This document shows, in pieces, positions 1 to 64,000 of a stretch of 64,000 nucleotides of DNA. Within the stretch, counting starts at the first letter, position 1; each line of letters opens with the position of its first letter. Origin of the DNA: Zhongshania aquimaris (GTDB lineage Bacteria > Pseudomonadota > Gammaproteobacteria > Pseudomonadales > Spongiibacteraceae); the NCBI RefSeq assembly GCF_019312595.1, contig NZ_JAHWDQ010000007.1:1-64000 (forward strand), in the 5' to 3' direction. Position numbers and translations under genes: made by a program. The notes under the pieces were generated by a model. That model was not told where the DNA came from. It did not search any database and saw only the letters and a list, made by a program, of their open reading frames with translations.

Positions 1-44
1 ATCATTGCGCTTTGATTGTAGTCGTAGGGTTTGAACTTAGGCAT
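1..44 (-). CDS. Start of a probable transposase (partial, runs off left edge)
   Basis: The minus strand has a good ribosome binding site (AAGGAG) eight bases before ATG at 44, followed by fourteen open codons, MPKFKPYDYNQSAM, to the window edge. This opening resembles the start of transposases of the IS1182/IS4-like type as I remember them, but fourteen residues are too few for a firm call. An in-frame ATG at 50 is the alternative start, though it is too close to the ribosome site. It lies just beyond the attC, so it is either the next cassette gene or an element inserted next to the attC. Confidence 0.4.
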   Translation of the reverse strand, partial: MPKFKPYDYNQSAM

Positions 45-112
45 TCGCATCACTCCTTAATGCTTTGGCCAATTTTATCAAAACTTTTATCGAAATGGGG
101 GTTTTTATACAG

Positions 113-184
113 CCTCAACGCCCGCATTTGCGGCTGCTTTGGAGCGCAGCGGAAAAGCAGTCCGACAACATGCGCTTGTTAGAT
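113..184 (-). other. attC recombination site of the integron cassette
   Basis: Read on the minus strand, the site opens with ATCTAAC (RYYYAAC) and closes with GTTGAGG (GTTRRRY with one mismatch). Between them the strand folds: AAC/GTT, then three unpaired bases on each side, then GCGCAT-type L box pairing with ATGCG, then TTG/CAA, CGG/CCG and CTGCTTT/AAAGCAG. Three single extrahelical bases (G, T, A) all sit on one arm, and a 13-base terminal loop closes the hairpin. Unpaired spacer plus one-sided extrahelical bases are the hallmarks of a folded attC. The opening ATCTAAC is the exact complement of the cassette's own first core site (GTTAGAT, 2486-2492). Confidence 0.9.
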
Positions 185-191
185 TTTTTTT

Positions 192-2450
192 TCATGATCG
201 CTCAAAAAGATCATTAATAACATCGGTAGTAGACTCCATGCTATATCGCTGCTCTTTAAATGTCTCGTATTGCTGGTCATCGTGACTTGATGAATTTATA
301 TTGGCCTGAATAACATCATCAAAATCACAACATTCGCTCACTAAATCAACATCAGCCTCCTCAAAGGTGATTCCCAGCTCAGAAAATCTGTCATTGACGT
401 AGTCAGCTATTTCAGAATAGTCACAAGTATCAGCGTCATATACACCATTCAGAATTCCTGCCTCAATTACATCCCTCGTAATGTCATCAGATAGGTACTC
501 AATGTACTGCTCTTTAAATTTCTCGGTCAACGTAGACGGAGGAACATCTACAACTGCGACCAGTTTTGAGATTGGGATGAATTCTTCCATGTCTTTTTCG
601 TACTCATGAACCCAATCCTTTAGCTGCTCCACGAAGGCTTTATCATCACTACTTATTAGGCCTAATGAAAGCGACCAATTAATAAACTCGAAATAATCAA
701 TCCCATGGGAGCAAGGCCCAGAAGATAATGCTGACCTTACCAAAGATTGGATATATTCGAGAACAGTTCCTTTTGGCGACAATAAAGATGACCCGAAATA
801 TAGTATTCTAAGCTTATAGCTATCTATTTCATTTCCATTGTTTAATTTGGATAGTCTAATTAGCTGCGACTCAAGAATATTTCCGTAATAAATTTCGTCG
901 ACAACGCCTGACACTTTTAAACTATTTAAGTTTGATATCGATTCGGGTGTCTTTAAACAAAAAAGTAAATCATCAATATAATTAAAATCGCCTAGATAAT
1001 TTGAAATCACAAAATCTGCAATTGACGGATTAAATAAGTCATATGAAATATGATCTTTATCTAGAACGCTCCTATTCAGAAGCGCACCAGCCAATAATTT
1101 AACGACAGATTCATAATCCCTACTTTCTGTGGAAAATATTTTGCGTGAGGAAATTTCTGAATGGAGCGATCTTAATCTCGGTTCTGAAATGGATTTTCCA
1201 TGAAGTGATACTGCGACAACAACATGCTTGCATATATCATCAACTTGAGCCTCAAGAACATTTCTCCAAATATCTTTAGGGTTTGACAAGGTGCTATCTA
1301 TATATCCCCAATACTCACTAGGTTTGATATCCGAGAGGCGATGACTATCAGTGATAAACGATATAAGTCTAGGATTGAAATTCTTATGCTTAATAATCTG
1401 AAGATATCTTCTACTTTCATAGATTTCATTTATATACTGTTCATCTAAATCACCAAACCAGATGTGGTTATAAAGAATCCTTGCCTTATCGATTTCAGTC
1501 AATGAAGAAATAGACAGTTCATACTCATTTCTATACACATTCTTTATATCAAAAAGATCACTGAGTCTCTTGCCTTGATTTAATATGTTTGATCGTGAGG
1601 TGAGAATAAATCGCTTCTTTTTATCTCTCTCTATTCTTTTGATAAAGTTAATAACATGAGAGTCTTGATGGGAATCAAGAGCCAATAAAAAGTTTCTTCC
1701 TAAAAAGTCATCAAAATAGAAAACTTGGTGAGACTCTCCGCGATAAATTTCTTCGGCCTCATTTAGTGAATTCTCTATAAAGCAAAATTCGTAACCTTTG
1801 GCCGTGTAATATTGGCAAAGTTGGTCAGCTAAAGATGTTTTTCCAACACCAGGAGATCCTGTAATTATTACAGAGTGCAAATTTTCAAGCTTTTCCATTG
1901 CTTGAATATGACTCTGAGTTACTACATATCTATTGGACTCCTCAATAATCTCTTCTAACTTGTACCTACTTCTACCAACAATCGCGGAATTTAATATCGT
2001 TGTAAGAACGTTTGTGCTAGAAATCCATAGCTTATAGTGTTTTCTTTCTACTTCGATATTTCTAGATAAAATGTCATTAAGATCTTCATTTCCAAAAATA
2101 TCCGATTCAGCAAGGATGTATGGAGACAATAGGTTCTTAATTTTTATTTTGTTTGCTCTGGATAACTCTAGGGATGTTACGAAAATATAGCGTTTCGGTT
2201 TAAGCTTTCTTACCTTTTCTACTTCGGTATTTTCTATTGACCTAATTAGTGCTGAAAGCCCAGATTTTAACCAATGCTTGCACTGAATAATAACTTCACA
2301 CCCTTCTAAAGAAAAAAATCGCCCATCCACACCGCCATCTCGTCCAGCTTTAAATCTTTCGACTCTAGAGCCTAATTCGCATGTCAAAAGGTCTGCACAC
2401 AGGCATTCGAATTCTTTATCATTCAAACTGCTAAAATCATAGTCTGACAT
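192..2450 (-). CDS. Mrr-like restriction nuclease fused to STAND NTPase (cassette-borne defence-like protein)
   Basis: The 752-residue protein has an N-terminal restriction-endonuclease fold. GRDGGVDG at residues 36-43 and QCKHW at 56-60 give the D...QxK catalytic pattern of Mrr/type IV nucleases. A P-loop NTPase follows with GSPGVGKTS (198-206), a Walker B-like stretch VFYFDDFLG (243-251) and a sensor-like ILTSR segment, typical of nSTAND3 proteins. The remaining about 450 residues are a helical region without a recognised motif. Nuclease plus STAND NTPase is the architecture of intracellular phage-sensing defence proteins, so a defence role is inferred. The gene is markedly AT-rich compared with the genes right of 3300, and it fills one integron cassette. 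Start ATG at 2450 is 35 bases inside the cassette. Confidence 0.8.
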   Translation of the reverse strand: MSDYDFSSLNDKEFECLCADLLTCELGSRVERFKAGRDGGVDGRFFSLEGCEVIIQCKHWLKSGLSALIRSIENTEVEKVRKLKPKRYIFVTSLELSRANKIKIKNLLSPYILAESDIFGNEDLNDILSRNIEVERKHYKLWISSTNVLTTILNSAIVGRSRYKLEEIIEESNRYVVTQSHIQAMEKLENLHSVIITGSPGVGKTSLADQLCQYYTAKGYEFCFIENSLNEAEEIYRGESHQVFYFDDFLGRNFLLALDSHQDSHVINFIKRIERDKKKRFILTSRSNILNQGKRLSDLFDIKNVYRNEYELSISSLTEIDKARILYNHIWFGDLDEQYINEIYESRRYLQIIKHKNFNPRLISFITDSHRLSDIKPSEYWGYIDSTLSNPKDIWRNVLEAQVDDICKHVVVAVSLHGKSISEPRLRSLHSEISSRKIFSTESRDYESVVKLLAGALLNRSVLDKDHISYDLFNPSIADFVISNYLGDFNYIDDLLFCLKTPESISNLNSLKVSGVVDEIYYGNILESQLIRLSKLNNGNEIDSYKLRILYFGSSLLSPKGTVLEYIQSLVRSALSSGPCSHGIDYFEFINWSLSLGLISSDDKAFVEQLKDWVHEYEKDMEEFIPISKLVAVVDVPPSTLTEKFKEQYIEYLSDDITRDVIEAGILNGVYDADTCDYSEIADYVNDRFSELGITFEEADVDLVSECCDFDDVIQANINSSSHDDQQYETFKEQRYSMESTTDVINDLFERS

Positions 2451-2485
2451 AGAGTTGCTGGCCTTAATATTTGGCGGTGGTTGAA

Positions 2486-2492
2486 ATCTAAC
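2486..2492 (-). other. Cassette core site (attI/cassette junction)
   Basis: GTTAGAT on the minus strand matches the GTTRRRY crossover consensus and is preceded by ATAACAAAACT, a context resembling the end of attI sites. It is perfectly complementary to the inverse core ATCTAAC of the attC at 178-184, as expected for the two ends of one cassette. Confidence 0.75.
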
Positions 2493-2773
2493 AGTTTTGT
2501 TATGAAGACTGGGGCCTTATATCACTTTGGCCCCCTATCTCAGAGAATAAATTTGGAATGTCATCAAAATCCCTATCTATATCAAGGGCTTGAATGTATT
2601 TCGTGAAATTATCTGTCGATACTAGCAAGACGTGCTCCCTCTATTTTTCTTAAATCCCTTCTTCTGATCATAAACCCATATTTTGAGAAATCAATAACTT
2701 AGAATACGGTCTACCGAATTAGTGAACCCGCTTCTACTGAACAAGCGGTTGACTGCATAGCAACAAACCAATA
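2493..2773 (-). other. attI-type region between cassette and integrase gene
   Basis: This 281-base AT-rich stretch has no convincing gene. It holds two inverted repeats: GGGGCC/GGCCCC (2511-2516 and 2529-2534), and CCGCTT/AAGCGG (2728-2733 and 2743-2748). By position it should contain the integrase-binding sites of attI and the cassette promoter Pc, but I could not pick a convincing Pc. Confidence 0.5.
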
Positions 2774-2789
2774 CTGTATATAAAGCCAG
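2749..2789 (+). promoter_or_regulatory. Integrase promoter with LexA-like box
   Basis: CTGTATATAAAGCCAG at 2774-2789 fits the gammaproteobacterial LexA pattern CTG-N10-CAG. A TTGACT -35-like hexamer (2749-2754) lies 17 bases before a weak -10 (TACTGT, 2772-2777), so the box overlaps the -10. SOS control of integron integrases through a LexA box at this place is established for class 1 and Vibrio integrons. Here the ATG follows at 2808 behind AAGGGGG. Confidence 0.65.
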
Positions 2790-2807
2790 TAAATACAAGG
2801 GGGATTT

Positions 2808-3239
2808 ATGGATGATATCCGCCCACCGATAGCACAGGGATCGACTCGGTTTCTTGACCAACTTCGTTTACATATCAGACAAAACGGACTCGCGTACCGA
2901 ACCGAGCAGACCTATTTGCTTTGGATAAAGAACTTTATCCGCTTCCATTCTCGTCAGCACCCCAAGAATTTAGGCTCACAAGACATTGAAGCCTTTCTTT
3001 CTCACTTGGCAGAGCAGCGAAATTGTTCAGTCAACACGCAGCGCATTGCATTGAATGCCCTTGTTTATATGTACAAGCGCTTCATGGGGTTGGATGTTGG
3101 GGATCTTAAATTCAGTCCGGCACCCACCCCAAGACAGTTACCCGTTGTTTATAGTAGGGATGAAATTGCAGCCATACTATCTAAGCCCTGCCGATACCCT
3201 TGGCTCATGACCTTAGTCATGTGCTTGGATGTCTGCTAA
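2808..3239 (+). pseudogene. intI: Integron integrase IntI, N-terminal fragment
   Basis: The 143 residues match the N-terminal DNA-binding domain of integron tyrosine recombinases: RTEQTY.LWIKNFIRFH, then the SAM-like core with NTQRIALNALVYMYKRF, and the linker into the catalytic domain (LPVVYSRDEI). The ORF stops after PWLMTLVM, where family members continue into the region with the first catalytic arginine. All catalytic residues (R...HxxR...Y) are missing, against a usual length of about 320-340. No continuation is visible in other frames before the next gene, so this is a 3' deletion rather than a single frameshift. The ribosome site and LexA-like box are intact. Confidence 0.85.
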
Positions 3240-3274
3240 AGCGCTCCCACCACACAAAGGCTTAATCGACACAA

Positions 3275-3300
3275 GGCGCAAAGCCAACTCACTTTGCGCC
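3275..3300. terminator. Stem-loop between intI fragment and P450 gene
   Basis: Perfect 9-base arms GGCGCAAAG (3275-3283) and CTTTGCGCC (3292-3300) flank an 8-base loop, between convergent genes. No clear T-run follows on either strand, so termination is inferred from position. Confidence 0.5.
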
Positions 3301-3339
3301 ACTTAGGATTGACTAACCTCACACAGCACGGTTTCGCGA

Positions 3340-4713
3340 TTACTTCACCGCGATACGCTTGACCACGATGGGTAAGTCATCAACCAACTTAGGCAGGGGA
3401 ACGGTCTGCATTTTGCTGCTGAAATTATCGGCCAAACGAAATTCGTATTGACGCAAGAATTGGTGCAGAAAATTTTTCACCTGCATCAGAGCAAAATGCA
3501 TACCGATACATTTGTGCGCCCCGCCACCAAAACCTACCCAGCTAAAGTTATGGCGCTTGTGCTCATTGCGCGGTTCTAGCCAGCGATCAATATCAAACTT
3601 AAGTGGCTCATCCCAGTATTCCGACATTCTGTGCACATGTTGCGGGGCCATCCACACATTGGTGTTTGCGGGCACTTTATAGCCGCCTATCTCACAGTCC
3701 TTTATTGTGCGCCGCTGCATCATCATCACTGAGGGGTGTAGGCGCAGCGCTTCCTTGATCGCAACTTCCATCAAGGGCATTTTTTCAAGGTCCTCATAAT
3801 CAAGAAATGGCTTATCAACGGCATTCGCCTCGTCGCGCAAGCGCTGCTGAACCTTCATATCCTGACCTAAGTAGTACAGCAAATGAGTGAGCGCACTTGT
3901 GGTTGTGTCGTGAGCAGCAAACAGCAGAAAACTGATATGGGCGATAATATCTTGATCAGAAAAATATTCGCCTTCTTCGGTTTTTTCACGACAAAAATAG
4001 CTAAACGTATCGGTTTTACTTGCTAAGCGGCGCTCATTGATAAGGCCGCCAAACAGCGACTTTAAATAGCGCTCGCCAATTTTACCTTTGCGATGCAAGG
4101 TACCAGGCAGCTCCAAGCGCACGATTCCCATCAGGCCATTGGCGATATCGAGAAACGCGGTATTTAATTTTTGTGCACGCTCGTCGTCTGCGTCCAAGCC
4201 GACAAAAATTTCAGCCGCAACATCGAGCAGCAATTGTTTTATCGCGGGAAAAAATCGTAAATCGCTTATCGTATCCCAGTTAGAAATGCCCTCAGCAATC
4301 ATCGGCCCCATTGTTGCTATATAGCCTTTCATCGCATCATTCTTAAACGCCGACTGCATAATTCGCCGCTGAAAGCGATGTTCATCATGATCTCTGAGCA
4401 ACAAGGCGCCTTTGTAGAATCGCCCCAAAGAGCCCATATAACCCATTTCTGCAGAGAAGTTTTTGTCTGTATCAAGCATCACTTGCTTATACAGGTCTGG
4501 GCCGATCAGCATTAAGCCTTTAGGGCCGATCAAACGAAACCGACTTACCGCACCGAAACGCCGGTACTGGCGATCTATCGTCGCGTGTAAGTCCTTGACC
4601 AGCGGTATAGTGTAGCCAAGAACCGGCAGACCGTAATCTCCGGGAATATGATCTAACTTAGTATTGTCCGGCTGTTCTCTGTAATTATCATTCGCGACGA
4701 TGGCCATGATCAT
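3340..4713 (-). CDS. Cytochrome P450
   Basis: This is a full-length P450 of 457 residues. The I-helix oxygen-activation motif AAHDTTT is at 266-272, the K-helix ExxR is EALR at 321-324, and the haem loop FGGGAHKCIG is at 395-404 with Cys402 as thiolate ligand. There is no signal peptide or membrane anchor, so it is a soluble class I-type bacterial enzyme that needs a separate ferredoxin and reductase; none is encoded nearby. It lies 35 bases downstream of the TonB receptor on the same strand and is probably the last gene of that unit. ATG follows AAAGG by five bases. A role in hydroxylating the substrate imported by the neighbouring receptor is inferred. Confidence 0.92.
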   Translation of the reverse strand: MIMAIVANDNYREQPDNTKLDHIPGDYGLPVLGYTIPLVKDLHATIDRQYRRFGAVSRFRLIGPKGLMLIGPDLYKQVMLDTDKNFSAEMGYMGSLGRFYKGALLLRDHDEHRFQRRIMQSAFKNDAMKGYIATMGPMIAEGISNWDTISDLRFFPAIKQLLLDVAAEIFVGLDADDERAQKLNTAFLDIANGLMGIVRLELPGTLHRKGKIGERYLKSLFGGLINERRLASKTDTFSYFCREKTEEGEYFSDQDIIAHISFLLFAAHDTTTSALTHLLYYLGQDMKVQQRLRDEANAVDKPFLDYEDLEKMPLMEVAIKEALRLHPSVMMMQRRTIKDCEIGGYKVPANTNVWMAPQHVHRMSEYWDEPLKFDIDRWLEPRNEHKRHNFSWVGFGGGAHKCIGMHFALMQVKNFLHQFLRQYEFRLADNFSSKMQTVPLPKLVDDLPIVVKRIAVK

Positions 4714-4748
4714 ACTTACCTTTAGTAATGAAAGAGTTTAAGCATCAC

Positions 4749-7379
4749 TTAAAACGTTTGTCTTGCCTCAATACCAAACATTCTGGGTTCCCCCAGCACC
4801 TGCACATAAGTGCCCAAAGAGCTCGCGGTGGCAACAGCGCCAATATCGTATCGCTTGTCGGTCAGGTTTTTTATATACGCACTAATCGTTAAATCTCGAT
4901 CTGGCATAAACCAACTAAATCGCGCGTCTACTAAGGTCGTGGCTTTGGCGTAAATAGACCCTGGGTCGCGTTTGGCAACATCCCAAGAAGCATCATCCAA
5001 GCCCATATACACTTCACTTTTGTAGCTAACATCCAGTCTCGGCGTGAATACGCTGTTCTGGGTGATAAAGGTATATTGAGCACCAAAAGCCGCTGTCACT
5101 TCCGGCGAAACAGCGAAGTCTTCGTCGCTTCGATCCACCGGGACTTTCTGTCCCTTCAAAGCCAATTCAGCTAGATCGAAATCATCAAATTCGATAAAGC
5201 GGTAATTATTATTACTGTAGTTAAAGCTAAACATCAGATTCTCGGTAGGCAGCCAAAGTAGCTCAAGCTCACCACCCTCGATCATGGATTCGCCCGCATT
5301 CTGCGAACTAACAACCAAGGTATTAGCCGAATCGACACTCACGGTAATTAACTGCATGTTTTCGAAGATCATCGAATACAGTGCAATATTTAATCGCAGC
5401 GAATTATCAAAGGCATCTATCTTAAGACCGATTTCTCGGTTTTCTAAACGCTCAGGAGCAACTTCTATTAAGCCATCAACACCAAAGGGTTCTTGAAAGC
5501 CGGATTTAAAACCATTACTCCACGTGCCGTACATCATCATTGAATTTACGGGTGAGTCGAACAGCCATTGTTCCGGTATCACCCAGGCCAATGAGGTCAT
5601 GGGCGTAAACTCTCTGAACACACTATCGAGTTCGTCTTTAACAGCAGGATTTAAAGGCGCACCAATTTCACCGGGATAAGCATTGCGAAGGATATCGTTG
5701 GCAATCTGAATTGGGTCCTCAGCCCATGAACCCAAATAGGCGAAGGCGCCTAAGGAAGGTAACACCGGCACAAAACGCGGATTAGCCGCACTTATCACGC
5801 TGGAGATCTCTTCAAGATTAGCCGTTTGGGTAAATAAGTCTGAGCGTCTAACCTCCTCGGTATAGCGTCCGCCGAAGGTAAATTCTAAATTGTCGGTGAT
5901 ATGCCACGTCGCCTGGGAAAAGATCGCATAGGTCTCACCTTCAATTTCAAAATCCTGCAAGGTAGATACAGGTAGGGCTCCAGCGACTACCGGCAAAGTG
6001 CCACCTGGCACGCTCAATGCGTCAAGCAGACCGTTCAACGCACTCACATCAACACCCGACTGCCCCGCCGCCAAGGCGATGAAAGGCACAGCTTCAGCAC
6101 CAATCAACTCATTGCTAGTCAGGAAGGTTTCACTTTTAAACTCGCTCTGTACAAACAGGCCCGTTGTAAAATCGACTCCGCCGTCAAAGGTACTGCCGTT
6201 AAGTTGCAACTCGGCAGTCAAGGATTCTTGCTCATTATCCCCCAGCACCATTCCACGGAAATACGATTTTGGACCACCCTCGTCGGCTTGGGTTTGCGGC
6301 CCAATTTTAGTTGCATCCCGATAGCCAAGAATCGCTTTCAGATTATAGTCTTCACTGATTTGCCAGTTTAGGGTCGACGCAAGCAACATCACATCCTGTG
6401 CTTTTTTCTGGCGCTGACTGTCTCCCTGATTGGTATTGAGATCCTTTAAGGCGTCGCGGCTATTCGCATTACAGTTATCTTTATAGGCATGTGGATTACT
6501 TGGGTCAGTATCCCCCGCCCATAAAATACCTAGGCCGTTAACAAACAGTGCGTCGTCGTTCACGATCTTACAATGGTATGACGGATAGCGTTCCCGAATC
6601 TTGCCGAAGTAAGCTAATGAATCGATAGAGACGCTGTCACTCAACATCCAATCGGTTTGGAAAATAAATGACAAACGATCTAGGGATTGATTTTCAACGC
6701 CTGAAATATCGTGCAAAAAGCCGTCGCGGCGCTGTGAGCTTATAGCGAGCCGGCTGTTTAACTTATCCGTAATAGGAATATCAAAACCGGCTCTAAAACG
6801 TTGCTCTGAGTAGCTTCCCAGCGCCCCCTCCACGTAGTCATTGCCCTCACCACCCGGCTTTACCAGGCTAAACACTAAGGCACCACCGGTATTATTTTTA
6901 CCAAACAAGGTACCCTGTGGACCGCGCAGAACCTGCACACTTTCAATATCGATGGTGTCCAATAACTGGCCGTCTGGTCTGGGAATAAAAATACCATCCA
7001 GATACACACTTACCGACGGATCAAAGCGAGCGAGACCCGCCCGCTGACCAATGCCACGGATAAAAATTTGCGGCGCGGTACTGTCATTAATCTGTAAACT
7101 GGGCACCGACTTAGCCAAATCCTGTGCGGTTAAAATACCTTGCGCCCGCAGCGCATCGCCGCTGAATGCGGTAATCGCTACTGGGGTTTCCTGGATATTT
7201 TCTGAGCGTTTTCTGGCCGTCACCAATATTTCTTCTAGCATACCGGATTTGGCCGCCCCGCCTTTTTTAGCAACAGTCGCATCTGAAATAGGCTTATCAC
7301 TTGCTGATGATTCGGCGCCGTGGACGAAATTTGCCTGGCAAACCAGAACAAACACCGTCAGTGATTTTATTATTTTCAT
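4749..7379 (-). CDS. TonB-dependent outer-membrane receptor
   Basis: The 876-residue protein has a signal peptide (about residues 1-21, ending near HG-AE), then a plug domain starting with MLEEILVTARKR, and the plug signature VQVLRGPQGTLFGKNNTGGA. The rest is a long beta-barrel ending in an aromatic residue (ARQTF). It belongs to the large FecA/BtuB-like group that in marine gammaproteobacteria often serves uptake of hydrophobic organic compounds. There is no N-terminal signalling extension. It follows the SDR gene by 117 bases and precedes the P450, so it may form part of the B12-mutase unit. The ligand cannot be read from sequence. Confidence 0.92.
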   Translation of the reverse strand: MKIIKSLTVFVLVCQANFVHGAESSASDKPISDATVAKKGGAAKSGMLEEILVTARKRSENIQETPVAITAFSGDALRAQGILTAQDLAKSVPSLQINDSTAPQIFIRGIGQRAGLARFDPSVSVYLDGIFIPRPDGQLLDTIDIESVQVLRGPQGTLFGKNNTGGALVFSLVKPGGEGNDYVEGALGSYSEQRFRAGFDIPITDKLNSRLAISSQRRDGFLHDISGVENQSLDRLSFIFQTDWMLSDSVSIDSLAYFGKIRERYPSYHCKIVNDDALFVNGLGILWAGDTDPSNPHAYKDNCNANSRDALKDLNTNQGDSQRQKKAQDVMLLASTLNWQISEDYNLKAILGYRDATKIGPQTQADEGGPKSYFRGMVLGDNEQESLTAELQLNGSTFDGGVDFTTGLFVQSEFKSETFLTSNELIGAEAVPFIALAAGQSGVDVSALNGLLDALSVPGGTLPVVAGALPVSTLQDFEIEGETYAIFSQATWHITDNLEFTFGGRYTEEVRRSDLFTQTANLEEISSVISAANPRFVPVLPSLGAFAYLGSWAEDPIQIANDILRNAYPGEIGAPLNPAVKDELDSVFREFTPMTSLAWVIPEQWLFDSPVNSMMMYGTWSNGFKSGFQEPFGVDGLIEVAPERLENREIGLKIDAFDNSLRLNIALYSMIFENMQLITVSVDSANTLVVSSQNAGESMIEGGELELLWLPTENLMFSFNYSNNNYRFIEFDDFDLAELALKGQKVPVDRSDEDFAVSPEVTAAFGAQYTFITQNSVFTPRLDVSYKSEVYMGLDDASWDVAKRDPGSIYAKATTLVDARFSWFMPDRDLTISAYIKNLTDKRYDIGAVATASSLGTYVQVLGEPRMFGIEARQTF

Positions 7380-7496
7380 AAGCTCACAACCTTTTATTGT
7401 ATTTATTTTTATTTTTTACAAATGCCTTCTACTGATACCGCTAGGCCTTTACTATCTCAGTTTACATATCTGTCATGCCTGACTTTTATGTAACAA

Positions 7497-8288
7497 CTAC
7501 TTAATTGGCTCGCGCTCCTCGCTAATATTTTGCACACGCGCTAGCATTACCGGTTTAAATTCTGGCTGCGGAAATATCCAAAATTTATTTTCATGTAAAT
7601 CACTAAATGTTTTCTCGGCAATCTCTTCTGCTGGCACGCCGAAGGTGGCTAGCAAACCGTCAATTTCTTTCTGGCTTTCTGCACAGGCCCCACTTAACGG
7701 CGCTGACGCCAGCGAGGTTTTAACCCCAGAAGGCGCAAGAAAAGACACATCCACAGGGGATTTCTTAGCAGTCAGTTCAAGCTGCATCGCCTCGGCAATA
7801 CCCCACAAGGCGTGTTTGCTACTTGAATAGCAACTCAAGTTTTCGCTCGCCATAAAGGCGGAAATTGAACCGGTAAACACCACTCGCGACCGCAGCTCTT
7901 GTTTAAGCAGATGCGGCATAAACGCACTGACCGTATTCATTGCCCCTTTGACGTTAACATCAAAGACCACATCCCAATCTTCTTCGCTAAGTTCCCAAGA
8001 CGTACCCGCGCGCATCACGCCCGCATTGGCAAACACCAAGGCAATAGACTGCCCCTTCACAGTGTCAGCAAAAGCTGTCAAATCACTTCGCTTTCGCACG
8101 TCGACCACCGCGCTACTAACAGAGACTTGATCACCCAGTTCATCAACCATCAAACCCAAAGCATCTGCATTATTATCTGCCAAGGCCAAGTTCATGCCGC
8201 GCTTGGCAGCAGCAATCGCCAAGGCCTTGCCGATGCCGCTGGCGGCTCCAGTAATAACAGCGGTGCGACCAATCATTTCTAGGTTCAT
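7497..8288 (-). CDS. Short-chain dehydrogenase/reductase
   Basis: This classical SDR has 263 residues. The Rossmann motif TGAASGIG (TGxxxGxG) is near residue 14, the ANAG motif near 89, a catalytic Ser is in FTGSIS, and YSSSK supplies the catalytic Tyr/Lys. It is a cytosolic NAD(P)-dependent alcohol/ketone oxidoreductase. The start ATG overlaps the stop of the EthD-like gene (ATGA), so it is translationally coupled as the sixth gene of the operon that begins at 13016. The substrate is unknown. Confidence 0.9.
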   Translation of the reverse strand: MNLEMIGRTAVITGAASGIGKALAIAAAKRGMNLALADNNADALGLMVDELGDQVSVSSAVVDVRKRSDLTAFADTVKGQSIALVFANAGVMRAGTSWELSEEDWDVVFDVNVKGAMNTVSAFMPHLLKQELRSRVVFTGSISAFMASENLSCYSSSKHALWGIAEAMQLELTAKKSPVDVSFLAPSGVKTSLASAPLSGACAESQKEIDGLLATFGVPAEEIAEKTFSDLHENKFWIFPQPEFKPVMLARVQNISEEREPIK

Positions 8289-8884
8289 GAACTGCTAGCC
8301 CCTCGGCTGGCTAATAACATCTCAGGATCGGTTTCCACTCTTCGCACTTTGACAAATTTACTAGATACCGAACCGGGCAATGACGCCGGGCGGTGATTAT
8401 CTAATGTCCACAGTACCGCTTTGGCAGGAAAGGCAGGCTGCTGCCAGGAACTAACCACATCGATAGAGCAATTCGGCTGCGAGGCAATCAGCACCTTCGC
8501 CCACTGACTTAAGTCAAAGGATTCATCGTCCCAGTTGAGTAACACCGCATATCGCTCATTGGCTACCAGACCTGAAGCGAGGACGTGTTCTTCCGAGACA
8601 CCCGGCGCTATTTTGGACTGATCCATAAATCGCCGTTCATCTTCCCGCAAAATATCGCCAACCGGCCCCGTCATTAATTCCATCAGCCTAGCTACATCGT
8701 CGGCCCAAAATTCAGAGATAGTGTCAAAGCCAATATCAGGCTGATCCACAACATGGTTTCTGACATAGCGTGTAAAGGGAAAATGCTTAATCGCTAAGGG
8801 AGCGTGACTATTTTCGTAGTACTGCTGAAATGCCTCGCGGCTAAAATCAGCACGGCGACTGAGTGTACAAATAGATTTCATCAT
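8285..8884 (-). CDS. EthD-like dimeric alpha/beta-barrel protein
   Basis: About 199 residues if translation starts at the ATG at 8884, which overlaps the MeaB stop (ATGA); a longer start at 8905 is less likely because it lies inside meaB. The first about 100 residues resemble the EthD domain (MKSICTLSRR..FS.EAFQQYYENSHAPLA, then Y.RNHV). EthD-family proteins accompany P450 systems such as the ethyl tert-butyl ether cluster, and some act as small isomerases or cyclases. The C-terminal half has no motif I recognise. Its place between the B12 mutase genes and an SDR suggests a step in the same pathway. Confidence 0.7.
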   Translation of the reverse strand: MMKSICTLSRRADFSREAFQQYYENSHAPLAIKHFPFTRYVRNHVVDQPDIGFDTISEFWADDVARLMELMTGPVGDILREDERRFMDQSKIAPGVSEEHVLASGLVANERYAVLLNWDDESFDLSQWAKVLIASQPNCSIDVVSSWQQPAFPAKAVLWTLDNHRPASLPGSVSSKFVKVRRVETDPEMLLASRGASSS

Positions 8885-9870
8885 GACGTGGTGTTGCCCC
8901 TCCATCGCGCAAGCTCGTGACTCGCTGCTGTATACGGATCAATTTCGCGACGTAGAATGCTATTCAAAATATCCTCATCCATACCTTCCATAATTTCGTC
9001 AACGACCGCCTCTCGTAATAAGCAAATAAACTGCTCGCGCTCGCGATGACTTGAACGCTTTACAAAGTGACCGCTGTTTTGTAGATATTCGCGATGCGCA
9101 TCTGTCGCATCGACGATCTCAACAGTGCCTTCTGCACGCTTGGCAACTGCCCGCAATAGCGGCGGCGACCACGCGCTAGCCGTCTTATCTATTTCATTCC
9201 TAGAGACGGATTCCGCACGCAGATGCAACATCAATTCAAACTGGCGGTAGGTGTCGTCGTAGCCGTCGCGATCTGCCTTATTGATCACAAAAATATCACC
9301 AGCCTCCATCAAGCCCGCTTTTACCGCCTGCACCTCATCACCCAGCCCCGGCACACCAATGATTAAGGTGGTATGCGCCAGCGCGACCACATCAATTTCG
9401 TCCTGCCCAACACCAACCGTTTCAACAAAAATCACATCGTAATTCATGGCGTCTAGCACCAGACAGGCATCGTGGCTCGACCGCGATAAACCACCTGCCT
9501 GACCGCGTGTGCCTATCGATCGAATAAACACATCTGGATCAACAGTGTGTTGCGCCATACGCACCCGGTCTCCCAAAATCGCACCACCGGTAAAGGGGCT
9601 AGAGGGATCTATAGCAATCACACCAACTCGTCGGCCACGCCGTCTCTGCTCTGTTATTAAGGTATTCGTTAAGCTGGACTTACCGGCGCCCGGTGGGCCG
9701 GTGATGCCAATAAGGTGCGCACGGCCGGTGTGTGGAAATATCAATGACAGTACGTCTGCGCCGCGCGGATCACCATCGTCCAGCCAGCGTATAGCCCGCG
9801 CACCCGCGCCAATATTGCCGGCGAGTATTTGCCTGGATAGATCGTTGATATTGTCCGCAATGGCGGTCAT
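8881..9870 (-). CDS. meaB: MeaB/ArgK-type GTPase chaperone of a B12-dependent mutase
   Basis: This 329-residue G3E-family P-loop GTPase has GITGPPGAGKSS (Walker A, about 55-66), the conserved IDPSSPFTGGAILGDRVRM segment, VETVGVGQDE and the NKAD guanine-specificity motif. MeaB proteins gate adenosylcobalamin delivery to methylmalonyl-CoA mutase-type enzymes and protect the radical enzyme. It sits in the operon directly after the two mutase subunit genes, with ATGA overlaps on both sides, so it is the dedicated chaperone of this mutase. Confidence 0.93.
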   Translation of the reverse strand: MTAIADNINDLSRQILAGNIGAGARAIRWLDDGDPRGADVLSLIFPHTGRAHLIGITGPPGAGKSSLTNTLITEQRRRGRRVGVIAIDPSSPFTGGAILGDRVRMAQHTVDPDVFIRSIGTRGQAGGLSRSSHDACLVLDAMNYDVIFVETVGVGQDEIDVVALAHTTLIIGVPGLGDEVQAVKAGLMEAGDIFVINKADRDGYDDTYRQFELMLHLRAESVSRNEIDKTASAWSPPLLRAVAKRAEGTVEIVDATDAHREYLQNSGHFVKRSSHREREQFICLLREAVVDEIMEGMDEDILNSILRREIDPYTAASHELARWRGNTTS

Positions 9871-10292
9871 ACCTCAGTGGGCTCCGACTTGTTCAACCAC
9901 CACTCCTGAAGATAGGCAACAATATCTCGGGTATCTGAGCCCATGGTAAAAATTCGATCTACACCTGCGTCCTCCAGCAGTTGTCGGTCTTCCTCGGGAA
10001 TCACGCCACCGGCAAGCAGCAATTTATCTCCCGCCCCCGCTTCCCTGAGCAGACGAGCGAGCTTCGGTAAACTGCGAGTGTGGCCCGCCGACAGTGTGGA
10101 AATACCCACCACATCCACGTCTTCTTGCACCGCTGCCGCCGCCACCATATCGGGTGTCTGTTTTAAGCCAGTGAAAATAACTTCCATTCCCGCTTCACGC
10201 AGCGCGTGGGCAATGACGGTAATACCAACGGTGTGGGTATCCATTCCTAATTTGGCCAACAAAATGCGCAGTGGACGTGTTTTCTTTAGCAT
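9867..10292 (-). CDS. B12-binding small subunit of an acyl-CoA mutase
   Basis: About 141 residues forming a cobalamin-binding Rossmann domain. The DxHxxG motif is present as DTHTVG, followed by the usual GLKQTPDMVAAAA, VDVVGISTLSAGH and LLAGGVIPEED segments. The DxHxxG histidine replaces dimethylbenzimidazole as lower cobalt ligand. I chose the ATG at 10292, one base beyond the large-subunit stop, because residues before it match nothing in the family. As in isobutyryl-CoA and 2-hydroxyisobutyryl-CoA mutases, the B12 domain is a separate polypeptide rather than fused to the large subunit. Confidence 0.92.
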   Translation of the reverse strand: MLKKTRPLRILLAKLGMDTHTVGITVIAHALREAGMEVIFTGLKQTPDMVAAAAVQEDVDVVGISTLSAGHTRSLPKLARLLREAGAGDKLLLAGGVIPEEDRQLLEDAGVDRIFTMGSDTRDIVAYLQEWWLNKSEPTEV

Positions 10293-10293
10293 C

Positions 10294-12042
10294 TTAAAAC
10301 CCACCCAGCTGGCTGTCGGCATGGTATTCACCAAATACCTCGCGCATGGCATGACATAACTCGCCATGCGTTGCGTAAACTTTTACCGCTTCTAAGCACG
10401 ACACCACCATATTGTCGCCATTGATTGCGGCCGCTTTCACCTTTGCCAGCGCAGCATTCACAGCGTCCTGATCTCGGCGCTCACGCAGCTCCCTGACTTT
10501 GGCGATTTGCTCTTCTTCCATCGCGTCATTGAGTCTAAAAATTTCGATTTCACGTTTTTCTTCTGCCAATTTAAGGTGATTAACGCCGACCCATTTGCGG
10601 CGGCCCTCTTCAACATCTTTATTGCGCTCATACTGCTCTCGTCCCAAAGCGCGCTGAAAATAGCCTTTCTCGATGGCTTTAACCGCGCCACCCATGTCAA
10701 ATATTTTGTCCATTTCTGCAAAGGCGGCGTCCTCCATTTGTTTGGTTAAGGTTTCGACATAATAAGAACCCGCCAAGGGATCGATGGTTTCTGCCACCCC
10801 CGTTTCATGGGCAACGATGTGCTGAAGCGCAGCGCCAACGCGAATGGCTTCCTCGGCAGGGAGTGAATGGGCTTCATCGTGCAGTGGCGTTGTCATATTG
10901 TCGCCGGCGCCGCCCAGAGCGCACGCCGTTGCCATAATCGCGAGGCGACCAATATTATTGAGTGGCTGCTGCAGAGTTAGCGCGATGGTGGTTGGCGAGG
11001 TCATCATGCGAATTTTCATGGCGTCTGGATTAGTCGCGCCATAGCGCTCTTTCATTAACCGCGCCCAGCATTTCCTAAACGCCCGCAGCTTGCAGATGCC
11101 TTCAAAGAAATCCATATCGACATTCACAACAAAGTGAAAATAGGGCGCGACCGTGTCGATATCAAAGCCCCGCTTTAAGGTCTCGTCAATGTACGCGCAG
11201 GCTATCGCCAAGCTAAACGCAATCTCTTGAACCGGGTTCGCCTTGGCTGGCTGAAGCTGAGCGGAAATAATCGAAATAGGCGCCCAATTAGGGTGATGGC
11301 GAATAATATATTCGATGCAGTCCGTCGCTAGGCGCAGGCCGTGTTCCGGTGGATAGATATAGCGCCCGACGCAGATATACTCGATCAAAATGCCATTAAC
11401 TATGTGCAAAACAAAGTCTTTTGGATCGACGTTTTTTTTCTCTAGCGCGGCAATAATCATCGCCAAATTTACCGGCTGCGGCGCATTGCAAACGCTCATT
11501 AAGTACTGCAATTTATCAAAGGGCAGATCGAAGGCTTTCTCAAGATCTTCAAGACTGTCCAGCGCCATTCCCGCCCGCCCCACCTCACCCTCAACAATCG
11601 GGTCGTCGCTGTCATAGCCATTGGTGGTCGCCAGGTCGTGTTCTAAAATCAGGCCCGACAAACCCTGATCCAACATATAGCGCGCCCGCTTTGCCCACTC
11701 CTCCCCTTTGCCAAAGCCTGTCACCTGAGTCATGGTCCAAAAATTGGAACGATGGCCATTTGCTTTGGTGCCGCGGGTATAAGGATATTCGCCGGGAAAG
11801 CCAAGATCCTTCATATAATCGAAGCCCAAGGCCTCTAAATCTGCCGGCGAATACAGGGGATTGATTGGCCACTTCAGCGCTTGCGTCTCGAATGACTCGC
11901 GACGCTCGGGGTTTTCCGACACAAATGGCGCGCGGGTTTGCTCCTGCCAACGCTGCGCCTCAGCCGCTATTGTTGAACTACTATTTTGCGCGTCCGATGT
12001 TTGCTTACAGCCCCGAACTTGGTCCTTATGTTCCGCTGTCAT
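10294..12042 (-). CDS. Divergent B12-dependent acyl-CoA mutase, large subunit
   Basis: The 582-residue TIM-barrel large subunit is colinear with methylmalonyl-CoA, isobutyryl-CoA and 2-hydroxyisobutyryl-CoA mutases (DLATTNGYDSDDP, MKERYGATNPDAMKIR, GVAETIDPLAGSYYVE). The pocket differs. The RGPY-type segment is RG-Thr92-Lys93, so the Tyr/Phe/Ile specificity position is changed. The position of the CoA-substrate Arg/Gln (R207, Q198 or Q208 in the three families) is Val225. The catalytic histidine of GYHxxEAG is Gln262 (SAQLQPAKA). It is therefore unlikely to be a methylmalonyl-CoA mutase, and its substrate is unknown. Its start overlaps the SDR stop (ATGA). Confidence 0.88.
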   Translation of the reverse strand: MTAEHKDQVRGCKQTSDAQNSSSTIAAEAQRWQEQTRAPFVSENPERRESFETQALKWPINPLYSPADLEALGFDYMKDLGFPGEYPYTRGTKANGHRSNFWTMTQVTGFGKGEEWAKRARYMLDQGLSGLILEHDLATTNGYDSDDPIVEGEVGRAGMALDSLEDLEKAFDLPFDKLQYLMSVCNAPQPVNLAMIIAALEKKNVDPKDFVLHIVNGILIEYICVGRYIYPPEHGLRLATDCIEYIIRHHPNWAPISIISAQLQPAKANPVQEIAFSLAIACAYIDETLKRGFDIDTVAPYFHFVVNVDMDFFEGICKLRAFRKCWARLMKERYGATNPDAMKIRMMTSPTTIALTLQQPLNNIGRLAIMATACALGGAGDNMTTPLHDEAHSLPAEEAIRVGAALQHIVAHETGVAETIDPLAGSYYVETLTKQMEDAAFAEMDKIFDMGGAVKAIEKGYFQRALGREQYERNKDVEEGRRKWVGVNHLKLAEEKREIEIFRLNDAMEEEQIAKVRELRERRDQDAVNAALAKVKAAAINGDNMVVSCLEAVKVYATHGELCHAMREVFGEYHADSQLGGF

Positions 12043-13016
12043 GCTTGTCTCCCGGCGCGTTCAATAAGTGGGTAGGTCATTTCCCAAAGTTGACGAGCGT
12101 CATCGGGATCGATTGATTTAGCCGTCACGCCATAGCATTTGGGAATCGAGGAATTCCAGATAGGCGCGACAGCACAGTCTTCAATATACAATCCGCCCCT
12201 GCCCTCCAGCTCTGGCGAAACCGCAGCCCAAATCGGTGAGGCCGCCCCTTGCTCAATACTCCGCAAGGGACCACCAGGCAGACTGCCATCCTCTTTAATC
12301 CAGCCCTGCTTTAGCGCGTCCTCAAAGCTGGTATGACGCGCCAAGTTCGTGGCGACACCGCCCGGCGTCACCGCGTGCATTACTACTCCACGCTCTGCAT
12401 AACGCCGGCTGTATTCCACCGCCAGTAGGTTTGCGCAAAGCTTCGCGTGGCCATAGGCTTCAAATTTTTCATAGGGTCGGCGGCGATAATGTAAATCATC
12501 CATGCGCAGCTCAGATAAATGATGTGAACCGGAGGAAACCGTAATGACCCGCGCCGGCGAAGCGGCTTGGAGATTGGTCAGTAATAGTTCTGATAACAAA
12601 AAGGGTGAGAAATAATTTACCGCCATCTGGCTTTCAAACCCGTCAGTGGAGTAAGTCAGCGGCGGCGCCATAAGGCCGGCATTATTGATTAAATACTTGA
12701 GTGGACGATCACCAAAATTATCGACAAACGCGCGTATCGATGTAGCGTTTAGCAAATCGATATAGGCGACATCCGGTGCTTTGACGCCTCGGCTACGAGA
12801 GATGGATTGCGCAACCTTTTCACCGGCGACAATATCGCGAACGGCCAAGGTAACATCAGCACCGGCACCCGCCAGCGCCGACGCAATGGCAATACCCAAG
12901 CCAGAACTTGCCCCCGTTACTATCGCAGCCTGCCCGGACAGGTCGACACCCTGCAGAATAGTGTCGGCCGTTATTTCATCAAAAGGGAGTGCGTCACTCC
13001 GAGACTTTGTCATCAC
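12039..13016 (-). CDS. Short-chain dehydrogenase, retinol-dehydrogenase-like
   Basis: The 325-residue SDR has TGASSGLG (cofactor), NNAG, a catalytic Ser in VSSGSHH and the Tyr-Lys pair in YGHAK. The length and the HHLSELRMDDL region resemble retinol dehydrogenase/WW-domain oxidoreductase-like SDRs. It is the first gene of the minus-strand B12-mutase operon; its stop overlaps the mutase start by four bases. The upstream region is shared with the divergent AraC regulator, so AraC control is likely. Confidence 0.9.
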   Translation of the reverse strand: MMTKSRSDALPFDEITADTILQGVDLSGQAAIVTGASSGLGIAIASALAGAGADVTLAVRDIVAGEKVAQSISRSRGVKAPDVAYIDLLNATSIRAFVDNFGDRPLKYLINNAGLMAPPLTYSTDGFESQMAVNYFSPFLLSELLLTNLQAASPARVITVSSGSHHLSELRMDDLHYRRRPYEKFEAYGHAKLCANLLAVEYSRRYAERGVVMHAVTPGGVATNLARHTSFEDALKQGWIKEDGSLPGGPLRSIEQGAASPIWAAVSPELEGRGGLYIEDCAVAPIWNSSIPKCYGVTAKSIDPDDARQLWEMTYPLIERAGRQA

Positions 13017-13101
13017 CGTCCCTTAGATTTATTATTTTTTTACATTAAAGGCGCGGTGAATAATTAGGGCAATGGCTACAGAGGCATAACCACGCAATAA
13101 G

Positions 13102-13129
13102 AGCACTATCTCGTTAATTTTAGCACTAT
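13102..13129 (+). promoter_or_regulatory. Direct repeat, probable AraC-family operator
   Basis: AGCACTAT occurs at 13102-13109 and again at 13122-13129, exactly 20 bases apart (about two helical turns). It lies in the 129-base gap between the divergent mutase operon and the AraC gene. AraC-type activators typically bind direct half-sites with this spacing. Confidence 0.5.
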
Positions 13130-13145
13130 GTGTTAAATTCCAAAT

Positions 13146-14030
13146 ATGACAATAAAAACAAAACCAATCAGTGTTAAGCAGGCGCAGACCCAGGCAAACC
13201 TGGTGATTCACGCCGTTGAATTACCCAGCGCAAAGGTAGAGTTGTGCGCCTTCCCCGAATTGCAGGCGGAAACCATCGTCGTCACCGAGCAACATTCGGT
13301 GTTATCCCTTGGCCTATCACGCCTGCTAGAACAAGCTGAAGGTCGCTACACCAGCTTCAAGGCACCGCGTTTCCGCCGCTTTGGCACCCTCAATTTTCGC
13401 CCGGCCGACATTCCTTTTGAGGTGCGCGTATCACAGGGCAAATACCACACGATTCGCTGTCGCTTTAACACGAAAACACTGCACGATTTGGGTATCACAA
13501 CAAGTGAACTCGACGAAGCGCAGCTAGAGGCTTGCTTCGACATTCACGCCCCTAGAATTGAAGACGCCATGATGCGCCTGGCCGACGAAGTCGCCAATCA
13601 ATCCAGTGATTCAGCAACGCTGATAGGGGCCTTGCTCACCACCATTGCCGTCGATCTGTCACGCTATATACACGACGCCAAACACCGCGAGCTGCCACAC
13701 CGCGGCGGCTTGGCACCCCGCCACTTACGCCTAGTATTTGCCAGACTTGATCAATTAGGCGCGCCTCCCAGTGTCGCTGAAATGGCTGCGCTATGTGGCC
13801 TCAGTCGCTATCATTTCATGCGCGCTTTTAAGGAGTCGATTGGCGAAAGCCCTAGCAATTACGCCCAGAAGATACTGATGGCACGCGCGCGCGCACTTAT
13901 CGCTTCTAGCGAGCGCCCCCTTGGCGAAATCGCGCAGGAACTCGGCTACACCAGCAACACCGCTTTCTCCGCCGCATTCCGTCGCCACTGTGGGAGATCA
14001 CCGCGCGCTTGGCGAGCCTGCTTGCGATAA
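13146..14030 (+). CDS. AraC-family transcriptional regulator
   Basis: The 294-residue protein carries an AraC-type double helix-turn-helix at its C-terminus (about 195-292): PSVAEMAALCGLSRYHFMRAFKE for the first HTH, and LGEIAQELGYTSNTAFSAAFRRHCGRSPRAWR for the second with its signature. The N-terminal about 150 residues are a sensor domain without a clear cupin motif. It is divergent from the SDR-mutase operon and separated from it by 129 bases that contain a direct repeat, so it most likely regulates that operon. Confidence 0.88.
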   Translation: MTIKTKPISVKQAQTQANLVIHAVELPSAKVELCAFPELQAETIVVTEQHSVLSLGLSRLLEQAEGRYTSFKAPRFRRFGTLNFRPADIPFEVRVSQGKYHTIRCRFNTKTLHDLGITTSELDEAQLEACFDIHAPRIEDAMMRLADEVANQSSDSATLIGALLTTIAVDLSRYIHDAKHRELPHRGGLAPRHLRLVFARLDQLGAPPSVAEMAALCGLSRYHFMRAFKESIGESPSNYAQKILMARARALIASSERPLGEIAQELGYTSNTAFSAAFRRHCGRSPRAWRACLR

Positions 14031-14139
14031 CGAGGCCGCAGTCATTGATATGTAAAGAATGCGTTATATAAACTTATTCTGAAACGTGCTGAGATGGTAG
14101 AAGCGCACCGCAATGCAGACCTTAAACCGCAAAGACCTA

Positions 14140-14517
14140 TCACGCGGCTTTAACGCCATACTTCAATACCGCCGCCGCAAACAGAAACAAGATACCCAGA
14201 ATGTCGACGTAAAGCACTTTAGCGATGGCGTCGTTATAGCCACCAGTACCCAATACCAGTATTGCAAAGCCAATCATACTTACACCGGCCATGATCATCG
14301 CGGCTAATTGGTAAAAAGGGCTGAAGGCTGAAAAAAGAATGAAGCCTCCCAGAATGCCGAAAAGTAAGGCCCGATGACGCAACAAAATTATTAGGTCATC
14401 CCCGGTAAGGGTAACGGCATACGCAGACGCTATCTTTTGACCGGAGATAACACCGACTACAGGGATAATATTTATCAGCCCTACCACCACCAGGCAGAAC
14501 GTAATCCACTTTTCCAT
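14140..14517 (-). CDS. Small integral membrane protein of unknown function
   Basis: The 125 residues are almost entirely hydrophobic, with four predicted transmembrane helices (about 5-25, 47-65, 70-90 and 97-118) and a short polar loop with LTGDDLIILLRHRA between the first two. I do not recognise the family with confidence. It is followed on the same strand by no gene before the AraC gene, which is convergent. A ribosome site GAGCTC precedes ATG at 14517. Confidence 0.7.
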   Translation of the reverse strand: MEKWITFCLVVVGLINIIPVVGVISGQKIASAYAVTLTGDDLIILLRHRALLFGILGGFILFSAFSPFYQLAAMIMAGVSMIGFAILVLGTGGYNDAIAKVLYVDILGILFLFAAAVLKYGVKAA

Positions 14518-14596
14518 GGCGAGCTCCTATTCGTCCAGCTCACGCCGTTAACGCAGTGAGCGTCCGGCGGAGTATTTGAGTCAATTGTTAAGCCAT

Positions 14597-15157
14597 TTAA
14601 CTTAAATATACAAAAATCATAAAAGAACATAAGCCAACAAGTGATGTTATTAAAGTAAGGCGTTTAATTTTGGGGGTTTGCCACGCCATTATAAAACCCG
14701 AAACAAGTAAAGCGAGGATGGAAATGGCAAATACCGCAGCATAAACTTTAAAAGCTATGCCTCCCTTAGCTTTGTGGAGCTGAACTAAATTTCTGTACCA
14801 ACTCGTATTTTTGACGGTGAGCTTGGCAATTAGCTCATTATCCGTTGGCTCTAAAATCACGTCTTTAGAGGAACCCGTCCACTCGAGGAGAAAATGGTTG
14901 CCATAAACCTTGAGCTTTGGCTCGCCCTCAGGGTAACTAGTGGCTAGCCTCTTGAGTTCTAACTGAGCAAGAGTTGCTAGCTCACTAGCATCCAACTGAA
15001 TGGGCTTGCTGAGTTGTATTTCATAGACATCGTCAGTGTAACTGCCTTTTACATTCCAAGTGTATAAAGCGCCCGTAACCATGAACATGGTCGCAACAGG
15101 CAATATAAAAGCCGCCAGCAACGCGTGAAATTTCATTAGTTTCATTCTATTTATCAT
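14597..15157 (-). CDS. PepSY-type membrane protein
   Basis: The 186-residue protein has an N-terminal membrane helix (about 9-30), a periplasmic segment with a PepSY-like pattern (LAQLELKRLATSYPEGEPKLKVYGNHFLLEWTG is the core), and two further helices (about 135-158 and 166-184). Short PepSY membrane proteins are common near iron or redox functions, but their role is ill defined. It stands alone on the minus strand, upstream of the small membrane protein gene. Confidence 0.65.
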   Translation of the reverse strand: MINRMKLMKFHALLAAFILPVATMFMVTGALYTWNVKGSYTDDVYEIQLSKPIQLDASELATLAQLELKRLATSYPEGEPKLKVYGNHFLLEWTGSSKDVILEPTDNELIAKLTVKNTSWYRNLVQLHKAKGGIAFKVYAAVFAISILALLVSGFIMAWQTPKIKRLTLITSLVGLCSFMIFVYLS

Positions 15158-15247
15158 TCATCTTCTCTTGTGTCAGATTCATTTTTTTTCAAACAGCTAG
15201 TTATAACAATTCCGGCAATATATCACTCTGACCTTACAGGATGATCT

Positions 15248-15505
15248 TCATCGTGGCCTGAAAAACGAAAGGGAGTTCAAAAGATGGCGACTCCCGTCGG
15301 TTAGACGAAAAACAATTCCCATTGTTTCTTCCGAGCATTCCGTTCCCTTGCGCATATCGCCTATTTTATAAACCCAATAAGTTATGTAACTCGCGAAAGT
15401 GCTAGTAGGAAGTGCTATCTTGTTCACATACCTTAACGACTCAACGCTGGGTTCTAGGGACGACGCATAACTTTCACCCGATCTATTTTGACTCGCATTA
15501 ATCAA
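15248..15505 (-). CDS. Doubtful small ORF downstream of PPK2
   Basis: An 85-codon ORF whose ATG overlaps the PPK2 stop by four bases, which is its only support. The product has no motif, signal or composition pattern that I recognise. It may be chance; if real it is translationally coupled to PPK2. Apart from this ORF, nothing is visible in 15158-15501. Confidence 0.2.
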   Translation of the reverse strand: MINASQNRSGESYASSLEPSVESLRYVNKIALPTSTFASYITYWVYKIGDMRKGTECSEETMGIVFRLTDGSRHLLNSLSFFRPR

Positions 15506-16251
15506 TGCAAAAACCCGCTTTCTAACATGTCTTCATTGTAGCGTTGAATCAGATTTGAATCAGCGTGTAAAAGTTTTTCATCTTTATCAGCGTAGTCGAG
15601 ACTAGACAGCAGGTCCTTAATCAAATTTATGCGTGCCGCTTTTTTATTATTAGCCCTCACAATCATCCAGGGCGAGATATCATTGTGACTTCTCCGCAAC
15701 ATATCATTGCGGGCTTGACTGTAAAGTCCCCAATTGCTTTGCGCTTCGCGATCAATAGGACTGATTTTCCAGTTTGAAAGTGGGTCTTGTTCACGGGCGA
15801 GAAGGCGAGCTTGCTGCTCTTCTTTGTCTATATCTAAAAAATATTTCCGCAACTGAGTACCGGAATCGATCAGCATGTGTTCAAAGGGCGCCACCATTCG
15901 AAAGAACTGCTGATATTCCGCTTCGCTACAAAAGCCCATAACCCGCTCTACGCCGGCACGGTTGTACCAGCTGCGGTTAAAAATAACGAATTCGCCAAAC
16001 GCTGGCAAATACGGTACATAACGTTGGAAGTACCAGCTTGCTTCGTCGCGTGCGGTCGGTTTACCCAGAGCGACTACACGGGTTTCTCGCGGGCTTAAAT
16101 GTTCAACTATTCGCTTGATGACGCCGTCTTTACCAGCCGCATCGCGACCTTCAATAATCACCATTATGCGGTGATTACTGGCAATAGAATGACGCTGTAA
16201 TTTAACCAGCTCAATTTGCAAGGCGCGCAATGTGTCTTTGTACTGTTTCAT
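15502..16251 (-). CDS. ppk2: Polyphosphate kinase 2
   Basis: The 249-residue protein has the PPK2 core: Walker A GRDAAGKDG (about 32-40), lid/arginine segment LGKPTARDEASWYFQRYVPYLP, Walker B region FNRSWYNRAGVERV and the SPIDREAQSNW segment. It is a one-domain PPK2 that transfers phosphate between polyphosphate and nucleotides; NDP versus NMP preference cannot be decided here. It acts in the cytosol. It is divergent from the hemerythrin gene, with about 400 bases between them. Confidence 0.93.
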   Translation of the reverse strand: MKQYKDTLRALQIELVKLQRHSIASNHRIMVIIEGRDAAGKDGVIKRIVEHLSPRETRVVALGKPTARDEASWYFQRYVPYLPAFGEFVIFNRSWYNRAGVERVMGFCSEAEYQQFFRMVAPFEHMLIDSGTQLRKYFLDIDKEEQQARLLAREQDPLSNWKISPIDREAQSNWGLYSQARNDMLRRSHNDISPWMIVRANNKKAARINLIKDLLSSLDYADKDEKLLHADSNLIQRYNEDMLESGFLH

Positions 16252-16652
16252 CCTTTATTCCCTGCTTTCATTTTTTTATCAAGCTCAGTGACCCTAGACC
16301 TTCTTACTCCGCAGCGGCAATAGTCGCCATACTGGAAATACCACTCTACGACCTAGCCACTTCATCGCGGCACCAAAAGCTCACGCGTAAGATCAACAAG
16401 AAAATGGATTTTCATGTCCTATTACGCATCTCCGAAACTACGCGCAAAAGCAATACCGTTCACCCTGGAATAGCACCGATGTCGACTAAAACCACTTGGT
16501 ATACCGGCTGAAAGATAAACCATATTACAGCGGGTATGTGTGTTAACCGCAGACTATTTGATTCATATCAAACTCTAGCAAACGCCAACTTGATAAATTT
16601 CGAAGCCATAAACGGAAACATCATCGCTGAGCTATTCGGCATCCAGAGAGTT
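16252..16652. other. Intergenic region, no gene supported
   Basis: About 400 bases lie between divergent ppk2 and the hemerythrin gene. Open frames here (for example on + from 16230, and the N-terminal extension from 16536) lack coding character. No repeat or RNA was recognised; it presumably carries both promoters. Confidence 0.5.
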
Positions 16653-17228
16653 ATGGCCATGCACTATATATTGGAGCAACTGGAACAAGATCATCAGCGC
16701 ATTTTGAGAATGATGTATCTGCTGAGTAAAGAGATCGACCAATTAACAGGGCTAGAAAAAGGCAGTGCTAACTGTGATCGCATATTAGAGATTCTCGATT
16801 ATATTCAGGTTTATCCCGAGGTATGGCATCATCCAACAGAAGATGTGCTATTTCAGCAGCTGTTAAGCAAAGAGCATATCAATACCGCTGCGGTTACCAA
16901 GCTCCTGAAAGACCATCCCCGCCTCGAGAGTCTCAGCGCCCAGTTAGCGCTTATATACAGCGAAATTAGACACGCGGATCTTAAGCCGTCTACAAGAGTA
17001 TTACTGCTAAGTCGACACTATTGTTGCAAGCAAATATCCCATATCCATGAAGAGCGGAATATTTTTGCGGCTATCTCAGAGCGCTTCAACGATCAGGACT
17101 GGCAAACCGTCAACGAGGCCTTGCGAGGAAACCTAGCAAATCGTGAAGTCCCCAGCCAGTCAGAGTACATCGATAGATCTGAGCAACTAAACCAAAGCCA
17201 TATCTTAACCAGTATCGGATTGCATTAA
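16653..17228 (+). CDS. Hemerythrin HHE-domain protein
   Basis: The 192-residue helical protein has the metal-ligand pattern of hemerythrin-like HHE proteins: H in LEQDHQRI, HHPTEDVLF, DHPRLE and HEERNIF. Such proteins carry a di-iron site and are linked to oxygen or nitric-oxide stress; the exact role here is unknown. I chose ATG at 16653 (preceded by AGAGAG) because the longer frame from 16536 adds about 39 residues with no family match. It is followed after two bases by the broken hemN, so the two were probably co-transcribed. Confidence 0.8.
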   Translation: MAMHYILEQLEQDHQRILRMMYLLSKEIDQLTGLEKGSANCDRILEILDYIQVYPEVWHHPTEDVLFQQLLSKEHINTAAVTKLLKDHPRLESLSAQLALIYSEIRHADLKPSTRVLLLSRHYCCKQISHIHEERNIFAAISERFNDQDWQTVNEALRGNLANREVPSQSEYIDRSEQLNQSHILTSIGLH

Positions 17229-17230
17229 CT

Positions 17231-17923
17231 ATGGCCAGTATCGCGACACCCACGGAACCACGCGCTAGCGCAGTGCACGGAACGGATCCCAGCTTGATTG
17301 CAAAATACAGTACGCAGGGGCCTCGCTATACCTCCTATCCAACCGCTCTGGAGTTTAGCGAGCAATTTACGGTTGCGGATTACGAGCAGCATTTAAATAC
17401 CGCCCGCAACGACGCCGCGCCCCTGTCGCTTTACGTGCACGTACCTTTCTGTCGCTGGCTTTGCTACTACTGCGGCTGCAATAAAGTGGTGACTAAAAAA
17501 TCGGGCGCCGGCCGAGAATATCTAGACCATATTGCCATCGAAATTGCGCTTTTGTCCGAGCGCATTGGCAACACGCGGCAAGTGTCTCAGTTGCACTTCG
17601 GCGGGGGCACTCCCACCTACCTCGACGACGCCGAACTAACAGAATTAATTCATCTACTGGCGAGCCACTTTAATTTAGGCGACGGTAAAGAGCGGGAATA
17701 CAGCATTGAAATTGATCCGCGCACTGTAACACCAGATCGACTAGCGCTGCTGCGTGGTCTGGGCTTTAATCGTCTGAGTTTTGGTATCTAGGACACTTAC
17801 CCCGACGTACAGCAGCTCCGCGAGGCTAATTTCGATATATGCCCCGAAGCGGGCTTTGCACTAGCGTCGTTCACCAACAATCCCCTGTCGCCACTCGCAC
17901 ACAAGTCCAATACTTGCATTTAG
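17231..17923 (+). pseudogene. hemN: Oxygen-independent coproporphyrinogen III oxidase, broken
   Basis: The first 186 codons match HemN: YTSYPTALEF, the radical-SAM cluster motif CRWLCYYC (CxxxCxxC), LHFGGGTPTYL and EIDPRTVTPDRL up to RLSFGI. The next codon is TAG where HemN has Gln (FGIQD), consistent with a CAG-to-TAG change. The same frame then continues with DTYPDVQQL before losing similarity and stopping at 17923. About 270 residues of the usual about 455 are missing, including the C-terminal substrate domain, so the gene is both nonsense-mutated and 3'-deleted. A functional copy must exist elsewhere if the cell makes haem anaerobically. Confidence 0.85.
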
Positions 17924-17956
17924 CTTTCCGGGAAGATATATTGCCTGCCTAGGCAG
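17914..17956 (+). promoter_or_regulatory. Efflux-operon promoter with MarR-type palindrome
   Basis: TTGCAT (17914-17919) and TATATT (17937-17942) are spaced by exactly 17 bases. The perfect 12-base palindrome CTGCCTAGGCAG (17945-17956) follows at the expected transcription start. A palindrome there, 49 bases before marR, is the normal arrangement for MarR autorepression. Confidence 0.7.
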
Positions 17957-18005
17957 ACATTGTTATCGCAGCAACTGTCATGACATCAACATTGCAGGCT
18001 TAGCC

Positions 18006-18545
18006 ATGAGCTCTAAAAACATCCTCGATCTCGTCGTCGAAAATCCCGACGGACCATACAATCTGGCCGCTTACCAACAAAATGAAAGCATTGGCTACTT
18101 ATTAAAACGCTGCTATAGCTTTTTAACGAACGCCATCGACAAACAGTTGGCCCCCTACGATTTAACCCACCCGCAATTCGCGTTTCTTATGACGCTCAAA
18201 CAGCGGAACTGTTCTACTGCTGCGGAGTTAGCGCGGGAAAGCAACCTCGATACTGGCGCCACAACGAGAATGTTAGATCGACTCGAAGCGAAAGATATCG
18301 TGCTTCGCCAGCGCAGTCTTGAAGATCGCCGCGTTATCAACATTGTGCTTACTGACTACGGCAAGTTAGTCGTTGAAAAAATGCCAGTGATTGCCATTAA
18401 CGTCCTCAATGAGCATCTGCAGAATTTTGACCCAGACGAAATTACCACCCTTAAACGGCTGCTAACTAAGCTGATTTACGAATCTGAGAATAAGGGCTGT
18501 GAAGAAAAAGCCCAGAGTGACAATGCAGTGGAGGGCAAAAAGTGA
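18006..18545 (+). CDS. MarR-family repressor
   Basis: The 179-residue protein has a winged-helix core: LTHPQFAFLMTL, STAAELARESNLDTGATTRMLDRLEAKDIV (recognition region) and RQRSLEDRRVINIVLTDYG (wing). It is the first gene of a four-gene efflux operon, resembling EmrR/MarR control of emrAB. A promoter with an overlapping palindrome lies just upstream. Its stop overlaps the OMF start (TGATG). Confidence 0.92.
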   Translation: MSSKNILDLVVENPDGPYNLAAYQQNESIGYLLKRCYSFLTNAIDKQLAPYDLTHPQFAFLMTLKQRNCSTAAELARESNLDTGATTRMLDRLEAKDIVLRQRSLEDRRVINIVLTDYGKLVVEKMPVIAINVLNEHLQNFDPDEITTLKRLLTKLIYESENKGCEEKAQSDNAVEGKK

Positions 18546-20107
18546 TGACGCATCATAGGTTTATACGTCGCATCGCAATGCTACTGGGTTTAATGTCAGG
18601 TTTAAGTGGCTGCGCTAACTACATCGGTATAAATAGCAGCAGCCACTTACTAAGACCCGATAATTTAGCCGCCGAAACCAGCTTAACTGTTGACGACAAG
18701 GCGGATGCAGAGTGGCCAACACAGGCCTGGTGGCAGAGTTTTAACGATACTCAACTAGATAGCTTGATTAACGAAGCGCTGCAAAACAATCCGAACCTAA
18801 CAATGGCCGCCGCCAAGGTGGCACGCGCCAATGCCGCGCTGGCACATTTCCGCGCGGCAACCCTGCCGAGCGCAAGCCTGTCTGTCGATGCCACTCGTCA
18901 GCACTATTCTGAAAACGCGATGTATCCCCCTCCGCTGGGTGGCTCTACCCAAACCAGTGGCAACATCCGCCTGCAAGCCAGCTATGAATTAGATTTCTGG
19001 GGGCGCAACCGCGCCGCCGTCGCGGCGAGTCAGTCACGATTAGCCGCCGCGCAAGCCGAGTCTGCCAGCGCCAGATTAATGCTGGCCAGTGCGGTATCCA
19101 AAACCTATTTTCAACTGGCGCAGTTGCAGCAATTTCTGCGTATTGGCGAGTCCGCGCTTAAACAACGGCAGGAAATTTACGACCTCACTAAGCAGCGGGT
19201 TGATGCGGGCTTAGATACCCAAGTGGAACTCATGCAGGCGGAAACGCAGCTGCCATTGACCCGTACCAATATTGAGATGGTCAAAGAAAACATCATCAAC
19301 ACCCAGCACGCCTTAGCCGCTCTATTAGGCTCTGGCCCAGACCGCGCGTTAAGCCTGCAGGCACCGCTCCCCACTCTCGACAGCGGCGTTACGCAGGCAC
19401 CACAGGACTTGCGAATATCCCTACTAGGTCATCGCCCCGATTTGGTCGCAGCGCGCTGGCAGGTTGAGGCAAGTGAGCACGATACCACCGCCAATAAAGC
19501 GGCGTTTTATCCAAACATTAATTTAATGGCCTTCGCGGGCTATGCCAGTCTTGGCCTTGATCAACTAGTGCGCTCCAGCAGTGAAAATTACGGTGTTGGT
19601 CCGGCTCTATCGCTACCCATTTTTGATGGCGGTCGCCTGCGCGCCAATTTAAAAGCGAGCTTTGCAGACTACGATGCCGCGGTTGCCAACTACAACCAAA
19701 CCCTGCTTGAGGCGCTGCGAGACGTGGCTGATCATCTCAATAGCTATCGCTTCTTACAGACCCAAATCGAACAGCAGCAATTTGCACTTAAAGCATCTCG
19801 TCGCGCTTACGATTTAGCCTTGCAACGTTATCACGCGGGATTAGGGAATTACCTGACCGTACTGAACGCGCAAAGCGTGGTAATACAGCAGCAACTATTT
19901 CAATCCCAACTGCAGATGCGCGCCGCGAACACCCACGTCGAGCTTTCACGGGCACTGGGCGGTGGCTACCCGTATGTGGATGCCCGCGCTCAAAACTCTG
20001 CGGCGGAGCGCCGCCAGCCCAGCAATAAAAGCACCATAAACACGATCAATACTGTAAGTAAGAACACGAGCGTACAAACCGCACATGTAGGAGCCCAATA
20101 TGACTAA
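18545..20107 (+). CDS. Outer-membrane efflux lipoprotein (NodT/TolC type)
   Basis: The protein of about 520 residues starts with a lipoprotein signal (LSGLSGC lipobox, Cys about 23), then the two OEP repeats (QAWWQSFNDTQLDSLINEAL; ASYELDFWGRNRAAVAASQSR; SLPIFDGGRLRANL). This is the outer-membrane channel of a tripartite pump. ATG at 18545 overlaps the marR stop; GTG at 18542 is an alternative. Its stop overlaps the membrane-fusion-protein start by eight bases. Confidence 0.93.
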   Translation: MTHHRFIRRIAMLLGLMSGLSGCANYIGINSSSHLLRPDNLAAETSLTVDDKADAEWPTQAWWQSFNDTQLDSLINEALQNNPNLTMAAAKVARANAALAHFRAATLPSASLSVDATRQHYSENAMYPPPLGGSTQTSGNIRLQASYELDFWGRNRAAVAASQSRLAAAQAESASARLMLASAVSKTYFQLAQLQQFLRIGESALKQRQEIYDLTKQRVDAGLDTQVELMQAETQLPLTRTNIEMVKENIINTQHALAALLGSGPDRALSLQAPLPTLDSGVTQAPQDLRISLLGHRPDLVAARWQVEASEHDTTANKAAFYPNINLMAFAGYASLGLDQLVRSSSENYGVGPALSLPIFDGGRLRANLKASFADYDAAVANYNQTLLEALRDVADHLNSYRFLQTQIEQQQFALKASRRAYDLALQRYHAGLGNYLTVLNAQSVVIQQQLFQSQLQMRAANTHVELSRALGGGYPYVDARAQNSAAERRQPSNKSTINTINTVSKNTSVQTAHVGAQYD

Positions 20108-21296
20108 CTCAACTTTCTCGGCGACTCCCGCAGCAAATAGCCCGCGCCGTCGTCAAATGCTTATCGCCAGCGCCATCTTTCTCTTTATAGGCGCCGCCTG
20201 GTTCAGCCACTGGGCTTTGATCAGCCGTTATCACGAAGACACTGAAGACGCCTACGTTGTCGGCAATATCGTGCAAGTGACACCGCAAACCGCCGGCACC
20301 GTGGTCGCTATTTACGCGGACGATACCCAGCGCGTTACCGCCGGACAAATATTAGTAAAGCTCGATGACAGCGATGCGCAAATTGCCTTGGATCAAGCTC
20401 AGGCGGAACTAGCACAAACCGTGCGTCAAGTTCGCGCCCTATTCACCAGCAACGATGCATTAAACGCGCAAATTGACCTGCAAAACTCCTCTTTGAGCCG
20501 CGCAAAAGCTGACCTTAAGCGCCGCAATGGTCTAGCCAAAACGGGAGCGGTTTCATCGGAAGAACTTCACCACAGTGAAGTTGCAGTAAAATCAGCGCAG
20601 TCAGGTTTACTCGCCGCCCGCGAAGCACTGGCGGGCAACGAAGCACTAACTGAAAATACCGCGATAGACACTCATCCCGAGGTATTAGCTGCCTCGGCCA
20701 AAGTGCGCGCCGCGTATTTAAATTTACAACGCACCAACATTCCCTCTCCTGTTGACGGCTTTGTGTCAAAACGCGGGGTACAACTCGGCCAGCGGATTGC
20801 CCCCGGCAAACCCCTTATGGCGGTTATTCCACTGGAACAGGTGTGGGTAGATGCCAATTTTAAAGAGAACCAATTGCATCATATTCGTATTGGCCAAGCC
20901 GTTGAGCTAACGGCCGATATGTATGGCAGCGACGTAAAATACCAAGGACACGTGGTGGGGCTTGAAGCGGGTACCGGCAGCGCATTTAGCTTACTGCCAC
21001 CACAAAATGCGACCGGCAACTGGATTAAAGTCGTCCAGCGCCTACCTGTTCGTATCGCCCTAGACCCACAGCAATTAGCAGAAAACCCACTGCGCATAGG
21101 CCTATCTATGGTCGCTGATATCGACATCAGCGATGACAGCGGCCCCCAATTAACAGAGGCGACCAAGGAATTGCAGGCCAACTACGAAACCGGCGTTTAC
21201 CAAGTTGCAGGCCGAGAAGCCGAGGCATTGGTTGATCAAATTATCAAAGCCAATGCCGGCAATGCCGCTGGCCTCGCCACACTCACTGCGCAGTAA
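20100..21296 (+). CDS. EmrA/HlyD-type membrane fusion protein
   Basis: The 398-residue protein has an N-terminal membrane anchor (about 21-41), the lipoyl-like DTEDAYVVGNIVQVTPQTAGTV segment, a coiled-coil hairpin (about 85-180), and the return DGFVSKRGVQLGQRIAPGKPLM. It is the periplasmic adaptor of an EmrAB-type pump. It lies between the OMF gene and the DHA2 transporter gene. Confidence 0.93.
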   Translation: MTNSTFSATPAANSPRRRQMLIASAIFLFIGAAWFSHWALISRYHEDTEDAYVVGNIVQVTPQTAGTVVAIYADDTQRVTAGQILVKLDDSDAQIALDQAQAELAQTVRQVRALFTSNDALNAQIDLQNSSLSRAKADLKRRNGLAKTGAVSSEELHHSEVAVKSAQSGLLAAREALAGNEALTENTAIDTHPEVLAASAKVRAAYLNLQRTNIPSPVDGFVSKRGVQLGQRIAPGKPLMAVIPLEQVWVDANFKENQLHHIRIGQAVELTADMYGSDVKYQGHVVGLEAGTGSAFSLLPPQNATGNWIKVVQRLPVRIALDPQQLAENPLRIGLSMVADIDISDDSGPQLTEATKELQANYETGVYQVAGREAEALVDQIIKANAGNAAGLATLTAQ

Positions 21297-21314
21297 GAAC
21301 TAGGGCTTTTCGAT

Positions 21315-22877
21315 ATGGCCAACGCGATTCACTCTGACGCCACACTGCCCCCCTTGCAGGGTGCGGTGTTAGCCATTGGCGCGATTTCGGTTTCGCTTGC
21401 CACGTTTATGAACGTGCTCGACTCCTCCATCGCCAATGTCGCCATTCCCACAATTGCCGGCGATCTTGGCGTATCTGCCAACCAGGGCACCTGGGTAATC
21501 ACGTCCTTTGCGGTATCTAACGCCATTGCGATTCCGCTAACGGGCTGGTTATCGCAGCGCTTTGGACAAGTTCGCCTATTTATTACATCGACGCTGCTAT
21601 TCGTAGTGGCATCTTTTCTTTGCGGCACGGCACAAAGCATTGAAATGCTAATTGCCTTTAGGGTTTTACAGGGGGCGGTGGCTGGCCCAATGATACCCAT
21701 GTCCCAGTCCTTGCTACTCGCCAGTTTCCCCAAGGCCAAGGCCGGCACGGCGATGGCCGTGTGGAGTATGACAACCTTGGTCGCACCCGTCGTGGGTCCA
21801 ATTTTAGGCGGCTGGATTTCGGATAATTATTCCTGGCCGTGGATTTTTTATATCAACGTGCCGCTTGGCGTGTTGGCGACCTATTCAACCTGGACTATTT
21901 ACCAAAAACGGGAAACGGTAACGAAGAAATTGCCCGTCGACACCATTGGCTTGTCGCTACTGGTACTGTGGATAGCCGCTTTGCAAATTATGCTAGATAA
22001 AGGTCGCGAGCTGGACTGGTTTCATTCAGGACAAATCATCACCCTCGCGGCGATTGCTGTCATTGGTTTCGTTTTTTTCTTGATATGGGAACTCAACGAG
22101 GAGCACCCCATTGTCGATTTATCGCTGTTTCGAAACCGCAATTTTACCGGCGGCGTTATAGCCCTATCACTGGGTTACGGTGCGTTTTTCGGCAATATTG
22201 TTATTTTACCGCTGTGGCTACAAACCCAAATTGCCTACACCGCCACCCAAGCTGGTTTGGCAATGGCGCCCGTGGGCTTGTTTGCCATAATGGTGTCACC
22301 TTTTGTGGGGCGGAATATTCATCGAATGGACGCCCGTATTATCGCGACCTGCGGCTTTCTCATATTCTCACTAGTTCTGTATATGCGCTCGCTATTCACC
22401 TCTGGCGTTGATAATTGGAGCGTCATGCTGCCGGCTTATATTCAAGGCTTTGCAATGGCGATGTTCTTCGCGCCACTATCAATGCTTATTTTATCGGGCT
22501 TAAAACCCGAGCAAATACCGGCGGCCAGCGGCTTAAGTAATTTTGTGCGGGTACTCTGTGGCGCCTTTGGTTCGTCGCTCGCCACCACGGCCTGGGATAA
22601 CCGCTCCGCTCTGCACCACACCCAATTAATGGAGCACGCCAACGCTTACAATCCTATATACACGAACAGTATGCAAAGCTTGCAGCAAATCGGTTTAAGC
22701 AGTGACCAAGCCAATGCCATGTTTGAGCGAACACTCTCTGTCCAAGCGAGTACTCTGGGCGCCAACGACATATTTTATTTTTCGTCGATGATGTTTCTAG
22801 TACTGATCATTGCAATTTGGGGCACCAAACCCATTCATGGTAAACACGCAGTGGTGGATGCGGGTGGCGCGCATTAA
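21315..22877 (+). CDS. EmrB/QacA-type DHA2 drug exporter
   Basis: The 520-residue MFS protein has 14 predicted helices. It has the motif C-like antiporter segment (VAPVVGPILGGWISDNYSWPWIFYINVPLG) and the DHA2 opening (FMNVLDSSIANVAIPTIAGDLG). It is a proton-driven inner-membrane exporter and pairs with the upstream adaptor and outer-membrane channel. Likely substrates are toxic hydrophobic compounds; specificity is unknown. It is the last gene of the operon, ending before a strong terminator. Confidence 0.94.
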   Translation: MANAIHSDATLPPLQGAVLAIGAISVSLATFMNVLDSSIANVAIPTIAGDLGVSANQGTWVITSFAVSNAIAIPLTGWLSQRFGQVRLFITSTLLFVVASFLCGTAQSIEMLIAFRVLQGAVAGPMIPMSQSLLLASFPKAKAGTAMAVWSMTTLVAPVVGPILGGWISDNYSWPWIFYINVPLGVLATYSTWTIYQKRETVTKKLPVDTIGLSLLVLWIAALQIMLDKGRELDWFHSGQIITLAAIAVIGFVFFLIWELNEEHPIVDLSLFRNRNFTGGVIALSLGYGAFFGNIVILPLWLQTQIAYTATQAGLAMAPVGLFAIMVSPFVGRNIHRMDARIIATCGFLIFSLVLYMRSLFTSGVDNWSVMLPAYIQGFAMAMFFAPLSMLILSGLKPEQIPAASGLSNFVRVLCGAFGSSLATTAWDNRSALHHTQLMEHANAYNPIYTNSMQSLQQIGLSSDQANAMFERTLSVQASTLGANDIFYFSSMMFLVLIIAIWGTKPIHGKHAVVDAGGAH

Positions 22878-22941
22878 TAAAATGCCAGGCATTAACAATC
22901 AGAAAATCAGAGCAAGTGTATTTTTTAAACCCGTATAAAAC

Positions 22942-22976
22942 AAAAAGTCGCGGCATAAAATATGCCGCGACTTTTT
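22942..22976. terminator. Bidirectional rho-independent terminator
   Basis: Perfect 16-base arms AAAAAGTCGCGGCATA (22942-22957) and TATGCCGCGACTTTTT (22961-22976) flank a 3-base loop, with A/T runs on both ends. It sits between convergent emrB and the ACAD operon and serves both. Confidence 0.92.
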
Positions 22977-23011
22977 AGTAATGTAAGACGAAATAAAAAT
23001 TATATTTATTT

Positions 23012-23914
23012 TTAAAAGCAGTATTTGCCAGCTGCTTCTGCCTGACCACTGCGACCACCGAGCTCAGACATAAGGGCTTTCATTCGGTAAGTCCACAAAT
23101 GCAGATCCATCTCCAATGTCATACCCATAGCGCCGCTCATTTGATGCACGTCGTAAATAACGCGACTGGCACTTTCCTGCGCATGCAAAGCTGCTAAAGC
23201 CGCATCGCCGGCATCAGCTGACCACGCCGCTTTCAAAGCTAGCCAGCGCACGCCACCTGCCAAAACAGCGCACTCAGCCATGCGGTGCCGCAGGGCTTGC
23301 AAGGTCCCTAGCGGACGACCAAATTGCTTGCGCACACTGATGTGCTCAACCGTTGCATCTATCGCCGCCTTTAACAGACCAGCCATCTCTGCCGCACAGG
23401 CTACACGCAGCCAAGTGCGCACGATGTCAGCCTCTGATTCAGACAGTAATTGCACATCGAGCTTGCCGACCAGTTTTGCCATCGGATAGGCAAACAGCGA
23501 TTCCGGTATTGCCTGGGTGTCACCTGCCTGCGGATGGGCAATTCCCACCGAGTCGCCATCGATAATAATCAGGGTTTTCGCAACACCAACAAAGCGCCCC
23601 GGACGACCATTTTCAATAACAGCAATGGGGCGTGGCAATTCAATATTAAGCGCTGGCCTAAGTAACATCGAAAGCGCAACTTCAGCGGTATAGGGCAATT
23701 GTGCCAAGCGTTCAACCGCGAGCGCCGCCGCAAGCGGCCCCATTTCTGGCATCGCCGCTATGTCGAAAAATTGATTGTCTTCCAGCTGCTTATCAAGCTC
23801 AGCGCTATACAGCGCGAAGCCGTGAAAATCTACCGGTGAGGATTTAAACTGGGCGGCCAATTTATCAATTTCGCCCGCTACTGCGAGCTGATCTTCGTTT
23901 AAGGTGAAGTCCAT
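23012..23914 (-). CDS. Acyl-CoA dehydrogenase-like subunit (short)
   Basis: The 300-residue ACAD-fold protein is about 80 residues shorter than usual and has a degenerate N-terminal/middle region. It keeps the FAD-binding helical C-terminal half (VRKQFGRPLGTLQALRHRMAE; ASRVIYDVHQMSGAMGMTLEMDLHLWTYRMK). Such short partners form alpha2beta2 enzymes with a normal ACAD in steroid and side-chain degradation (FadE28-FadE29 type). It overlaps the stop of the adjacent full-length ACAD gene by one base (TAATG), supporting a heteromeric pair. Confidence 0.85.
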   Translation of the reverse strand: MDFTLNEDQLAVAGEIDKLAAQFKSSPVDFHGFALYSAELDKQLEDNQFFDIAAMPEMGPLAAALAVERLAQLPYTAEVALSMLLRPALNIELPRPIAVIENGRPGRFVGVAKTLIIIDGDSVGIAHPQAGDTQAIPESLFAYPMAKLVGKLDVQLLSESEADIVRTWLRVACAAEMAGLLKAAIDATVEHISVRKQFGRPLGTLQALRHRMAECAVLAGGVRWLALKAAWSADAGDAALAALHAQESASRVIYDVHQMSGAMGMTLEMDLHLWTYRMKALMSELGGRSGQAEAAGKYCF

Positions 23915-25050
23915 TAGCGCGGCTCCCTCGGCAATTCTAAATACTGGGTTGCGATAAGATTCAATTGAATTTCCGCCGCCCCCGAGGCGATACCCGCAAC
24001 AATGCCGCGCTGATGATGAGCGAGCAGCATGGGGTTCTCTCCACTGATGGCTTCCGGCACATGCTCAACCACAAACTCAGACACCAAGCGCTCGCAAATT
24101 ACCGTCGCGTAACGACCCACACTGGCTTCTGCACCAGTGGGAATGTTTTTTACCCGCTGATCAATTATTTGATAGCTATAGAGACGGGCCGCTTCGCAGG
24201 CGGCCTTGGCTTTGGCTGCCTGCTCAATTACACCCGCAGTGAAACGGTTCTGATCTTTTAGCAAACTCACAGCGCGGTGCAAGGTTGTTGTCGCCAGCGC
24301 AAAACGAGGAATACCGACACGCTCCAAAGACAAAGCCTTGCCGACGATATCCCAGGCCTGACCTTCCTCGCCCAAGCGTGCGGTCTCAGCTACCTCAACG
24401 TCGTCAAAAAACACTTCGTGGATATCACCCTCGCCGATGATGCTAGGGATCTCTCTAACCGTAATGCCAGGCGTTGTCATCGGAATCAGGAATATGGAAA
24501 TTCCCCCTTTGCCCTGCGAGGTTCTGGCCAGACAAAAACAGGTATCGGCATCGCCAGCGTAGGAGGTCCAAATTTTTTGACCATTAATAATATACTTGTC
24601 ACCTTTGCGCTCGGCGCGGGTGCGCAAAGAGGCTAGATCTGAACCTGACTCTGGCTCAGAAAAACCTTGGCACCACAGGGTTTCACCACGCGCCATAGGG
24701 GGAATATATTGTTGCTGCTGGGCGGGTGAACCAAACAGCATCAAGGTCGGCCCGATCCAGTTCACATTCATATACTGGCCGCCGCGGGGTTCGCCCGCCA
24801 TCCACATTTCTTCAGCTAGGATAAACGCTTTCCAGGGATCGGCGTCTTGACCGCCCCACTCCACTGGCCAATGGGGAACCAGCAAACCGGCTTCCGCCAG
24901 GGCACCGCAAAATTCTTTGGCAAATACCGTTTGTTCTTTTGAGGCAGGGCCGTGCGCAATATGCTCCCAGTTTTCTGGCAGATTGTCTTTAATAAAATTG
25001 TGCACAGTCGCTCGAAAAGCCAACTGCTCGTCATTCCAATTAAAATCCAT
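23914..25050 (-). CDS. Acyl-CoA dehydrogenase
   Basis: The 378-residue ACAD has the usual signatures: QGFSEPESGSDLASLRTRAER, INGQKIWTSYAGDAD, the FAD segment and the end of the barrel NLIATQYLELPREPR. It oxidises an acyl-CoA to the enoyl-CoA and passes electrons to ETF. It is translationally coupled to the short ACAD downstream. It follows the enoyl-CoA hydratase gene by 48 bases. Confidence 0.92.
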   Translation of the reverse strand: MDFNWNDEQLAFRATVHNFIKDNLPENWEHIAHGPASKEQTVFAKEFCGALAEAGLLVPHWPVEWGGQDADPWKAFILAEEMWMAGEPRGGQYMNVNWIGPTLMLFGSPAQQQQYIPPMARGETLWCQGFSEPESGSDLASLRTRAERKGDKYIINGQKIWTSYAGDADTCFCLARTSQGKGGISIFLIPMTTPGITVREIPSIIGEGDIHEVFFDDVEVAETARLGEEGQAWDIVGKALSLERVGIPRFALATTTLHRAVSLLKDQNRFTAGVIEQAAKAKAACEAARLYSYQIIDQRVKNIPTGAEASVGRYATVICERLVSEFVVEHVPEAISGENPMLLAHHQRGIVAGIASGAAEIQLNLIATQYLELPREPR

Positions 25051-25098
25051 CGGAGTTATCCGCTAAGTGTAAAAGTTAGTTTGTCGGCAGGACTCAGA

Positions 25099-25920
25099 CT
25101 AATCGTCTTTTTTGCTGCCTAGCGCAGAAATATAGCGCTCAATGCCGGCAATATAATCTGGATTCAGCATCAGCGCGCTATTGGCCATGCGCTCCACTTG
25201 GCGAGCTTGAGCAAGGCCGACGTCATGAGCCAACTCAATCGCCAGCTTTGCGGTTCCCATCTGCTCTGCGTGCTGCTTGGCCAGGTGCTCACAAAACGCC
25301 ATGGCGTCTTGTTCAAAGCTTTCATCTGGATACACTTCGTGAACCAGACCCATAACAAAGGCGCGATCTGCATCAGCTGGCAGATTTGCCATAATCAGAT
25401 AACGGCTCCAATGGGTGCCGACAATACGCGACAAACGACTCACGCCATTCGACGCTGGCAGCACGCCAAATTTGCCTTCTGGAAAAGCATAACTCGCGCT
25501 CTTTGCCGCTAAGCGAAAATCGCAAGACAGCGACATTTCCAAACCACCGCCAACACAGGGGCCCTGATGCGCCACAACGAAGGGCTTTTCAATATGTTCC
25601 ATTTCATCGTAGATACGCTGCATACCATGTAGCTTCAGGCGATGTTTCTCGCGAATCTCTACCGCGCTGCGTTCAATATGCGGCTTGCCGTCTGAGCCAT
25701 CGCGCAAATCGGCACCCGAACAAAAATAACGGCCCGTGGCGCGAATCAACATCACCTTTAAAGCCGGGGTATCGCGAAACTGATGCACCGCTTTTTCAAA
25801 CAGCGCCATAGTTTGACCGGTTAGCGCATTCAATTTTTCCGGGCGATTTAAGGTCACAATCAGAATAGCGCCGCGTTCTTCTACTAATAGGTGTGGGGCG
25901 TCGGTCATTTGCATCTCCAT
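25099..25920 (-). CDS. Enoyl-CoA hydratase/isomerase
   Basis: The 273-residue crotonase-fold protein has the oxyanion-hole segments FCSGADLRDG (about 67-76) and GPCVGGGLEMSLSCDFRLAA. The usual catalytic glutamate of the second loop is replaced in GVLPASNGVSRL (no Glu at the canonical place), so isomerase or another crotonase activity is possible. It overlaps the upstream two-domain ACAD stop (TAATG). It belongs to the four-gene beta-oxidation-like operon 28133-23012. Confidence 0.88.
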   Translation of the reverse strand: MEMQMTDAPHLLVEERGAILIVTLNRPEKLNALTGQTMALFEKAVHQFRDTPALKVMLIRATGRYFCSGADLRDGSDGKPHIERSAVEIREKHRLKLHGMQRIYDEMEHIEKPFVVAHQGPCVGGGLEMSLSCDFRLAAKSASYAFPEGKFGVLPASNGVSRLSRIVGTHWSRYLIMANLPADADRAFVMGLVHEVYPDESFEQDAMAFCEHLAKQHAEQMGTAKLAIELAHDVGLAQARQVERMANSALMLNPDYIAGIERYISALGSKKDD

Positions 25921-28133
25921 TATCCGCGAGTTCTCGGCAGGCCAAGTGCCCGTTCAGCAATCATACTCCGGTGAACTTCGCTGGTACCACCATAGATAGT
26001 TGTACCGTGAGCATGACGGTAGGCGAGATTTAACTCCCCAGCCGGCCCTTCGCGGTCGGATAAAGAATGCGGCGCAGTCAGGTCGAGCAGATCACGCGAA
26101 TCAGATTGAAACTTCTCAGATGAGAACATTTTGGTCATCGGCCCATAAGCTTTGCTAGTTAGCCCCTGCACCCCAACCCACAGTGCGCGGTTGCCAATGA
26201 CTTCACCGATATAGGCGTGCAATTTGCTGCGCGCCAAACGCTTTTGGGCATCGGTGGTATCAAGCAGGGTCCCATTACCCACTTTTATTTGTTTACACAA
26301 AGCCTCTGCCGCTTCGGTCATGGCAAACTGGCTTTTCATAAAGCCGCCACCGTGTTCAAGCTCCAGCGCCGCCGCCATTACTTTTACACCGCCGTCTACT
26401 TCGCCAAGACGATACTTATCGGGAATACGCACTCCATCGTAATAGGTGACGTTGGTGCGCTCATCCTGAAAGGTATGAACGGCCTGCACTTCAATACCCG
26501 GCGTATCTAAAGGCACTACAAACATGGTAAGCCCCTTGTGCTTTGGCACATCGGGATTAGTCCGGGTCAGCATCAACACATACTGAGCAATATTGGCGCC
26601 GCTGGTCCACATTTTAGAACCGTCTATACGCCACCAGCCTTCGCCATCTGGTGTCGCTTTGGTCTTAGCTGCAAACACGTCGGAGCCACAGCCCGGCTCG
26701 CTATAGCCTAAACTACAAATAGCATCGCCACTTACAATTTTGCTTAACACTTCCTGTTTAAGTTCGTCGGTGCCACACTTGCGAATCATGGTACCCACCA
26801 ACATCGTGGTACTTGCTGGATGGCCGGTCCAACCCTGTTTTTCCCAGACCCGACTCAAGGCGCTGGCCACATAGGGCTCGGCCTCACGACCGCCGTACTC
26901 TTTAGGCCAAGCGGGAAATAAGAAGCGGTTTTCTGCCAAAATTTTATGAACACCGGCGTCAAAACCATCAAAGGAATAATGCGCCTTGGCGCGTAATTCC
27001 GGGGTTAGTATCTTGTTGAAGAGCGCGTCTAGTTCAGACGCCATTGCCCGCGCTTCCTCGCCTAAATCAAAATCGATAGCGACCTCACCGGTATCGGGGA
27101 GATCAACAACTTCAGCCGCGTAGAGACGACGGCCGGCCTCTTCCAAGAAGCGGGTCGGGTCGCCAAACACCAAGGGCCAGGCTTTAGCGCGCAAATTGTA
27201 CAAATGAATATCGTATTCTGTTGCCAAACCGTAGCCACCGAAGGTGTGCAGAGACTGCGTTACGGCACGGCCAGCAGAATCGGCAGCCCACCAAATCGCC
27301 ATGGAGATTTCTGCACCAGCGTCGTTTAAATTGTGAGCAATATCGTGTATCGCCTTCCAGCTCAGGTATTTAGCGCCATCGATTTCGACAATACAATCTG
27401 CCAAGGGATGTGAAATACCCTGGTAGCTGCCGATAGCTTGCCCGAAAGCGTGACGCTCGCAGGCGTACTCAGAAGCGAGTCTTACCGCTTCTCTGGACAA
27501 ACCCGATAACGCAATGGCTATCAATAACTTCCACTCTTCCAGGCCTTGATTAAATACCTTTAGACCCGCGCTATCTTGAGCCAAAACCTGGCGCTCGCAC
27601 TGACTAAAATCAATTTCTGCAATGGGCGTAGAAGCCAAATTCTTCTCAAATCGCGAGGCATCTTTATTCAATAAATAAAGCGCAACTTGATCGCCATCCC
27701 GTGCAATCACTGCGTCGGCAACGGCTCCGCCGGCAACCCACTGAGTCTTTTGTTCAGCCACATTATGGTAGGCAATGCTGAGCACCGAATTCCCCATGAT
27801 CGCCGCTTCTAGCAAGTCGCCGTGGGTTTTCTCCGCCAGTAGCGCCAACACGCGTGTCGCCACCAGGGTTTCGGCCAGAGGGCCAGAAACCAAGGTCCTT
27901 CCCGCCTCTTCCATTAACACGGCTGCATCCATAATACCCAAGCCAAGACCGCCCTGATCTTCGGGAACCCGTAAAGAAAACGCGCCCAACTCAGCTAAGC
28001 CCTGCCAAAGTTCTGGGTCAAAGCCATTATTGTCAGCTGCCGCTCTAATGTGAACACTGCTGCTGCGCTCATCCATGAACCGGGCAAAGGTTTCAGCCAT
28101 CATGCGCTGATCGGGGGTGAGTTCAAAGTTCAT
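25920..28133 (-). CDS. Double acyl-CoA dehydrogenase (two ACAD domains fused)
   Basis: About 737 residues, twice a normal ACAD. The N-terminal domain (about 1-350) starts MNFELTPDQRMMAETFARFMDE and keeps the C-terminal FAD helices (RHAFGQAIGSYQGISHPLADC; HTFGGYGLATEYDIHLYN). The second domain (about 370-737) has LGYSEPGCGSDVFAAKTKA, DGSKMWTSGANIAQY and ends GGTSEVHRSMIAERALGLPR. This fuses in one chain what the neighbouring genes encode as two. I chose ATG at 28133 because the first twelve residues from 28169 match nothing. It is the first gene of its operon. Confidence 0.9.
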   Translation of the reverse strand: MNFELTPDQRMMAETFARFMDERSSSVHIRAAADNNGFDPELWQGLAELGAFSLRVPEDQGGLGLGIMDAAVLMEEAGRTLVSGPLAETLVATRVLALLAEKTHGDLLEAAIMGNSVLSIAYHNVAEQKTQWVAGGAVADAVIARDGDQVALYLLNKDASRFEKNLASTPIAEIDFSQCERQVLAQDSAGLKVFNQGLEEWKLLIAIALSGLSREAVRLASEYACERHAFGQAIGSYQGISHPLADCIVEIDGAKYLSWKAIHDIAHNLNDAGAEISMAIWWAADSAGRAVTQSLHTFGGYGLATEYDIHLYNLRAKAWPLVFGDPTRFLEEAGRRLYAAEVVDLPDTGEVAIDFDLGEEARAMASELDALFNKILTPELRAKAHYSFDGFDAGVHKILAENRFLFPAWPKEYGGREAEPYVASALSRVWEKQGWTGHPASTTMLVGTMIRKCGTDELKQEVLSKIVSGDAICSLGYSEPGCGSDVFAAKTKATPDGEGWWRIDGSKMWTSGANIAQYVLMLTRTNPDVPKHKGLTMFVVPLDTPGIEVQAVHTFQDERTNVTYYDGVRIPDKYRLGEVDGGVKVMAAALELEHGGGFMKSQFAMTEAAEALCKQIKVGNGTLLDTTDAQKRLARSKLHAYIGEVIGNRALWVGVQGLTSKAYGPMTKMFSSEKFQSDSRDLLDLTAPHSLSDREGPAGELNLAYRHAHGTTIYGGTSEVHRSMIAERALGLPRTRG

Positions 28134-28486
28134 CTGTGAAGCTGCTCCAAACGAGAAGAAAATCGGCAATGCGGCACAGAAAAGGCCCTTCTACAGAATC
28201 AGAAATTGCCGACATTAGGTTACTAGAAGATTATAAATTTGGCGTTTTATAAGGCGCCTCAACGATACATGAAGGGTATCAGCGATCTATTATCTGGTCA
28301 ACAGTGGTGTACAATAGCAATTTGTGTCAGAATTTACCGACATCAGGTGGCAGGCATCTTTCCGCCTCGAATTCTCGGTCTATTACAAACTCAAATCTGC
28401 AATAGATCTACATTCTATATGCGCACACTCCAAGGCATACGTCGCCACATCGCGAGTGAGCTATTCTTTAATCGAGAGGTAGGAAA
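28134..28486. other. Divergent promoter region, ACAD operon / aldehyde dehydrogenase
   Basis: No gene is supported here. It carries two 21-base direct repeats (28199-28219 and 28327-28347) sharing CCGACATYAGG and TCAGAA; see the separate entry. Promoters for both directions must lie here. Confidence 0.6.
28199..28347 (+). promoter_or_regulatory. Pair of 21-base direct repeats, probable operators
   Basis: Two copies begin TCAGAA and end CCGACATTAGG (28199-28219) or CCGACATCAGG (28327-28347). They agree at 18 of 21 positions and start 128 bases apart between divergent catabolic operons. No cognate regulator is adjacent. Confidence 0.5.
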
Positions 28487-29983
28487 ATGACACTCGTTGG
28501 ACACTTTATCAATGGCGAGATCATTGTAGACGGCAATAACACGCAAGACGTTTTCAATCCAGCCAATGGCCAAGTTAGCAAACAAGTCGCCCTCGCCGAC
28601 AAGGCCATGGTTGAAAAGGCCATCGCTGCAGCGCAGGCCGCCTTCCCCGCATGGCGCAACACGCCGCCTATGAAACGAGCACATATTATGTTCCGTTTCA
28701 GGGAGCTGCTTGAAAAAAACGCTGACAAGATCGTTGCCATGATTACCGAAGAACACGGCAAAGTGATAAGCGATGCGCGGGGAGAATTACAGCGCGGCAT
28801 TGAAGTAGTTGAGAATGCCTGTGGCGCACCGGAGCTGCTGAAGGGCGAGCACAATAAAAATGCGGGCCCCGCCATCGACACCTGGAGCGAGTTTCAACCG
28901 CTAGGCGTTGTTGCTGGCATCACCCCCTTTAATTTTCCCGCCATGGTGCCATTGTGGATGTACCCCATGTCGCTTATTTGCGGCAATACTTTTGTGTTAA
29001 AACCCTCTGAACGCGATCCATCCGCGCCACTGTTTATCGCCCAGCTTTTACATGAAGCCGGTTTACCAAAAGGCGTGTTTAATGTTGTCAACGGCGGCAA
29101 AGAGGCGGTAGATACATTACTAACCGACAGTCGTATCGAGGCGGTATCCTTCGTCGGCTCTACCCCCATCGCCGAGTACGTTTATCAAACTGCCAGCCAT
29201 CACGGTAAACGCTGCCAAGCCTTGGGCGGCGCCAAGAATCACGCGATTGTTATGCCGGACGCAGACTTGGATGACGCCGCGGACGCACTGATGGGCGCTG
29301 CCTACGGATCTGCTGGCGAGCGCTGCATGGCGATTTCTGTGGTTGTCGCGGTCGGCGACGACGCTGCCGATGCACTGGTCGAAAAACTAGGCTCTCGCAT
29401 TAAAGATTTAAAAGTCGGCCCAGGTACTGACAATAGCAGCGACATGGGTCCATTAATTACCCAGCAACACCAACAGCGCGTTGCGGGCTATATCGATGCT
29501 GGCGTGAGTGAAGGTGCAGACCTGGTATGCGACGGTCGCAATTTACGCGTCGCCAACTGTGAAGCGGGCTACTTCGTGGGTGCCACCCTGTTTGATCGCG
29601 TGACCGCTGAAATGAGCATCTATCGCGATGAAATTTTTGGACCCGTCTTGTGTGTGGTTCGCGCAGATAGCCTGCAGGATGCCATCGCCTTAATCGATGC
29701 GCACGAATACGGCAACGGTACCTGTATCTTTACCCGCGACGGCGAATCGGCGCGCTACTTTAGCGACAATATCAAAGTCGGCATGGTTGGTGTAAACGTA
29801 CCATTACCGGTACCGGTTGCCTGCCATACCTTCGGCGGCTGGAAGCGATCTTTATTTGGTGACCTTGGGGTTTACGGGCCGGACGCGATCCGTTTCAATA
29901 CCCGAAGAAAAACCATTACTCAACGCTGGCCCTCAAGTGGTTTACGCGCAGGTGCCAATTTCGCCTTTCCATCGACGAAATAA
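28487..29983 (+). CDS. mmsA: Methylmalonate-semialdehyde dehydrogenase-like (CoA-acylating)
   Basis: The 498-residue ALDH has the MmsA pattern: HFINGE, GITPFNFPAMVPLWMYP, VGSTPIAEYVY, and GERCMA with catalytic Cys280. It ends in FGDLGVYGPDAIRFNTRRKTITQRW, typical of MmsA. Family members convert methylmalonate or malonate semialdehyde with CoA and NAD to propionyl- or acetyl-CoA. Here it may act on a branched semialdehyde from the adjacent beta-oxidation-like operon. A good ribosome site (GAGAGGTAGG) precedes ATG. Confidence 0.92.
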   Translation: MTLVGHFINGEIIVDGNNTQDVFNPANGQVSKQVALADKAMVEKAIAAAQAAFPAWRNTPPMKRAHIMFRFRELLEKNADKIVAMITEEHGKVISDARGELQRGIEVVENACGAPELLKGEHNKNAGPAIDTWSEFQPLGVVAGITPFNFPAMVPLWMYPMSLICGNTFVLKPSERDPSAPLFIAQLLHEAGLPKGVFNVVNGGKEAVDTLLTDSRIEAVSFVGSTPIAEYVYQTASHHGKRCQALGGAKNHAIVMPDADLDDAADALMGAAYGSAGERCMAISVVVAVGDDAADALVEKLGSRIKDLKVGPGTDNSSDMGPLITQQHQQRVAGYIDAGVSEGADLVCDGRNLRVANCEAGYFVGATLFDRVTAEMSIYRDEIFGPVLCVVRADSLQDAIALIDAHEYGNGTCIFTRDGESARYFSDNIKVGMVGVNVPLPVPVACHTFGGWKRSLFGDLGVYGPDAIRFNTRRKTITQRWPSSGLRAGANFAFPSTK

Positions 29984-30029
29984 GCAACACGTATAAACCC
30001 TGCGGCCGAGCACATGCATGGAAGTGGCG

Positions 30030-31595
30030 ATGACAAACAGTGAAAACAAAGCAATTTGGTCTCAGTCGCTAAGCGACTTATTAAGGCGTTCGGCAAAACG
30101 CAATCCAAAAAAGACAGCGATCATCTGTGGCGATGTATCGTGGTCTTACGCGGAGTTCGATCAAATTTGCAATCGCATCGCCAATAGCTTTGTTGGCGAA
30201 GGCGTCGGCTTTGGCGACAGGGTTGCCATCCTGTCAAGAAACTCCCACGCCTTTATTGCTGTGCGCTACGCCCTGGCGCGCATTGGCGCAGTAATTGTGC
30301 CGATCAACTTTATGCTTAACGCAGAGGAAGTCGGCTACATTCTAGGGCACTCTGAAGCCAGCATTTTGATGGTCGACAAAGAGCATCACGCGCTGGGCGC
30401 CGAGGCAGCGCAAAAAAGCTCACACCTTAAGCGCTTGATGGGCTTGCCCAGCGAGAAATCAGCGGAGACACCCGCAGACTTGCTTGGCTTCAATGACCTT
30501 ATCAAAGGCCCGACACATGTCCCCAACATATGCGTGGACCAAGACGATTTAGCACAGCTCATTTACACCAGCGGCACAGAGTCTAGCCCCAAGGGCGCCA
30601 TGCTCACCCACGGCGCCATCATTTGGGAATACGTTACCTGCCTGGTCGAAGCTGAAATTGCTGAACGCGACACCATGCTGCACGCCCTGCCGCTGTACCA
30701 CTGCGCGCAGCTGGATGCCTTTTTAGGTCCAGCGCTTTATGTCGGCGCTACCAATATCATTACCGCCGTGCCGTCACCAGACAATTTGCTGCCCTTAATG
30801 GAGCAGCACTGCGTCAATTCTTTTTTTGCGCCGCCAACGGTATGGATTGCACTTCTGCGCTCCGCCTTATTCGACACTACCAATTTAGCTCTTTTGCAAA
30901 AAGGCTATTACGGCGCCTCAATTATGCCGGTAGAAATACTGCGCGAAATAATGCGCCGACTGCCGGAGTTGCGCCTCTGGAATCTCTACGGACAAACCGA
31001 GATTGCCCCCGTCGCCACCATGCTCAAACCTGAAGACCAGCTGAGAAAAGCGGGATCGGCAGGTCGGGCAGGTTTAAACATTGAAACTCGGGTAATCGAC
31101 GACAATGGCGACGATGTAGAAATTGGTGAGATTGGCGAGATTGTGCATCGCTCACCACAGCTAATGAGTGCGTATTACAAAGACGAAGAGCGCACAAAAT
31201 CTGCTTTTCAGGACGGCTGGTTTCACAGCGGCGACCTGGCCATTATCGATGACGAGGGCTTTATCACCGTTGTCGATCGCAAAAAAGACATGATAAAAAC
31301 CGGCGGCGAAAATGTATCGAGCCGCGAAGTTGAAGAGGCCCTTTACGGCCTGGAGGCCATCAGCGAAGTCGCAGTTATCGGCCTCCCTGACGAAAAATGG
31401 ATAGAGGCCGTTTGCGCTGTCATCGTTCTTAAAGACAGCATGACGCTGGACGCCGATGCGGTCAGCGATTACAGCAAAAAGCACTTAGCGGGATTTAAGA
31501 TTCCAAAGCGAATTTTCTTCGCCGACAGCCTACCGAAAAACCCCAGTGGCAAAATATTAAAACGTGATCTGCGCGAGCACTACGCCAAGCAATGA
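30030..31595 (+). CDS. Acyl-CoA synthetase (AMP-forming)
   Basis: The protein of about 521 residues is an ANL-superfamily adenylating enzyme. It has the P-loop YTSGTESSPKGA, a gate/GQTE motif (YGQTEIAP), DGWFHSGDLAIIDDEGF, DRKKDMIKTGGENVSSREVE and a catalytic Lys in NPSGKILKRDL. It activates a carboxylic acid to its CoA thioester, most likely the entry step for the adjacent ACAD/ECH operon. ATG at 30030 has GGAAG five bases upstream; the in-frame ATG at 30018 does not. It follows mmsA by 46 bases. Confidence 0.92.
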   Translation: MTNSENKAIWSQSLSDLLRRSAKRNPKKTAIICGDVSWSYAEFDQICNRIANSFVGEGVGFGDRVAILSRNSHAFIAVRYALARIGAVIVPINFMLNAEEVGYILGHSEASILMVDKEHHALGAEAAQKSSHLKRLMGLPSEKSAETPADLLGFNDLIKGPTHVPNICVDQDDLAQLIYTSGTESSPKGAMLTHGAIIWEYVTCLVEAEIAERDTMLHALPLYHCAQLDAFLGPALYVGATNIITAVPSPDNLLPLMEQHCVNSFFAPPTVWIALLRSALFDTTNLALLQKGYYGASIMPVEILREIMRRLPELRLWNLYGQTEIAPVATMLKPEDQLRKAGSAGRAGLNIETRVIDDNGDDVEIGEIGEIVHRSPQLMSAYYKDEERTKSAFQDGWFHSGDLAIIDDEGFITVVDRKKDMIKTGGENVSSREVEEALYGLEAISEVAVIGLPDEKWIEAVCAVIVLKDSMTLDADAVSDYSKKHLAGFKIPKRIFFADSLPKNPSGKILKRDLREHYAKQ

Positions 31596-31698
31596 AAAAC
31601 AGCACGTTTTTTACACGCGTTGCGATAGCTAAAAGTGAGCAATAACTCGGTCGTCACACCTCGGCCGAGCCCAAACAAAACCCTGGGATCTGTTGACC

Positions 31699-32751
31699 CT
31701 AGCGACGCGCCTCCACATTGATATTTCCTAGCATCATATTACCGGTGTCAGTATCAATCATAGTATGGGGAAACACCGTGTCGACGCGGCTGACTTCATG
31801 AAGCCTAGATAGCTGATCCGCAGAAAACTCCACCTTCAGCGCGCCCAAATTTGACTGCAATTGCGACATGGTTCGCGCGCCAATCACCGGTGACGTCACC
31901 GCGGGATTTTGCAAGGTCCAGGCCAATGCCACCTGCGCTGACTCACACCGCAGCTCAGCCGCAACCTCACCGACGACGGCCGCAATATCTAAGGCTCTTG
32001 CCGTTAAGCGCCCCGTCGCTTTGTTTATGTCTTTTCTAGAGCTGTAATCGGCGGCCTTTGTGTCTAAATCGGCATGACTGTATTTGCCACTCAGCACACC
32101 ACCGGCCAACGGCGACCAGGGCATAACGCCCAATCCCATCTCCTGCGCCATAGGCATAAATTCCCGCTCTACGGTACGCTCAGTCAAATTATAGGGAATC
32201 TGCAGGGCCACCAGTGGCGCCCAACCACGCAGATCGGCAATCGCCTGCATACGTGAAATTTGCCACGCAGGCGTATCAGAAATTCCCGCATACAAAATTT
32301 TTCCACTGCGCACCAGGTCATCGAAAGCTCGCAAGATTTCCTCTACCGGCGTGCGGTTATCCCACAAATGTAGATACAGCAAATCCAGATAATCAGTATT
32401 CAAGCGCGTTAAGGTGGCCTCTATCGACTGCACCATATTTTTGCGGTGGTTACCGGCGGCATTGGGGTCGCCCTTCACCATACTCAAACTGTATTTGCTT
32501 GAAATAACAACGGACGAACGGCGCTGCGCAAGTATATTGCCCAGCATCCGCTCCGACTCGCCGCCCGCATAAAAATTAGCGGTATCAATGAAGTTGCCCC
32601 CCGCATCAAGATAGGCCCCCACCATGCGATCAGCTTCAGCGCTGTCTGTACCCCACCCCGCCATACCGAAGGTCATGGTTCCCAATGACATCGGCGACAC
32701 TCGCAATCCGGAGCGGCCTAGTAGTCGATAGTGATCCAAGGAATTGATCAT
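31699..32751 (-). CDS. Aldo/keto reductase
   Basis: The 350-residue AKR has YRLLGRSGLRVSPMSLGTMTFG at the start, the catalytic tetrad regions (DTANFYAGGESE with Asp and Tyr, VISSKYSL with Lys, LLYLHLWD with His), and the NADP site near SPVIGARTMSQLQSNL. It is an NADPH-dependent reductase of aldehydes/ketones; the substrate is unknown. It lies 110 bases downstream of the GntR gene on the same strand. Confidence 0.92.
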   Translation of the reverse strand: MINSLDHYRLLGRSGLRVSPMSLGTMTFGMAGWGTDSAEADRMVGAYLDAGGNFIDTANFYAGGESERMLGNILAQRRSSVVISSKYSLSMVKGDPNAAGNHRKNMVQSIEATLTRLNTDYLDLLYLHLWDNRTPVEEILRAFDDLVRSGKILYAGISDTPAWQISRMQAIADLRGWAPLVALQIPYNLTERTVEREFMPMAQEMGLGVMPWSPLAGGVLSGKYSHADLDTKAADYSSRKDINKATGRLTARALDIAAVVGEVAAELRCESAQVALAWTLQNPAVTSPVIGARTMSQLQSNLGALKVEFSADQLSRLHEVSRVDTVFPHTMIDTDTGNMMLGNINVEARR

Positions 32752-32861
32752 ATAATTTAGTCCCCAATAAACATTTAGATAACTTTGCGCTTATGCGCTC
32801 CAGCATCATGAAACACACCGCACTGCTATTTTTATTTTGCCATTTTATTAACAGCCCACAC

Positions 32862-33632
32862 TTAGGCTTTCACTCGCCGCATAGTCATCGCGTGCTGAAA
32901 GCGGGAGGCTGGATGAGTATTGATAGTGACCTGAACAACCTCCGACTCCACCGTTTTATAGGTTCGCCGAACCTCTAGCGCGGCTGTCCCCGCATCCACG
33001 CAAAGCTTCGCAGCCATTTCGCCCGAGGCAAGGCACGCCGAAATCTGCTGTTCCACCTCAACAACACTCAGGCCAAACATATCTTCTAACAGGGGAAATA
33101 TGGCTCCTTGATGGCGGGGTAAAATTCGGCCCACTGAGGCATAATTGCGATTTATATAGTATTCAGTACAACAACACGGCGAGCCACCTTCACTTGAATA
33201 GCGAAAGCCTGTAACTACCAACCACTCTTCAGCGACACCCAGCCCAGTTCGGGCGACAAGCTCGTCATCAAGCGTCAACATCGAAATATGCTGGATACCC
33301 AGTCGCGTATCGTTGGCAAAGGCGAGCAAGCCACCAATCGACATCACTTGTTGAATTTCTGGCGCCACACTTGGCGGCACTAGCACAACCGTACCAGCGC
33401 CCTGCTTTGAGGCCACCAAGCGCTCTTCTCGAAGCCTGCGCAGGGACTCCCTTACCGTATGGCGACTTACCGAAAATCGCTTAGCAAGCTCGCCCTCGCT
33501 AGGCAGCACCGCCCCTACTGGGTGAATTCCCGCCAGAAGCTCATCTTTTATGGCGGTAGCTACTTGCATATATAGAGGTCGCGGCGGTGGACTCGTTGGC
33601 ATTTCGACGTCTTCGCTAGGTTTTAAACTCAT
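32862..33632 (-). CDS. GntR-family regulator with UTRA sensor
   Basis: About 256 residues. The N-terminal winged helix has LYMQVATAIKDELLAGIHPVG and LPSEGELAKRFSVSRHTVRESLRRLREERLV; the C-terminal half is a UTRA-like effector domain. This places it in the HutC group. ATG at 33632 is preceded by CGGGAA; the longer frame to 33680 runs into the operator region. It is divergent from the Rieske-ThDP operon, and two inverted 11-base sites lie between, so it probably controls that operon and itself. Confidence 0.88.
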   Translation of the reverse strand: MSLKPSEDVEMPTSPPPRPLYMQVATAIKDELLAGIHPVGAVLPSEGELAKRFSVSRHTVRESLRRLREERLVASKQGAGTVVLVPPSVAPEIQQVMSIGGLLAFANDTRLGIQHISMLTLDDELVARTGLGVAEEWLVVTGFRYSSEGGSPCCCTEYYINRNYASVGRILPRHQGAIFPLLEDMFGLSVVEVEQQISACLASGEMAAKLCVDAGTAALEVRRTYKTVESEVVQVTINTHPASRFQHAMTMRRVKA

Positions 33633-33685
33633 TGTAATTCCCGCATCAGTCAGACTGAAATAACTGTACACAAAACCCAATAACT

Positions 33686-33769
33686 TGTCCGTACATATTT
33701 TCTAATAATTAGTTACTCACTGATTTTATTACATTTTTTATTTTGCATTAAATTTTTAATGTACGGACA
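33686..33769. promoter_or_regulatory. Inverted pair of GntR-type operators
   Basis: TGTCCGTACAT (33686-33696) and its exact reverse complement ATGTACGGACA (33759-33769) lie 73 bases apart (seven helical turns) in the gap between divergent gntR and the Rieske gene. Each is near-palindromic (TGT...ACA), as expected for HutC-type sites. A further TGTACA is at 33665. Confidence 0.7.
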
Positions 33770-33868
33770 TATTGAAATATACAAAGAAAACTGCCAAAGT
33801 CTATTAATCAACAACGATGTCTATTAAACTACTTTATCGACAACCGTGACAAGAACGACGGAGACAGG

Positions 33869-35239
33869 GTGAATAACAATAGCAACCCCGACCTAGAAAT
33901 GCTGTCAGTACCGATTAGCTATTCGGTAGACGCCTATATTTCAGAGGACTACGCTCGTGCCGAGCGGGATAAACTGTGGCGCAAAGTTTGGCTACAAGCC
34001 GGCCGCGAAGAGGATATTCCACACGTCGGCGACTTCATCACATTTGAGATCAAAGACGACTCGGTGATTTTGCTACGCACGGCGGAAGATCAAATCAGCG
34101 CTTACCACAACGCCTGTCCCCATCGCGGTAGAAGACTGGTTGACGTACCTACAGGTGCGAGAAACGCCAAGGGCCACAGAAAACAGTTTGTGTGCGGATT
34201 CCACGGCTGGCGCTTCGACAAAGACGGCAACAATACCCACATCCCTCATGTTGAAGACTGGCAAGGTGTGCTTACCCCCGAATGCACCTCTTTAAGCAAA
34301 GTAAATGTCGGCACCTGGGGCGGCTGGATCTGGATTAACCTCGACCCAGATTGCGAACCCTTAGAGCGCTATCTCGATCCGGTTCCAGAGATGCTAACGC
34401 CGTTCGAACTGCAGAATATGCGCTACCGCTGGCGCAAATGGGGGGTATTCAATTGCAACTGGAAAGTTGCGATGGAAGCCTTCAACGAAACCTATCATGT
34501 GCAGACAACGCACCCAGAATTTAATCAATACGGCGCGTTTCGCGGCTGGGCAAAAAGCCACGGCCTGCACAGCAATATCGGCTATGAACGCCCCAAAGAC
34601 ATGGACGCCAATCAGGCCGCCAAACTCCGCATTAGCGACAGCGCCGCCGACCCACGCATCGCCACCGCAGAAATGCAGAACTACACCTGGACCAAAGCCA
34701 ATACCAACACCACCGAAACCTTGGTTAAGGCCGCCAACAGATTGGTTGACGAACTGCCCGAGGGTACCCCCGGTGACAAAGTTCTGCAGCACTGGCTTGC
34801 CTCCGCTCGCGCAGACGATGCCACGCGCGGCGTAATTTGGCCAAGCGTAGACCCCGAGCATGTTGGCAAAAGCGGCACTGCCTGGCAGGTATTCCCCAAC
34901 TTCCAGATTGGCCATGCCGTTAACAATATGCTGTGTTACAGCGCCCGCCCCTACGGCGACGATCCCAACAAATGTATTTTTGAAGCGGCAGTTTACGAGC
35001 TATTCCCAAAAGACGGCGTACCCAAAACCGAGTGGGAGTTCTGCCCGCCAACCGAAGAGGCGTGGTGCTATGTCTTATCCCAAGACTTTTCAAATATGGA
35101 AGCCGTACAACAGGGCATGAAATCAGCCGGTTTCCGCGGCCCCCAGCCCAATCCCTATATGGAGCGCAGTACTGCCAATTTGCACAATAACTTGGCCAAG
35201 TACATGGGCACCGGCAAACCTCAAATTATTAAAAAATAA
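33869..35239 (+). CDS. Rieske non-haem iron oxygenase, large subunit (module 1)
   Basis: The 456-residue protein has a Rieske centre C83-P-H85 and C109-G-F-H112. The mononuclear iron site is in NETYHVQTTHPEF (two His), with Glu rather than Asp before the YH. The C-terminal part of the catalytic domain matches the partial gene at 63325-64000 closely (RPYGDDPNKCIFE, GMKSAGFRGPQPNP). It starts at GTG with GGAG five bases upstream. Ferredoxin and reductase are not encoded nearby. It is the first gene of a unit with the ThDP enzyme gene 11 bases downstream. Substrate unknown. Confidence 0.93.
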   Translation: MNNNSNPDLEMLSVPISYSVDAYISEDYARAERDKLWRKVWLQAGREEDIPHVGDFITFEIKDDSVILLRTAEDQISAYHNACPHRGRRLVDVPTGARNAKGHRKQFVCGFHGWRFDKDGNNTHIPHVEDWQGVLTPECTSLSKVNVGTWGGWIWINLDPDCEPLERYLDPVPEMLTPFELQNMRYRWRKWGVFNCNWKVAMEAFNETYHVQTTHPEFNQYGAFRGWAKSHGLHSNIGYERPKDMDANQAAKLRISDSAADPRIATAEMQNYTWTKANTNTTETLVKAANRLVDELPEGTPGDKVLQHWLASARADDATRGVIWPSVDPEHVGKSGTAWQVFPNFQIGHAVNNMLCYSARPYGDDPNKCIFEAAVYELFPKDGVPKTEWEFCPPTEEAWCYVLSQDFSNMEAVQQGMKSAGFRGPQPNPYMERSTANLHNNLAKYMGTGKPQIIKK

Positions 35240-35250
35240 GGCAGCAAAAG

Positions 35251-37029
35251 ATGTATTCAGACGACAAACAAGAAAGCGCAGCGCCTAGCATTGTAAACGG
35301 CAAAACCACGCCGGTATACGAGCGTATTCTGGAGCTATTTGAAGCCGAAGGTGTTAAAGCCCTATTCGGTATTCCAGATCCCAACTTTGTACATATGTTT
35401 GTCGCCGCCGAAAAACGCGGCTGGAAAGTGGTAACACCTCATCACGAATTGGCGGCGGGCATGATGGCCGAAGCCTATGCGCGAATGAACGGCACCCCTG
35501 CGCTATGCATAGCAACCCTTGGCCCTGGCATTGCACTAACCGCTGGCTCAATGATGAATTCACTGGTTGAGAATTCACCGGTTATTTATCTTGGCGGTCA
35601 ACGCGCTCGTATCACCGAGCGACGAGTTCGCCGCGGTCGCATTCAGTTTATCCAGCAAGAAGACCTATTCAAGAACTCGGTGAAGTGGAGCGCGAGTATT
35701 GAATACGCAGACCAAACCGATGAAATTATTCGCCACGCCCTGCGCGTGTGTCAGTCTGGCACCCCGGGTCCCGTGTATATCGAGTACCCCGGCCACGTTA
35801 TTCTTCAAGAATTAGATGTACCACCTGCCCTGCCGCCCAAAGACTACCGCTTATTTGAGCCCGGTGCCGACGCCAATATGGTCGCCAAGGCGGCCGAACT
35901 TATTAAAAATGCTGCCTGCCCCATACTGTTAGTTGGTCACGCAGTACAGTGCACTCGCTCAGGCGCCAAAGTAAAAGAACTCGCTGAGCTAATGGGCTGC
36001 CCTGTGCTGCAAACCTCTGGCGGCACCGCCTTTATTGAAGGCATTGAGGACCGAACATTCCCCTATCTATTTGCAAAAGTCGCCGACGAAATCGTCGCCA
36101 AATCCGATGTGGTGATCGCCATTGGCACCGAGATCGGCGAGCCCGTTCACTACGGTCGCGGCTATTTATGGGCCGAAGGCAATACCGACCGCAAATGGGT
36201 CAATATTGAATTAGACGCCGAAGCCATCGGCCAAAACCGCCCCATTGACGTGCCATTAGTAGGCGATTTACGCACCGTTGTTCCGCAGTTAACGGCAGCA
36301 TTAAAAGACAGCCCACGCGCCGAGCATCCAGATTTAAAACGCTGGATCAAGGAAGACAAAGAGCGCTTGCACGCCCTGACTCAACAAGACTTCAGCACCC
36401 CCAGCGGCCGAGTTCACACCGGCCAGTGGGTTATCGAATCGACCAAGGCGATGCCAGAGAATGCCATTCATGTTCGCGATGGTGGCTGTACCGTTATCTT
36501 CACGTGGACGTATTTGCAGAGCAAACCCCGCGACGTTATTTGGAACCAAAACTTTGGTTGCCTGGGCACCGGCCTTCCCTACGCAGTTGGTGCTTCTATT
36601 GCCGACGGCGGCAAACGCCCCGTGTTGTTTACCACCAGCGACTCGGCCTTCCTATATCACATTGCCGAGCTAGAAGTAGTGCAACGCTTTGAGCTGCCGA
36701 TGGTCATTGTGGTCGCAGTGGACAATGCATGGGGCTTGGAAGTCGGGGTGTATAAACGCACCTTCGGTCACGGCAATACCACCGAACCCGGTGTGCACTG
36801 GAGCAAAAATGTGCGCTTTGACCATCTCGCTGAATCGCTGGGTTGTCAGGGCATGTATATCGAAAAAGGCGAAGACATCGGCAAGGCCGTTACCGAGGCA
36901 TTTGCCAGCGGCAAACCGACTGTTATTCACGTTCCTATCGATCCCGTAATTAACCACGGTGGCAACCAGAACCTGGACACGCCTAATTATGACCGCTTCC
37001 GCACATGGTATGCGGAAGGTCAGCAATAA
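35251..37029 (+). CDS. ThDP-dependent enzyme, acetolactate-synthase-like (module 1)
   Basis: The 592-residue protein has all three ThDP-fold domains. The PYR domain has GIPDPNFVHMF and catalytic Glu66 in PHHELAAGMMAEAYAR. A central Rossmann-like domain follows (about 200-340). The PP domain ends with SDS at 463-465 and DNAWG at 491, in place of the usual GDG...NN. It resembles acetolactate synthase/2-hydroxyacyl-CoA lyase-type enzymes, but there is no regulatory subunit gene and no ilv context. Neighbours are a Rieske oxygenase and a class III CoA-transferase, so a catabolic C-C lyase or decarboxylase is more likely than amino-acid synthesis. Confidence 0.88.
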   Translation: MYSDDKQESAAPSIVNGKTTPVYERILELFEAEGVKALFGIPDPNFVHMFVAAEKRGWKVVTPHHELAAGMMAEAYARMNGTPALCIATLGPGIALTAGSMMNSLVENSPVIYLGGQRARITERRVRRGRIQFIQQEDLFKNSVKWSASIEYADQTDEIIRHALRVCQSGTPGPVYIEYPGHVILQELDVPPALPPKDYRLFEPGADANMVAKAAELIKNAACPILLVGHAVQCTRSGAKVKELAELMGCPVLQTSGGTAFIEGIEDRTFPYLFAKVADEIVAKSDVVIAIGTEIGEPVHYGRGYLWAEGNTDRKWVNIELDAEAIGQNRPIDVPLVGDLRTVVPQLTAALKDSPRAEHPDLKRWIKEDKERLHALTQQDFSTPSGRVHTGQWVIESTKAMPENAIHVRDGGCTVIFTWTYLQSKPRDVIWNQNFGCLGTGLPYAVGASIADGGKRPVLFTTSDSAFLYHIAELEVVQRFELPMVIVVAVDNAWGLEVGVYKRTFGHGNTTEPGVHWSKNVRFDHLAESLGCQGMYIEKGEDIGKAVTEAFASGKPTVIHVPIDPVINHGGNQNLDTPNYDRFRTWYAEGQQ

Positions 37030-37047
37030 GGTTTGGGAGCAGAGACC

Positions 37048-38211
37048 TTGAATAAGCAAGGCCCACTAAAGGGTGTAAAAGTCATCGATCTCACCGCCAT
37101 GGTGATGGGGCCTTATAGCACCCAAATTATGGCGGATATGGGCGCCGACGTGATTAAAGTAGAAGCACCCAACGGCGACAATACCCGCTTTATTTCTCCC
37201 GGCCCAAGCGAGGGAATGAGCGGCGTATTCGTGAATGTAAATCGCGGTAAACGCAGCATAGTGCTGGATTTGCGCTCGCCAGAAGGTAAGCAGACCTTAA
37301 CAACTCTCCTTGCCGACGCCGACGTGTTTATTCACTCCATGCGTGGCAAGGCCATTCAGCAATTGGGTTTTGATTACCCCGCGGTGGCAGCGATTAAGCC
37401 CGACATTGTGTACACCAATTGCTACGGCTATAGCCGGCGCGGACCGGACGCTGACCGCCCAGCCTATGACGACACCATTCAAGCAGAGTGCGGCTTAACC
37501 TACGTACAGCAATTACTCACCGGCGAAGCCAATTACGTCGGTTCCATTCTGGCGGATAAAGTGGCGGGCATGACCGCCCTCTACGCCACCATGATGGCCT
37601 TATTTCACCGCGAGAGAACAGGCGAAGGACAAGAAGTTGAAGTCGGTATGTTTGAGACCATGGCTTCATTTATGTTAGTGGAACACGCCAACGGCGCCAT
37701 GTTTGATCCGCCAACGGGACCAGCCAATTACCACCGCGCTGTCGCCCCAAACCGCCGCCCCTACCAAACCAAAGATGGCCATATTGCCGCACTGATTTAC
37801 AACGACAAACACTGGTCGCTGTTTATGGACGCAGTTAAACCCGCATGGCTCAGCGATGATTTCTCGACTCTGGCGAAACGCGCTGCGCGCATCAACGAAG
37901 TCTATGGTTTGTTAGGAGAAACCTTTAAGGAGCGCAGCTCAGCGGAGTGGCTAAGTCTATTAAATACCTTGGGCATTCCAGCCGCCCCGTTAAATCGGAC
38001 CGATGATCTGTTTAATAACGAACATCTCAATGCCATTGGCTTTTTTGAAACGATCAGTGATGAGCGTGGCAGCACGCGTTTTCCGGGCATTCCGACCTGG
38101 TTTTCAAAAACACCCGGCAAGATTGCTTCTGGCGCACCGCTACTGGGTGCCGACACCGACGCTATTCTCGCTGACACCGCAGGAATAAATACACAGGTTC
38201 AGCGAGGTTAA
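37048..38211 (+). CDS. Class III (CaiB/BaiF/Frc-type) CoA-transferase
   Basis: About 387 residues. It has the family opening LKGVKVIDLTAMVMGPYSTQIMADMGADVIKVE, NRGKRSIVLDL, a catalytic Asp in PAYDDTIQAECGL and the ADKVAGMTALYA segment. It moves CoA between carboxylic acids; the family includes formyl-CoA transferase. The start is probably TTG at 37048, with GGGAG eight bases upstream; TTG at 37033 is the alternative. It follows the ThDP gene directly and should be in its operon. Confidence 0.92.
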   Translation: MNKQGPLKGVKVIDLTAMVMGPYSTQIMADMGADVIKVEAPNGDNTRFISPGPSEGMSGVFVNVNRGKRSIVLDLRSPEGKQTLTTLLADADVFIHSMRGKAIQQLGFDYPAVAAIKPDIVYTNCYGYSRRGPDADRPAYDDTIQAECGLTYVQQLLTGEANYVGSILADKVAGMTALYATMMALFHRERTGEGQEVEVGMFETMASFMLVEHANGAMFDPPTGPANYHRAVAPNRRPYQTKDGHIAALIYNDKHWSLFMDAVKPAWLSDDFSTLAKRAARINEVYGLLGETFKERSSAEWLSLLNTLGIPAAPLNRTDDLFNNEHLNAIGFFETISDERGSTRFPGIPTWFSKTPGKIASGAPLLGADTDAILADTAGINTQVQRG

Positions 38212-38346
38212 GCATTTGAGGCCACAGGATTATGGATATCGACTCAACAGCATTTTATTACGCCGCCAGAGGCAAAAACGATTGCCACTAGCGGCATTCG
38301 AATTAGCCGGCGATAGGCCTAGTATGTACAAAAGCGAGGTAGAAGC

Positions 38347-39528
38347 GTGAGAGCAAGCAGCGTCGACCAGTCTTTGACTCACGACCAACAGGAAATTCGA
38401 GACGCAGTTTTGAAGCACTGTTCAACCTTCAGCGATGACTACTGGCTGGAGCGCGATCGCGACGGCGTATTTCCCCACGAATTCCACAAATCCATGGCAG
38501 ATGCAGGCTGGCTAGGCATTGCCATGCCAGAATCGGTTGGCGGTGCGGGGCTCGGCATCACCGAAGCGGCCATAATGATGCAAGCTGTGGCTGAGTCTGG
38601 CGGTTGCATGACCGCCGCATCAAGCATTCACGGCCCTGTATTTAGCATGCAGCCGGTAGCGTTATTTGGCAATGAAGAACAGCGCCAGCGCATGATTCCA
38701 CCAGTACTGCGCGGTGAAGATAAAATTTGTTTTGCGGTAACCGAGCCCAACACCGGTTTAGATACCACCAAGCTGAAAACCCGCGCGACAAAATGCGAGG
38801 GCGGCTATCGCATCAATGGTGAGAAAATTTGGATTTCTGTTGCGCAAGTAGCCAATAAAATTATGTTGCTTGCCAGAACCACGCCCCTGGAAGAAGTGAA
38901 GAAAAAAACCGAGGGTCTAACCCTCTTCTTTACCGACTTGGATCGCGCCAAGGTTGAAGTCAGAAAAATAGACAAGATGGGACGCCACGCAGTGGACTCC
39001 AATATGTTATTTATTTCTGACATGTTTATTCCCGAGGAAGATCGCATCGGCAATGAAGGCGATGGATTTAAAATTATTTTACACGGCCTAAATCCGGAGC
39101 GCGTTTTACTGGGTGCAGAAGCGGTTGGCATTGGTCGCTTGGCCATTTATCGCGCTGCCCAATACGCCAAAGAGCGCATCGTATTTGACCGTCCTATTGG
39201 CATGAATCAGGGTATACAACACCCGCTAGCGAAATGCTGGGCACAGGTTGAAGCGGCCAATCTCATGGTCATGCAGGCCGGAAAATTATTTGATCGCGGC
39301 CTAGACTGCGGTGTAGAAGCCAATTCTGGCAAATACCTCGCCGCCGAAGCCGGCTTTGAAGCTTGCCACACTGCCATGCTAACGCTTGGCGGTATGGGCT
39401 ACGCCAAGGAATATCATGTAGAGCGCTATCTACGCGAAATTTTAATACCCCGCACCGCGCCCGTTAGCCCTCACATGATTCTCAATTTTATTGCGGAGAA
39501 GGTCTTGGGCCTTCCCAAGTCATATTAG
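38347..39528 (+). CDS. Acyl-CoA dehydrogenase
   Basis: The 393-residue ACAD has FAVTEPNTGLDTTKLKTRA, INGEKIWISVAQVANK, the helix with RIVFDRPIGMNQGIQHPLAKCWAQVE and LGGMGYAKEYHVERYLREI at the C-terminus. It starts at GTG. It lies in the catabolic unit after the CoA-transferase and ahead of an enoyl-CoA hydratase, completing CoA activation, dehydrogenation and hydration. Confidence 0.93.
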   Translation: MRASSVDQSLTHDQQEIRDAVLKHCSTFSDDYWLERDRDGVFPHEFHKSMADAGWLGIAMPESVGGAGLGITEAAIMMQAVAESGGCMTAASSIHGPVFSMQPVALFGNEEQRQRMIPPVLRGEDKICFAVTEPNTGLDTTKLKTRATKCEGGYRINGEKIWISVAQVANKIMLLARTTPLEEVKKKTEGLTLFFTDLDRAKVEVRKIDKMGRHAVDSNMLFISDMFIPEEDRIGNEGDGFKIILHGLNPERVLLGAEAVGIGRLAIYRAAQYAKERIVFDRPIGMNQGIQHPLAKCWAQVEAANLMVMQAGKLFDRGLDCGVEANSGKYLAAEAGFEACHTAMLTLGGMGYAKEYHVERYLREILIPRTAPVSPHMILNFIAEKVLGLPKSY

Positions 39529-39538
39529 GGCGCATGCT

Positions 39539-40306
39539 ATGAATCCAGCAGTAGAATTTGAAGCGCGCGACGATGGCATTACCATCATTACCTTAAATCG
39601 GCCAGAAACTCGCAACGCCTTGAGCGAGGAAGTAAGGCAGGGTTTATTTTCCGCGTGGCAACGTTTTGAGGACGATGAAAGTCTTAGGGTGGCGATATTA
39701 ACAGCACACGGCGATAAGGTGTTTTGCGCCGGCGGTGACTTAAAAGAAATGGTAGAGAAAGGTCTCAAGGTCCCGCCGAGAGATATGTTCCCCATGCCCT
39801 ACGACAATATCACCTTATCTAAGCCGACAATTGCTGCGGTAAATGGGGTGGCGTTTGCCGGTGGCTGGATGATTGCCCAAGCCTGCGACCTGTGCGTTGC
39901 CAGCACCTCGGCGTCATTTGCGGTTACCGAAGTCAAAGTGGGCCGCAGCTCCCCTTGGGCTTCGCCGCTAATTCATATGATCCCACAGCGCATCATGATG
40001 GAGATTCTCCTCACTGGAAAACCCATCAGTGCGCAGCGCGCCTACGAAATTGGTCTGGTCAATCGCTTAGCGCAGCCTGAGCAATTAATGGCTTCCGCGC
40101 TAGAGCTCGCAACGGACGTTTTACAGGGCGCGCCGCTGTCAGTCAGCGCTGCCCGCAACACCGTCATGATCGCAACGGAAATGGGTCGCGCTGACGCCTT
40201 GGAAGCTGCACGAAAAGCATCTGAGCACTGCTACAACAGTAGTGATGCACAGGAAGGCCCTAGGGCTTTCGCTGAAAAGCGAAAACCTGTTTGGAAAAAC
40301 CAGTAG
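39539..40306 (+). CDS. Enoyl-CoA hydratase/isomerase
   Basis: The protein of about 255 residues has the crotonase fold, with FCAGGDLKEM and NGVAFAGGWMIAQACDLCVAS oxyanion-hole segments. The second catalytic loop reads VTEVKVGRSSPW, so one Glu is present and the second is not at the usual place. ATG at 39539 lies 10 bases after the ACAD stop; the frame opening at 39491 overlaps that gene and adds unrelated residues. Confidence 0.9.
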   Translation: MNPAVEFEARDDGITIITLNRPETRNALSEEVRQGLFSAWQRFEDDESLRVAILTAHGDKVFCAGGDLKEMVEKGLKVPPRDMFPMPYDNITLSKPTIAAVNGVAFAGGWMIAQACDLCVASTSASFAVTEVKVGRSSPWASPLIHMIPQRIMMEILLTGKPISAQRAYEIGLVNRLAQPEQLMASALELATDVLQGAPLSVSAARNTVMIATEMGRADALEAARKASEHCYNSSDAQEGPRAFAEKRKPVWKNQ

Positions 40307-40356
40307 CAGAAACAACAAAACCATAAAAACATTTAACAACAATACTTGGGTACGCT

Positions 40357-42894
40357 ATGAAAAATCTAAAAATGAAACCACTCGCAGCAGCCTGCAAACT
40401 TGCGGCAGGTACGGCAATTATAATTTCAGCATCTAGCCTTGCTACCGCGCAAACCACCGCGGAAGCCGCCGGCGAAAATGCCAACACACCCAAGAAGCGA
40501 ACCTCGATGCTCGAAGAGGTCACGGTTACGGCCCAGCGCCGCGAAGAGAGCGCTCAAGACGTTGCTATTTCTATTACGGTGTTCAACCAAGAGCAAATTG
40601 CGAATGCCAATATGACCAACTCGAACGACTTGGCCATCTATACCCCATCGATGACAACCAACACTCGCTTTGGCCCTGAGAATGCGAGCTTCTCGATACG
40701 TGGCTTCACACAAGAACTGCGCACCACTGCATCGGTTGGGGTGTACTTCGCTGAAGTGGTTTCACCCCGCGGCCAAACTTCGCAAACCTCCGGCGACGGC
40801 GCTGGCCCCGGAACCTTATTTGACTTGGCAAACGTACAGGTTTTGAAAGGGCCGCAGGGCACTCTATTTGGACGGAATACAACGGGCGGTGCGGTAATAC
40901 TCACTCCAGAAAAACCTGGTCAGGAGTTTGGCGGCTATATAGAAGGCTCTCTGGGTAACTACGATTCTGAGCGTGTGCAAGGCGCCTTAAACATTCCGGT
41001 TAACGACAAGCTGGCAATGCGCATTGGTATAGACTCCAACGTGCGTGATGGCCACCTCAACAACATCACCAATGTGGGCGCAAGCCAGCTTGGGAACACG
41101 GATTATACCGCGGGTCGCTTTAGTATCTTGTGGGATATCACCGACAAGGTAAGCAACTACACCTTATTTCAAACGGTAAGCTCTGAAACCGCAGGTTACA
41201 CATCTCGCCTCTTCGCCTGTAATGATTCGCCGCAAGATTTCTTTGGCATTGCAATCGGTATTTTTACTGGCCCCGGTTGCCAGCAGCAGCTTGCCAACCA
41301 AGAAGCGAGTGGCAATGACGGTTACTACGATATTGTCAGCACCGTACCGGAACCAATCACCGCCATTAAAGAGCGTCGTTTTATTAATACCACCACGTGG
41401 ATTGTCAACGATAATTTAACGTTCAAGAATATCTTTTCATACGCTCACTTAACGACCAAAAACGGCTCTGACATTTTCGGTACCCGCTTCCCAGAAGTGA
41501 CCACTGCGCTGCTGGGACCCATCGTGGATCTGCTCCCCATCCAGCTGATACCAACACAAATTTCAGATCCAAATCGCGAGTTCGCTGTTGGTGTGTCGCT
41601 GCCGCATCCAGACTATCCTGTCACCAGCCAGGAAACTTGGGTTGAAGAAATTCAATTGCAAGGGGTTAACTTTGACGACCGCCTAGTATGGCAAGCTGGC
41701 CTGTATTATGAAACCAGCCTACCTGACGGTCCGTCAGGCAATATTTCTGCCGGCACGATTTCCTGCGATATGTCGACCTTGCAGGGCGATCCATCTAACT
41801 ACAACTGTTTTGATATTACTGGCGGCTTACTTGGCAGCGTCTTGCTACAGGATTACAGAACTGAATATGAGAACAAGGCGATCTACGCGCAAGGTAGTTA
41901 TGACCTCTTAGAGAATCTCACCCTTACCACCGGCCTGCGTTACACCTGGGACGACACCGAAGCAAAAGCGGTAAAAACTCGCTACACCTTTGTCGGTCCT
42001 CTTGCACAAGCACCCACAGTTCAAGTATCTAACCCAAGTCAATCGAGCGACGCGCCAACTGGGCTACTTGAGCTCCAGTATCGCCCCTTTGAAGAAACGA
42101 TGCTCTACGCCAAATATATTCGTGGCTACCGCCAAGGCAGCGTTAACCCCGCCGCTGACCCAGGGGTAGATGTATTTGACCAAGAAAAAGTAGACACCTA
42201 TGAGATCGGTGCCAAAACCTCTTTCGGTGGGCCGATTCCTGGACGCTTCAATATCGCCGTATTTGATAACGAGCTGACCAACCAGCAGCTACAGACGGGC
42301 TATATCTCCCCAACCGCAGCACAGACACTTGCTATTTTTAACGCCGGCAAATCGGAAATCAAAGGCTTTGAAGCAGAGCTAACCTTGCTGCTAAGCGATG
42401 GATTGACCGCAAACCTAACTTACTCCAAGTTGGACACTGAGCTGCTTGAGCAAGACTCAGACAACTCGGCGAAAATAGGTGCGGCGGCTGGGCCATTTGG
42501 TGAATTCAGTGCTACCCCGATTGCGGACCAAGGTGACGAATTGCCCTTCGCACCAGAGCAATCTTACGTCGCTTCATTAATGTACAACCTGCCAACGCCA
42601 GTAAGTTGGGGCTCTATGGATGTCGGCGTGACCTATGTTTACACCGGTGAGCAACGCGCTGGCGCGTCCAGTACATCACCCTTCTCAATGCTAGATGCAT
42701 TCGAACTTTGGAATATGAACTTTACGTGGATGTCGATGTTTGGGTCTAACTTCGATCTGTCTGTGTTTGGCACCAACTTAACTGACGAAGAATACGAAAC
42801 CTATGTCTCTGCGACCTTCAGCGTGCTGGGCTTCGAGTCTCGTATGAGTGGTTTGCCTAAACAGTATGGCGCACGTCTACGCTATTCATTCTAA
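40357..42894 (+). CDS. TonB-dependent outer-membrane receptor
   Basis: The 845-residue protein has a signal peptide (cleavage near TATA-QTT, about residue 31), then MLEEVTVTAQRREESAQDV, the plug with VQVLKGPQGTLFGRNTTGGA, and a barrel ending in an aromatic residue (YGARLRYSF). Together with the second Rieske and TauD-like genes it probably imports the substrate of this cluster. It resembles the receptor at 4749-7379 in its plug motifs but is not a close copy. Confidence 0.93.
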   Translation: MKNLKMKPLAAACKLAAGTAIIISASSLATAQTTAEAAGENANTPKKRTSMLEEVTVTAQRREESAQDVAISITVFNQEQIANANMTNSNDLAIYTPSMTTNTRFGPENASFSIRGFTQELRTTASVGVYFAEVVSPRGQTSQTSGDGAGPGTLFDLANVQVLKGPQGTLFGRNTTGGAVILTPEKPGQEFGGYIEGSLGNYDSERVQGALNIPVNDKLAMRIGIDSNVRDGHLNNITNVGASQLGNTDYTAGRFSILWDITDKVSNYTLFQTVSSETAGYTSRLFACNDSPQDFFGIAIGIFTGPGCQQQLANQEASGNDGYYDIVSTVPEPITAIKERRFINTTTWIVNDNLTFKNIFSYAHLTTKNGSDIFGTRFPEVTTALLGPIVDLLPIQLIPTQISDPNREFAVGVSLPHPDYPVTSQETWVEEIQLQGVNFDDRLVWQAGLYYETSLPDGPSGNISAGTISCDMSTLQGDPSNYNCFDITGGLLGSVLLQDYRTEYENKAIYAQGSYDLLENLTLTTGLRYTWDDTEAKAVKTRYTFVGPLAQAPTVQVSNPSQSSDAPTGLLELQYRPFEETMLYAKYIRGYRQGSVNPAADPGVDVFDQEKVDTYEIGAKTSFGGPIPGRFNIAVFDNELTNQQLQTGYISPTAAQTLAIFNAGKSEIKGFEAELTLLLSDGLTANLTYSKLDTELLEQDSDNSAKIGAAAGPFGEFSATPIADQGDELPFAPEQSYVASLMYNLPTPVSWGSMDVGVTYVYTGEQRAGASSTSPFSMLDAFELWNMNFTWMSMFGSNFDLSVFGTNLTDEEYETYVSATFSVLGFESRMSGLPKQYGARLRYSF

Positions 42895-42930
42895 AACACG
42901 GCCCAGTAAAGTAATAAAGAGGAATCGGGA

Positions 42931-44307
42931 ATGAGTTCAGACAAACAACAAAACTGGCCAGACAGTTGGCAATTGCTAGAGCACGGCATTCGCAGTGGTC
43001 GCTATATAGACCCGGAGTTTGCCAAGCTTGAGCAGGAAAAGCTGTGGCTACATGTTTGGCAAATGGCTGCGCGTCTAGACGAAATTCCCGAGACCGGCGA
43101 CTTCACCGTATATGAGATTGGCGAGCAATCGCTCATTATTACGCGCGTTGACGAGCGCACGGTAAAAGCCTATAACAATGCCTGCCCACACCGCGGTACG
43201 GCCTTGGCAGAAGATGCCGGCACTTTTGAAAAATGCCGAATCATTTGCCCTTTCCACGGCTGGCGCTGGGGAATCGATGGCAAAAACCAATACGTATTAG
43301 AGCAACAGCAATTCCGTGGCGGCAATCTGCAAAGCGAGGATGTCGCACTCAAAGAAGTCGCCGTTGAGATTTTCGCCGGCTTCGTTTTTATTAATTTTAG
43401 CAAAACACCCCAGCCCTTTGCTGAATTCATTGCGCCTGTAGGGCAACTGATAGAAGACCTTGCCATAGGTGATATGCACCACTATTGGTGGAAATCAGTG
43501 GTCGTACCGGCAAACTGGAAAGTCGCGGTGGAAGCCTTTCTTGAGGGCTATCACGTACCGGCAACACACCCGCAATTAGAAGTGCCTTCCGCCGATTTTA
43601 TTTTCGGCGACGACGTATCGAAAGACGCGCCCCAGTACTCTCACCTGGATCATCTCTATGAGAACTTCGACAACGGTCACGGTCGATTCTTAGGCGGTGA
43701 AAAGACGCCTATGGCTGGCCATACCCGTGTCGAGGGTGATCCTGTTGATTTAATGGCAGACCGCCTTGATCTACTTGTCTACGGCATGGACGCAATGGTT
43801 CTCGCCGAGGACGTTGCACTGGTGCGCTCTCTTAAAAACAAACCAATACCAGAAGGCTCAAGCTTAGGAGCCGAATACGTCAAACTACTTTATTCGACCG
43901 CCGCCCAGCAACAGCGTCCCATGCCCAAGCTCGATCCTCAGGTGCTAGCTCAATGGGGTGGTGAATTATTTGTATTCCCCAATCTAATGATTTTGCCGCA
44001 AGCGGGCAATGCCATGATTTACCGGGTGAGACCCAATGGGGATGATCCCGATTCTTGTATTTTTGAAATTATGTCGACCAAAACCTACCCCGCTGCGCAA
44101 GATACTCCCCGCGCCACCGTGCAGGCCATGGATAATCCAGACGATCCCGAACAATTCCTGAAAATCCCACGGCAGGACTTCGCCAATATTCCAAAAATTC
44201 AAAAAGGCTTGCATACCCAAGGCTGTAAGCAAATATGGTTAGCCGATTACTACGAAAAAATTATTCTGAATCTGCATCAAGAATTAGATCGTTTTTTACA
44301 AAGATAA
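42931..44307 (+). CDS. Rieske non-haem iron oxygenase, large subunit
   Basis: The 458-residue protein has a Rieske centre C85-P-H87 and C106-P-F-H109, and an iron site in LEGYHVPATHPQ. Its C-terminal domain is clearly different from the two module-type Rieske proteins (33869 and 63325), and it has no ThDP partner. It lies 36 bases after the TonB receptor gene and 48 bases before the TauD-like gene. The reaction is a mono- or dioxygenation of unknown substrate. Confidence 0.93.
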   Translation: MSSDKQQNWPDSWQLLEHGIRSGRYIDPEFAKLEQEKLWLHVWQMAARLDEIPETGDFTVYEIGEQSLIITRVDERTVKAYNNACPHRGTALAEDAGTFEKCRIICPFHGWRWGIDGKNQYVLEQQQFRGGNLQSEDVALKEVAVEIFAGFVFINFSKTPQPFAEFIAPVGQLIEDLAIGDMHHYWWKSVVVPANWKVAVEAFLEGYHVPATHPQLEVPSADFIFGDDVSKDAPQYSHLDHLYENFDNGHGRFLGGEKTPMAGHTRVEGDPVDLMADRLDLLVYGMDAMVLAEDVALVRSLKNKPIPEGSSLGAEYVKLLYSTAAQQQRPMPKLDPQVLAQWGGELFVFPNLMILPQAGNAMIYRVRPNGDDPDSCIFEIMSTKTYPAAQDTPRATVQAMDNPDDPEQFLKIPRQDFANIPKIQKGLHTQGCKQIWLADYYEKIILNLHQELDRFLQR

Positions 44308-44355
44308 AAAACATTCAGCTCACTTAAACAATCAAGCTAGTTTTAGGACAACATC

Positions 44356-45186
44356 ATGAGCGAAATTTACAACAAACTTAAAGCTAAAGACTTAAGTCCC
44401 CATATCGCAACAGAAGTGACTCTGGGTAAAGAAGACTTGCTGAGCGGCGAGTTCGCCAGCGATATTCGAGCGCTTTTGGAACAACGCGGTGTGCTGATTT
44501 TTCCCAAAATCAATCTCAGCGAAGACGAACAAATCACCTTCACCAAAACTCTTGGTGAGCTCGCTCCAGAAATGGCTGGGGAGTTGATCTACAAAGTAAC
44601 GCTAGATACCAAAGCCAATGCCAAGGCAGATTATTTAAAAGGCTCGTGGTACTGGCATCTAGATGGCACCATGAACAAAGTGCCAATTTTAGCCTCTATT
44701 CTCACCGGCAAGGTATTATCGCCTGTCGGCGGCAACACCGAGTTCTGTAACACCTATGCAGCCTACGATGCTTTGTCCGACGAAGACAAACAGACTTTCG
44801 ACAAACTCCGCGTAGAACATTCTGCCTGGAATTCTTTGCTGTATTACGACCCAGAGCCCAGCTTGCAAAAAGCCCGGGAAATGATGTCCATCGGTGAAAA
44901 CGAACTGCCATTGGTGTGGAATCATAAAACCGGTCGCAAATCCCTGGTGATTGGCTGCACGGCTCACCATGTACTCGGCATGTCTTCGAGAGAAAGTGCG
45001 GAACTATTGATACGCCTTCGTGAATGGTCCACCCAAGATAAATTCTCCTACAGCCACACATGGTCGGTTGGCGATATGGTGATGTGGGACAACACCGGCA
45101 CCATGCACCGCGCCACACCATACGATCCAAACTCTGGGCGTATGATGATACGCACAAAGCTACAGGGTGAAGAATCGTTCGAGTAG
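44356..45186 (+). CDS. TauD/TfdA-type Fe(II)/2-oxoglutarate dioxygenase
   Basis: The 276-residue protein has the facial triad H101-x-D103 (WHLDGTM) with distal His251 (MHRATPYDP), and the 2-oxoglutarate-binding Arg in RMMIRT. Family members hydroxylate next to a sulfonate, ether or carboxylate, often releasing an aldehyde. It belongs with the Rieske and receptor genes upstream. A stem-loop follows at 45236-45268. Confidence 0.92.
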   Translation: MSEIYNKLKAKDLSPHIATEVTLGKEDLLSGEFASDIRALLEQRGVLIFPKINLSEDEQITFTKTLGELAPEMAGELIYKVTLDTKANAKADYLKGSWYWHLDGTMNKVPILASILTGKVLSPVGGNTEFCNTYAAYDALSDEDKQTFDKLRVEHSAWNSLLYYDPEPSLQKAREMMSIGENELPLVWNHKTGRKSLVIGCTAHHVLGMSSRESAELLIRLREWSTQDKFSYSHTWSVGDMVMWDNTGTMHRATPYDPNSGRMMIRTKLQGEESFE

Positions 45187-45235
45187 AAATGTAAAATCGC
45201 AGGGGTGATGTAGACAACAAAAAACGCTACTAAAC

Positions 45236-45268
45236 TGATCCAGCCGAGTTTATCAATAGGCTGGATCA
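45236..45268 (+). terminator. Stem-loop after the TauD-like gene
   Basis: Perfect 10-base arms TGATCCAGCC (45236-45245) and GGCTGGATCA (45259-45268) with a 13-base loop, followed by CCTTTT. A rho-independent terminator or attenuator is likely. Confidence 0.65.
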
Positions 45269-45320
45269 CCTTTTCCAAATCAAATTGCCCCACGCGACCA
45301 GCCTATCTTGAGACTCTACA

Positions 45321-45611
45321 ATGCCTGCATACTTAGTTGTTATTCAGAAGGAAGCCATCCACGACCCCGAGGCGTTCGCGACATACCATAGCCTTACCCG
45401 CGAAATTGCCAGTAGTAACCTGACCCCGAAAGTTATCTATGGCGACGTGGCAGGTCTTGAGGGGTTGCCACCCGAAGGGGTGGTAATATTAGAGTTTCCA
45501 ACGATGGAAGAGGCACAGGCCTGGTATAACAGTACCGCGTATCAAGAGGCGCTTCCGTATCGTCTTAAGGCATCAAGTTACCAGAGCTTCATTGTCGCCG
45601 GTCTAGCTTGA
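45321..45611 (+). CDS. DUF1330 protein (small dimeric alpha/beta barrel)
   Basis: The 96-residue protein matches DUF1330: MPAYLVVIQKEAIHDPEAFATYH, the GLEGLPPEGVVILEFPTMEEAQAWYNS segment and a final YRLKASSYQSFIVAGL. The family is of unknown function and often sits in catabolic clusters. A stem-loop (45618-45643, arms GCTGTTGC/GCAACAGC) follows the stop. Confidence 0.85.
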   Translation: MPAYLVVIQKEAIHDPEAFATYHSLTREIASSNLTPKVIYGDVAGLEGLPPEGVVILEFPTMEEAQAWYNSTAYQEALPYRLKASSYQSFIVAGLA

Positions 45612-45818
45612 TAAAGCGCTGTTGCGAAATACGCTGCAACAGCTAAAGTATGTACCCGCACGTTGAGGCCTTGAATACATCCGCCCGAGCTTTTACTGTT
45701 GAGGAATTAACACAGTCCGCCTCAACAACATCCAAGTACTTTTAGATGTCAATTATGCTATCAATCACCACGCTTAGTAACGCAGTGGATTTAAGCAAAC
45801 GTCATTTAATAAAAAGGG

Positions 45819-47258
45819 CTACAACTTATTCGCCACAAACGGAAACTTACCTATAATCCCCGGCTTAACTTTGCCGGCAATTTTATTGCCATCCACAATC
45901 CCGTTAAAGCGGACTTTCATTTTCAGCGGTTTAGTCACCACATTTACCCAGGATAATTGATTGCCTTCAAGGCACACATCGCTAACTGGGGCGATGTCGC
46001 CAGCTGCAGATTGCTCACCGACGAGCACACCGTTTTCCACTCGCAAATCCAATCGAGTTTCCTGAGCACCAGTTGGCCCTTTTATGCTTACAGCCCAACT
46101 ACCCGCCACCGACTCAAGTGTCGGCACACCGCCGCCAATCACCGACGATTCATCGATAGCGTCAAGCTCCTGCAGTGGCAACGGCGGTATGGCAATCGCC
46201 TTGGGAACGATCACCGATGTCACCGGTTTCAAATCTGCGTAAGTCACAATGCCGGGGCGTGCAGCAACCACACTGGGAATAGCGTTCACCACCGGCGACG
46301 CGGTAATAATATGTCCAGTGGCAAGCAATTCGTCCATCGGCAGACTCATATCTTCCGGCAAAACCTGCGCCTGCAATTTCACATTGGGATTACCCAGAAT
46401 TTCAATCTGATACGAATCAAAAATCTGCCACGCGGGCTCTATATCCTGTGCAACCGTCCACTGCGCATTTAGCTCAATCACGGGATGACCGTCGGCAATT
46501 CCGCGCCAGCGAGCAAGTATTCCCGCCACCGTGCCTTTGCGCACATCGCGACCAGGCACATCAGCATCCTCGGTCGCGTGGGCAAATTCTACGTCGCAGC
46601 GGATATCATCAAGCTTAAATTTAAACATTTTGGCGATGGCTTCAACCGCATCGCCAAAGGGCAATGTGGCTTTCTCTATAGCCGCTGCGTGTCCAGTATC
46701 ACCGGCGGGTCGGCCCCAGCCCAGTTCATTTTGATTCGCGTCTTCAGACCACATACCAATATTAAAAGACTCGGTCACGCGGACGAGATTCACATCGCGG
46801 GAGAGACTCGATGCCGTCGCCACCACCGCGTCAATCCAACCCGGGTTAATACCGCTGCCAAACAAACTGGCATTGCCGGCCTGCGCCGCTGCTTCTAGCC
46901 GGCTGCGAGCTTCTTCACCGTAACCGCGGCCTGTTAAGAAACTGGCAGTAGTCGCGATATTTACGCCCGCCCGCAGGATTTTTTCCATGTGATCTACATT
47001 GGGGTGCAGTGGCATATAGGCCACACAATCGGGCTTCAATGCCAATAGCTCATCGATGTCGCTGGTCGCTAACACACCTATCTTTCTGCCCAGCCCGCAC
47101 AGATCCCCGACATCTTGGCCGACCTTATTTGCACTAAAAGCGTATAGGCCAACCAGATCCATATTCGGCCGTTCTAAAATAGCTTTAATTGCTTGAGTAG
47201 CTACTTTTCCTGTTGTCCACTGCACAATTCGCACTGGCGCTTGTTCGGTATTAGTCAT
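45819..47258 (-). CDS. Dihydrodipicolinate-reductase-like oxidoreductase with extra C-terminal beta domain
   Basis: The 479-residue protein has an NAD(P)-binding N-terminal domain starting VRIVQWTTGKVATQAIKAI, with NPGWIDAVV and a catalytic-domain pattern shared with the protein at 48348. This family includes 2,4-diaminopentanoate dehydrogenase and many uncharacterised actinobacterial and marine catabolic enzymes. After about residue 370 it carries about 105 additional residues, rich in strands (GSWAVSIKGPTGAQETRLDL, then VRFNGIVDGNKIAGKVKPG), absent from its 356-residue relative. It follows the SDR gene by 56 bases on the same strand. Confidence 0.8.
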   Translation of the reverse strand: MTNTEQAPVRIVQWTTGKVATQAIKAILERPNMDLVGLYAFSANKVGQDVGDLCGLGRKIGVLATSDIDELLALKPDCVAYMPLHPNVDHMEKILRAGVNIATTASFLTGRGYGEEARSRLEAAAQAGNASLFGSGINPGWIDAVVATASSLSRDVNLVRVTESFNIGMWSEDANQNELGWGRPAGDTGHAAAIEKATLPFGDAVEAIAKMFKFKLDDIRCDVEFAHATEDADVPGRDVRKGTVAGILARWRGIADGHPVIELNAQWTVAQDIEPAWQIFDSYQIEILGNPNVKLQAQVLPEDMSLPMDELLATGHIITASPVVNAIPSVVAARPGIVTYADLKPVTSVIVPKAIAIPPLPLQELDAIDESSVIGGGVPTLESVAGSWAVSIKGPTGAQETRLDLRVENGVLVGEQSAAGDIAPVSDVCLEGNQLSWVNVVTKPLKMKVRFNGIVDGNKIAGKVKPGIIGKFPFVANKL

Positions 47259-47314
47259 CGCGTTTCCATTATTTTTTTTATTGAAAATAAAAATTCATCT
47301 ACGAATTGTATAGA

Positions 47315-48157
47315 TCAGTCGGCTTTCATTGCGGTGAGAAATGGTTCATTGGTAATTAGTAAGGGCGTGTTGTCTTCGCGCAGATGCGACCATTTCACAC
47401 TGATACCGCCATCTACTGTTAAACACTGGCCAGTGAGGTAGCTACCCATATCAGATAGCAGGAACAACACACTATTGGCAATTTCTGCCACATCACCTTT
47501 TCTACCCATGGGAATCGCTTGACGCTCTAATTCCGGATTCGGCGGTAATAGCGACGCCGGCGAGGTCATCGCGCCGGGCGCGACGGCATTCACGCGAATA
47601 CCCTCTGCCGCCAGCTCCAAGGCCATGGTTCTCACTACCGATAAGACCGCTGCCTTCGCTGCGCCGTACGCCACGTTATAAGGCTGAGCGCCAATCGCGG
47701 TTATAGAGGAAATCGCGACAACAGAGCCCTTTAATTTTTGCCGGCGCAATTCCGCAGTAACCGCCTGACTGATAAAGAACATAGAATCGAGGTTTTTAGA
47801 AAATAGCTCGTGCCAGGTATTGCGGGGCAATTTCCCCGCGTTACCCCAGCTTGGCGGTGGCCCGCCCCCCACCACGGTGACTAAACCATGCAGCTTACCG
47901 GGGGCGTCGCGAACGGCGTCCATCACCTTGGTGACACCGGCCTCCTCCTCTACATCGGCGGTTACCGTGATCACAGCTAAGCCCTGTTCGATCAGCGGCC
48001 CCACATGTTCATCTAACTTTTCTTGCGAGCGACTGACCGCAATCACGGTCGCACCATTTTCAGCGGCCATACGTGTCACAGCCGACCCCAAACCGCCGCC
48101 GGATGCACCGGCAACCACCACAATTCTTCCCGTCAGATCCAAGGGGTTCTCACGCAT
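47315..48157 (-). CDS. Short-chain dehydrogenase/reductase
   Basis: The 280-residue SDR has the cofactor motif AGASGGGLG, a catalytic Ser in ISSIT, YGAAK and the C-terminal SYLTGQCLTVDGG pattern. The usual NNAG is replaced by VVGGGPPPSWG, an atypical feature. It is the first gene of a two-gene minus-strand unit with the DHDPR-like gene. Confidence 0.9.
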   Translation of the reverse strand: MRENPLDLTGRIVVVAGASGGGLGSAVTRMAAENGATVIAVSRSQEKLDEHVGPLIEQGLAVITVTADVEEEAGVTKVMDAVRDAPGKLHGLVTVVGGGPPPSWGNAGKLPRNTWHELFSKNLDSMFFISQAVTAELRRQKLKGSVVAISSITAIGAQPYNVAYGAAKAAVLSVVRTMALELAAEGIRVNAVAPGAMTSPASLLPPNPELERQAIPMGRKGDVAEIANSVLFLLSDMGSYLTGQCLTVDGGISVKWSHLREDNTPLLITNEPFLTAMKAD

Positions 48158-48347
48158 TGTATTTTTCCTCCACTCAGGCCTTCGTGTTCAACCGCGACCT
48201 TACACTAGCTCAGTATTATTCTTAGCGTCTTAACGACGGCAGCATCAATGATATATAATCAACTATGTTGTTTATAAAGTACAGGGTTTAGCACCCCCAA
48301 AATGGCGTCAGCAGCAGCTCTCAAAAACAATAGAAAGGCGAATATTG

Positions 48348-49415
48348 ATGACCTTACAATATGCACCCAACGAGCAAATTCAGGTTCTACGTGTGGCCCA
48401 GTGGGCTACCGGAAAAGTCGGCGCACGGAGTTTGCGCGCTATCATCCAGCACTCTCAGCTAGAGCTTGTCGGCCTCTATGTACACTCCGCCAACAAAGCG
48501 GGTAAAGACGCTGGCGAGTTGTGTGGGCTTGCCCCGGTTGGTATCAAAGCCACCCAAAGTATCGACGATATTATTGCCGCAAAGCCCGACTGCCTAATGT
48601 ATATGCAGGAAGGTGTGGTGCTCGACGACGTCTGCAAAATACTAGAATCCGGCATCAATATTGTCACCACGCGGGGCGAGTTCTTTAACCCTGATTTTAT
48701 GGACAAAACGATACTGGAGCGCACTGCCGCCGCCTGCCTAAAAGGGGGCTCTACCATCCACGCCACCGGCAGCAGCCCGGGCTTTATTACCGAGGCAATT
48801 CCACTGGCGCTGTGCTCGGTATCGAGGAGACTCGACTGCTTAACCATTGATGAGTACGCCTATATTCCCGAGTCCTGCTCACCTGAAATGGTCTTCGATG
48901 TGATGGGCTACGGCCGCCAGGACAGCGGTGAATTCGACGCAAATCTGCTGAATCATATGAGCCAATGCTTCGAACAGTCGTTATCACTAACGGCTAAAGC
49001 CCTCGGCCTAGCACTAGATCGAGTAGAAGCTTTTGGTGAAACAGCCAATGCCAAAGAGCGCATAAAAATTGCAGATAACGCGTATATTGAAGCTGGCACT
49101 ATCGCCGCACAGCGTATCACCGTCGCAGGTATCCGCAACGATAAAACGATTCTGAAATTTCGCGCCAATTGGTACTGCGCTACCGAGCTGGATCGCCCTT
49201 GGGAGCTGGGTGAAACGGGATGGCGGGTCAATGTCGAGGGCGACACCCCCTTAGACGTCACCCTGCGAATGCCGCGCAACAATGAGCCCGTTGCCGAGCA
49301 AATGGGTGGCTACACCGCACACCGCGCCGTCAATGCGATAGCCAGTGTATGTCGTGCAGAACCCGGCATTGCCACCATCGTCGACCTGCCTCAAATAATC
49401 GCCACGCTGAGCTAG
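48348..49415 (+). CDS. Dihydrodipicolinate-reductase-like oxidoreductase
   Basis: About 355 residues. It has the Rossmann start VLRVAQWATGKVGARSLRAI, HSANKAGKDAGELCGL and GSSPGFITEAIP, like the protein at 45819 but without its C-terminal domain. The substrate is unknown. ATG at 48348 directly follows an in-frame TTG, with AAAGG upstream. It is divergent from the SDR gene and is followed by an MFS carrier gene 46 bases downstream. Confidence 0.82.
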   Translation: MTLQYAPNEQIQVLRVAQWATGKVGARSLRAIIQHSQLELVGLYVHSANKAGKDAGELCGLAPVGIKATQSIDDIIAAKPDCLMYMQEGVVLDDVCKILESGINIVTTRGEFFNPDFMDKTILERTAAACLKGGSTIHATGSSPGFITEAIPLALCSVSRRLDCLTIDEYAYIPESCSPEMVFDVMGYGRQDSGEFDANLLNHMSQCFEQSLSLTAKALGLALDRVEAFGETANAKERIKIADNAYIEAGTIAAQRITVAGIRNDKTILKFRANWYCATELDRPWELGETGWRVNVEGDTPLDVTLRMPRNNEPVAEQMGGYTAHRAVNAIASVCRAEPGIATIVDLPQIIATLS

Positions 49416-49461
49416 CGCCTAACAACAGACCTTAAATAACAATAGCAATGAGGATACAAGC

Positions 49462-50730
49462 GTGAATGCAGCAAATTCGGCCATGTCAGAATGGCGCAAA
49501 GCCTGGTTTGTTCCGCTAACAGCGGCGCTGGGTTACGCAACAGCGACGATGTATGTTTACTCCATCGGCCCCTTTATTGAACCTATTCAAGCAGAGTTCG
49601 GGTGGTCGCGGGCACAGGTCTCATCAGGTATCACTATCGCCGCCTCCCTGAGCGCCATATTTTGTATACCCATGGGAATCCTGGTCGACAAAATTGGTCC
49701 TCGGCGCATGGGGCTGCTCGGTGTCACCCTCATGTGTGCGGCAGTAGCCATGCTAAGTACCGCCACTGGCAGCGACAGCAACTGGATCTTCTTGTGGTGT
49801 TTACTGGCATTCGCCACGCTGTGGGTGCAGGCCACTATCTGGACCAGCGCCGTCAATGGACGCTTTGTTAAATCCCGTGGGTTGGCACTGGCCATCACAC
49901 TCTCTGGCGCATCACTGGCGGCGACTGTATTTCCGCTTACCGCCAGTTGGTTAATCGAAAGTTTTGGTTGGCGCAGCGCCTATATAAGCTTAAGCGGCGG
50001 TTGGGCGGTGCTGGCACTACCCGCACTATTTCTCGGCTTTAAAGGAATACAGGATCAACATCAGCCCGAAACTACGGCGCAAGCCAAACCCAAAGAATTA
50101 CCTGGGCTTACCATCAGCGAAGGCCTGCGCACCCCCGCCCTGTACAAACTTATTATGGCCGGTGGTTTTTTTGCCTTCACCGCCATTGGTATCGTCACCC
50201 ACTTTGTACCGATACTCACCGACAGCGGCGCCAGCACAATGCAAGCGGCGGGCGTAGCCTCATTGATTGGGATCTTTTCAATTATTGGACGTCTGGGAAC
50301 CGGCTTTTTACTAGATAGATACCCCGCCCATCTCGTCGGCGCGATTGCGTTTATTATCCCTATCATCGCCTGCAGTCTCTTGCTGAGCAACGGCAGCCTG
50401 CCGATATTTCAAATGCTGGCAGCGGCGATCTTTGGCTTAACGCTGGGGTCCGAGGTCGATGTGATCGCCTACCTCGCCGCCAAGTATTTTGGCCTAAAAA
50501 ACTTCGGCGCGCTCTATGGCGCAGCAGTGATGGCACTTTCCATGGGCACCGCCTTTGGGCCACTTGCTGCTGGCGCGGTATTTGACCACTACGGCAGCTA
50601 TGCGCCCTTCCTGCAGCTCACCGCCGTGTTAATGGGTGCCAGCGCCATCGCCCTATTTACCATGGGAAACCCACCCGAAGCGGCAATTGCAGCGGAAGAG
50701 GTCATCATTGCAGACGTATTGGAACGCTGA
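49462..50730 (+). CDS. Major facilitator superfamily transporter
   Basis: The 422-residue protein has 12 predicted helices. The MFS motif A-like loop is DKIGPRRMG, the second-half counterpart is FLLDRYPAHLVG, and it opens with a monocarboxylate-transporter-like EFGWSRAQVSSGI. It probably imports an organic acid for the adjacent oxidoreductases. It starts at GTG with GAGGA upstream. Confidence 0.92.
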   Translation: MNAANSAMSEWRKAWFVPLTAALGYATATMYVYSIGPFIEPIQAEFGWSRAQVSSGITIAASLSAIFCIPMGILVDKIGPRRMGLLGVTLMCAAVAMLSTATGSDSNWIFLWCLLAFATLWVQATIWTSAVNGRFVKSRGLALAITLSGASLAATVFPLTASWLIESFGWRSAYISLSGGWAVLALPALFLGFKGIQDQHQPETTAQAKPKELPGLTISEGLRTPALYKLIMAGGFFAFTAIGIVTHFVPILTDSGASTMQAAGVASLIGIFSIIGRLGTGFLLDRYPAHLVGAIAFIIPIIACSLLLSNGSLPIFQMLAAAIFGLTLGSEVDVIAYLAAKYFGLKNFGALYGAAVMALSMGTAFGPLAAGAVFDHYGSYAPFLQLTAVLMGASAIALFTMGNPPEAAIAAEEVIIADVLER

Positions 50731-50822
50731 CACGTCTCAATTTGGAAATCTCATTTCTACTGTTAGCAAGCCCAAAAGTTAGCACCTAACAACACATCAG
50801 TGGCGCGTAACCCCGCGCCACT

Positions 50823-50855
50823 CCGACGCCCGACGCCCGACGCCCGACGCCCGAC
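50823..50855. repeat. Heptanucleotide tandem repeat (CCGACGC)
   Basis: Four full copies of CCGACGC plus CCGAC (50823-50855) in the 238-base gap between the MFS gene and the MMPL gene. It is too short for a CRISPR and may be a slippage microsatellite. Confidence 0.85.
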
Positions 50856-50968
50856 ATTTAAGATCTTAGCTCGCAACACTGGATGAAACTTTCTCCATCA
50901 TTATTGAAAACCGACCATTTGGTCTGTACCCTGCTCGCAAGTTACAATCCACTTTCCCCGGGGTACAC

Positions 50969-53536
50969 ATGCAAAAGCTGCTCGATCGCCTTAATGATCT
51001 TTTTGAGCAAGTTCCTACGGCCGTCAGGCCATATCGCTGGCTTATTACGCTTATCTTTGTGGGCATATCTATATTGATGGCGACCGGCATTAGCAAACAT
51101 TTCACCATCAATATGGCACCGGAAGCATGGTACCCAAAAGGCGCCGACACCATTGTCATTCGCGACGCCTATCGGCGCCTATTCGGCAGCGACGACAATG
51201 TTTATATCGTCTACCAACCCAAATCGGGCGATGTTTTTTCTGAACAGGCCTTACGCGATATTGCAGAGCTTCATCAGGACCTGGAAGACGCTAGCCTCCA
51301 AGCAGAGCCGAATGAATTATCGCGCATCATTAAAATTGATAGCCTGTACAACGCGCGCTACCAGATTTCCGACGGCGACACGCTGATCTCCAAAAAACTC
51401 ATTGGCGCGGATTTTCCCAACAGCGCTGAGGAGCGCGAGCAGCGCCGCGCCATTGCGATCACGCAAGATAGTTTTTCGCGGATGTTTTTCTCTAATGACT
51501 TCCGTTACGGCGGTATCAGCTTAAAAACCAACATCGGCGCTGTCCCTAAGCAAACTCTCGTCACGGATAACACCCAAAGCACCGATCTACTGCAGGATGA
51601 TGCCTTCGGCTTTGGCCTGGAAATCGACTCCCCACTGGAGGTCGAAGCCAACGCAGAAACCAACGACGTGGAATTTATCGGCGTTCAGCTAGACGAATAT
51701 ATGCATTTCATGGCCGCGCTTCACGAGGTTATCGACCAGGATAAATACTCAAATTTCGATTTTTATCTGGTCGGTAACTCCGTCACCATGGAATTCATCA
51801 TGAACGGCGTCTTCGAAGCGGCGGGCTTAATACTGATGATGGTCTTGCTCATTGTCATATTACTTTGGGCCCTGTTCCGCTCATTAAGCGCGGTACTTTG
51901 GTCACTGCTGGTTGTGATATTCGCTGGCTTTTGGGCCATCGGCGCAGGCGCGTGGCTAGGTGTCAGCTACACCACCATGATGACGCTAACGGTCATGCTG
52001 GTATTGGCGGTAGGCATCGCTAGCTGCGTTCACATCTTGAGCGCCTACACGCTATTTTGTCGCCAGGGCGCTGACCACCAAGGCGCCATGACAAAAGCCT
52101 ATCGCAAAACCGGCTTACCTATTCTACTCACCTCACTAACAACCGCCGTTGGCATGCTGTCGTTAACACTAACCGATATGCCAGTAATACAAGTCTTTGG
52201 CGCCACCTCTGCTATGGCTGTCATATTTTCGTTTATTTTAATATTCACAATCCTACCCTGCGCACTGGACTTGTGGCACCCAAAACTACGCGGTTCACAG
52301 CAGACCAAGCAGCAAGGCAAGAAGCCACTAATAGATTTACAGCCACTGATGATATGGATTGGCGACTTTACCGAGCGCAGAAGTAAAACCATTGTCATCA
52401 GCTATCTCGTCATTTTTATCGCCATGTGTATTGGCGCGATTAATTTAAAAATCGACTCCAACTCCGCCATGATGGCGAGAGAAGAAACACCGTTGCGGCA
52501 GTCCTTAAAAATAGTTGATGAAGAAATGATGGGCGGCATGAGCCTGGAAGTGCTAACTCGTTTTGGCAGTGCAGACGCCTTAAAAGACCCGCGAGTACTG
52601 AAAGCCGCCGATGAACTACAACAGCACATTGCCGCCAACTATGCCGACAAGGTCATCAAAACCTTTTCATTGGCTAATGTGGTAAAAGACACCAACAGCG
52701 TACTGAACAATAACGATGAGCAGTACCGAGTCATACCAGACGATCCGCGCTTAACAGCGCAACTTTTGTATATGTTCAACAATGCCAATCCGACCGATCG
52801 ACGGGAAACCGTTAACGACGATTACAGCAGCAGCCATATCTCTATTATGTTGCGCAATGGTGGCACCTATGAATACACCGCGTTTTTCAAAGAACTGAAA
52901 CAAGACATGCTGCGAATATACGAACCGCTGCGAGCCGACTACCCCAATATGCGCGTCGAGCTTACTGGTACCTTTAATTTGGCGGTGGAGCTAATGGACC
53001 ATATTGCCTGGACTCAGTTAAAGAGTTTTAGCTTTGTGTTAATCATTATCACCGTGCTCATGATCATAAGCTTGGGGTCTCCCCAGGCTGGCGCCATCTC
53101 GATGATACCCAATATATTGCCGGGGATTTTCACCTTCGGCTTAATGGGCTGGTTAGGTATTCCGCTAGACGGCGACACACTGATTGTTGCCCCTATTATC
53201 ATCGGCATTGCCGTAGACGACACCATCCACTTCCTGACCCACTATCGCGCCTCGTGGATAGAACACGGCGACGTCGGTATCGCGGTACGCCAAACCCTCA
53301 GCGAAGTCGGCCAAGCGGTTGCCTTTACCAGCCTTGTCCTGGGGCTTGGCTTTGCCATTCTTATTTTTGCCAGTTACCTCGGGCTCGCCAAGCCCGGCTT
53401 ATTTGGCTCACTAGCTATTTTGGTAGCGCTACTATCAGACTTACTTTTCCTACCGGCACTGATGCATTGGTTAAAACCCAATATGGGTAGAGATAAAGTC
53501 CTTAAGCTGGCAAATGAGCAAGCAGCTGCAAGCTAA
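50969..53536 (+). CDS. MMPL/RND-family transporter
   Basis: The 855-residue inner-membrane protein has two RND halves, each with a single helix, a large periplasmic loop and five further helices. The sterol-sensing-type signatures are GIASCVHILSAYT in the first half and AVDDTIHFLTHYRASW in the second (proton-relay Asp pair in AVDD). Such MMPL proteins move hydrophobic compounds or lipids. It is followed by genes for a LolA-like periplasmic carrier and a beta-barrel protein, a trio seen together in bacteria that degrade or export hydrophobic molecules. Confidence 0.9.
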   Translation: MQKLLDRLNDLFEQVPTAVRPYRWLITLIFVGISILMATGISKHFTINMAPEAWYPKGADTIVIRDAYRRLFGSDDNVYIVYQPKSGDVFSEQALRDIAELHQDLEDASLQAEPNELSRIIKIDSLYNARYQISDGDTLISKKLIGADFPNSAEEREQRRAIAITQDSFSRMFFSNDFRYGGISLKTNIGAVPKQTLVTDNTQSTDLLQDDAFGFGLEIDSPLEVEANAETNDVEFIGVQLDEYMHFMAALHEVIDQDKYSNFDFYLVGNSVTMEFIMNGVFEAAGLILMMVLLIVILLWALFRSLSAVLWSLLVVIFAGFWAIGAGAWLGVSYTTMMTLTVMLVLAVGIASCVHILSAYTLFCRQGADHQGAMTKAYRKTGLPILLTSLTTAVGMLSLTLTDMPVIQVFGATSAMAVIFSFILIFTILPCALDLWHPKLRGSQQTKQQGKKPLIDLQPLMIWIGDFTERRSKTIVISYLVIFIAMCIGAINLKIDSNSAMMAREETPLRQSLKIVDEEMMGGMSLEVLTRFGSADALKDPRVLKAADELQQHIAANYADKVIKTFSLANVVKDTNSVLNNNDEQYRVIPDDPRLTAQLLYMFNNANPTDRRETVNDDYSSSHISIMLRNGGTYEYTAFFKELKQDMLRIYEPLRADYPNMRVELTGTFNLAVELMDHIAWTQLKSFSFVLIIITVLMIISLGSPQAGAISMIPNILPGIFTFGLMGWLGIPLDGDTLIVAPIIIGIAVDDTIHFLTHYRASWIEHGDVGIAVRQTLSEVGQAVAFTSLVLGLGFAILIFASYLGLAKPGLFGSLAILVALLSDLLFLPALMHWLKPNMGRDKVLKLANEQAAAS

Positions 53537-53596
53537 TTTTATAGAGACATAGCCACAATACACTCACGCTGGAATAACGAATAAACAGGTGAAACC

Positions 53597-54493
53597 ATGA
53601 AGAAATTAACACTATTAAGCACTGCCGCGAGCATCGCTTTACTGAACTTAGCGCTGAATAGCGCCGCGCTGGCCAACGAAGAGAACGCCCAGCTCATCAT
53701 GGAAAAAATGGACGAGCAACAGCGCCTGGTTTCCGACGGCAGCCTCACTCGTTCACAATTATCTACCTGTAAATTCGGCCAGAAAGATAAACAAATCAAC
53801 TGTGTTGAAACCCCGCGTGTAAAAATACTTGAGTCGGTTTCGAAACAGTACGGCCCCGATAAAAAAGATAGCAAAGGCGTCTCTATTTTACTTGAGCCCG
53901 CCAGTGAACGCGGCATAGGCATGCTGACCTATAACTACGATGACCCGAATCGCGACACCGAGTCTTGGCTCTATCTATCGGCGCTGGGTAAGGTAAAACG
54001 CATGGCCAGCGGCACCGGTGAAGACAGCGAGCCAGTTTCCGTATTCGGTTCAGAGTTCACCACAGAAGATATGGAAAGCGGTAACACCAACGAATATGAT
54101 TACAAAATCTTACAGCAAGGTCCCTTCGGTGATCGCGAAGTGTGGGTAATAGAGGCCATCCCCAAACCCGTGCGCGCGGTAAAAACAGAATACAGCAAGC
54201 TACTCTATTGGGTAGACAAAGAACGCTACACCTTGCTCAAGGCCCAGACCTATGACAAGCGCGGCAAGCCCTATAAGCAACTCACCTTTAAAAACATAGA
54301 AAAAATAAATGAACTGTGGATTGCTCGCGATGTGACATTGATAAATCTACAATCACAGCGACTATCAAATATGAAAACCGAGGCAATCACGACCAATGTC
54401 GCCGTCGAAGACGAGTTTCTCACTCAGCGCACGCTGACCGACTTTGCTTACCGTGAAAAAACCCTGGAAGCGCTGCGTAAGTATTTTCAATAA
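53597..54493 (+). CDS. LolA-like outer-membrane lipoprotein-sorting protein
   Basis: The 298-residue protein has a signal peptide (about 1-26, cleaved near ALA-NEE). It is a periplasmic LolA/LppX-type half-barrel (SWLYLSALGKVKRMASGTGED; KTEYSKLLYWVDKERYTLLKAQTYD; KAQ..YKQLTFKNIEKINELW). Such proteins carry hydrophobic cargo across the periplasm. Its stop overlaps the next start by one base (TAATG), so the two are coupled; the MMPL gene is 60 bases upstream. Confidence 0.85.
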   Translation: MKKLTLLSTAASIALLNLALNSAALANEENAQLIMEKMDEQQRLVSDGSLTRSQLSTCKFGQKDKQINCVETPRVKILESVSKQYGPDKKDSKGVSILLEPASERGIGMLTYNYDDPNRDTESWLYLSALGKVKRMASGTGEDSEPVSVFGSEFTTEDMESGNTNEYDYKILQQGPFGDREVWVIEAIPKPVRAVKTEYSKLLYWVDKERYTLLKAQTYDKRGKPYKQLTFKNIEKINELWIARDVTLINLQSQRLSNMKTEAITTNVAVEDEFLTQRTLTDFAYREKTLEALRKYFQ

Positions 54494-55830
54494 TGAAACA
54501 TCGAAACCGTATTTTAGCGCTGGGCCTTTGCTGTGCAAGCACACTCGTCGCTGCCAGTGATGATTTATTAGCCACCGATGATTTTGCATTTGACACCAGT
54601 GAAATAGAGGTATCAAAGCCGCACTGGACGGATGGTTTCAAAACCACCCTGGAACACAGTCACACTCAAATTCCAGCCGAACCGAACCGCGAGCAAAGCA
54701 GTGTGCGGCTGGAGTACGAAAGCAATATTGCCGATGGCTGGTATGCAAAACTGGACACTCGCTATCGCTACTTTTGGGACAAAGACGACCTCGCCGAAGC
54801 CCGCGGCGATGCTTATGGACGCAACAAATTACAGCGCGCCTGGCTGCAATATAGTCGAGGCGCCTGCACCGCCACCGCAGGCAGACAAACCTTAATCTGG
54901 GGAACCGTCGAAGGCACCTTTGTCACCGACATTGTCACCCCCTTCGACTACACCGAGCAGTTGCTAACGGACTACGGCAATGTGCGATTAGCCCAAGATA
55001 TGCTGGTCGGCGAATGCTTTGTTGCCAATGCGCAAATACAAGCGTTTTACACCCCAGAAGCGGAAACGGATATTTTTCAACACCACCCTTTGAGCTTCAC
55101 CATAGCGCCAACCGTACCCGCTATTCATCTTGACCAAGACGCAAAGGAAGAATGGGGATTGCGTTATAAATGGCAGGGCGGACGCTACGATATAAGCCTG
55201 ATGTATGCCCAGCTCTATGATAATGCGGCAACGCCTGTCATTAACAATAATAGCGGCAGCGCACTTAATGACGATGACGCAAACTATCTGCCGGAAATTA
55301 TCGCGTCGCTGATGAGCACCGGAAGCCTGCCCCCAGGTATCAGTGTCGAAGCAGAACTCGCTAAGTTCGACCTCGTAGGTGTCGCCAGTACAATCGCAGT
55401 CGGTCGACTGCTGCTTAAGGCCGAAGCCGCCTTCCGAGACAATCAATTACTGCGGTTTAGCACGGAGCGAACCGAGCGCTACGATGCAGCCTTAGGTTTT
55501 GAATACACCACCAGCGACAACCATATATTCAATGGCGGTGTGTGGGCGACGCACCTTAAAAACGATAAACTCGAACAAAGAGATATTCAGGTCATTACCA
55601 TGGGTTGGCGCCACAGCTATTTAAATGACAACCTCGTGATGAGCGTGCTGGGAAACTGGGCGTCGAACCCCCGCTTCGCCACCGCGACGATACTGGCCGA
55701 GTACCAATGGAGTGATTATTGGAGCAGTGCCTTTGCGCTAAGCCTCGCCGACTTGGACGAGTCAAGCAAAGACCTTCCTGTCGCTTCCGCTGAAAAAGCT
55801 GCGACATTAAGTATTAAATATGAATTCTGA
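54493..55830 (+). CDS. Outer-membrane beta-barrel protein of an MMPL system
   Basis: The 445-residue protein has a signal peptide (MKHRNRILALGLCCASTLVA), many alternating strands and an aromatic C-terminus (AATLSIKYEF). The GRQTLIWGTVEGTFVTDIVTPFDYTEQLLTDYG stretch is like DUF1302-type porins, which accompany MMPL and LolA-like proteins. It probably provides the outer-membrane passage. Its 3' end overlaps the start of the TetR gene by 11 bases. Confidence 0.78.
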   Translation: MKHRNRILALGLCCASTLVAASDDLLATDDFAFDTSEIEVSKPHWTDGFKTTLEHSHTQIPAEPNREQSSVRLEYESNIADGWYAKLDTRYRYFWDKDDLAEARGDAYGRNKLQRAWLQYSRGACTATAGRQTLIWGTVEGTFVTDIVTPFDYTEQLLTDYGNVRLAQDMLVGECFVANAQIQAFYTPEAETDIFQHHPLSFTIAPTVPAIHLDQDAKEEWGLRYKWQGGRYDISLMYAQLYDNAATPVINNNSGSALNDDDANYLPEIIASLMSTGSLPPGISVEAELAKFDLVGVASTIAVGRLLLKAEAAFRDNQLLRFSTERTERYDAALGFEYTTSDNHIFNGGVWATHLKNDKLEQRDIQVITMGWRHSYLNDNLVMSVLGNWASNPRFATATILAEYQWSDYWSSAFALSLADLDESSKDLPVASAEKAATLSIKYEF

Positions 55831-56404
55831 CGAACGTAGACAAAAGATCATCGTCGCAGCCATAGAGGTCTTATTGGAAAAAGGCGTCGCGGCCAGCCGT
55901 ATGAATGACTTTGTCAGCGCCTCGGGCTTGAGCAAAGGCGGTGTTTATCACCACTTCGACAGCAAGGAAAACCTACTGATTGGGGTACTGGAGCACTTAA
56001 TGGGCAACGTCCTCGATCCAGTCAATATGCAAATTGATACCACGCAATCCGCCTATCTGCAATTACAGGGAATGATCATCAGTCGCGAAGAAATAATGAT
56101 TGAAATGAGTGCTTACAATCAGATTTTTTTAGACTTCTTTGTTCAAGCCAGATCGCTACCGATTTTCAGAGAGAAAATTAACTCCCAATATATCGTCGCA
56201 CACACCCATATCGCCAAACTGATTCAACTAGGTATTAAACAGGGCGAATTTAAAGCCGCCACTGACGCGGACGCCATTGCAGCAGGTCTCCGTGGGGTAT
56301 TTGACGGTATTGGTATTGCGCTCTCTATTGCGCCTGAGAAAATCAATTTTCCTCACTCTGCTATTCAAAGTGCGCTGGCATTAATACGCGGCATTACTAA
56401 ATAG
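55820..56404 (+). CDS. TetR-family regulator
   Basis: The 194-residue TetR has an N-terminal HTH (RRQKIIVAAIEVLLEKGVAASRMNDFVSASGLSKGGVYHHFDSKENLL) and a helical ligand-binding part. It overlaps the barrel gene by 11 bases, so it is made from the MMPL operon and probably feeds back on it. Confidence 0.9.
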   Translation: MNSDERRQKIIVAAIEVLLEKGVAASRMNDFVSASGLSKGGVYHHFDSKENLLIGVLEHLMGNVLDPVNMQIDTTQSAYLQLQGMIISREEIMIEMSAYNQIFLDFFVQARSLPIFREKINSQYIVAHTHIAKLIQLGIKQGEFKAATDADAIAAGLRGVFDGIGIALSIAPEKINFPHSAIQSALALIRGITK

Positions 56405-56422
56405 CGACGCACCGATAGTTAC

Positions 56423-56887
56423 TTAGCCGCGACCACCCATTTGTATCCAGCGCTCCTCAGTCATCCATGTATATTCCAAATAATGTCCAAGCAAGGCGCG
56501 AGCATCCAGGTAAATAAATTTGAGTGCGTCATTGCCACCCTCTAGTACAACTGGGAATGGCTGTTGATCTACGCGCTGTCGAAATTCATCCCAATCATCT
56601 ACGCGCATGCAAATGTGGTGGAAATGCGCGCTGTCATCATTTCCCAAAGCATCCTGATATAAATCGACATCACCCGCTATGGGTTGAATGATCTCGTACT
56701 GCAAATCATCTACCCATAACAACGCCAATTTAGTACTAATACTGTCTTGACCTTTTGGCGTCCAAACATCGACAGTCACCTCAGTTTGAATTTGTTTGCG
56801 AATGGCAGAGCACGCTTGAAGTTCAGCTACCGTCCTATCTATATTTCGCGTCACATAGGCATTTTGAAAGTGTTTTCCCTCTAACAT
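56423..56887 (-). CDS. VOC/glyoxalase-family protein
   Basis: The 154-residue protein has the VOC betaalphabetabetabeta pattern, with HFHHICMRVDDWDEF in the second half and the terminal metal-ligand Glu in GHYLEYTW. It is a metalloenzyme-fold protein that could be an isomerase, lyase or extradiol-type relative. It is convergent with the TetR gene at 56404. Confidence 0.75.
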   Translation of the reverse strand: MLEGKHFQNAYVTRNIDRTVAELQACSAIRKQIQTEVTVDVWTPKGQDSISTKLALLWVDDLQYEIIQPIAGDVDLYQDALGNDDSAHFHHICMRVDDWDEFRQRVDQQPFPVVLEGGNDALKFIYLDARALLGHYLEYTWMTEERWIQMGGRG

Positions 56888-57301
56888 TGAAGTCCTCCGC
56901 TTTTAAGAATTACAGGCAGTGTATTTTAATGACGCGGTTTTGCTAAGCGTCTAATTTCTGGTCGACGTACCATACTACTATCGGTCATAGGCAATTCGAT
57001 TTTGCTAAAAAAACAAGACCTGCCTTGCAAGCTCGCAACTAGCCAGAAAATCTTTATCGTAGCCCCGTAATTCTTTTTTTATGCGCTTCACGGTTTATGG
57101 CTTGCGGGGTTAGATGAGAGTCAAAGCTTAGTATAAAGAGCGAACGGTGAACAATCTCAAACACCTAGTTCAGCGACGTTTAACTGGATGCCTACTATTG
57201 AGAACACAAAATGGGATGCGGTTCAAACCTGTGCTGCGATGGACTGCTGATAAGCAGCGAGAGTAACAGTGTTGGAGCGAAGGCGCCTAACCCGAGGTCG
57301 G
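56888..57301. other. Intergenic region, no gene supported
   Basis: About 414 bases between two minus-strand genes. Short ORFs here have no coding character, and I see no terminator with strong arms and no repeat. The base composition is more AT-rich than the flanking genes. Confidence 0.5.
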
Positions 57302-57898
57302 CTACTTTACGAGAAGCCCACCAATCATCTGTGTCACAACATCTATAGCTTCAGCTCGCACTTTGTCGGAGTAGCCGGACCGCCCTGCTGTGATCGCGGC
57401 GTCGGTCAACGTTGCATGGATCACACTACTCACCAGCTCTGCATTGTTGATCTTGAGCATGTCTGCGGCGATAAGTGCCTCAACACTGTCGCGTACAATT
57501 GCGAGAGTGTTTTTCTCCTCGATTTCGCGCCAACGTGTCCAGCCCAGAACGCCGATAACTTCGTGCAGCGGGACCAGCGGCAACGCGGTTAGCCGGCTGA
57601 AATCGAAAAATGCCTCGCACTGAGCAAGCACGCGTTTCCAGACATCGCTTTCCTCGGCGCTGGCATTTGAAACTAAGCGCGTGAGCTCTACGCACTGCTG
57701 CTCGAATATCGCCGCATAAATCTCAGTCTTGTTACTGAAGTGATGGTAGATAGCCCCCTTGGTCAGCCGTGCTTCACCGGCGATTTGATCAAGCGAAGTG
57801 GCTTGAAAGCCATGCAACGTAAACAGACGACGCGCCTCTTTCATTAAGGCTGCCCGTGTTTGCGCGGCAAATTCTTGACGTCTACTTGTATTTGACAT
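57302..57898 (-). CDS. TetR-family regulator
   Basis: About 198 residues. It has the HTH (ARRLFTLHGFQATSLDQIAGEARLTKGAIYHHFSNKTEIYAAIF) and a C-terminal ligand domain. ATG at 57898 (MSNTSRRQE) is preferred over the frame start at 57916. It is divergent from the alpha/beta hydrolase gene with under 60 bases between start codons, and a palindrome lies there, so it probably regulates both genes. Confidence 0.9.
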   Translation of the reverse strand: MSNTSRRQEFAAQTRAALMKEARRLFTLHGFQATSLDQIAGEARLTKGAIYHHFSNKTEIYAAIFEQQCVELTRLVSNASAEESDVWKRVLAQCEAFFDFSRLTALPLVPLHEVIGVLGWTRWREIEEKNTLAIVRDSVEALIAADMLKINNAELVSSVIHATLTDAAITAGRSGYSDKVRAEAIDVVTQMIGGLLVK

Positions 57899-57928
57899 AC
57901 TGATAGAATACAGCATACTTTAGGTATG
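57892..57928 (+). promoter_or_regulatory. Hydrolase promoter with TetR-type palindrome
   Basis: TTGACA (57892-57897) and CATACT (57914-57919) are spaced by 16 bases. The palindrome CATAC-N5-GTATG (57914-57928) covers the -10 and start region. Its overlap with the first in-frame ATG (57926) favours translation from 57953. Confidence 0.55.
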
Positions 57929-57952
57929 TGGAATTTTAATCCGGTAAAAAAC

Positions 57953-58891
57953 ATGAACAATCAAGCACCCGCGGACGAAGACGTCCAACTGAAATGCGAA
58001 GACGGCACGTATCTTGACGCCAACATATCACGGCCGGCGGCGGGTATGCCGTTACACGGCAGCGTTGTTATTGCCGGTGCTTTAGGCGTCCCGCGACGCT
58101 TTTATCAGGCACTTGCTAATTTTCTTAGCTCAAACGGATATGCGGTTTTACGCTTTGACTATCGCGGGATCGAGGGCTCCGGACCGAGTCAACGCGGTCG
58201 AGATGTCCGGCTGTATGACTGGGGGCGATACGACATTGATGCGGCCCTGGCCGCCGGCCAGAAGTTGAGTTCTGATCGACATTTCATGATTGGCCACAGT
58301 TGTGGTGGGCAATTGCTCGGACTGGCCCCGAGTGCCGCTCACCTTGACGGTGCGATTTTTGTAGCGTCAACTTTAGCTAATCCGGACTTGTATCCAGCGC
58401 CGGCCCGCTATGGGCTGCGCATGATGTGGAATGCAATCATCCCGCTAGTTTCATTCGGGAGAGACAGGTTTCCCGCTCGCCGCCTAGGGTTTTCGAATGT
58501 CGACATTCCCTCCGGAGTGATGAGCGAGTGGGCTCGCTGGGCCCGAGGGGATGCTTATCTATTTTCCCAGCGATTTGGCTTAGATTTATCTAGATATAGC
58601 GCGCTCAATATTCCGCTGCTTTCTTTTAGCTTTGAAGACGACAGCTACGCTTCTGTGGCTGCTATTAACGGTTTACTCAATAAATTCCCCACCTGTGTAG
58701 TGGAAAATAGATACTTTGCTAGGGATGAACTGCCTATTGGAAAAATTGGCCATTTTGGTTTTTTTCGCGACAAAGCTAAAGAGACCCTATGGCAACAAAC
58801 ATTGGATTGGTTATGGCTAGAATCCAGCCCGCAGAAGGTCGTCGCAGCGCATGAAAACGCAAGCACGCCATCAGCCGACCAAACCCCATAA
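57953..58891 (+). CDS. Alpha/beta hydrolase
   Basis: About 312 residues. The nucleophile elbow GHSCGG is near residue 114 (Ser116), and the oxyanion region GALGVPRRFYQ and RFDYRGIEGSG are present. The terminal catalytic His is probably in GHFGFF. It resembles cytosolic acyl/ester hydrolases of the DUF-type YheT/serine aminopeptidase-like group. The start at 57953 is chosen because a promoter and operator overlap the ATG at 57926. Confidence 0.85.
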   Translation: MNNQAPADEDVQLKCEDGTYLDANISRPAAGMPLHGSVVIAGALGVPRRFYQALANFLSSNGYAVLRFDYRGIEGSGPSQRGRDVRLYDWGRYDIDAALAAGQKLSSDRHFMIGHSCGGQLLGLAPSAAHLDGAIFVASTLANPDLYPAPARYGLRMMWNAIIPLVSFGRDRFPARRLGFSNVDIPSGVMSEWARWARGDAYLFSQRFGLDLSRYSALNIPLLSFSFEDDSYASVAAINGLLNKFPTCVVENRYFARDELPIGKIGHFGFFRDKAKETLWQQTLDWLWLESSPQKVVAAHENASTPSADQTP

Positions 58892-59292
58892 GATTAATGA
58901 TACGTAGATAACTGCTAGGCTCGTTTCGATCTGGCACAGATTTACTGCTAGTACTTGGCGCTAAAGCCAGTCAAATTTAATGATTAAAACAGCGTTCGGC
59001 TTCTGATTATTGACCTAGTCATCATCAGAATCCCTGCAGCGTATAATCTAGCCTCAAATCTAATACTTAGTAAAACGATATCGTCGAAGCCAACTACCGC
59101 TTTTTTAACCCTGAAATTTACACGCTATTAATCATAAGCCAAATAAACATATTTGTGTCGCCCAAGAGGCTTGCACTATGTCATAAGACACGGAATACAA
59201 ACTGTCGCACCTGCCTATACCACATCCAATTCACACAAATGAACGTATTGACCAAATAGTCAACTAAATCATATCCCCCCGAGGAGAGACTC
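58892..59292. other. Intergenic region, no gene supported
   Basis: About 400 bases upstream of a secreted protein gene. An inverted repeat TTGAC (59248-59252)/GTCAA (59259-59263) lies shortly before that gene's ribosome site and could be an operator. Nothing else is recognised. Confidence 0.5.
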
Positions 59293-59835
59293 ATGAAACG
59301 AATGATCCCCGCACTGCTGCTCGCCGGCGTGGCCGGCACTAGCTGGGCCCAGATTCCACTTGGCTCCCTCAGCGGCAGCGCCCTCAGCCCGAATATCTTG
59401 CTCAGCAGCTTTAACAATATTGACGATGCGACAAATGCGCTTGTTAGCGGAGACGGCTATCGAGGGGATGGCATGCGGGGCGCACTACTGGCTGCGCTAA
59501 ATCCGGACGGCACAGATGGAGGCAATGTGACCCAGGGCTTCAACAACGGAAACCCCGCACTTCAGGGCTTTGCACTGAAATTAGTCAATGGCACTCCCGC
59601 CTCGCCTCTCGCAGACGCGTATGTATTGGGCACCGACATGGTTTACGATATTCTGCTCCCGGCCTATCTGCAGATGGACGAGCCGACTGCAATGCTGGTC
59701 GCAGCGGGTGAACCGCTCACCCGTCCGCTTTACGAAACGCTAATGGGCGCCATGTTCAGCATTGACTTGAACTTCGAAGGGAGCGGCCTGCCAAGCCTGG
59801 GTACGGGAAGCCCACTTGACGGACTACCGCAGTAG
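59293..59835 (+). CDS. Secreted protein of unknown function
   Basis: The 180-residue protein has a signal peptide (MKRMIPALLLAGVAGTSWA, cleaved before QIP) and a strong ribosome site (GAGGAGAG). The mature part is Gly/Asn/Leu-rich (SGSALSPNILLSSF; GNVTQGFNNGNPALQGFALKLVNG; PLADAYVLGTDMVYDILLPAYLQM) with no Cys. I recognise no family. It stands alone, flanked by a 400-base gap and a terminator, so its role cannot be inferred. Confidence 0.75.
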   Translation: MKRMIPALLLAGVAGTSWAQIPLGSLSGSALSPNILLSSFNNIDDATNALVSGDGYRGDGMRGALLAALNPDGTDGGNVTQGFNNGNPALQGFALKLVNGTPASPLADAYVLGTDMVYDILLPAYLQMDEPTAMLVAAGEPLTRPLYETLMGAMFSIDLNFEGSGLPSLGTGSPLDGLPQ

Positions 59836-59985
59836 CTCCGCGAGCTGACTAGTGGTCCGCCGACTTCCAGCCGCACTCATCAAACCGCTTATCTACAGCC
59901 TTACAAGTGAGCACGCTGCTTATTGCAAATTGTATATAACGGTGTACCGACGTCGTTCCGTAATATCTATCAACTGGCCTATGTG

Positions 59986-60025
59986 ATAAAGCCCTGCATT
60001 TTTTTGAATAAATGCAGGGCTTTAT
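59986..60025. terminator. Bidirectional rho-independent terminator
   Basis: Perfect 15-base arms ATAAAGCCCTGCATT (59986-60000) and AATGCAGGGCTTTAT (60011-60025) flank a 10-base loop, with T-rich and A-rich flanks, between convergent genes. Confidence 0.9.
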
Positions 60026-60082
60026 TATTTTGAGGCTTGACTAAAAAAACAAACCTCGTTTTCAATACTGATCCAAACTACG

Positions 60083-61513
60083 CTATTCAGTAGCTGGTAC
60101 AAACCCCAAAATACCCTTAATTTCAAGGTATTCAGTAAAGCCGTGCTCACCCCATTCACGACCATTTCCACTCTTTTTATAGCCGCCAAACGGACAGTTA
60201 AAATCAAAGCCGTCATTGATCGATACCCAACCCGTGCGCATACGGCGAGCCACGTTTTGACAGGTCTGCAAATCGGCACCGTAGACGCCACCAGCCAAGC
60301 CGAAGTCGCTGTCGTTGGCGATCGCGATGGCGTGATCTAAATCGTCGTAGCCAATAATCACTTGCACGGGGCCGAAAATTTCTTCCCGTGCAATGACCAT
60401 TTCATTTGTGACATTCGCAAATACGGTGGGCTTAACATACCAGCCTTTGTCCAAACCCTCTGGACGCCCAGGACCACCAGCAACAAGCGTGGCGCCTTCA
60501 GCAATACCCTTTTCAATATATTGCTGAATAGAGTTGAACTGACTTTTCGATACCACTGGCCCCATCGCAAATTCGCCCTTGGGGTCGCCTACTGTCACTT
60601 GTTCTGCTGCCGCCTTACCCGCGACAATCGCCTCTGCCATACGCGCCTTGGGCACTAACATACGCGTCGTGGCACTGCAGGTTTGACCTGAGTTCATCAT
60701 CATGCCACCCACGCCTTTACCGACATTTGCGGCGAACTGCTCGTCGTCCAAGACAATCAATGCGCTCTTGCCACCTAGCTCCTGAGTAACACGTTTCACC
60801 GTATCAGCGGCGTTTTTTGCCACTTCAATACCAGCAAATTCCGAGCCTGTGATAGACACCATATCAACTTGCGGATGACGTGAGAGCTCGGCGCCGATCA
60901 CCGAACCCTTGCCCTGCACAAGATTGAAAACACCGGCAGGAACGCCGGCTGCGTCCATAATTTCCGCGAATATTTGCGCGGAAAAATGCGCTTCTTGAGA
61001 AGGCTTCAACACTACCGTGCAGCCAGCAGCCATTGCCGGAAAGACTTTCACTGCAATTTGATTAATGGGCCAGTTCCACGGGGTAATCATGGCACAAACG
61101 CCAATTGGCTCATGGCGAATCATGGTCTGGCCACGCAGCTCTTCAAACTCGAAATTCTTCAGTACTTCAATCGCCGTCGCTAAATGACCACCACCAAGCG
61201 CAACGTGAAAACCCTGGGCAAGTGCCATCGGCGCGCCCATTTCGTCACTGATCGCGCTGCCAATATCTGCACTGCGCTTTTCGTATTCGCTAGCGACTTT
61301 TTCCAATACCGCTAAACGCTCTTCACGACTGGTTTGCGACCAGCTATCAAACGCTTTGCGGGCAGATTTAACAGCGCGATCGACATCAGCAATATTACCC
61401 AGTGCAATTTTCCCTGACACGGCTTCTGTTGCCGGATTAATGGTTTCAACCGTGGTCATTTCCAACGGTTCGACCCACTGACCATCGATATAAAATTTTA
61501 AATATTCACGCAT
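60083..61513 (-). CDS. Aldehyde dehydrogenase (NAD-type)
   Basis: About 476 residues. It has MITPWNWPINQIAVKVFPA, ELGGKSALIVLDD with the general-base Glu, NSGQTCSATTRM with the catalytic Cys, REEIFGPVQVIIGYD and a C-terminal ECGR-like region. It oxidises an aldehyde to a carboxylate. ATG at 61513 has AAGGA upstream; the frame start at 61534 overlaps the region just after the ThDP gene stop. It lies 26 bases downstream of the ThDP gene, in the second Rieske-ThDP unit, so it may remove an aldehyde product. Confidence 0.92.
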   Translation of the reverse strand: MREYLKFYIDGQWVEPLEMTTVETINPATEAVSGKIALGNIADVDRAVKSARKAFDSWSQTSREERLAVLEKVASEYEKRSADIGSAISDEMGAPMALAQGFHVALGGGHLATAIEVLKNFEFEELRGQTMIRHEPIGVCAMITPWNWPINQIAVKVFPAMAAGCTVVLKPSQEAHFSAQIFAEIMDAAGVPAGVFNLVQGKGSVIGAELSRHPQVDMVSITGSEFAGIEVAKNAADTVKRVTQELGGKSALIVLDDEQFAANVGKGVGGMMMNSGQTCSATTRMLVPKARMAEAIVAGKAAAEQVTVGDPKGEFAMGPVVSKSQFNSIQQYIEKGIAEGATLVAGGPGRPEGLDKGWYVKPTVFANVTNEMVIAREEIFGPVQVIIGYDDLDHAIAIANDSDFGLAGGVYGADLQTCQNVARRMRTGWVSINDGFDFNCPFGGYKKSGNGREWGEHGFTEYLEIKGILGFVPATE

Positions 61514-61539
61514 GGTTGTTATCCTTATTTGCAATACGA

Positions 61540-63276
61540 TTAATACGCTACGTCTGCTGCATCAGCGCCGTAGCCCGGTTTAAAATCGGTATACCAAGAT
61601 TTAAACTCTTCGTAGTTTGGTGCATCCATCGCGTTGGCAACCGGATCAATCGGTACATGTATCACCGTCGGTTTACCACTGGCGATTGCCGCTTGCACAG
61701 CGGGCGCAATATCTTGCTCGCGATCCACATATACCCCTTCTGCACCAAAGCCCTTTGCAATAGTGTCAAAGCGCACACCACTACCCCAGTGGGCTTCGGT
61801 TTCTGGAGAGTCTGGGCCTACCTGCTTCCGCCAGCACCCCACTTCCAAGCCCCAGGCATTATCGACCCCGACAATTGCGACGATTGGCAAGTTTTTGCGC
61901 ACGGCGGTCTCTAATTCGGCGATATGAAACATAAAAGACGAATCGCCGGTTACCAGCACGACAGGGCGACCCGGTGCCGCGATTGCCGCGCCCACTGCGT
62001 ACGGAAGCCCCGTACCAAGATGGCCGGTATTCTGGTTCCACACTAAATCACTTGGTTTGTACTGACTGTAGGTCCAACCGAAAATGGTGACAGAACCACC
62101 ATCTGCGGTGAACACGGTGTTGTCTGGCAAGGTCCTTGTCGCTTCAACGATAAAACGCGCAGGATGAATCTGCTGACCGCCGCTGGGCACTTCTGCCAAC
62201 AACTTGGCTTTAAAGCTTTTCTGCAATTGCTTCCAGCCTTCGAATTCTGCCGAGGACTTCCGTGGCGTGTCTTTCATGGCAGAAACTAACTGGGGAACGA
62301 TGTCGCGCAGGTCACCGACCAGAGGAACGTCGATAGGACGGTTCACACCAAAGGCCATGGTATCGCGTTCAATATAAATCCATTTACGCGTCGCATCCTT
62401 TTTAGCCCAGTGGCGACCAATACCCATATGCAAGGGTTCGCCCAACTCGGTGCCAATGGCAATACACAGATCAGACTCTTCCGCCGCTGCGACACCCGCA
62501 GGCGAAAAGCCGTAGGCAAAGGTGCGGTCTTCCATACCTTTGATGGTCATGGCGCAGCCTGAGGTTTGCAAAATGGGGCAGTCCATCAACTTCGCCAACT
62601 CACCGACAATGGTGTGGGAGCGCGAGGTGAACATTCCCTGCCCGACGAGTAATATCGGATTTTTCGCTGCGCGCATTAACTCCGCCGCCTTTTCAATCAT
62701 CGGCGCGCCTGCGGGCTGCTGGGTCAAACGATATTGCTCCGCTGCCAATACCGGCTGCCAATCGCGTATTTCATGAATCACACTCAAAGGTAATTCGACA
62801 TAGGCGGGACCGGGCTTGCCCGTCATCACCTGCCGAATCGCTTCGCGAACAACTTCGTCAACTTGATCGGCATCCTCAACAATACCCACATACTTCATCA
62901 TAGGCTTAAATTGGCTAACCTGATCCATAAACTGGATACGGCCTTTGCGCACGCGCTGATAGGCAATACTGGAACGCTGGCCACCAAAGAAGATGGTCGG
63001 CGAATTTTCTTTGGCGGCAACAATCATCGCCGCAGCCAGATTTGAAATGCCGGGGCCCTGGGTGCCAAAACACACACCGGGTTTGCCAGTCATTCGCGAC
63101 CACGCATCCGCCATAAAGCCACCGGCCTGCTCGTGATGTGGCGCAACCACACTCCAACCGCGCTGCTCCGCGAGCATTGCCATATGAATAAAGCCAGGGT
63201 CCGGAATACCGAACAAGGTATTGATGCCCTCAACTTCAAGTAAATCTACAATGCGCTCATAAACAGGGACCGACAT
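61540..63276 (-). CDS. ThDP-dependent enzyme, acetolactate-synthase-like (module 2)
   Basis: About 578 residues. Catalytic Glu49 is in PHHEQAGGFMADAWSR, GIPDPGFIHM is present, and the PP domain has GDSSF...DNAWGLEVG. It is clearly paralogous to the enzyme at 35251 (YERI, GIPDP, RVRRGRIQF/RVRKGRIQF, NAWGLEVG) but keeps the GDS triplet that the other has as SDS. ATG at 63276 with GGAG six bases upstream is preferred over 63300. The Rieske gene stop is 48 bases upstream. Confidence 0.9.
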   Translation of the reverse strand: MSVPVYERIVDLLEVEGINTLFGIPDPGFIHMAMLAEQRGWSVVAPHHEQAGGFMADAWSRMTGKPGVCFGTQGPGISNLAAAMIVAAKENSPTIFFGGQRSSIAYQRVRKGRIQFMDQVSQFKPMMKYVGIVEDADQVDEVVREAIRQVMTGKPGPAYVELPLSVIHEIRDWQPVLAAEQYRLTQQPAGAPMIEKAAELMRAAKNPILLVGQGMFTSRSHTIVGELAKLMDCPILQTSGCAMTIKGMEDRTFAYGFSPAGVAAAEESDLCIAIGTELGEPLHMGIGRHWAKKDATRKWIYIERDTMAFGVNRPIDVPLVGDLRDIVPQLVSAMKDTPRKSSAEFEGWKQLQKSFKAKLLAEVPSGGQQIHPARFIVEATRTLPDNTVFTADGGSVTIFGWTYSQYKPSDLVWNQNTGHLGTGLPYAVGAAIAAPGRPVVLVTGDSSFMFHIAELETAVRKNLPIVAIVGVDNAWGLEVGCWRKQVGPDSPETEAHWGSGVRFDTIAKGFGAEGVYVDREQDIAPAVQAAIASGKPTVIHVPIDPVANAMDAPNYEEFKSWYTDFKPGYGADAADVAY

Positions 63277-63324
63277 ACAAAACTCCAACATTATTTGCAT
63301 CGGCAGCAGCCGACAATGGCAGGC

Positions 63325-64000
63325 TTATTTTTTAGATTTCTTTTTCTTTTTTCCCGAGTCCGTCGGCGCCTTTTCATCAAGTAATCGAATCGAATCCTTA
63401 CCCATAAAACGCGCTAAGTGACGATGGAAATTGGTGATTTTTTGCTCTTGATGAGGGTTGGGCAATGTGCCGCGGAAGCCCCGTGATTTCATGCCCTTTT
63501 GCACCCACTCCATATTGGCAAAATCTTGCGCAAGTACCTTACCCCACTTATCACCGGTCGGCTCAGCGTAAACCCATTCCGTTTCGGGCTCTTCACCCTC
63601 TGGGTAACGCTCTAGCGCATAGGATTCAAAAATGCATTTATTGGGGTCATCACCGTAGGGACGGGTGCGGTAACACAGCGCGAAAGTCACACCCTGCAAA
63701 ATAGTTTGGTTGGGAAATAAACTCCAGGCCAAGCCAGCCTCTGACTGCTGTGCTGGTGTCAATTCCGGCCAGATAACACCGCGCGCGGCATCGTCCGCTT
63801 TCGCTGACTTCATCCAGTGCGCCATTACCTCTTGTACTGGTGTGCCCTCGGGCAGCTCATGCTGTAAGCGGCTCGCAGCATTGATCAAGGTTTCGGTCGA
63901 GGCCGAGAAATTCACGGTCTCGTAATTCTCTCGCGCCAATTCATAGGTTGAGATACGCGGATCACCTAAACCGGCACGCGCTACGCCTGAACTTTGACTG
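63325..64000 (-). CDS. Rieske oxygenase large subunit, C-terminal part (module 2, cut by window edge)
   Basis: The frame stays open to the right edge: upstream of residue M at 63939 it continues through SSGVARAGLGDPRISTYEL without a stop, so this is a partial gene, not one starting at 63939. The visible about 224 residues match the catalytic-domain end of the module 1 Rieske protein (RLQHELPEGTP/RLVDELPEGTP; RGVIWPELTP/RGVIWPSVDP; RPYGDDPNKCIFES; GMKSRGFRGTLPNPH). The Rieske centre and iron ligands are outside the window. The tail is a Lys-rich extension (KKKKKSKK) absent from module 1. Confidence 0.9.
   Translation of the reverse strand, partial: SQSSGVARAGLGDPRISTYELARENYETVNFSASTETLINAASRLQHELPEGTPVQEVMAHWMKSAKADDAARGVIWPELTPAQQSEAGLAWSLFPNQTILQGVTFALCYRTRPYGDDPNKCIFESYALERYPEGEEPETEWVYAEPTGDKWGKVLAQDFANMEWVQKGMKSRGFRGTLPNPHQEQKITNFHRHLARFMGKDSIRLLDEKAPTDSGKKKKKSKK

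Follow-up and report, generated by a model that had tools for sequence, protein, structure and literature searches.

A branch of the methylmalonyl-CoA mutase superfamily with a replaced acyl-CoA pocket and a possible role on steroid-like substrates

B12 mutases of the methylmalonyl-CoA mutase (MCM) fold are known to act on short acyl-CoAs. Tyr89 of the RQYAGF motif (P. shermanii MCM numbering, used here for pocket positions) is, we take it, the tyrosine usually held to be catalytic. In the human enzyme, Tyr110, His265 and Arg228 are reported to contact the substrate and Arg108Cys to be a disease variant (PMC11988910); human Arg108 lies two residues ahead of Tyr110 and thus corresponds to the Arg87 position. 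For a homologue of 2-hydroxyisobutyryl-CoA mutase (HCM), every rational change in the first shell is reported to have given an inactive enzyme (PMC11599936). In Novosphingobium tardaugens, the ordinary MCM is reported for propionyl-CoA only, within the available sections of two papers (PMC6895838, PMC7793797). Our literature search, which covered top-ranked, largely non-subscription papers and is hence weak evidence of absence, found no B12 mutase acting on steroids.

Here we analyze a mutase large-subunit gene, mutL, in a stretch of 64,000 nucleotides from Zhongshania aquimaris (the window). The gene lies in a compact minus-strand operon, ordered short-chain dehydrogenase (SDR), mutL, mutS, MeaB, EthD, SDR, TonB receptor, P450 (Table 1), and overlaps the upstream SDR gene by 4 bases. 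The start of mutS is likely at 10292 (giving 141 aa), as in relatives. The divergent AraC-family protein is the probable regulator of the operon, and the TonB-dependent receptor probably takes up the substrate. For the P450, the best PDB matches are CYP120 (2ve3) and lanosterol 14-alpha demethylase (9bat). All nine genes recur, in unchanged order, in a congener (G013, locus L071), whose large subunit is 87% identical. No Rfam matches at gathering scores were seen in window positions 1–20000. Elsewhere, the window encodes a fused two-part acyl-CoA dehydrogenase (25920–28169), with Tcur3483 as best PDB match and its other half matching Tcur3481, both of which we take to be steroid side-chain enzymes. 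Also encoded, next to a DUF1329/LolA-like protein, is an MMPL transporter that matches a sterol-sensing domain. These genes are further candidates for the breakdown of hydrophobic compounds.

Table 1. Genes of the mutase operon and altered pocket codons of mutL, in window coordinates
Feature	Coordinates	Strand	Evidence or remark
Mutase large subunit mutL, 582 aa	10294..12042	-	PF01642 9e-155; Foldseek best 4r3u
B12-binding small subunit mutS	9867..10367	-	PF02310 1e-22; TIGR00640 2e-37; DTHTVG motif
MeaB chaperone GTPase	8881..9870	-	PF03308 3e-86; TIGR00750 over cut-off; P-loop
EthD-domain protein, next gene of the operon after MeaB	8285..8905	-	PF07110 1e-12
SDR directly upstream of mutL	12039..13016	-	PF00106; PRK06196-like, below cut-off
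Second SDR	7497..8288	-	PF00106 2e-40; conserved in congener G013
TonB-dependent receptor	4749..7379	-	PF00593 + PF07715; 74% in G013
Cytochrome P450	3340..4713	-	PF00067 2e-67; 78% in G013
AraC-family regulator, divergent from operon	13146..14030	+	PF12833
First pocket segment, T92-V107 (MCM 74-89)	11722..11769	-	Y75K, T77N, M78G, R82N, R87T, Y89V
Val225 codon	11368..11370	-	Replaces Arg207 (MCM) / Gln (HCM)
Gln262 codon	11257..11259	-	Replaces His244

MutL belongs to the MCM superfamily, as seen from its PF01642 match together with a full-length fold. A model built from 53 aligned sequences reached pLDDT 86.0 and pTM 0.88, with weak spots at residues 94–96 (pLDDT <50) and around 350; it was used in preference to a model from a 16-row alignment (pLDDT 62.9). 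The top Foldseek match was HCM (4r3u chain A), with TMq 0.91, rmsd 2.1 and 35% identity over 558 columns. The B12 motif DTHTVG (DxHxxG) is present in every small subunit examined (18, from the window and 17 loci), and all 17 MeaB proteins examined (window and 16 loci) carry the P-loop GPPGAGKS. A mutS gene was not found in the available stretch of two family loci, L048 and L049. These data agree with the initial annotation, which had described the rest of the fold, the separate B12 subunit and MeaB as intact. Nine positions of P. shermanii MCM were taken as cobalamin contacts. Of these, Ala139 and Glu370 are unchanged in MutL, and Phe117, Val206, Arg207, Glu247 and Gly333 are changed. Since several of these contacts differ, AdoCbl use is something we infer, and we consider it very probable that MutL is an AdoCbl radical enzyme.

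The mutL gene is under purifying selection, with dN/dS values of 0.033, 0.039, 0.058 and 0.060 in four close pairs (the comparison of the window with L004 was saturated). This bears on whether the protein works as an enzyme. With His244, Tyr89 and Arg207 all missing, MutL might be a paralogue that is catalytically dead or regulatory, comparable to the beta chain in heterodimeric MCM. Yet dN/dS of 0.03–0.06, conservation of the new pocket residues, and the presence of its own mutS and MeaB in 17/19 and 16/19 genome loci, respectively, all argue for a working enzyme, and the beta chains of MCM are much poorer fold matches (TMq 0.60–0.66). We regard a dead paralogue as extremely improbable; selection and conservation disfavor a pseudoenzyme in general, and an inactive chain of the MCM beta type was rejected on the far lower scores of MutA/beta chains and the presence of a dedicated B12 subunit. 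A role as house-keeping MCM was also rejected, because the genome carries a separate ordinary copy, a fused MCM of 725 aa on contig C6 (mutL is on C10). A second, MCM-like match was likewise present in 7/7 other mutase-bearing genomes checked.

To compare pockets, residues were mapped by sequence alignment (Foldseek gave no residue pairs), which places Thr92-Lys93 at positions 74–75, Val225 at 207 and Gln262 at 244. The family was represented by 23 rows; excluded were L050 (truncated sequence), L029 and L030 (the same loci as L048 and L049), L031 (G179), L070 (G1029) and the other nine Sphingobium plasmids. A sister group, described below, contributed two of its three rows (L005 was unused). 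For ordinary mutases we used 39 rows, made up of 31 genome-search loci, L054–L060 from plasmids and the P. shermanii enzyme, and excluding near-copies from the genus (L009–L023 and L026–L028) as well as L095 and L096. The label 'ordinary' was assigned before counting, with pockets known from sequence alone.

Position 207 is Val in all 23 family members; the 39 ordinary mutases have Arg (34) or Gln (5) there. Position 244 is Gln in 23/23 family members and His in 39/39 ordinary mutases. Misalignment was rejected as an explanation, as the alignments of the window protein are gap-free between about residues 190 and 300 and hence near residues 225 and 262. Nor did the alignment reveal a shift that would place the missing Arg, His and Tyr elsewhere in the pocket, although an Arg lies nearby: Arg227, two residues past Val225, is a new invariant residue of the family. 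A one-residue insertion between Y301 and H303 in L043, L037, L040, L052 and L041 (9/17 aligned rows have no insertion) makes the assignment of positions 283 and 285 less sure in those alphaproteobacterial rows. The initial annotation had thus named Thr92-Lys93, Val225 and Gln262 correctly as departures from RGPY, the Arg/Gln ligand and the catalytic His. The first of these is of little diagnostic value: position 75 is variable, with Y 17, Q 9, R 6 and K 4 in the 39 ordinary mutases, so Lys93 means little by itself. Moreover, three changed positions greatly understate the extent of the remodeling.

We took 13 positions of P. shermanii MCM as contacts of the substrate or CoA. The window protein differs at 12 of them, Thr85 being the sole one kept, and the changed positions include Arg82, Arg87, Arg207, Arg283, Tyr89 and His244. 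At eight positions (87, 114, 195, 197, 207, 244, 283 and 285) the window residue is absent from all 39 ordinary mutases, and at four (75, 78, 82 and 89) it is present in one to four of them. The Tyr89 position is occupied by Val107 in the window protein, and the Arg87 position by Thr, Ser or Ala in the family. Across the 13 positions, mean net charge goes from +4.0 in ordinary mutases to +0.2 in the family, and mean hydropathy from –2.2 to –0.05. A wider comparison gave a similar picture. The ordinary mutases have 150 columns with conservation of 90% or more, and in 48 of these the conserved residue is missing from 23/23 family members. Replacements invariant in all 23 are Y89V, S114I, Q197V, R207V, Y243A, H244Q, E247P, R283Y, S285H, F287V, Q330S and T331P, and residue 267 in window-protein numbering is a new conserved basic site (Lys/Arg); positions 75, 82 and 87 vary inside the family. 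As a control, 305/495 columns are at least 95% conserved within the family, which is highly conserved throughout, and the fact that the new residues are invariant therefore carries only modest weight. As far as the alignments indicate, the weight of evidence lies in the conservation of the changed columns among the 39 ordinary mutases. We favor, with some reserve, a substrate that is not a CoA thioester.

One acidic residue, Glu134, is invariant in both the family and the sister group. HCM (4r3u) has Asp at this position, as do 4/39 ordinary mutases, and we take that Asp to bind the substrate hydroxyl in HCM. An invariant Glu here, with oxygenases encoded close by, would suit an AdoCbl radical enzyme that moves or eliminates a hydroxyl of a free steroid, with a diol-dehydratase-like outcome on the MCM scaffold. 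However, the fold is nearest to HCM and MCM, diol dehydratases are absent among the 50 Foldseek matches at 0.001, and we know of no enzyme of the MCM large-subunit family that does this. Such a hydroxyl shift seems improbable.

By sequence comparison, the family is rare and monophyletic. Scanning of genome contigs yielded 19 loci, which come from Halieaceae, Sphingomonadales, one Rhodospirillaceae MAG and further MAGs, and a plasmid collection gave 38 matching records, of which 12 are Sphingobium plasmids at 80–90% identity and 26 fall below 60%. The mutase is present in 2/18 genomes of the window's genus, 6/390 genomes of its order (one being of the sister type), 2/396 genomes of the Croceicoccus order and 1/398 of a phylum-wide draw, the one being the window's own genome. 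The sister type, 58–59% identical, occurs in three genomes (G001–G003) of another genus in the same bacterial family as the window. A tree of 64 proteins places the family on one side of a branch with support 100/98. Family and sister group together split from the 39 ordinary mutases with support 100/100, along the longest inner branch, which was flagged as a meeting of long branches. Phylogeny of the large subunits, which had been suggested as a check, thus sets the family apart as one clade. The sister group has V107, I132, E134, V225, R227 and Q262 in common with the family and differs from it at positions 85, 195, 197, 247, 283 and 285. These differences suggest that it may act on another substrate of the same kind.

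Clues to the substrate come from gene neighborhoods in relatives, where genes were labeled by tblastn and codon scoring and neighbor clusters were identified on one representative each. The recurring core is AraC – (SDR) – mutL – mutS – MeaB – EthD. Besides mutS (17) and MeaB (16), orthologue clusters for AraC, EthD and the upstream SDR were seen in 10, 9 and 6 of the 19 genome loci, several of which are interrupted by contig ends. A Rieske oxygenase with a KshA_C domain, its best PDB match being 3-ketosteroid 9alpha-hydroxylase, is encoded in 5/19 loci. Further neighbors include SDRs, SnoaL-like proteins, DUF1214, a sulfotransferase and ACAD with APH. The KshA_C, SDR and P450 families are broad, which counts against a steroid reading.

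Further evidence comes from linkage to ring-degradation genes. In S. herbicidovorans pMSHV, the mutase gene (375928–377646) is separated by ∼29 kb from the start of a gene run that is annotated otherwise and that we take to be ipdA/ipdB, hsaC, hsaA, hsaD, hsaB, hsaE, hsaG and hsaF. Further acyl-CoA genes lie in between, and ∼18 kb off the mutase's other side lies the gene of a flavoprotein whose best PDB match is 3-oxosteroid 1-dehydrogenase (3e-141). The same gene run, 46–92% identical, is found on the mutase contigs of Sphingomonas jatrophae (G757) and Novosphingobium aquimarinum (G756), with ∼28 and ∼27 kb, respectively, between the mutase and the IpdA-like gene. A location on a steroid island, 27–29 kb from an IpdA-like gene, is therefore seen in three alphaproteobacterial genera (pMSHV, G756 and G757). 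In Sphingobium vermicomposti (G760), the IpdA-like gene is ∼76 kb from the mutase. In the window's genome, no HsaC or IpdA match was found on the mutase contig, C10; HsaC-like genes are on C1 and C5, and an IpdA-like gene is on C1. A clear steroid gene was also not found in the available stretch of several loci, e.g. L042, L046 and L047.

Across genomes, HsaC-like and IpdA-like genes each occur in 16/16 mutase-bearing genomes (13 with the family mutase and 3 with the sister type). In the window's genus, genomes that lack the mutase carry them too (HsaC-like in 14/16, one of these weak at 6e-35; IpdA-like in 13/16), so these markers do not discriminate within that genus. In the Croceicoccus order, the IpdA marker does discriminate: IpdA-like genes at 1e-80 or better are present in 37/392 genomes versus 6/6 of those bearing the mutase (chance ∼7e-7 by plain multiplication, which ignores kinship). 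Eleven of the 12 Sphingobium plasmids bear Tom- strain names, the twelfth being from S. herbicidovorans MH; how these strains were isolated biases the set, and four Tom- plasmids of near-equal length may be one lineage. Tom-named isolates from alpha-tomatine-treated soil and a tomato-root strain are reported to degrade alpha-tomatine, and S. herbicidovorans MH to convert it to intermediates (PMC10653915). Four of the eleven plasmid strain names (TomTYG65, TomTYG72, TomTYG74 and TomMM15) were matched in that paper, and the terms mutase and cobalamin are absent from the main text.

We think it likely that MutL functions in steroid or terpenoid catabolism. The initial annotation had proposed a mutase for an uncharacterised acyl-CoA, perhaps a bulky or branched one. 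Part of this holds, in that the AdoCbl system is intact, the pocket is non-canonical, the protein is distinct from the genome's 725-aa MCM, and 'bulky' seems apt. Membership in the superfamily and the acyl-CoA genes near some relatives also fit a bulky or branched acyl-CoA unrelated to steroids. But the presumed contacts to the CoA moiety are lost and the context of several relatives points to steroids or terpenoids, with steroid islands in three genera, which makes the acyl-CoA part doubtful and a steroid-independent acyl-CoA mutase quite improbable.

The strongest rival to a free substrate is a steroid-CoA mutase whose CoA site has been rebuilt. In pregnane-20-carboxyl-CoA, which has an isobutyryl-type branch, such an enzyme could shift the C22 thioester onto the C21 methyl and leave the side chain unbranched, in the manner of isobutyryl-CoA mutase. 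The chemistry would be the same as that of known family members, Arg227 and Lys/Arg267 could rebuild the CoA site, and acyl-CoA dehydrogenase and phosphotransferase genes adjoin the mutase in some loci. Moreover, Sphingomonadaceae are described as being without most known steroid side-chain enzymes, with the alternative route unassigned (PMC8399759). Loss of the presumed CoA contacts, leaving sites nearly uncharged, speaks against a CoA ester, however. So does distribution: in the Croceicoccus order the mutase is in 2/396 genomes and IpdA-like genes are in 37/392, so the mutase is not part of the general side-chain route there. We consider a steroid-CoA mutase rather unlikely.

Our preferred reading, which we hold to be about evenly balanced, is that MutL is an AdoCbl carbon-skeleton mutase whose CoA tunnel has been rebuilt for a hydrophobic, polycyclic non-thioester, most likely a steroid or related isoprenoid. 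Four arginines are gone from the barrel, as is much of its small polar lining for CoA; with Ile, Val, Tyr, His and Met at those places, it should accommodate a hydrophobic ring system better than a pantetheine phosphate. The oxygenase and SDR genes next to the mutase point to an oxidised substrate. An oxygenase (the P450 in the window; a Rieske enzyme or ferredoxin-P450 beside relatives) and an SDR would make a keto or aldehyde compound, perhaps hydroxylated, that would then enter the MutL barrel. There the adenosyl radical would take H from a neighboring carbon, and a 1,2-shift of the carbonyl-bearing group would relocate a branch or ring bond, with no thioester needed. Glu134 (Asp in HCM) and Gln262 (in place of His244) could hold polar groups next to cobalt, and the rearranged product would pass to ring degradation. 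As an analogy, we have in mind a Dowd-Beckwith-like 1,2-carbonyl shift, which presumably could move branching or a quaternary methyl into a ring or unbranched chain. That the reaction is a 1,2-shift of a carbonyl group is possible but doubtful.

More tentatively still than the preferred reading as a whole, MutL may be the first AdoCbl mutase of the MCM superfamily to act on a free polycyclic, rearranging an oxidised steroid or triterpenoid skeleton in an unrecorded catabolic step. In that case the family and the sister group would differ in specificity, making two specificities or more. A branch of B12 mutases without CoA binding would widen natural AdoCbl radical chemistry and provide a basis for editing steroid skeletons with enzymes. 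It would also be a candidate for unexplained steps of steroid, sterol or saponin breakdown in Sphingomonadaceae and Halieaceae.

Among known systems, HCM (HcmA/HcmB, 4r3u) is the nearest solved relative, both by sequence (2e-112) and by fold (TMq 0.91). Like MutL and MutS, it has separate large and B12 subunits, and it shares an acidic residue at the Glu134 position. However, HCM keeps Arg82, Arg87, Ser114, Gln197, Tyr243, His244 and Arg283 (as seen in the HCM-type rows L056 and L057), and MutL replaces all of them. MCM has the same fold and partner proteins, yet is 34–35% identical to MutL and differs at 12/13 of the positions taken as substrate or CoA contacts. IcmF, the isobutyryl/pivalyl-CoA mutase, is a carbon-skeleton mutase of the same superfamily, but it is a single fused protein that matches MutL over residues 228–574 only (4e-45), with TMq 0.71–0.78. 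The 9,10-seco steroid islands of Sphingomonadaceae (hsa/tes, ipd) house MutL relatives in three genera. By fold and partners, then, MutL is a member of the MCM superfamily, yet it fails to show the pocket features of an acyl-CoA mutase.

Sister-type mutases in three genomes of another genus within the same taxonomic family as the window (L072, L073 and L074; 58–59% identity) likewise lacked the CoA pocket, and several of their tunnel residues differed from those of the close relatives of the window mutase, here called the family. They were flanked by MFS and MarR-type genes, not by the EthD-domain protein and short-chain dehydrogenases that adjoin the mutase in the window operon. At two further mutase loci, L048 and L049, orthologues of the B12 subunit and MeaB were absent from the sequence stretches examined; there, a GDSL-lipase-like gene came after the large subunit.

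A sulfotransferase cluster adjoined the mutase in three gammaproteobacterial loci (L032, L035 and L036), and CysD/CysNC clusters were present in three others (L041, L044 and L045), the Pfam check of these clusters covering L036 and L044 only. On pMSHV, a Sphingobium herbicidovorans plasmid with a family mutase inside a steroid-gene island, an annotated sulfotransferase (L105:37715–38890) lies about 29 kb from the mutase. Do these neighbours point to sulfated substrates or intermediates?

Features of the window and of two mutase loci
Location	Strand	Feature	Basis or detail
L048:3364–5118; L049:9977–11731		Mutase large subunits	72% identical
Window 192–2450	-	Mrr_cat + nSTAND3 domain protein	Domain matches
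Window 17231–17791; 18006–18545	+	Two ORFs	ORF calls
Window 25920–28169	-	Fused two-part acyl-CoA dehydrogenase	Best PDB matches Tcur3483 and Tcur3481
Window 33869–45186	+	Catabolic gene run	Two Rieske oxygenases, TPP enzyme, type III CoA-transferase, acyl-CoA dehydrogenase, enoyl-CoA hydratase, TonB receptor, TauD-type dioxygenase
Window 45819–47258 (-); 48345–49415 (+)	-/+	Two nearby proteins	Share one weak DAP_DH_C match
Window 50969–54493	+	MMPL transporter	Sterol-sensing-domain match; adjoins LolA-like/DUF1329 protein

Elsewhere in the window, the 192–2450 gene looks like an acquired defence-type gene, given its domains and the unusually low GC of the surrounding stretch (0.363 versus about 0.5). 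Of the two ORFs at 17231–18545, the first resembles the N-terminal portion of an oxygen-independent coproporphyrinogen oxidase; the gene may therefore be split.

Two further acyl-CoA dehydrogenase genes and an enoyl-CoA hydratase gene adjoin the fused dehydrogenase. This group, 25920–28169 together with 23012–25920, is possibly a steroid side-chain set. Oxalyl-CoA decarboxylase and 2-hydroxyacyl-CoA lyase are among the PDB relatives of the TPP enzyme in the catabolic run.
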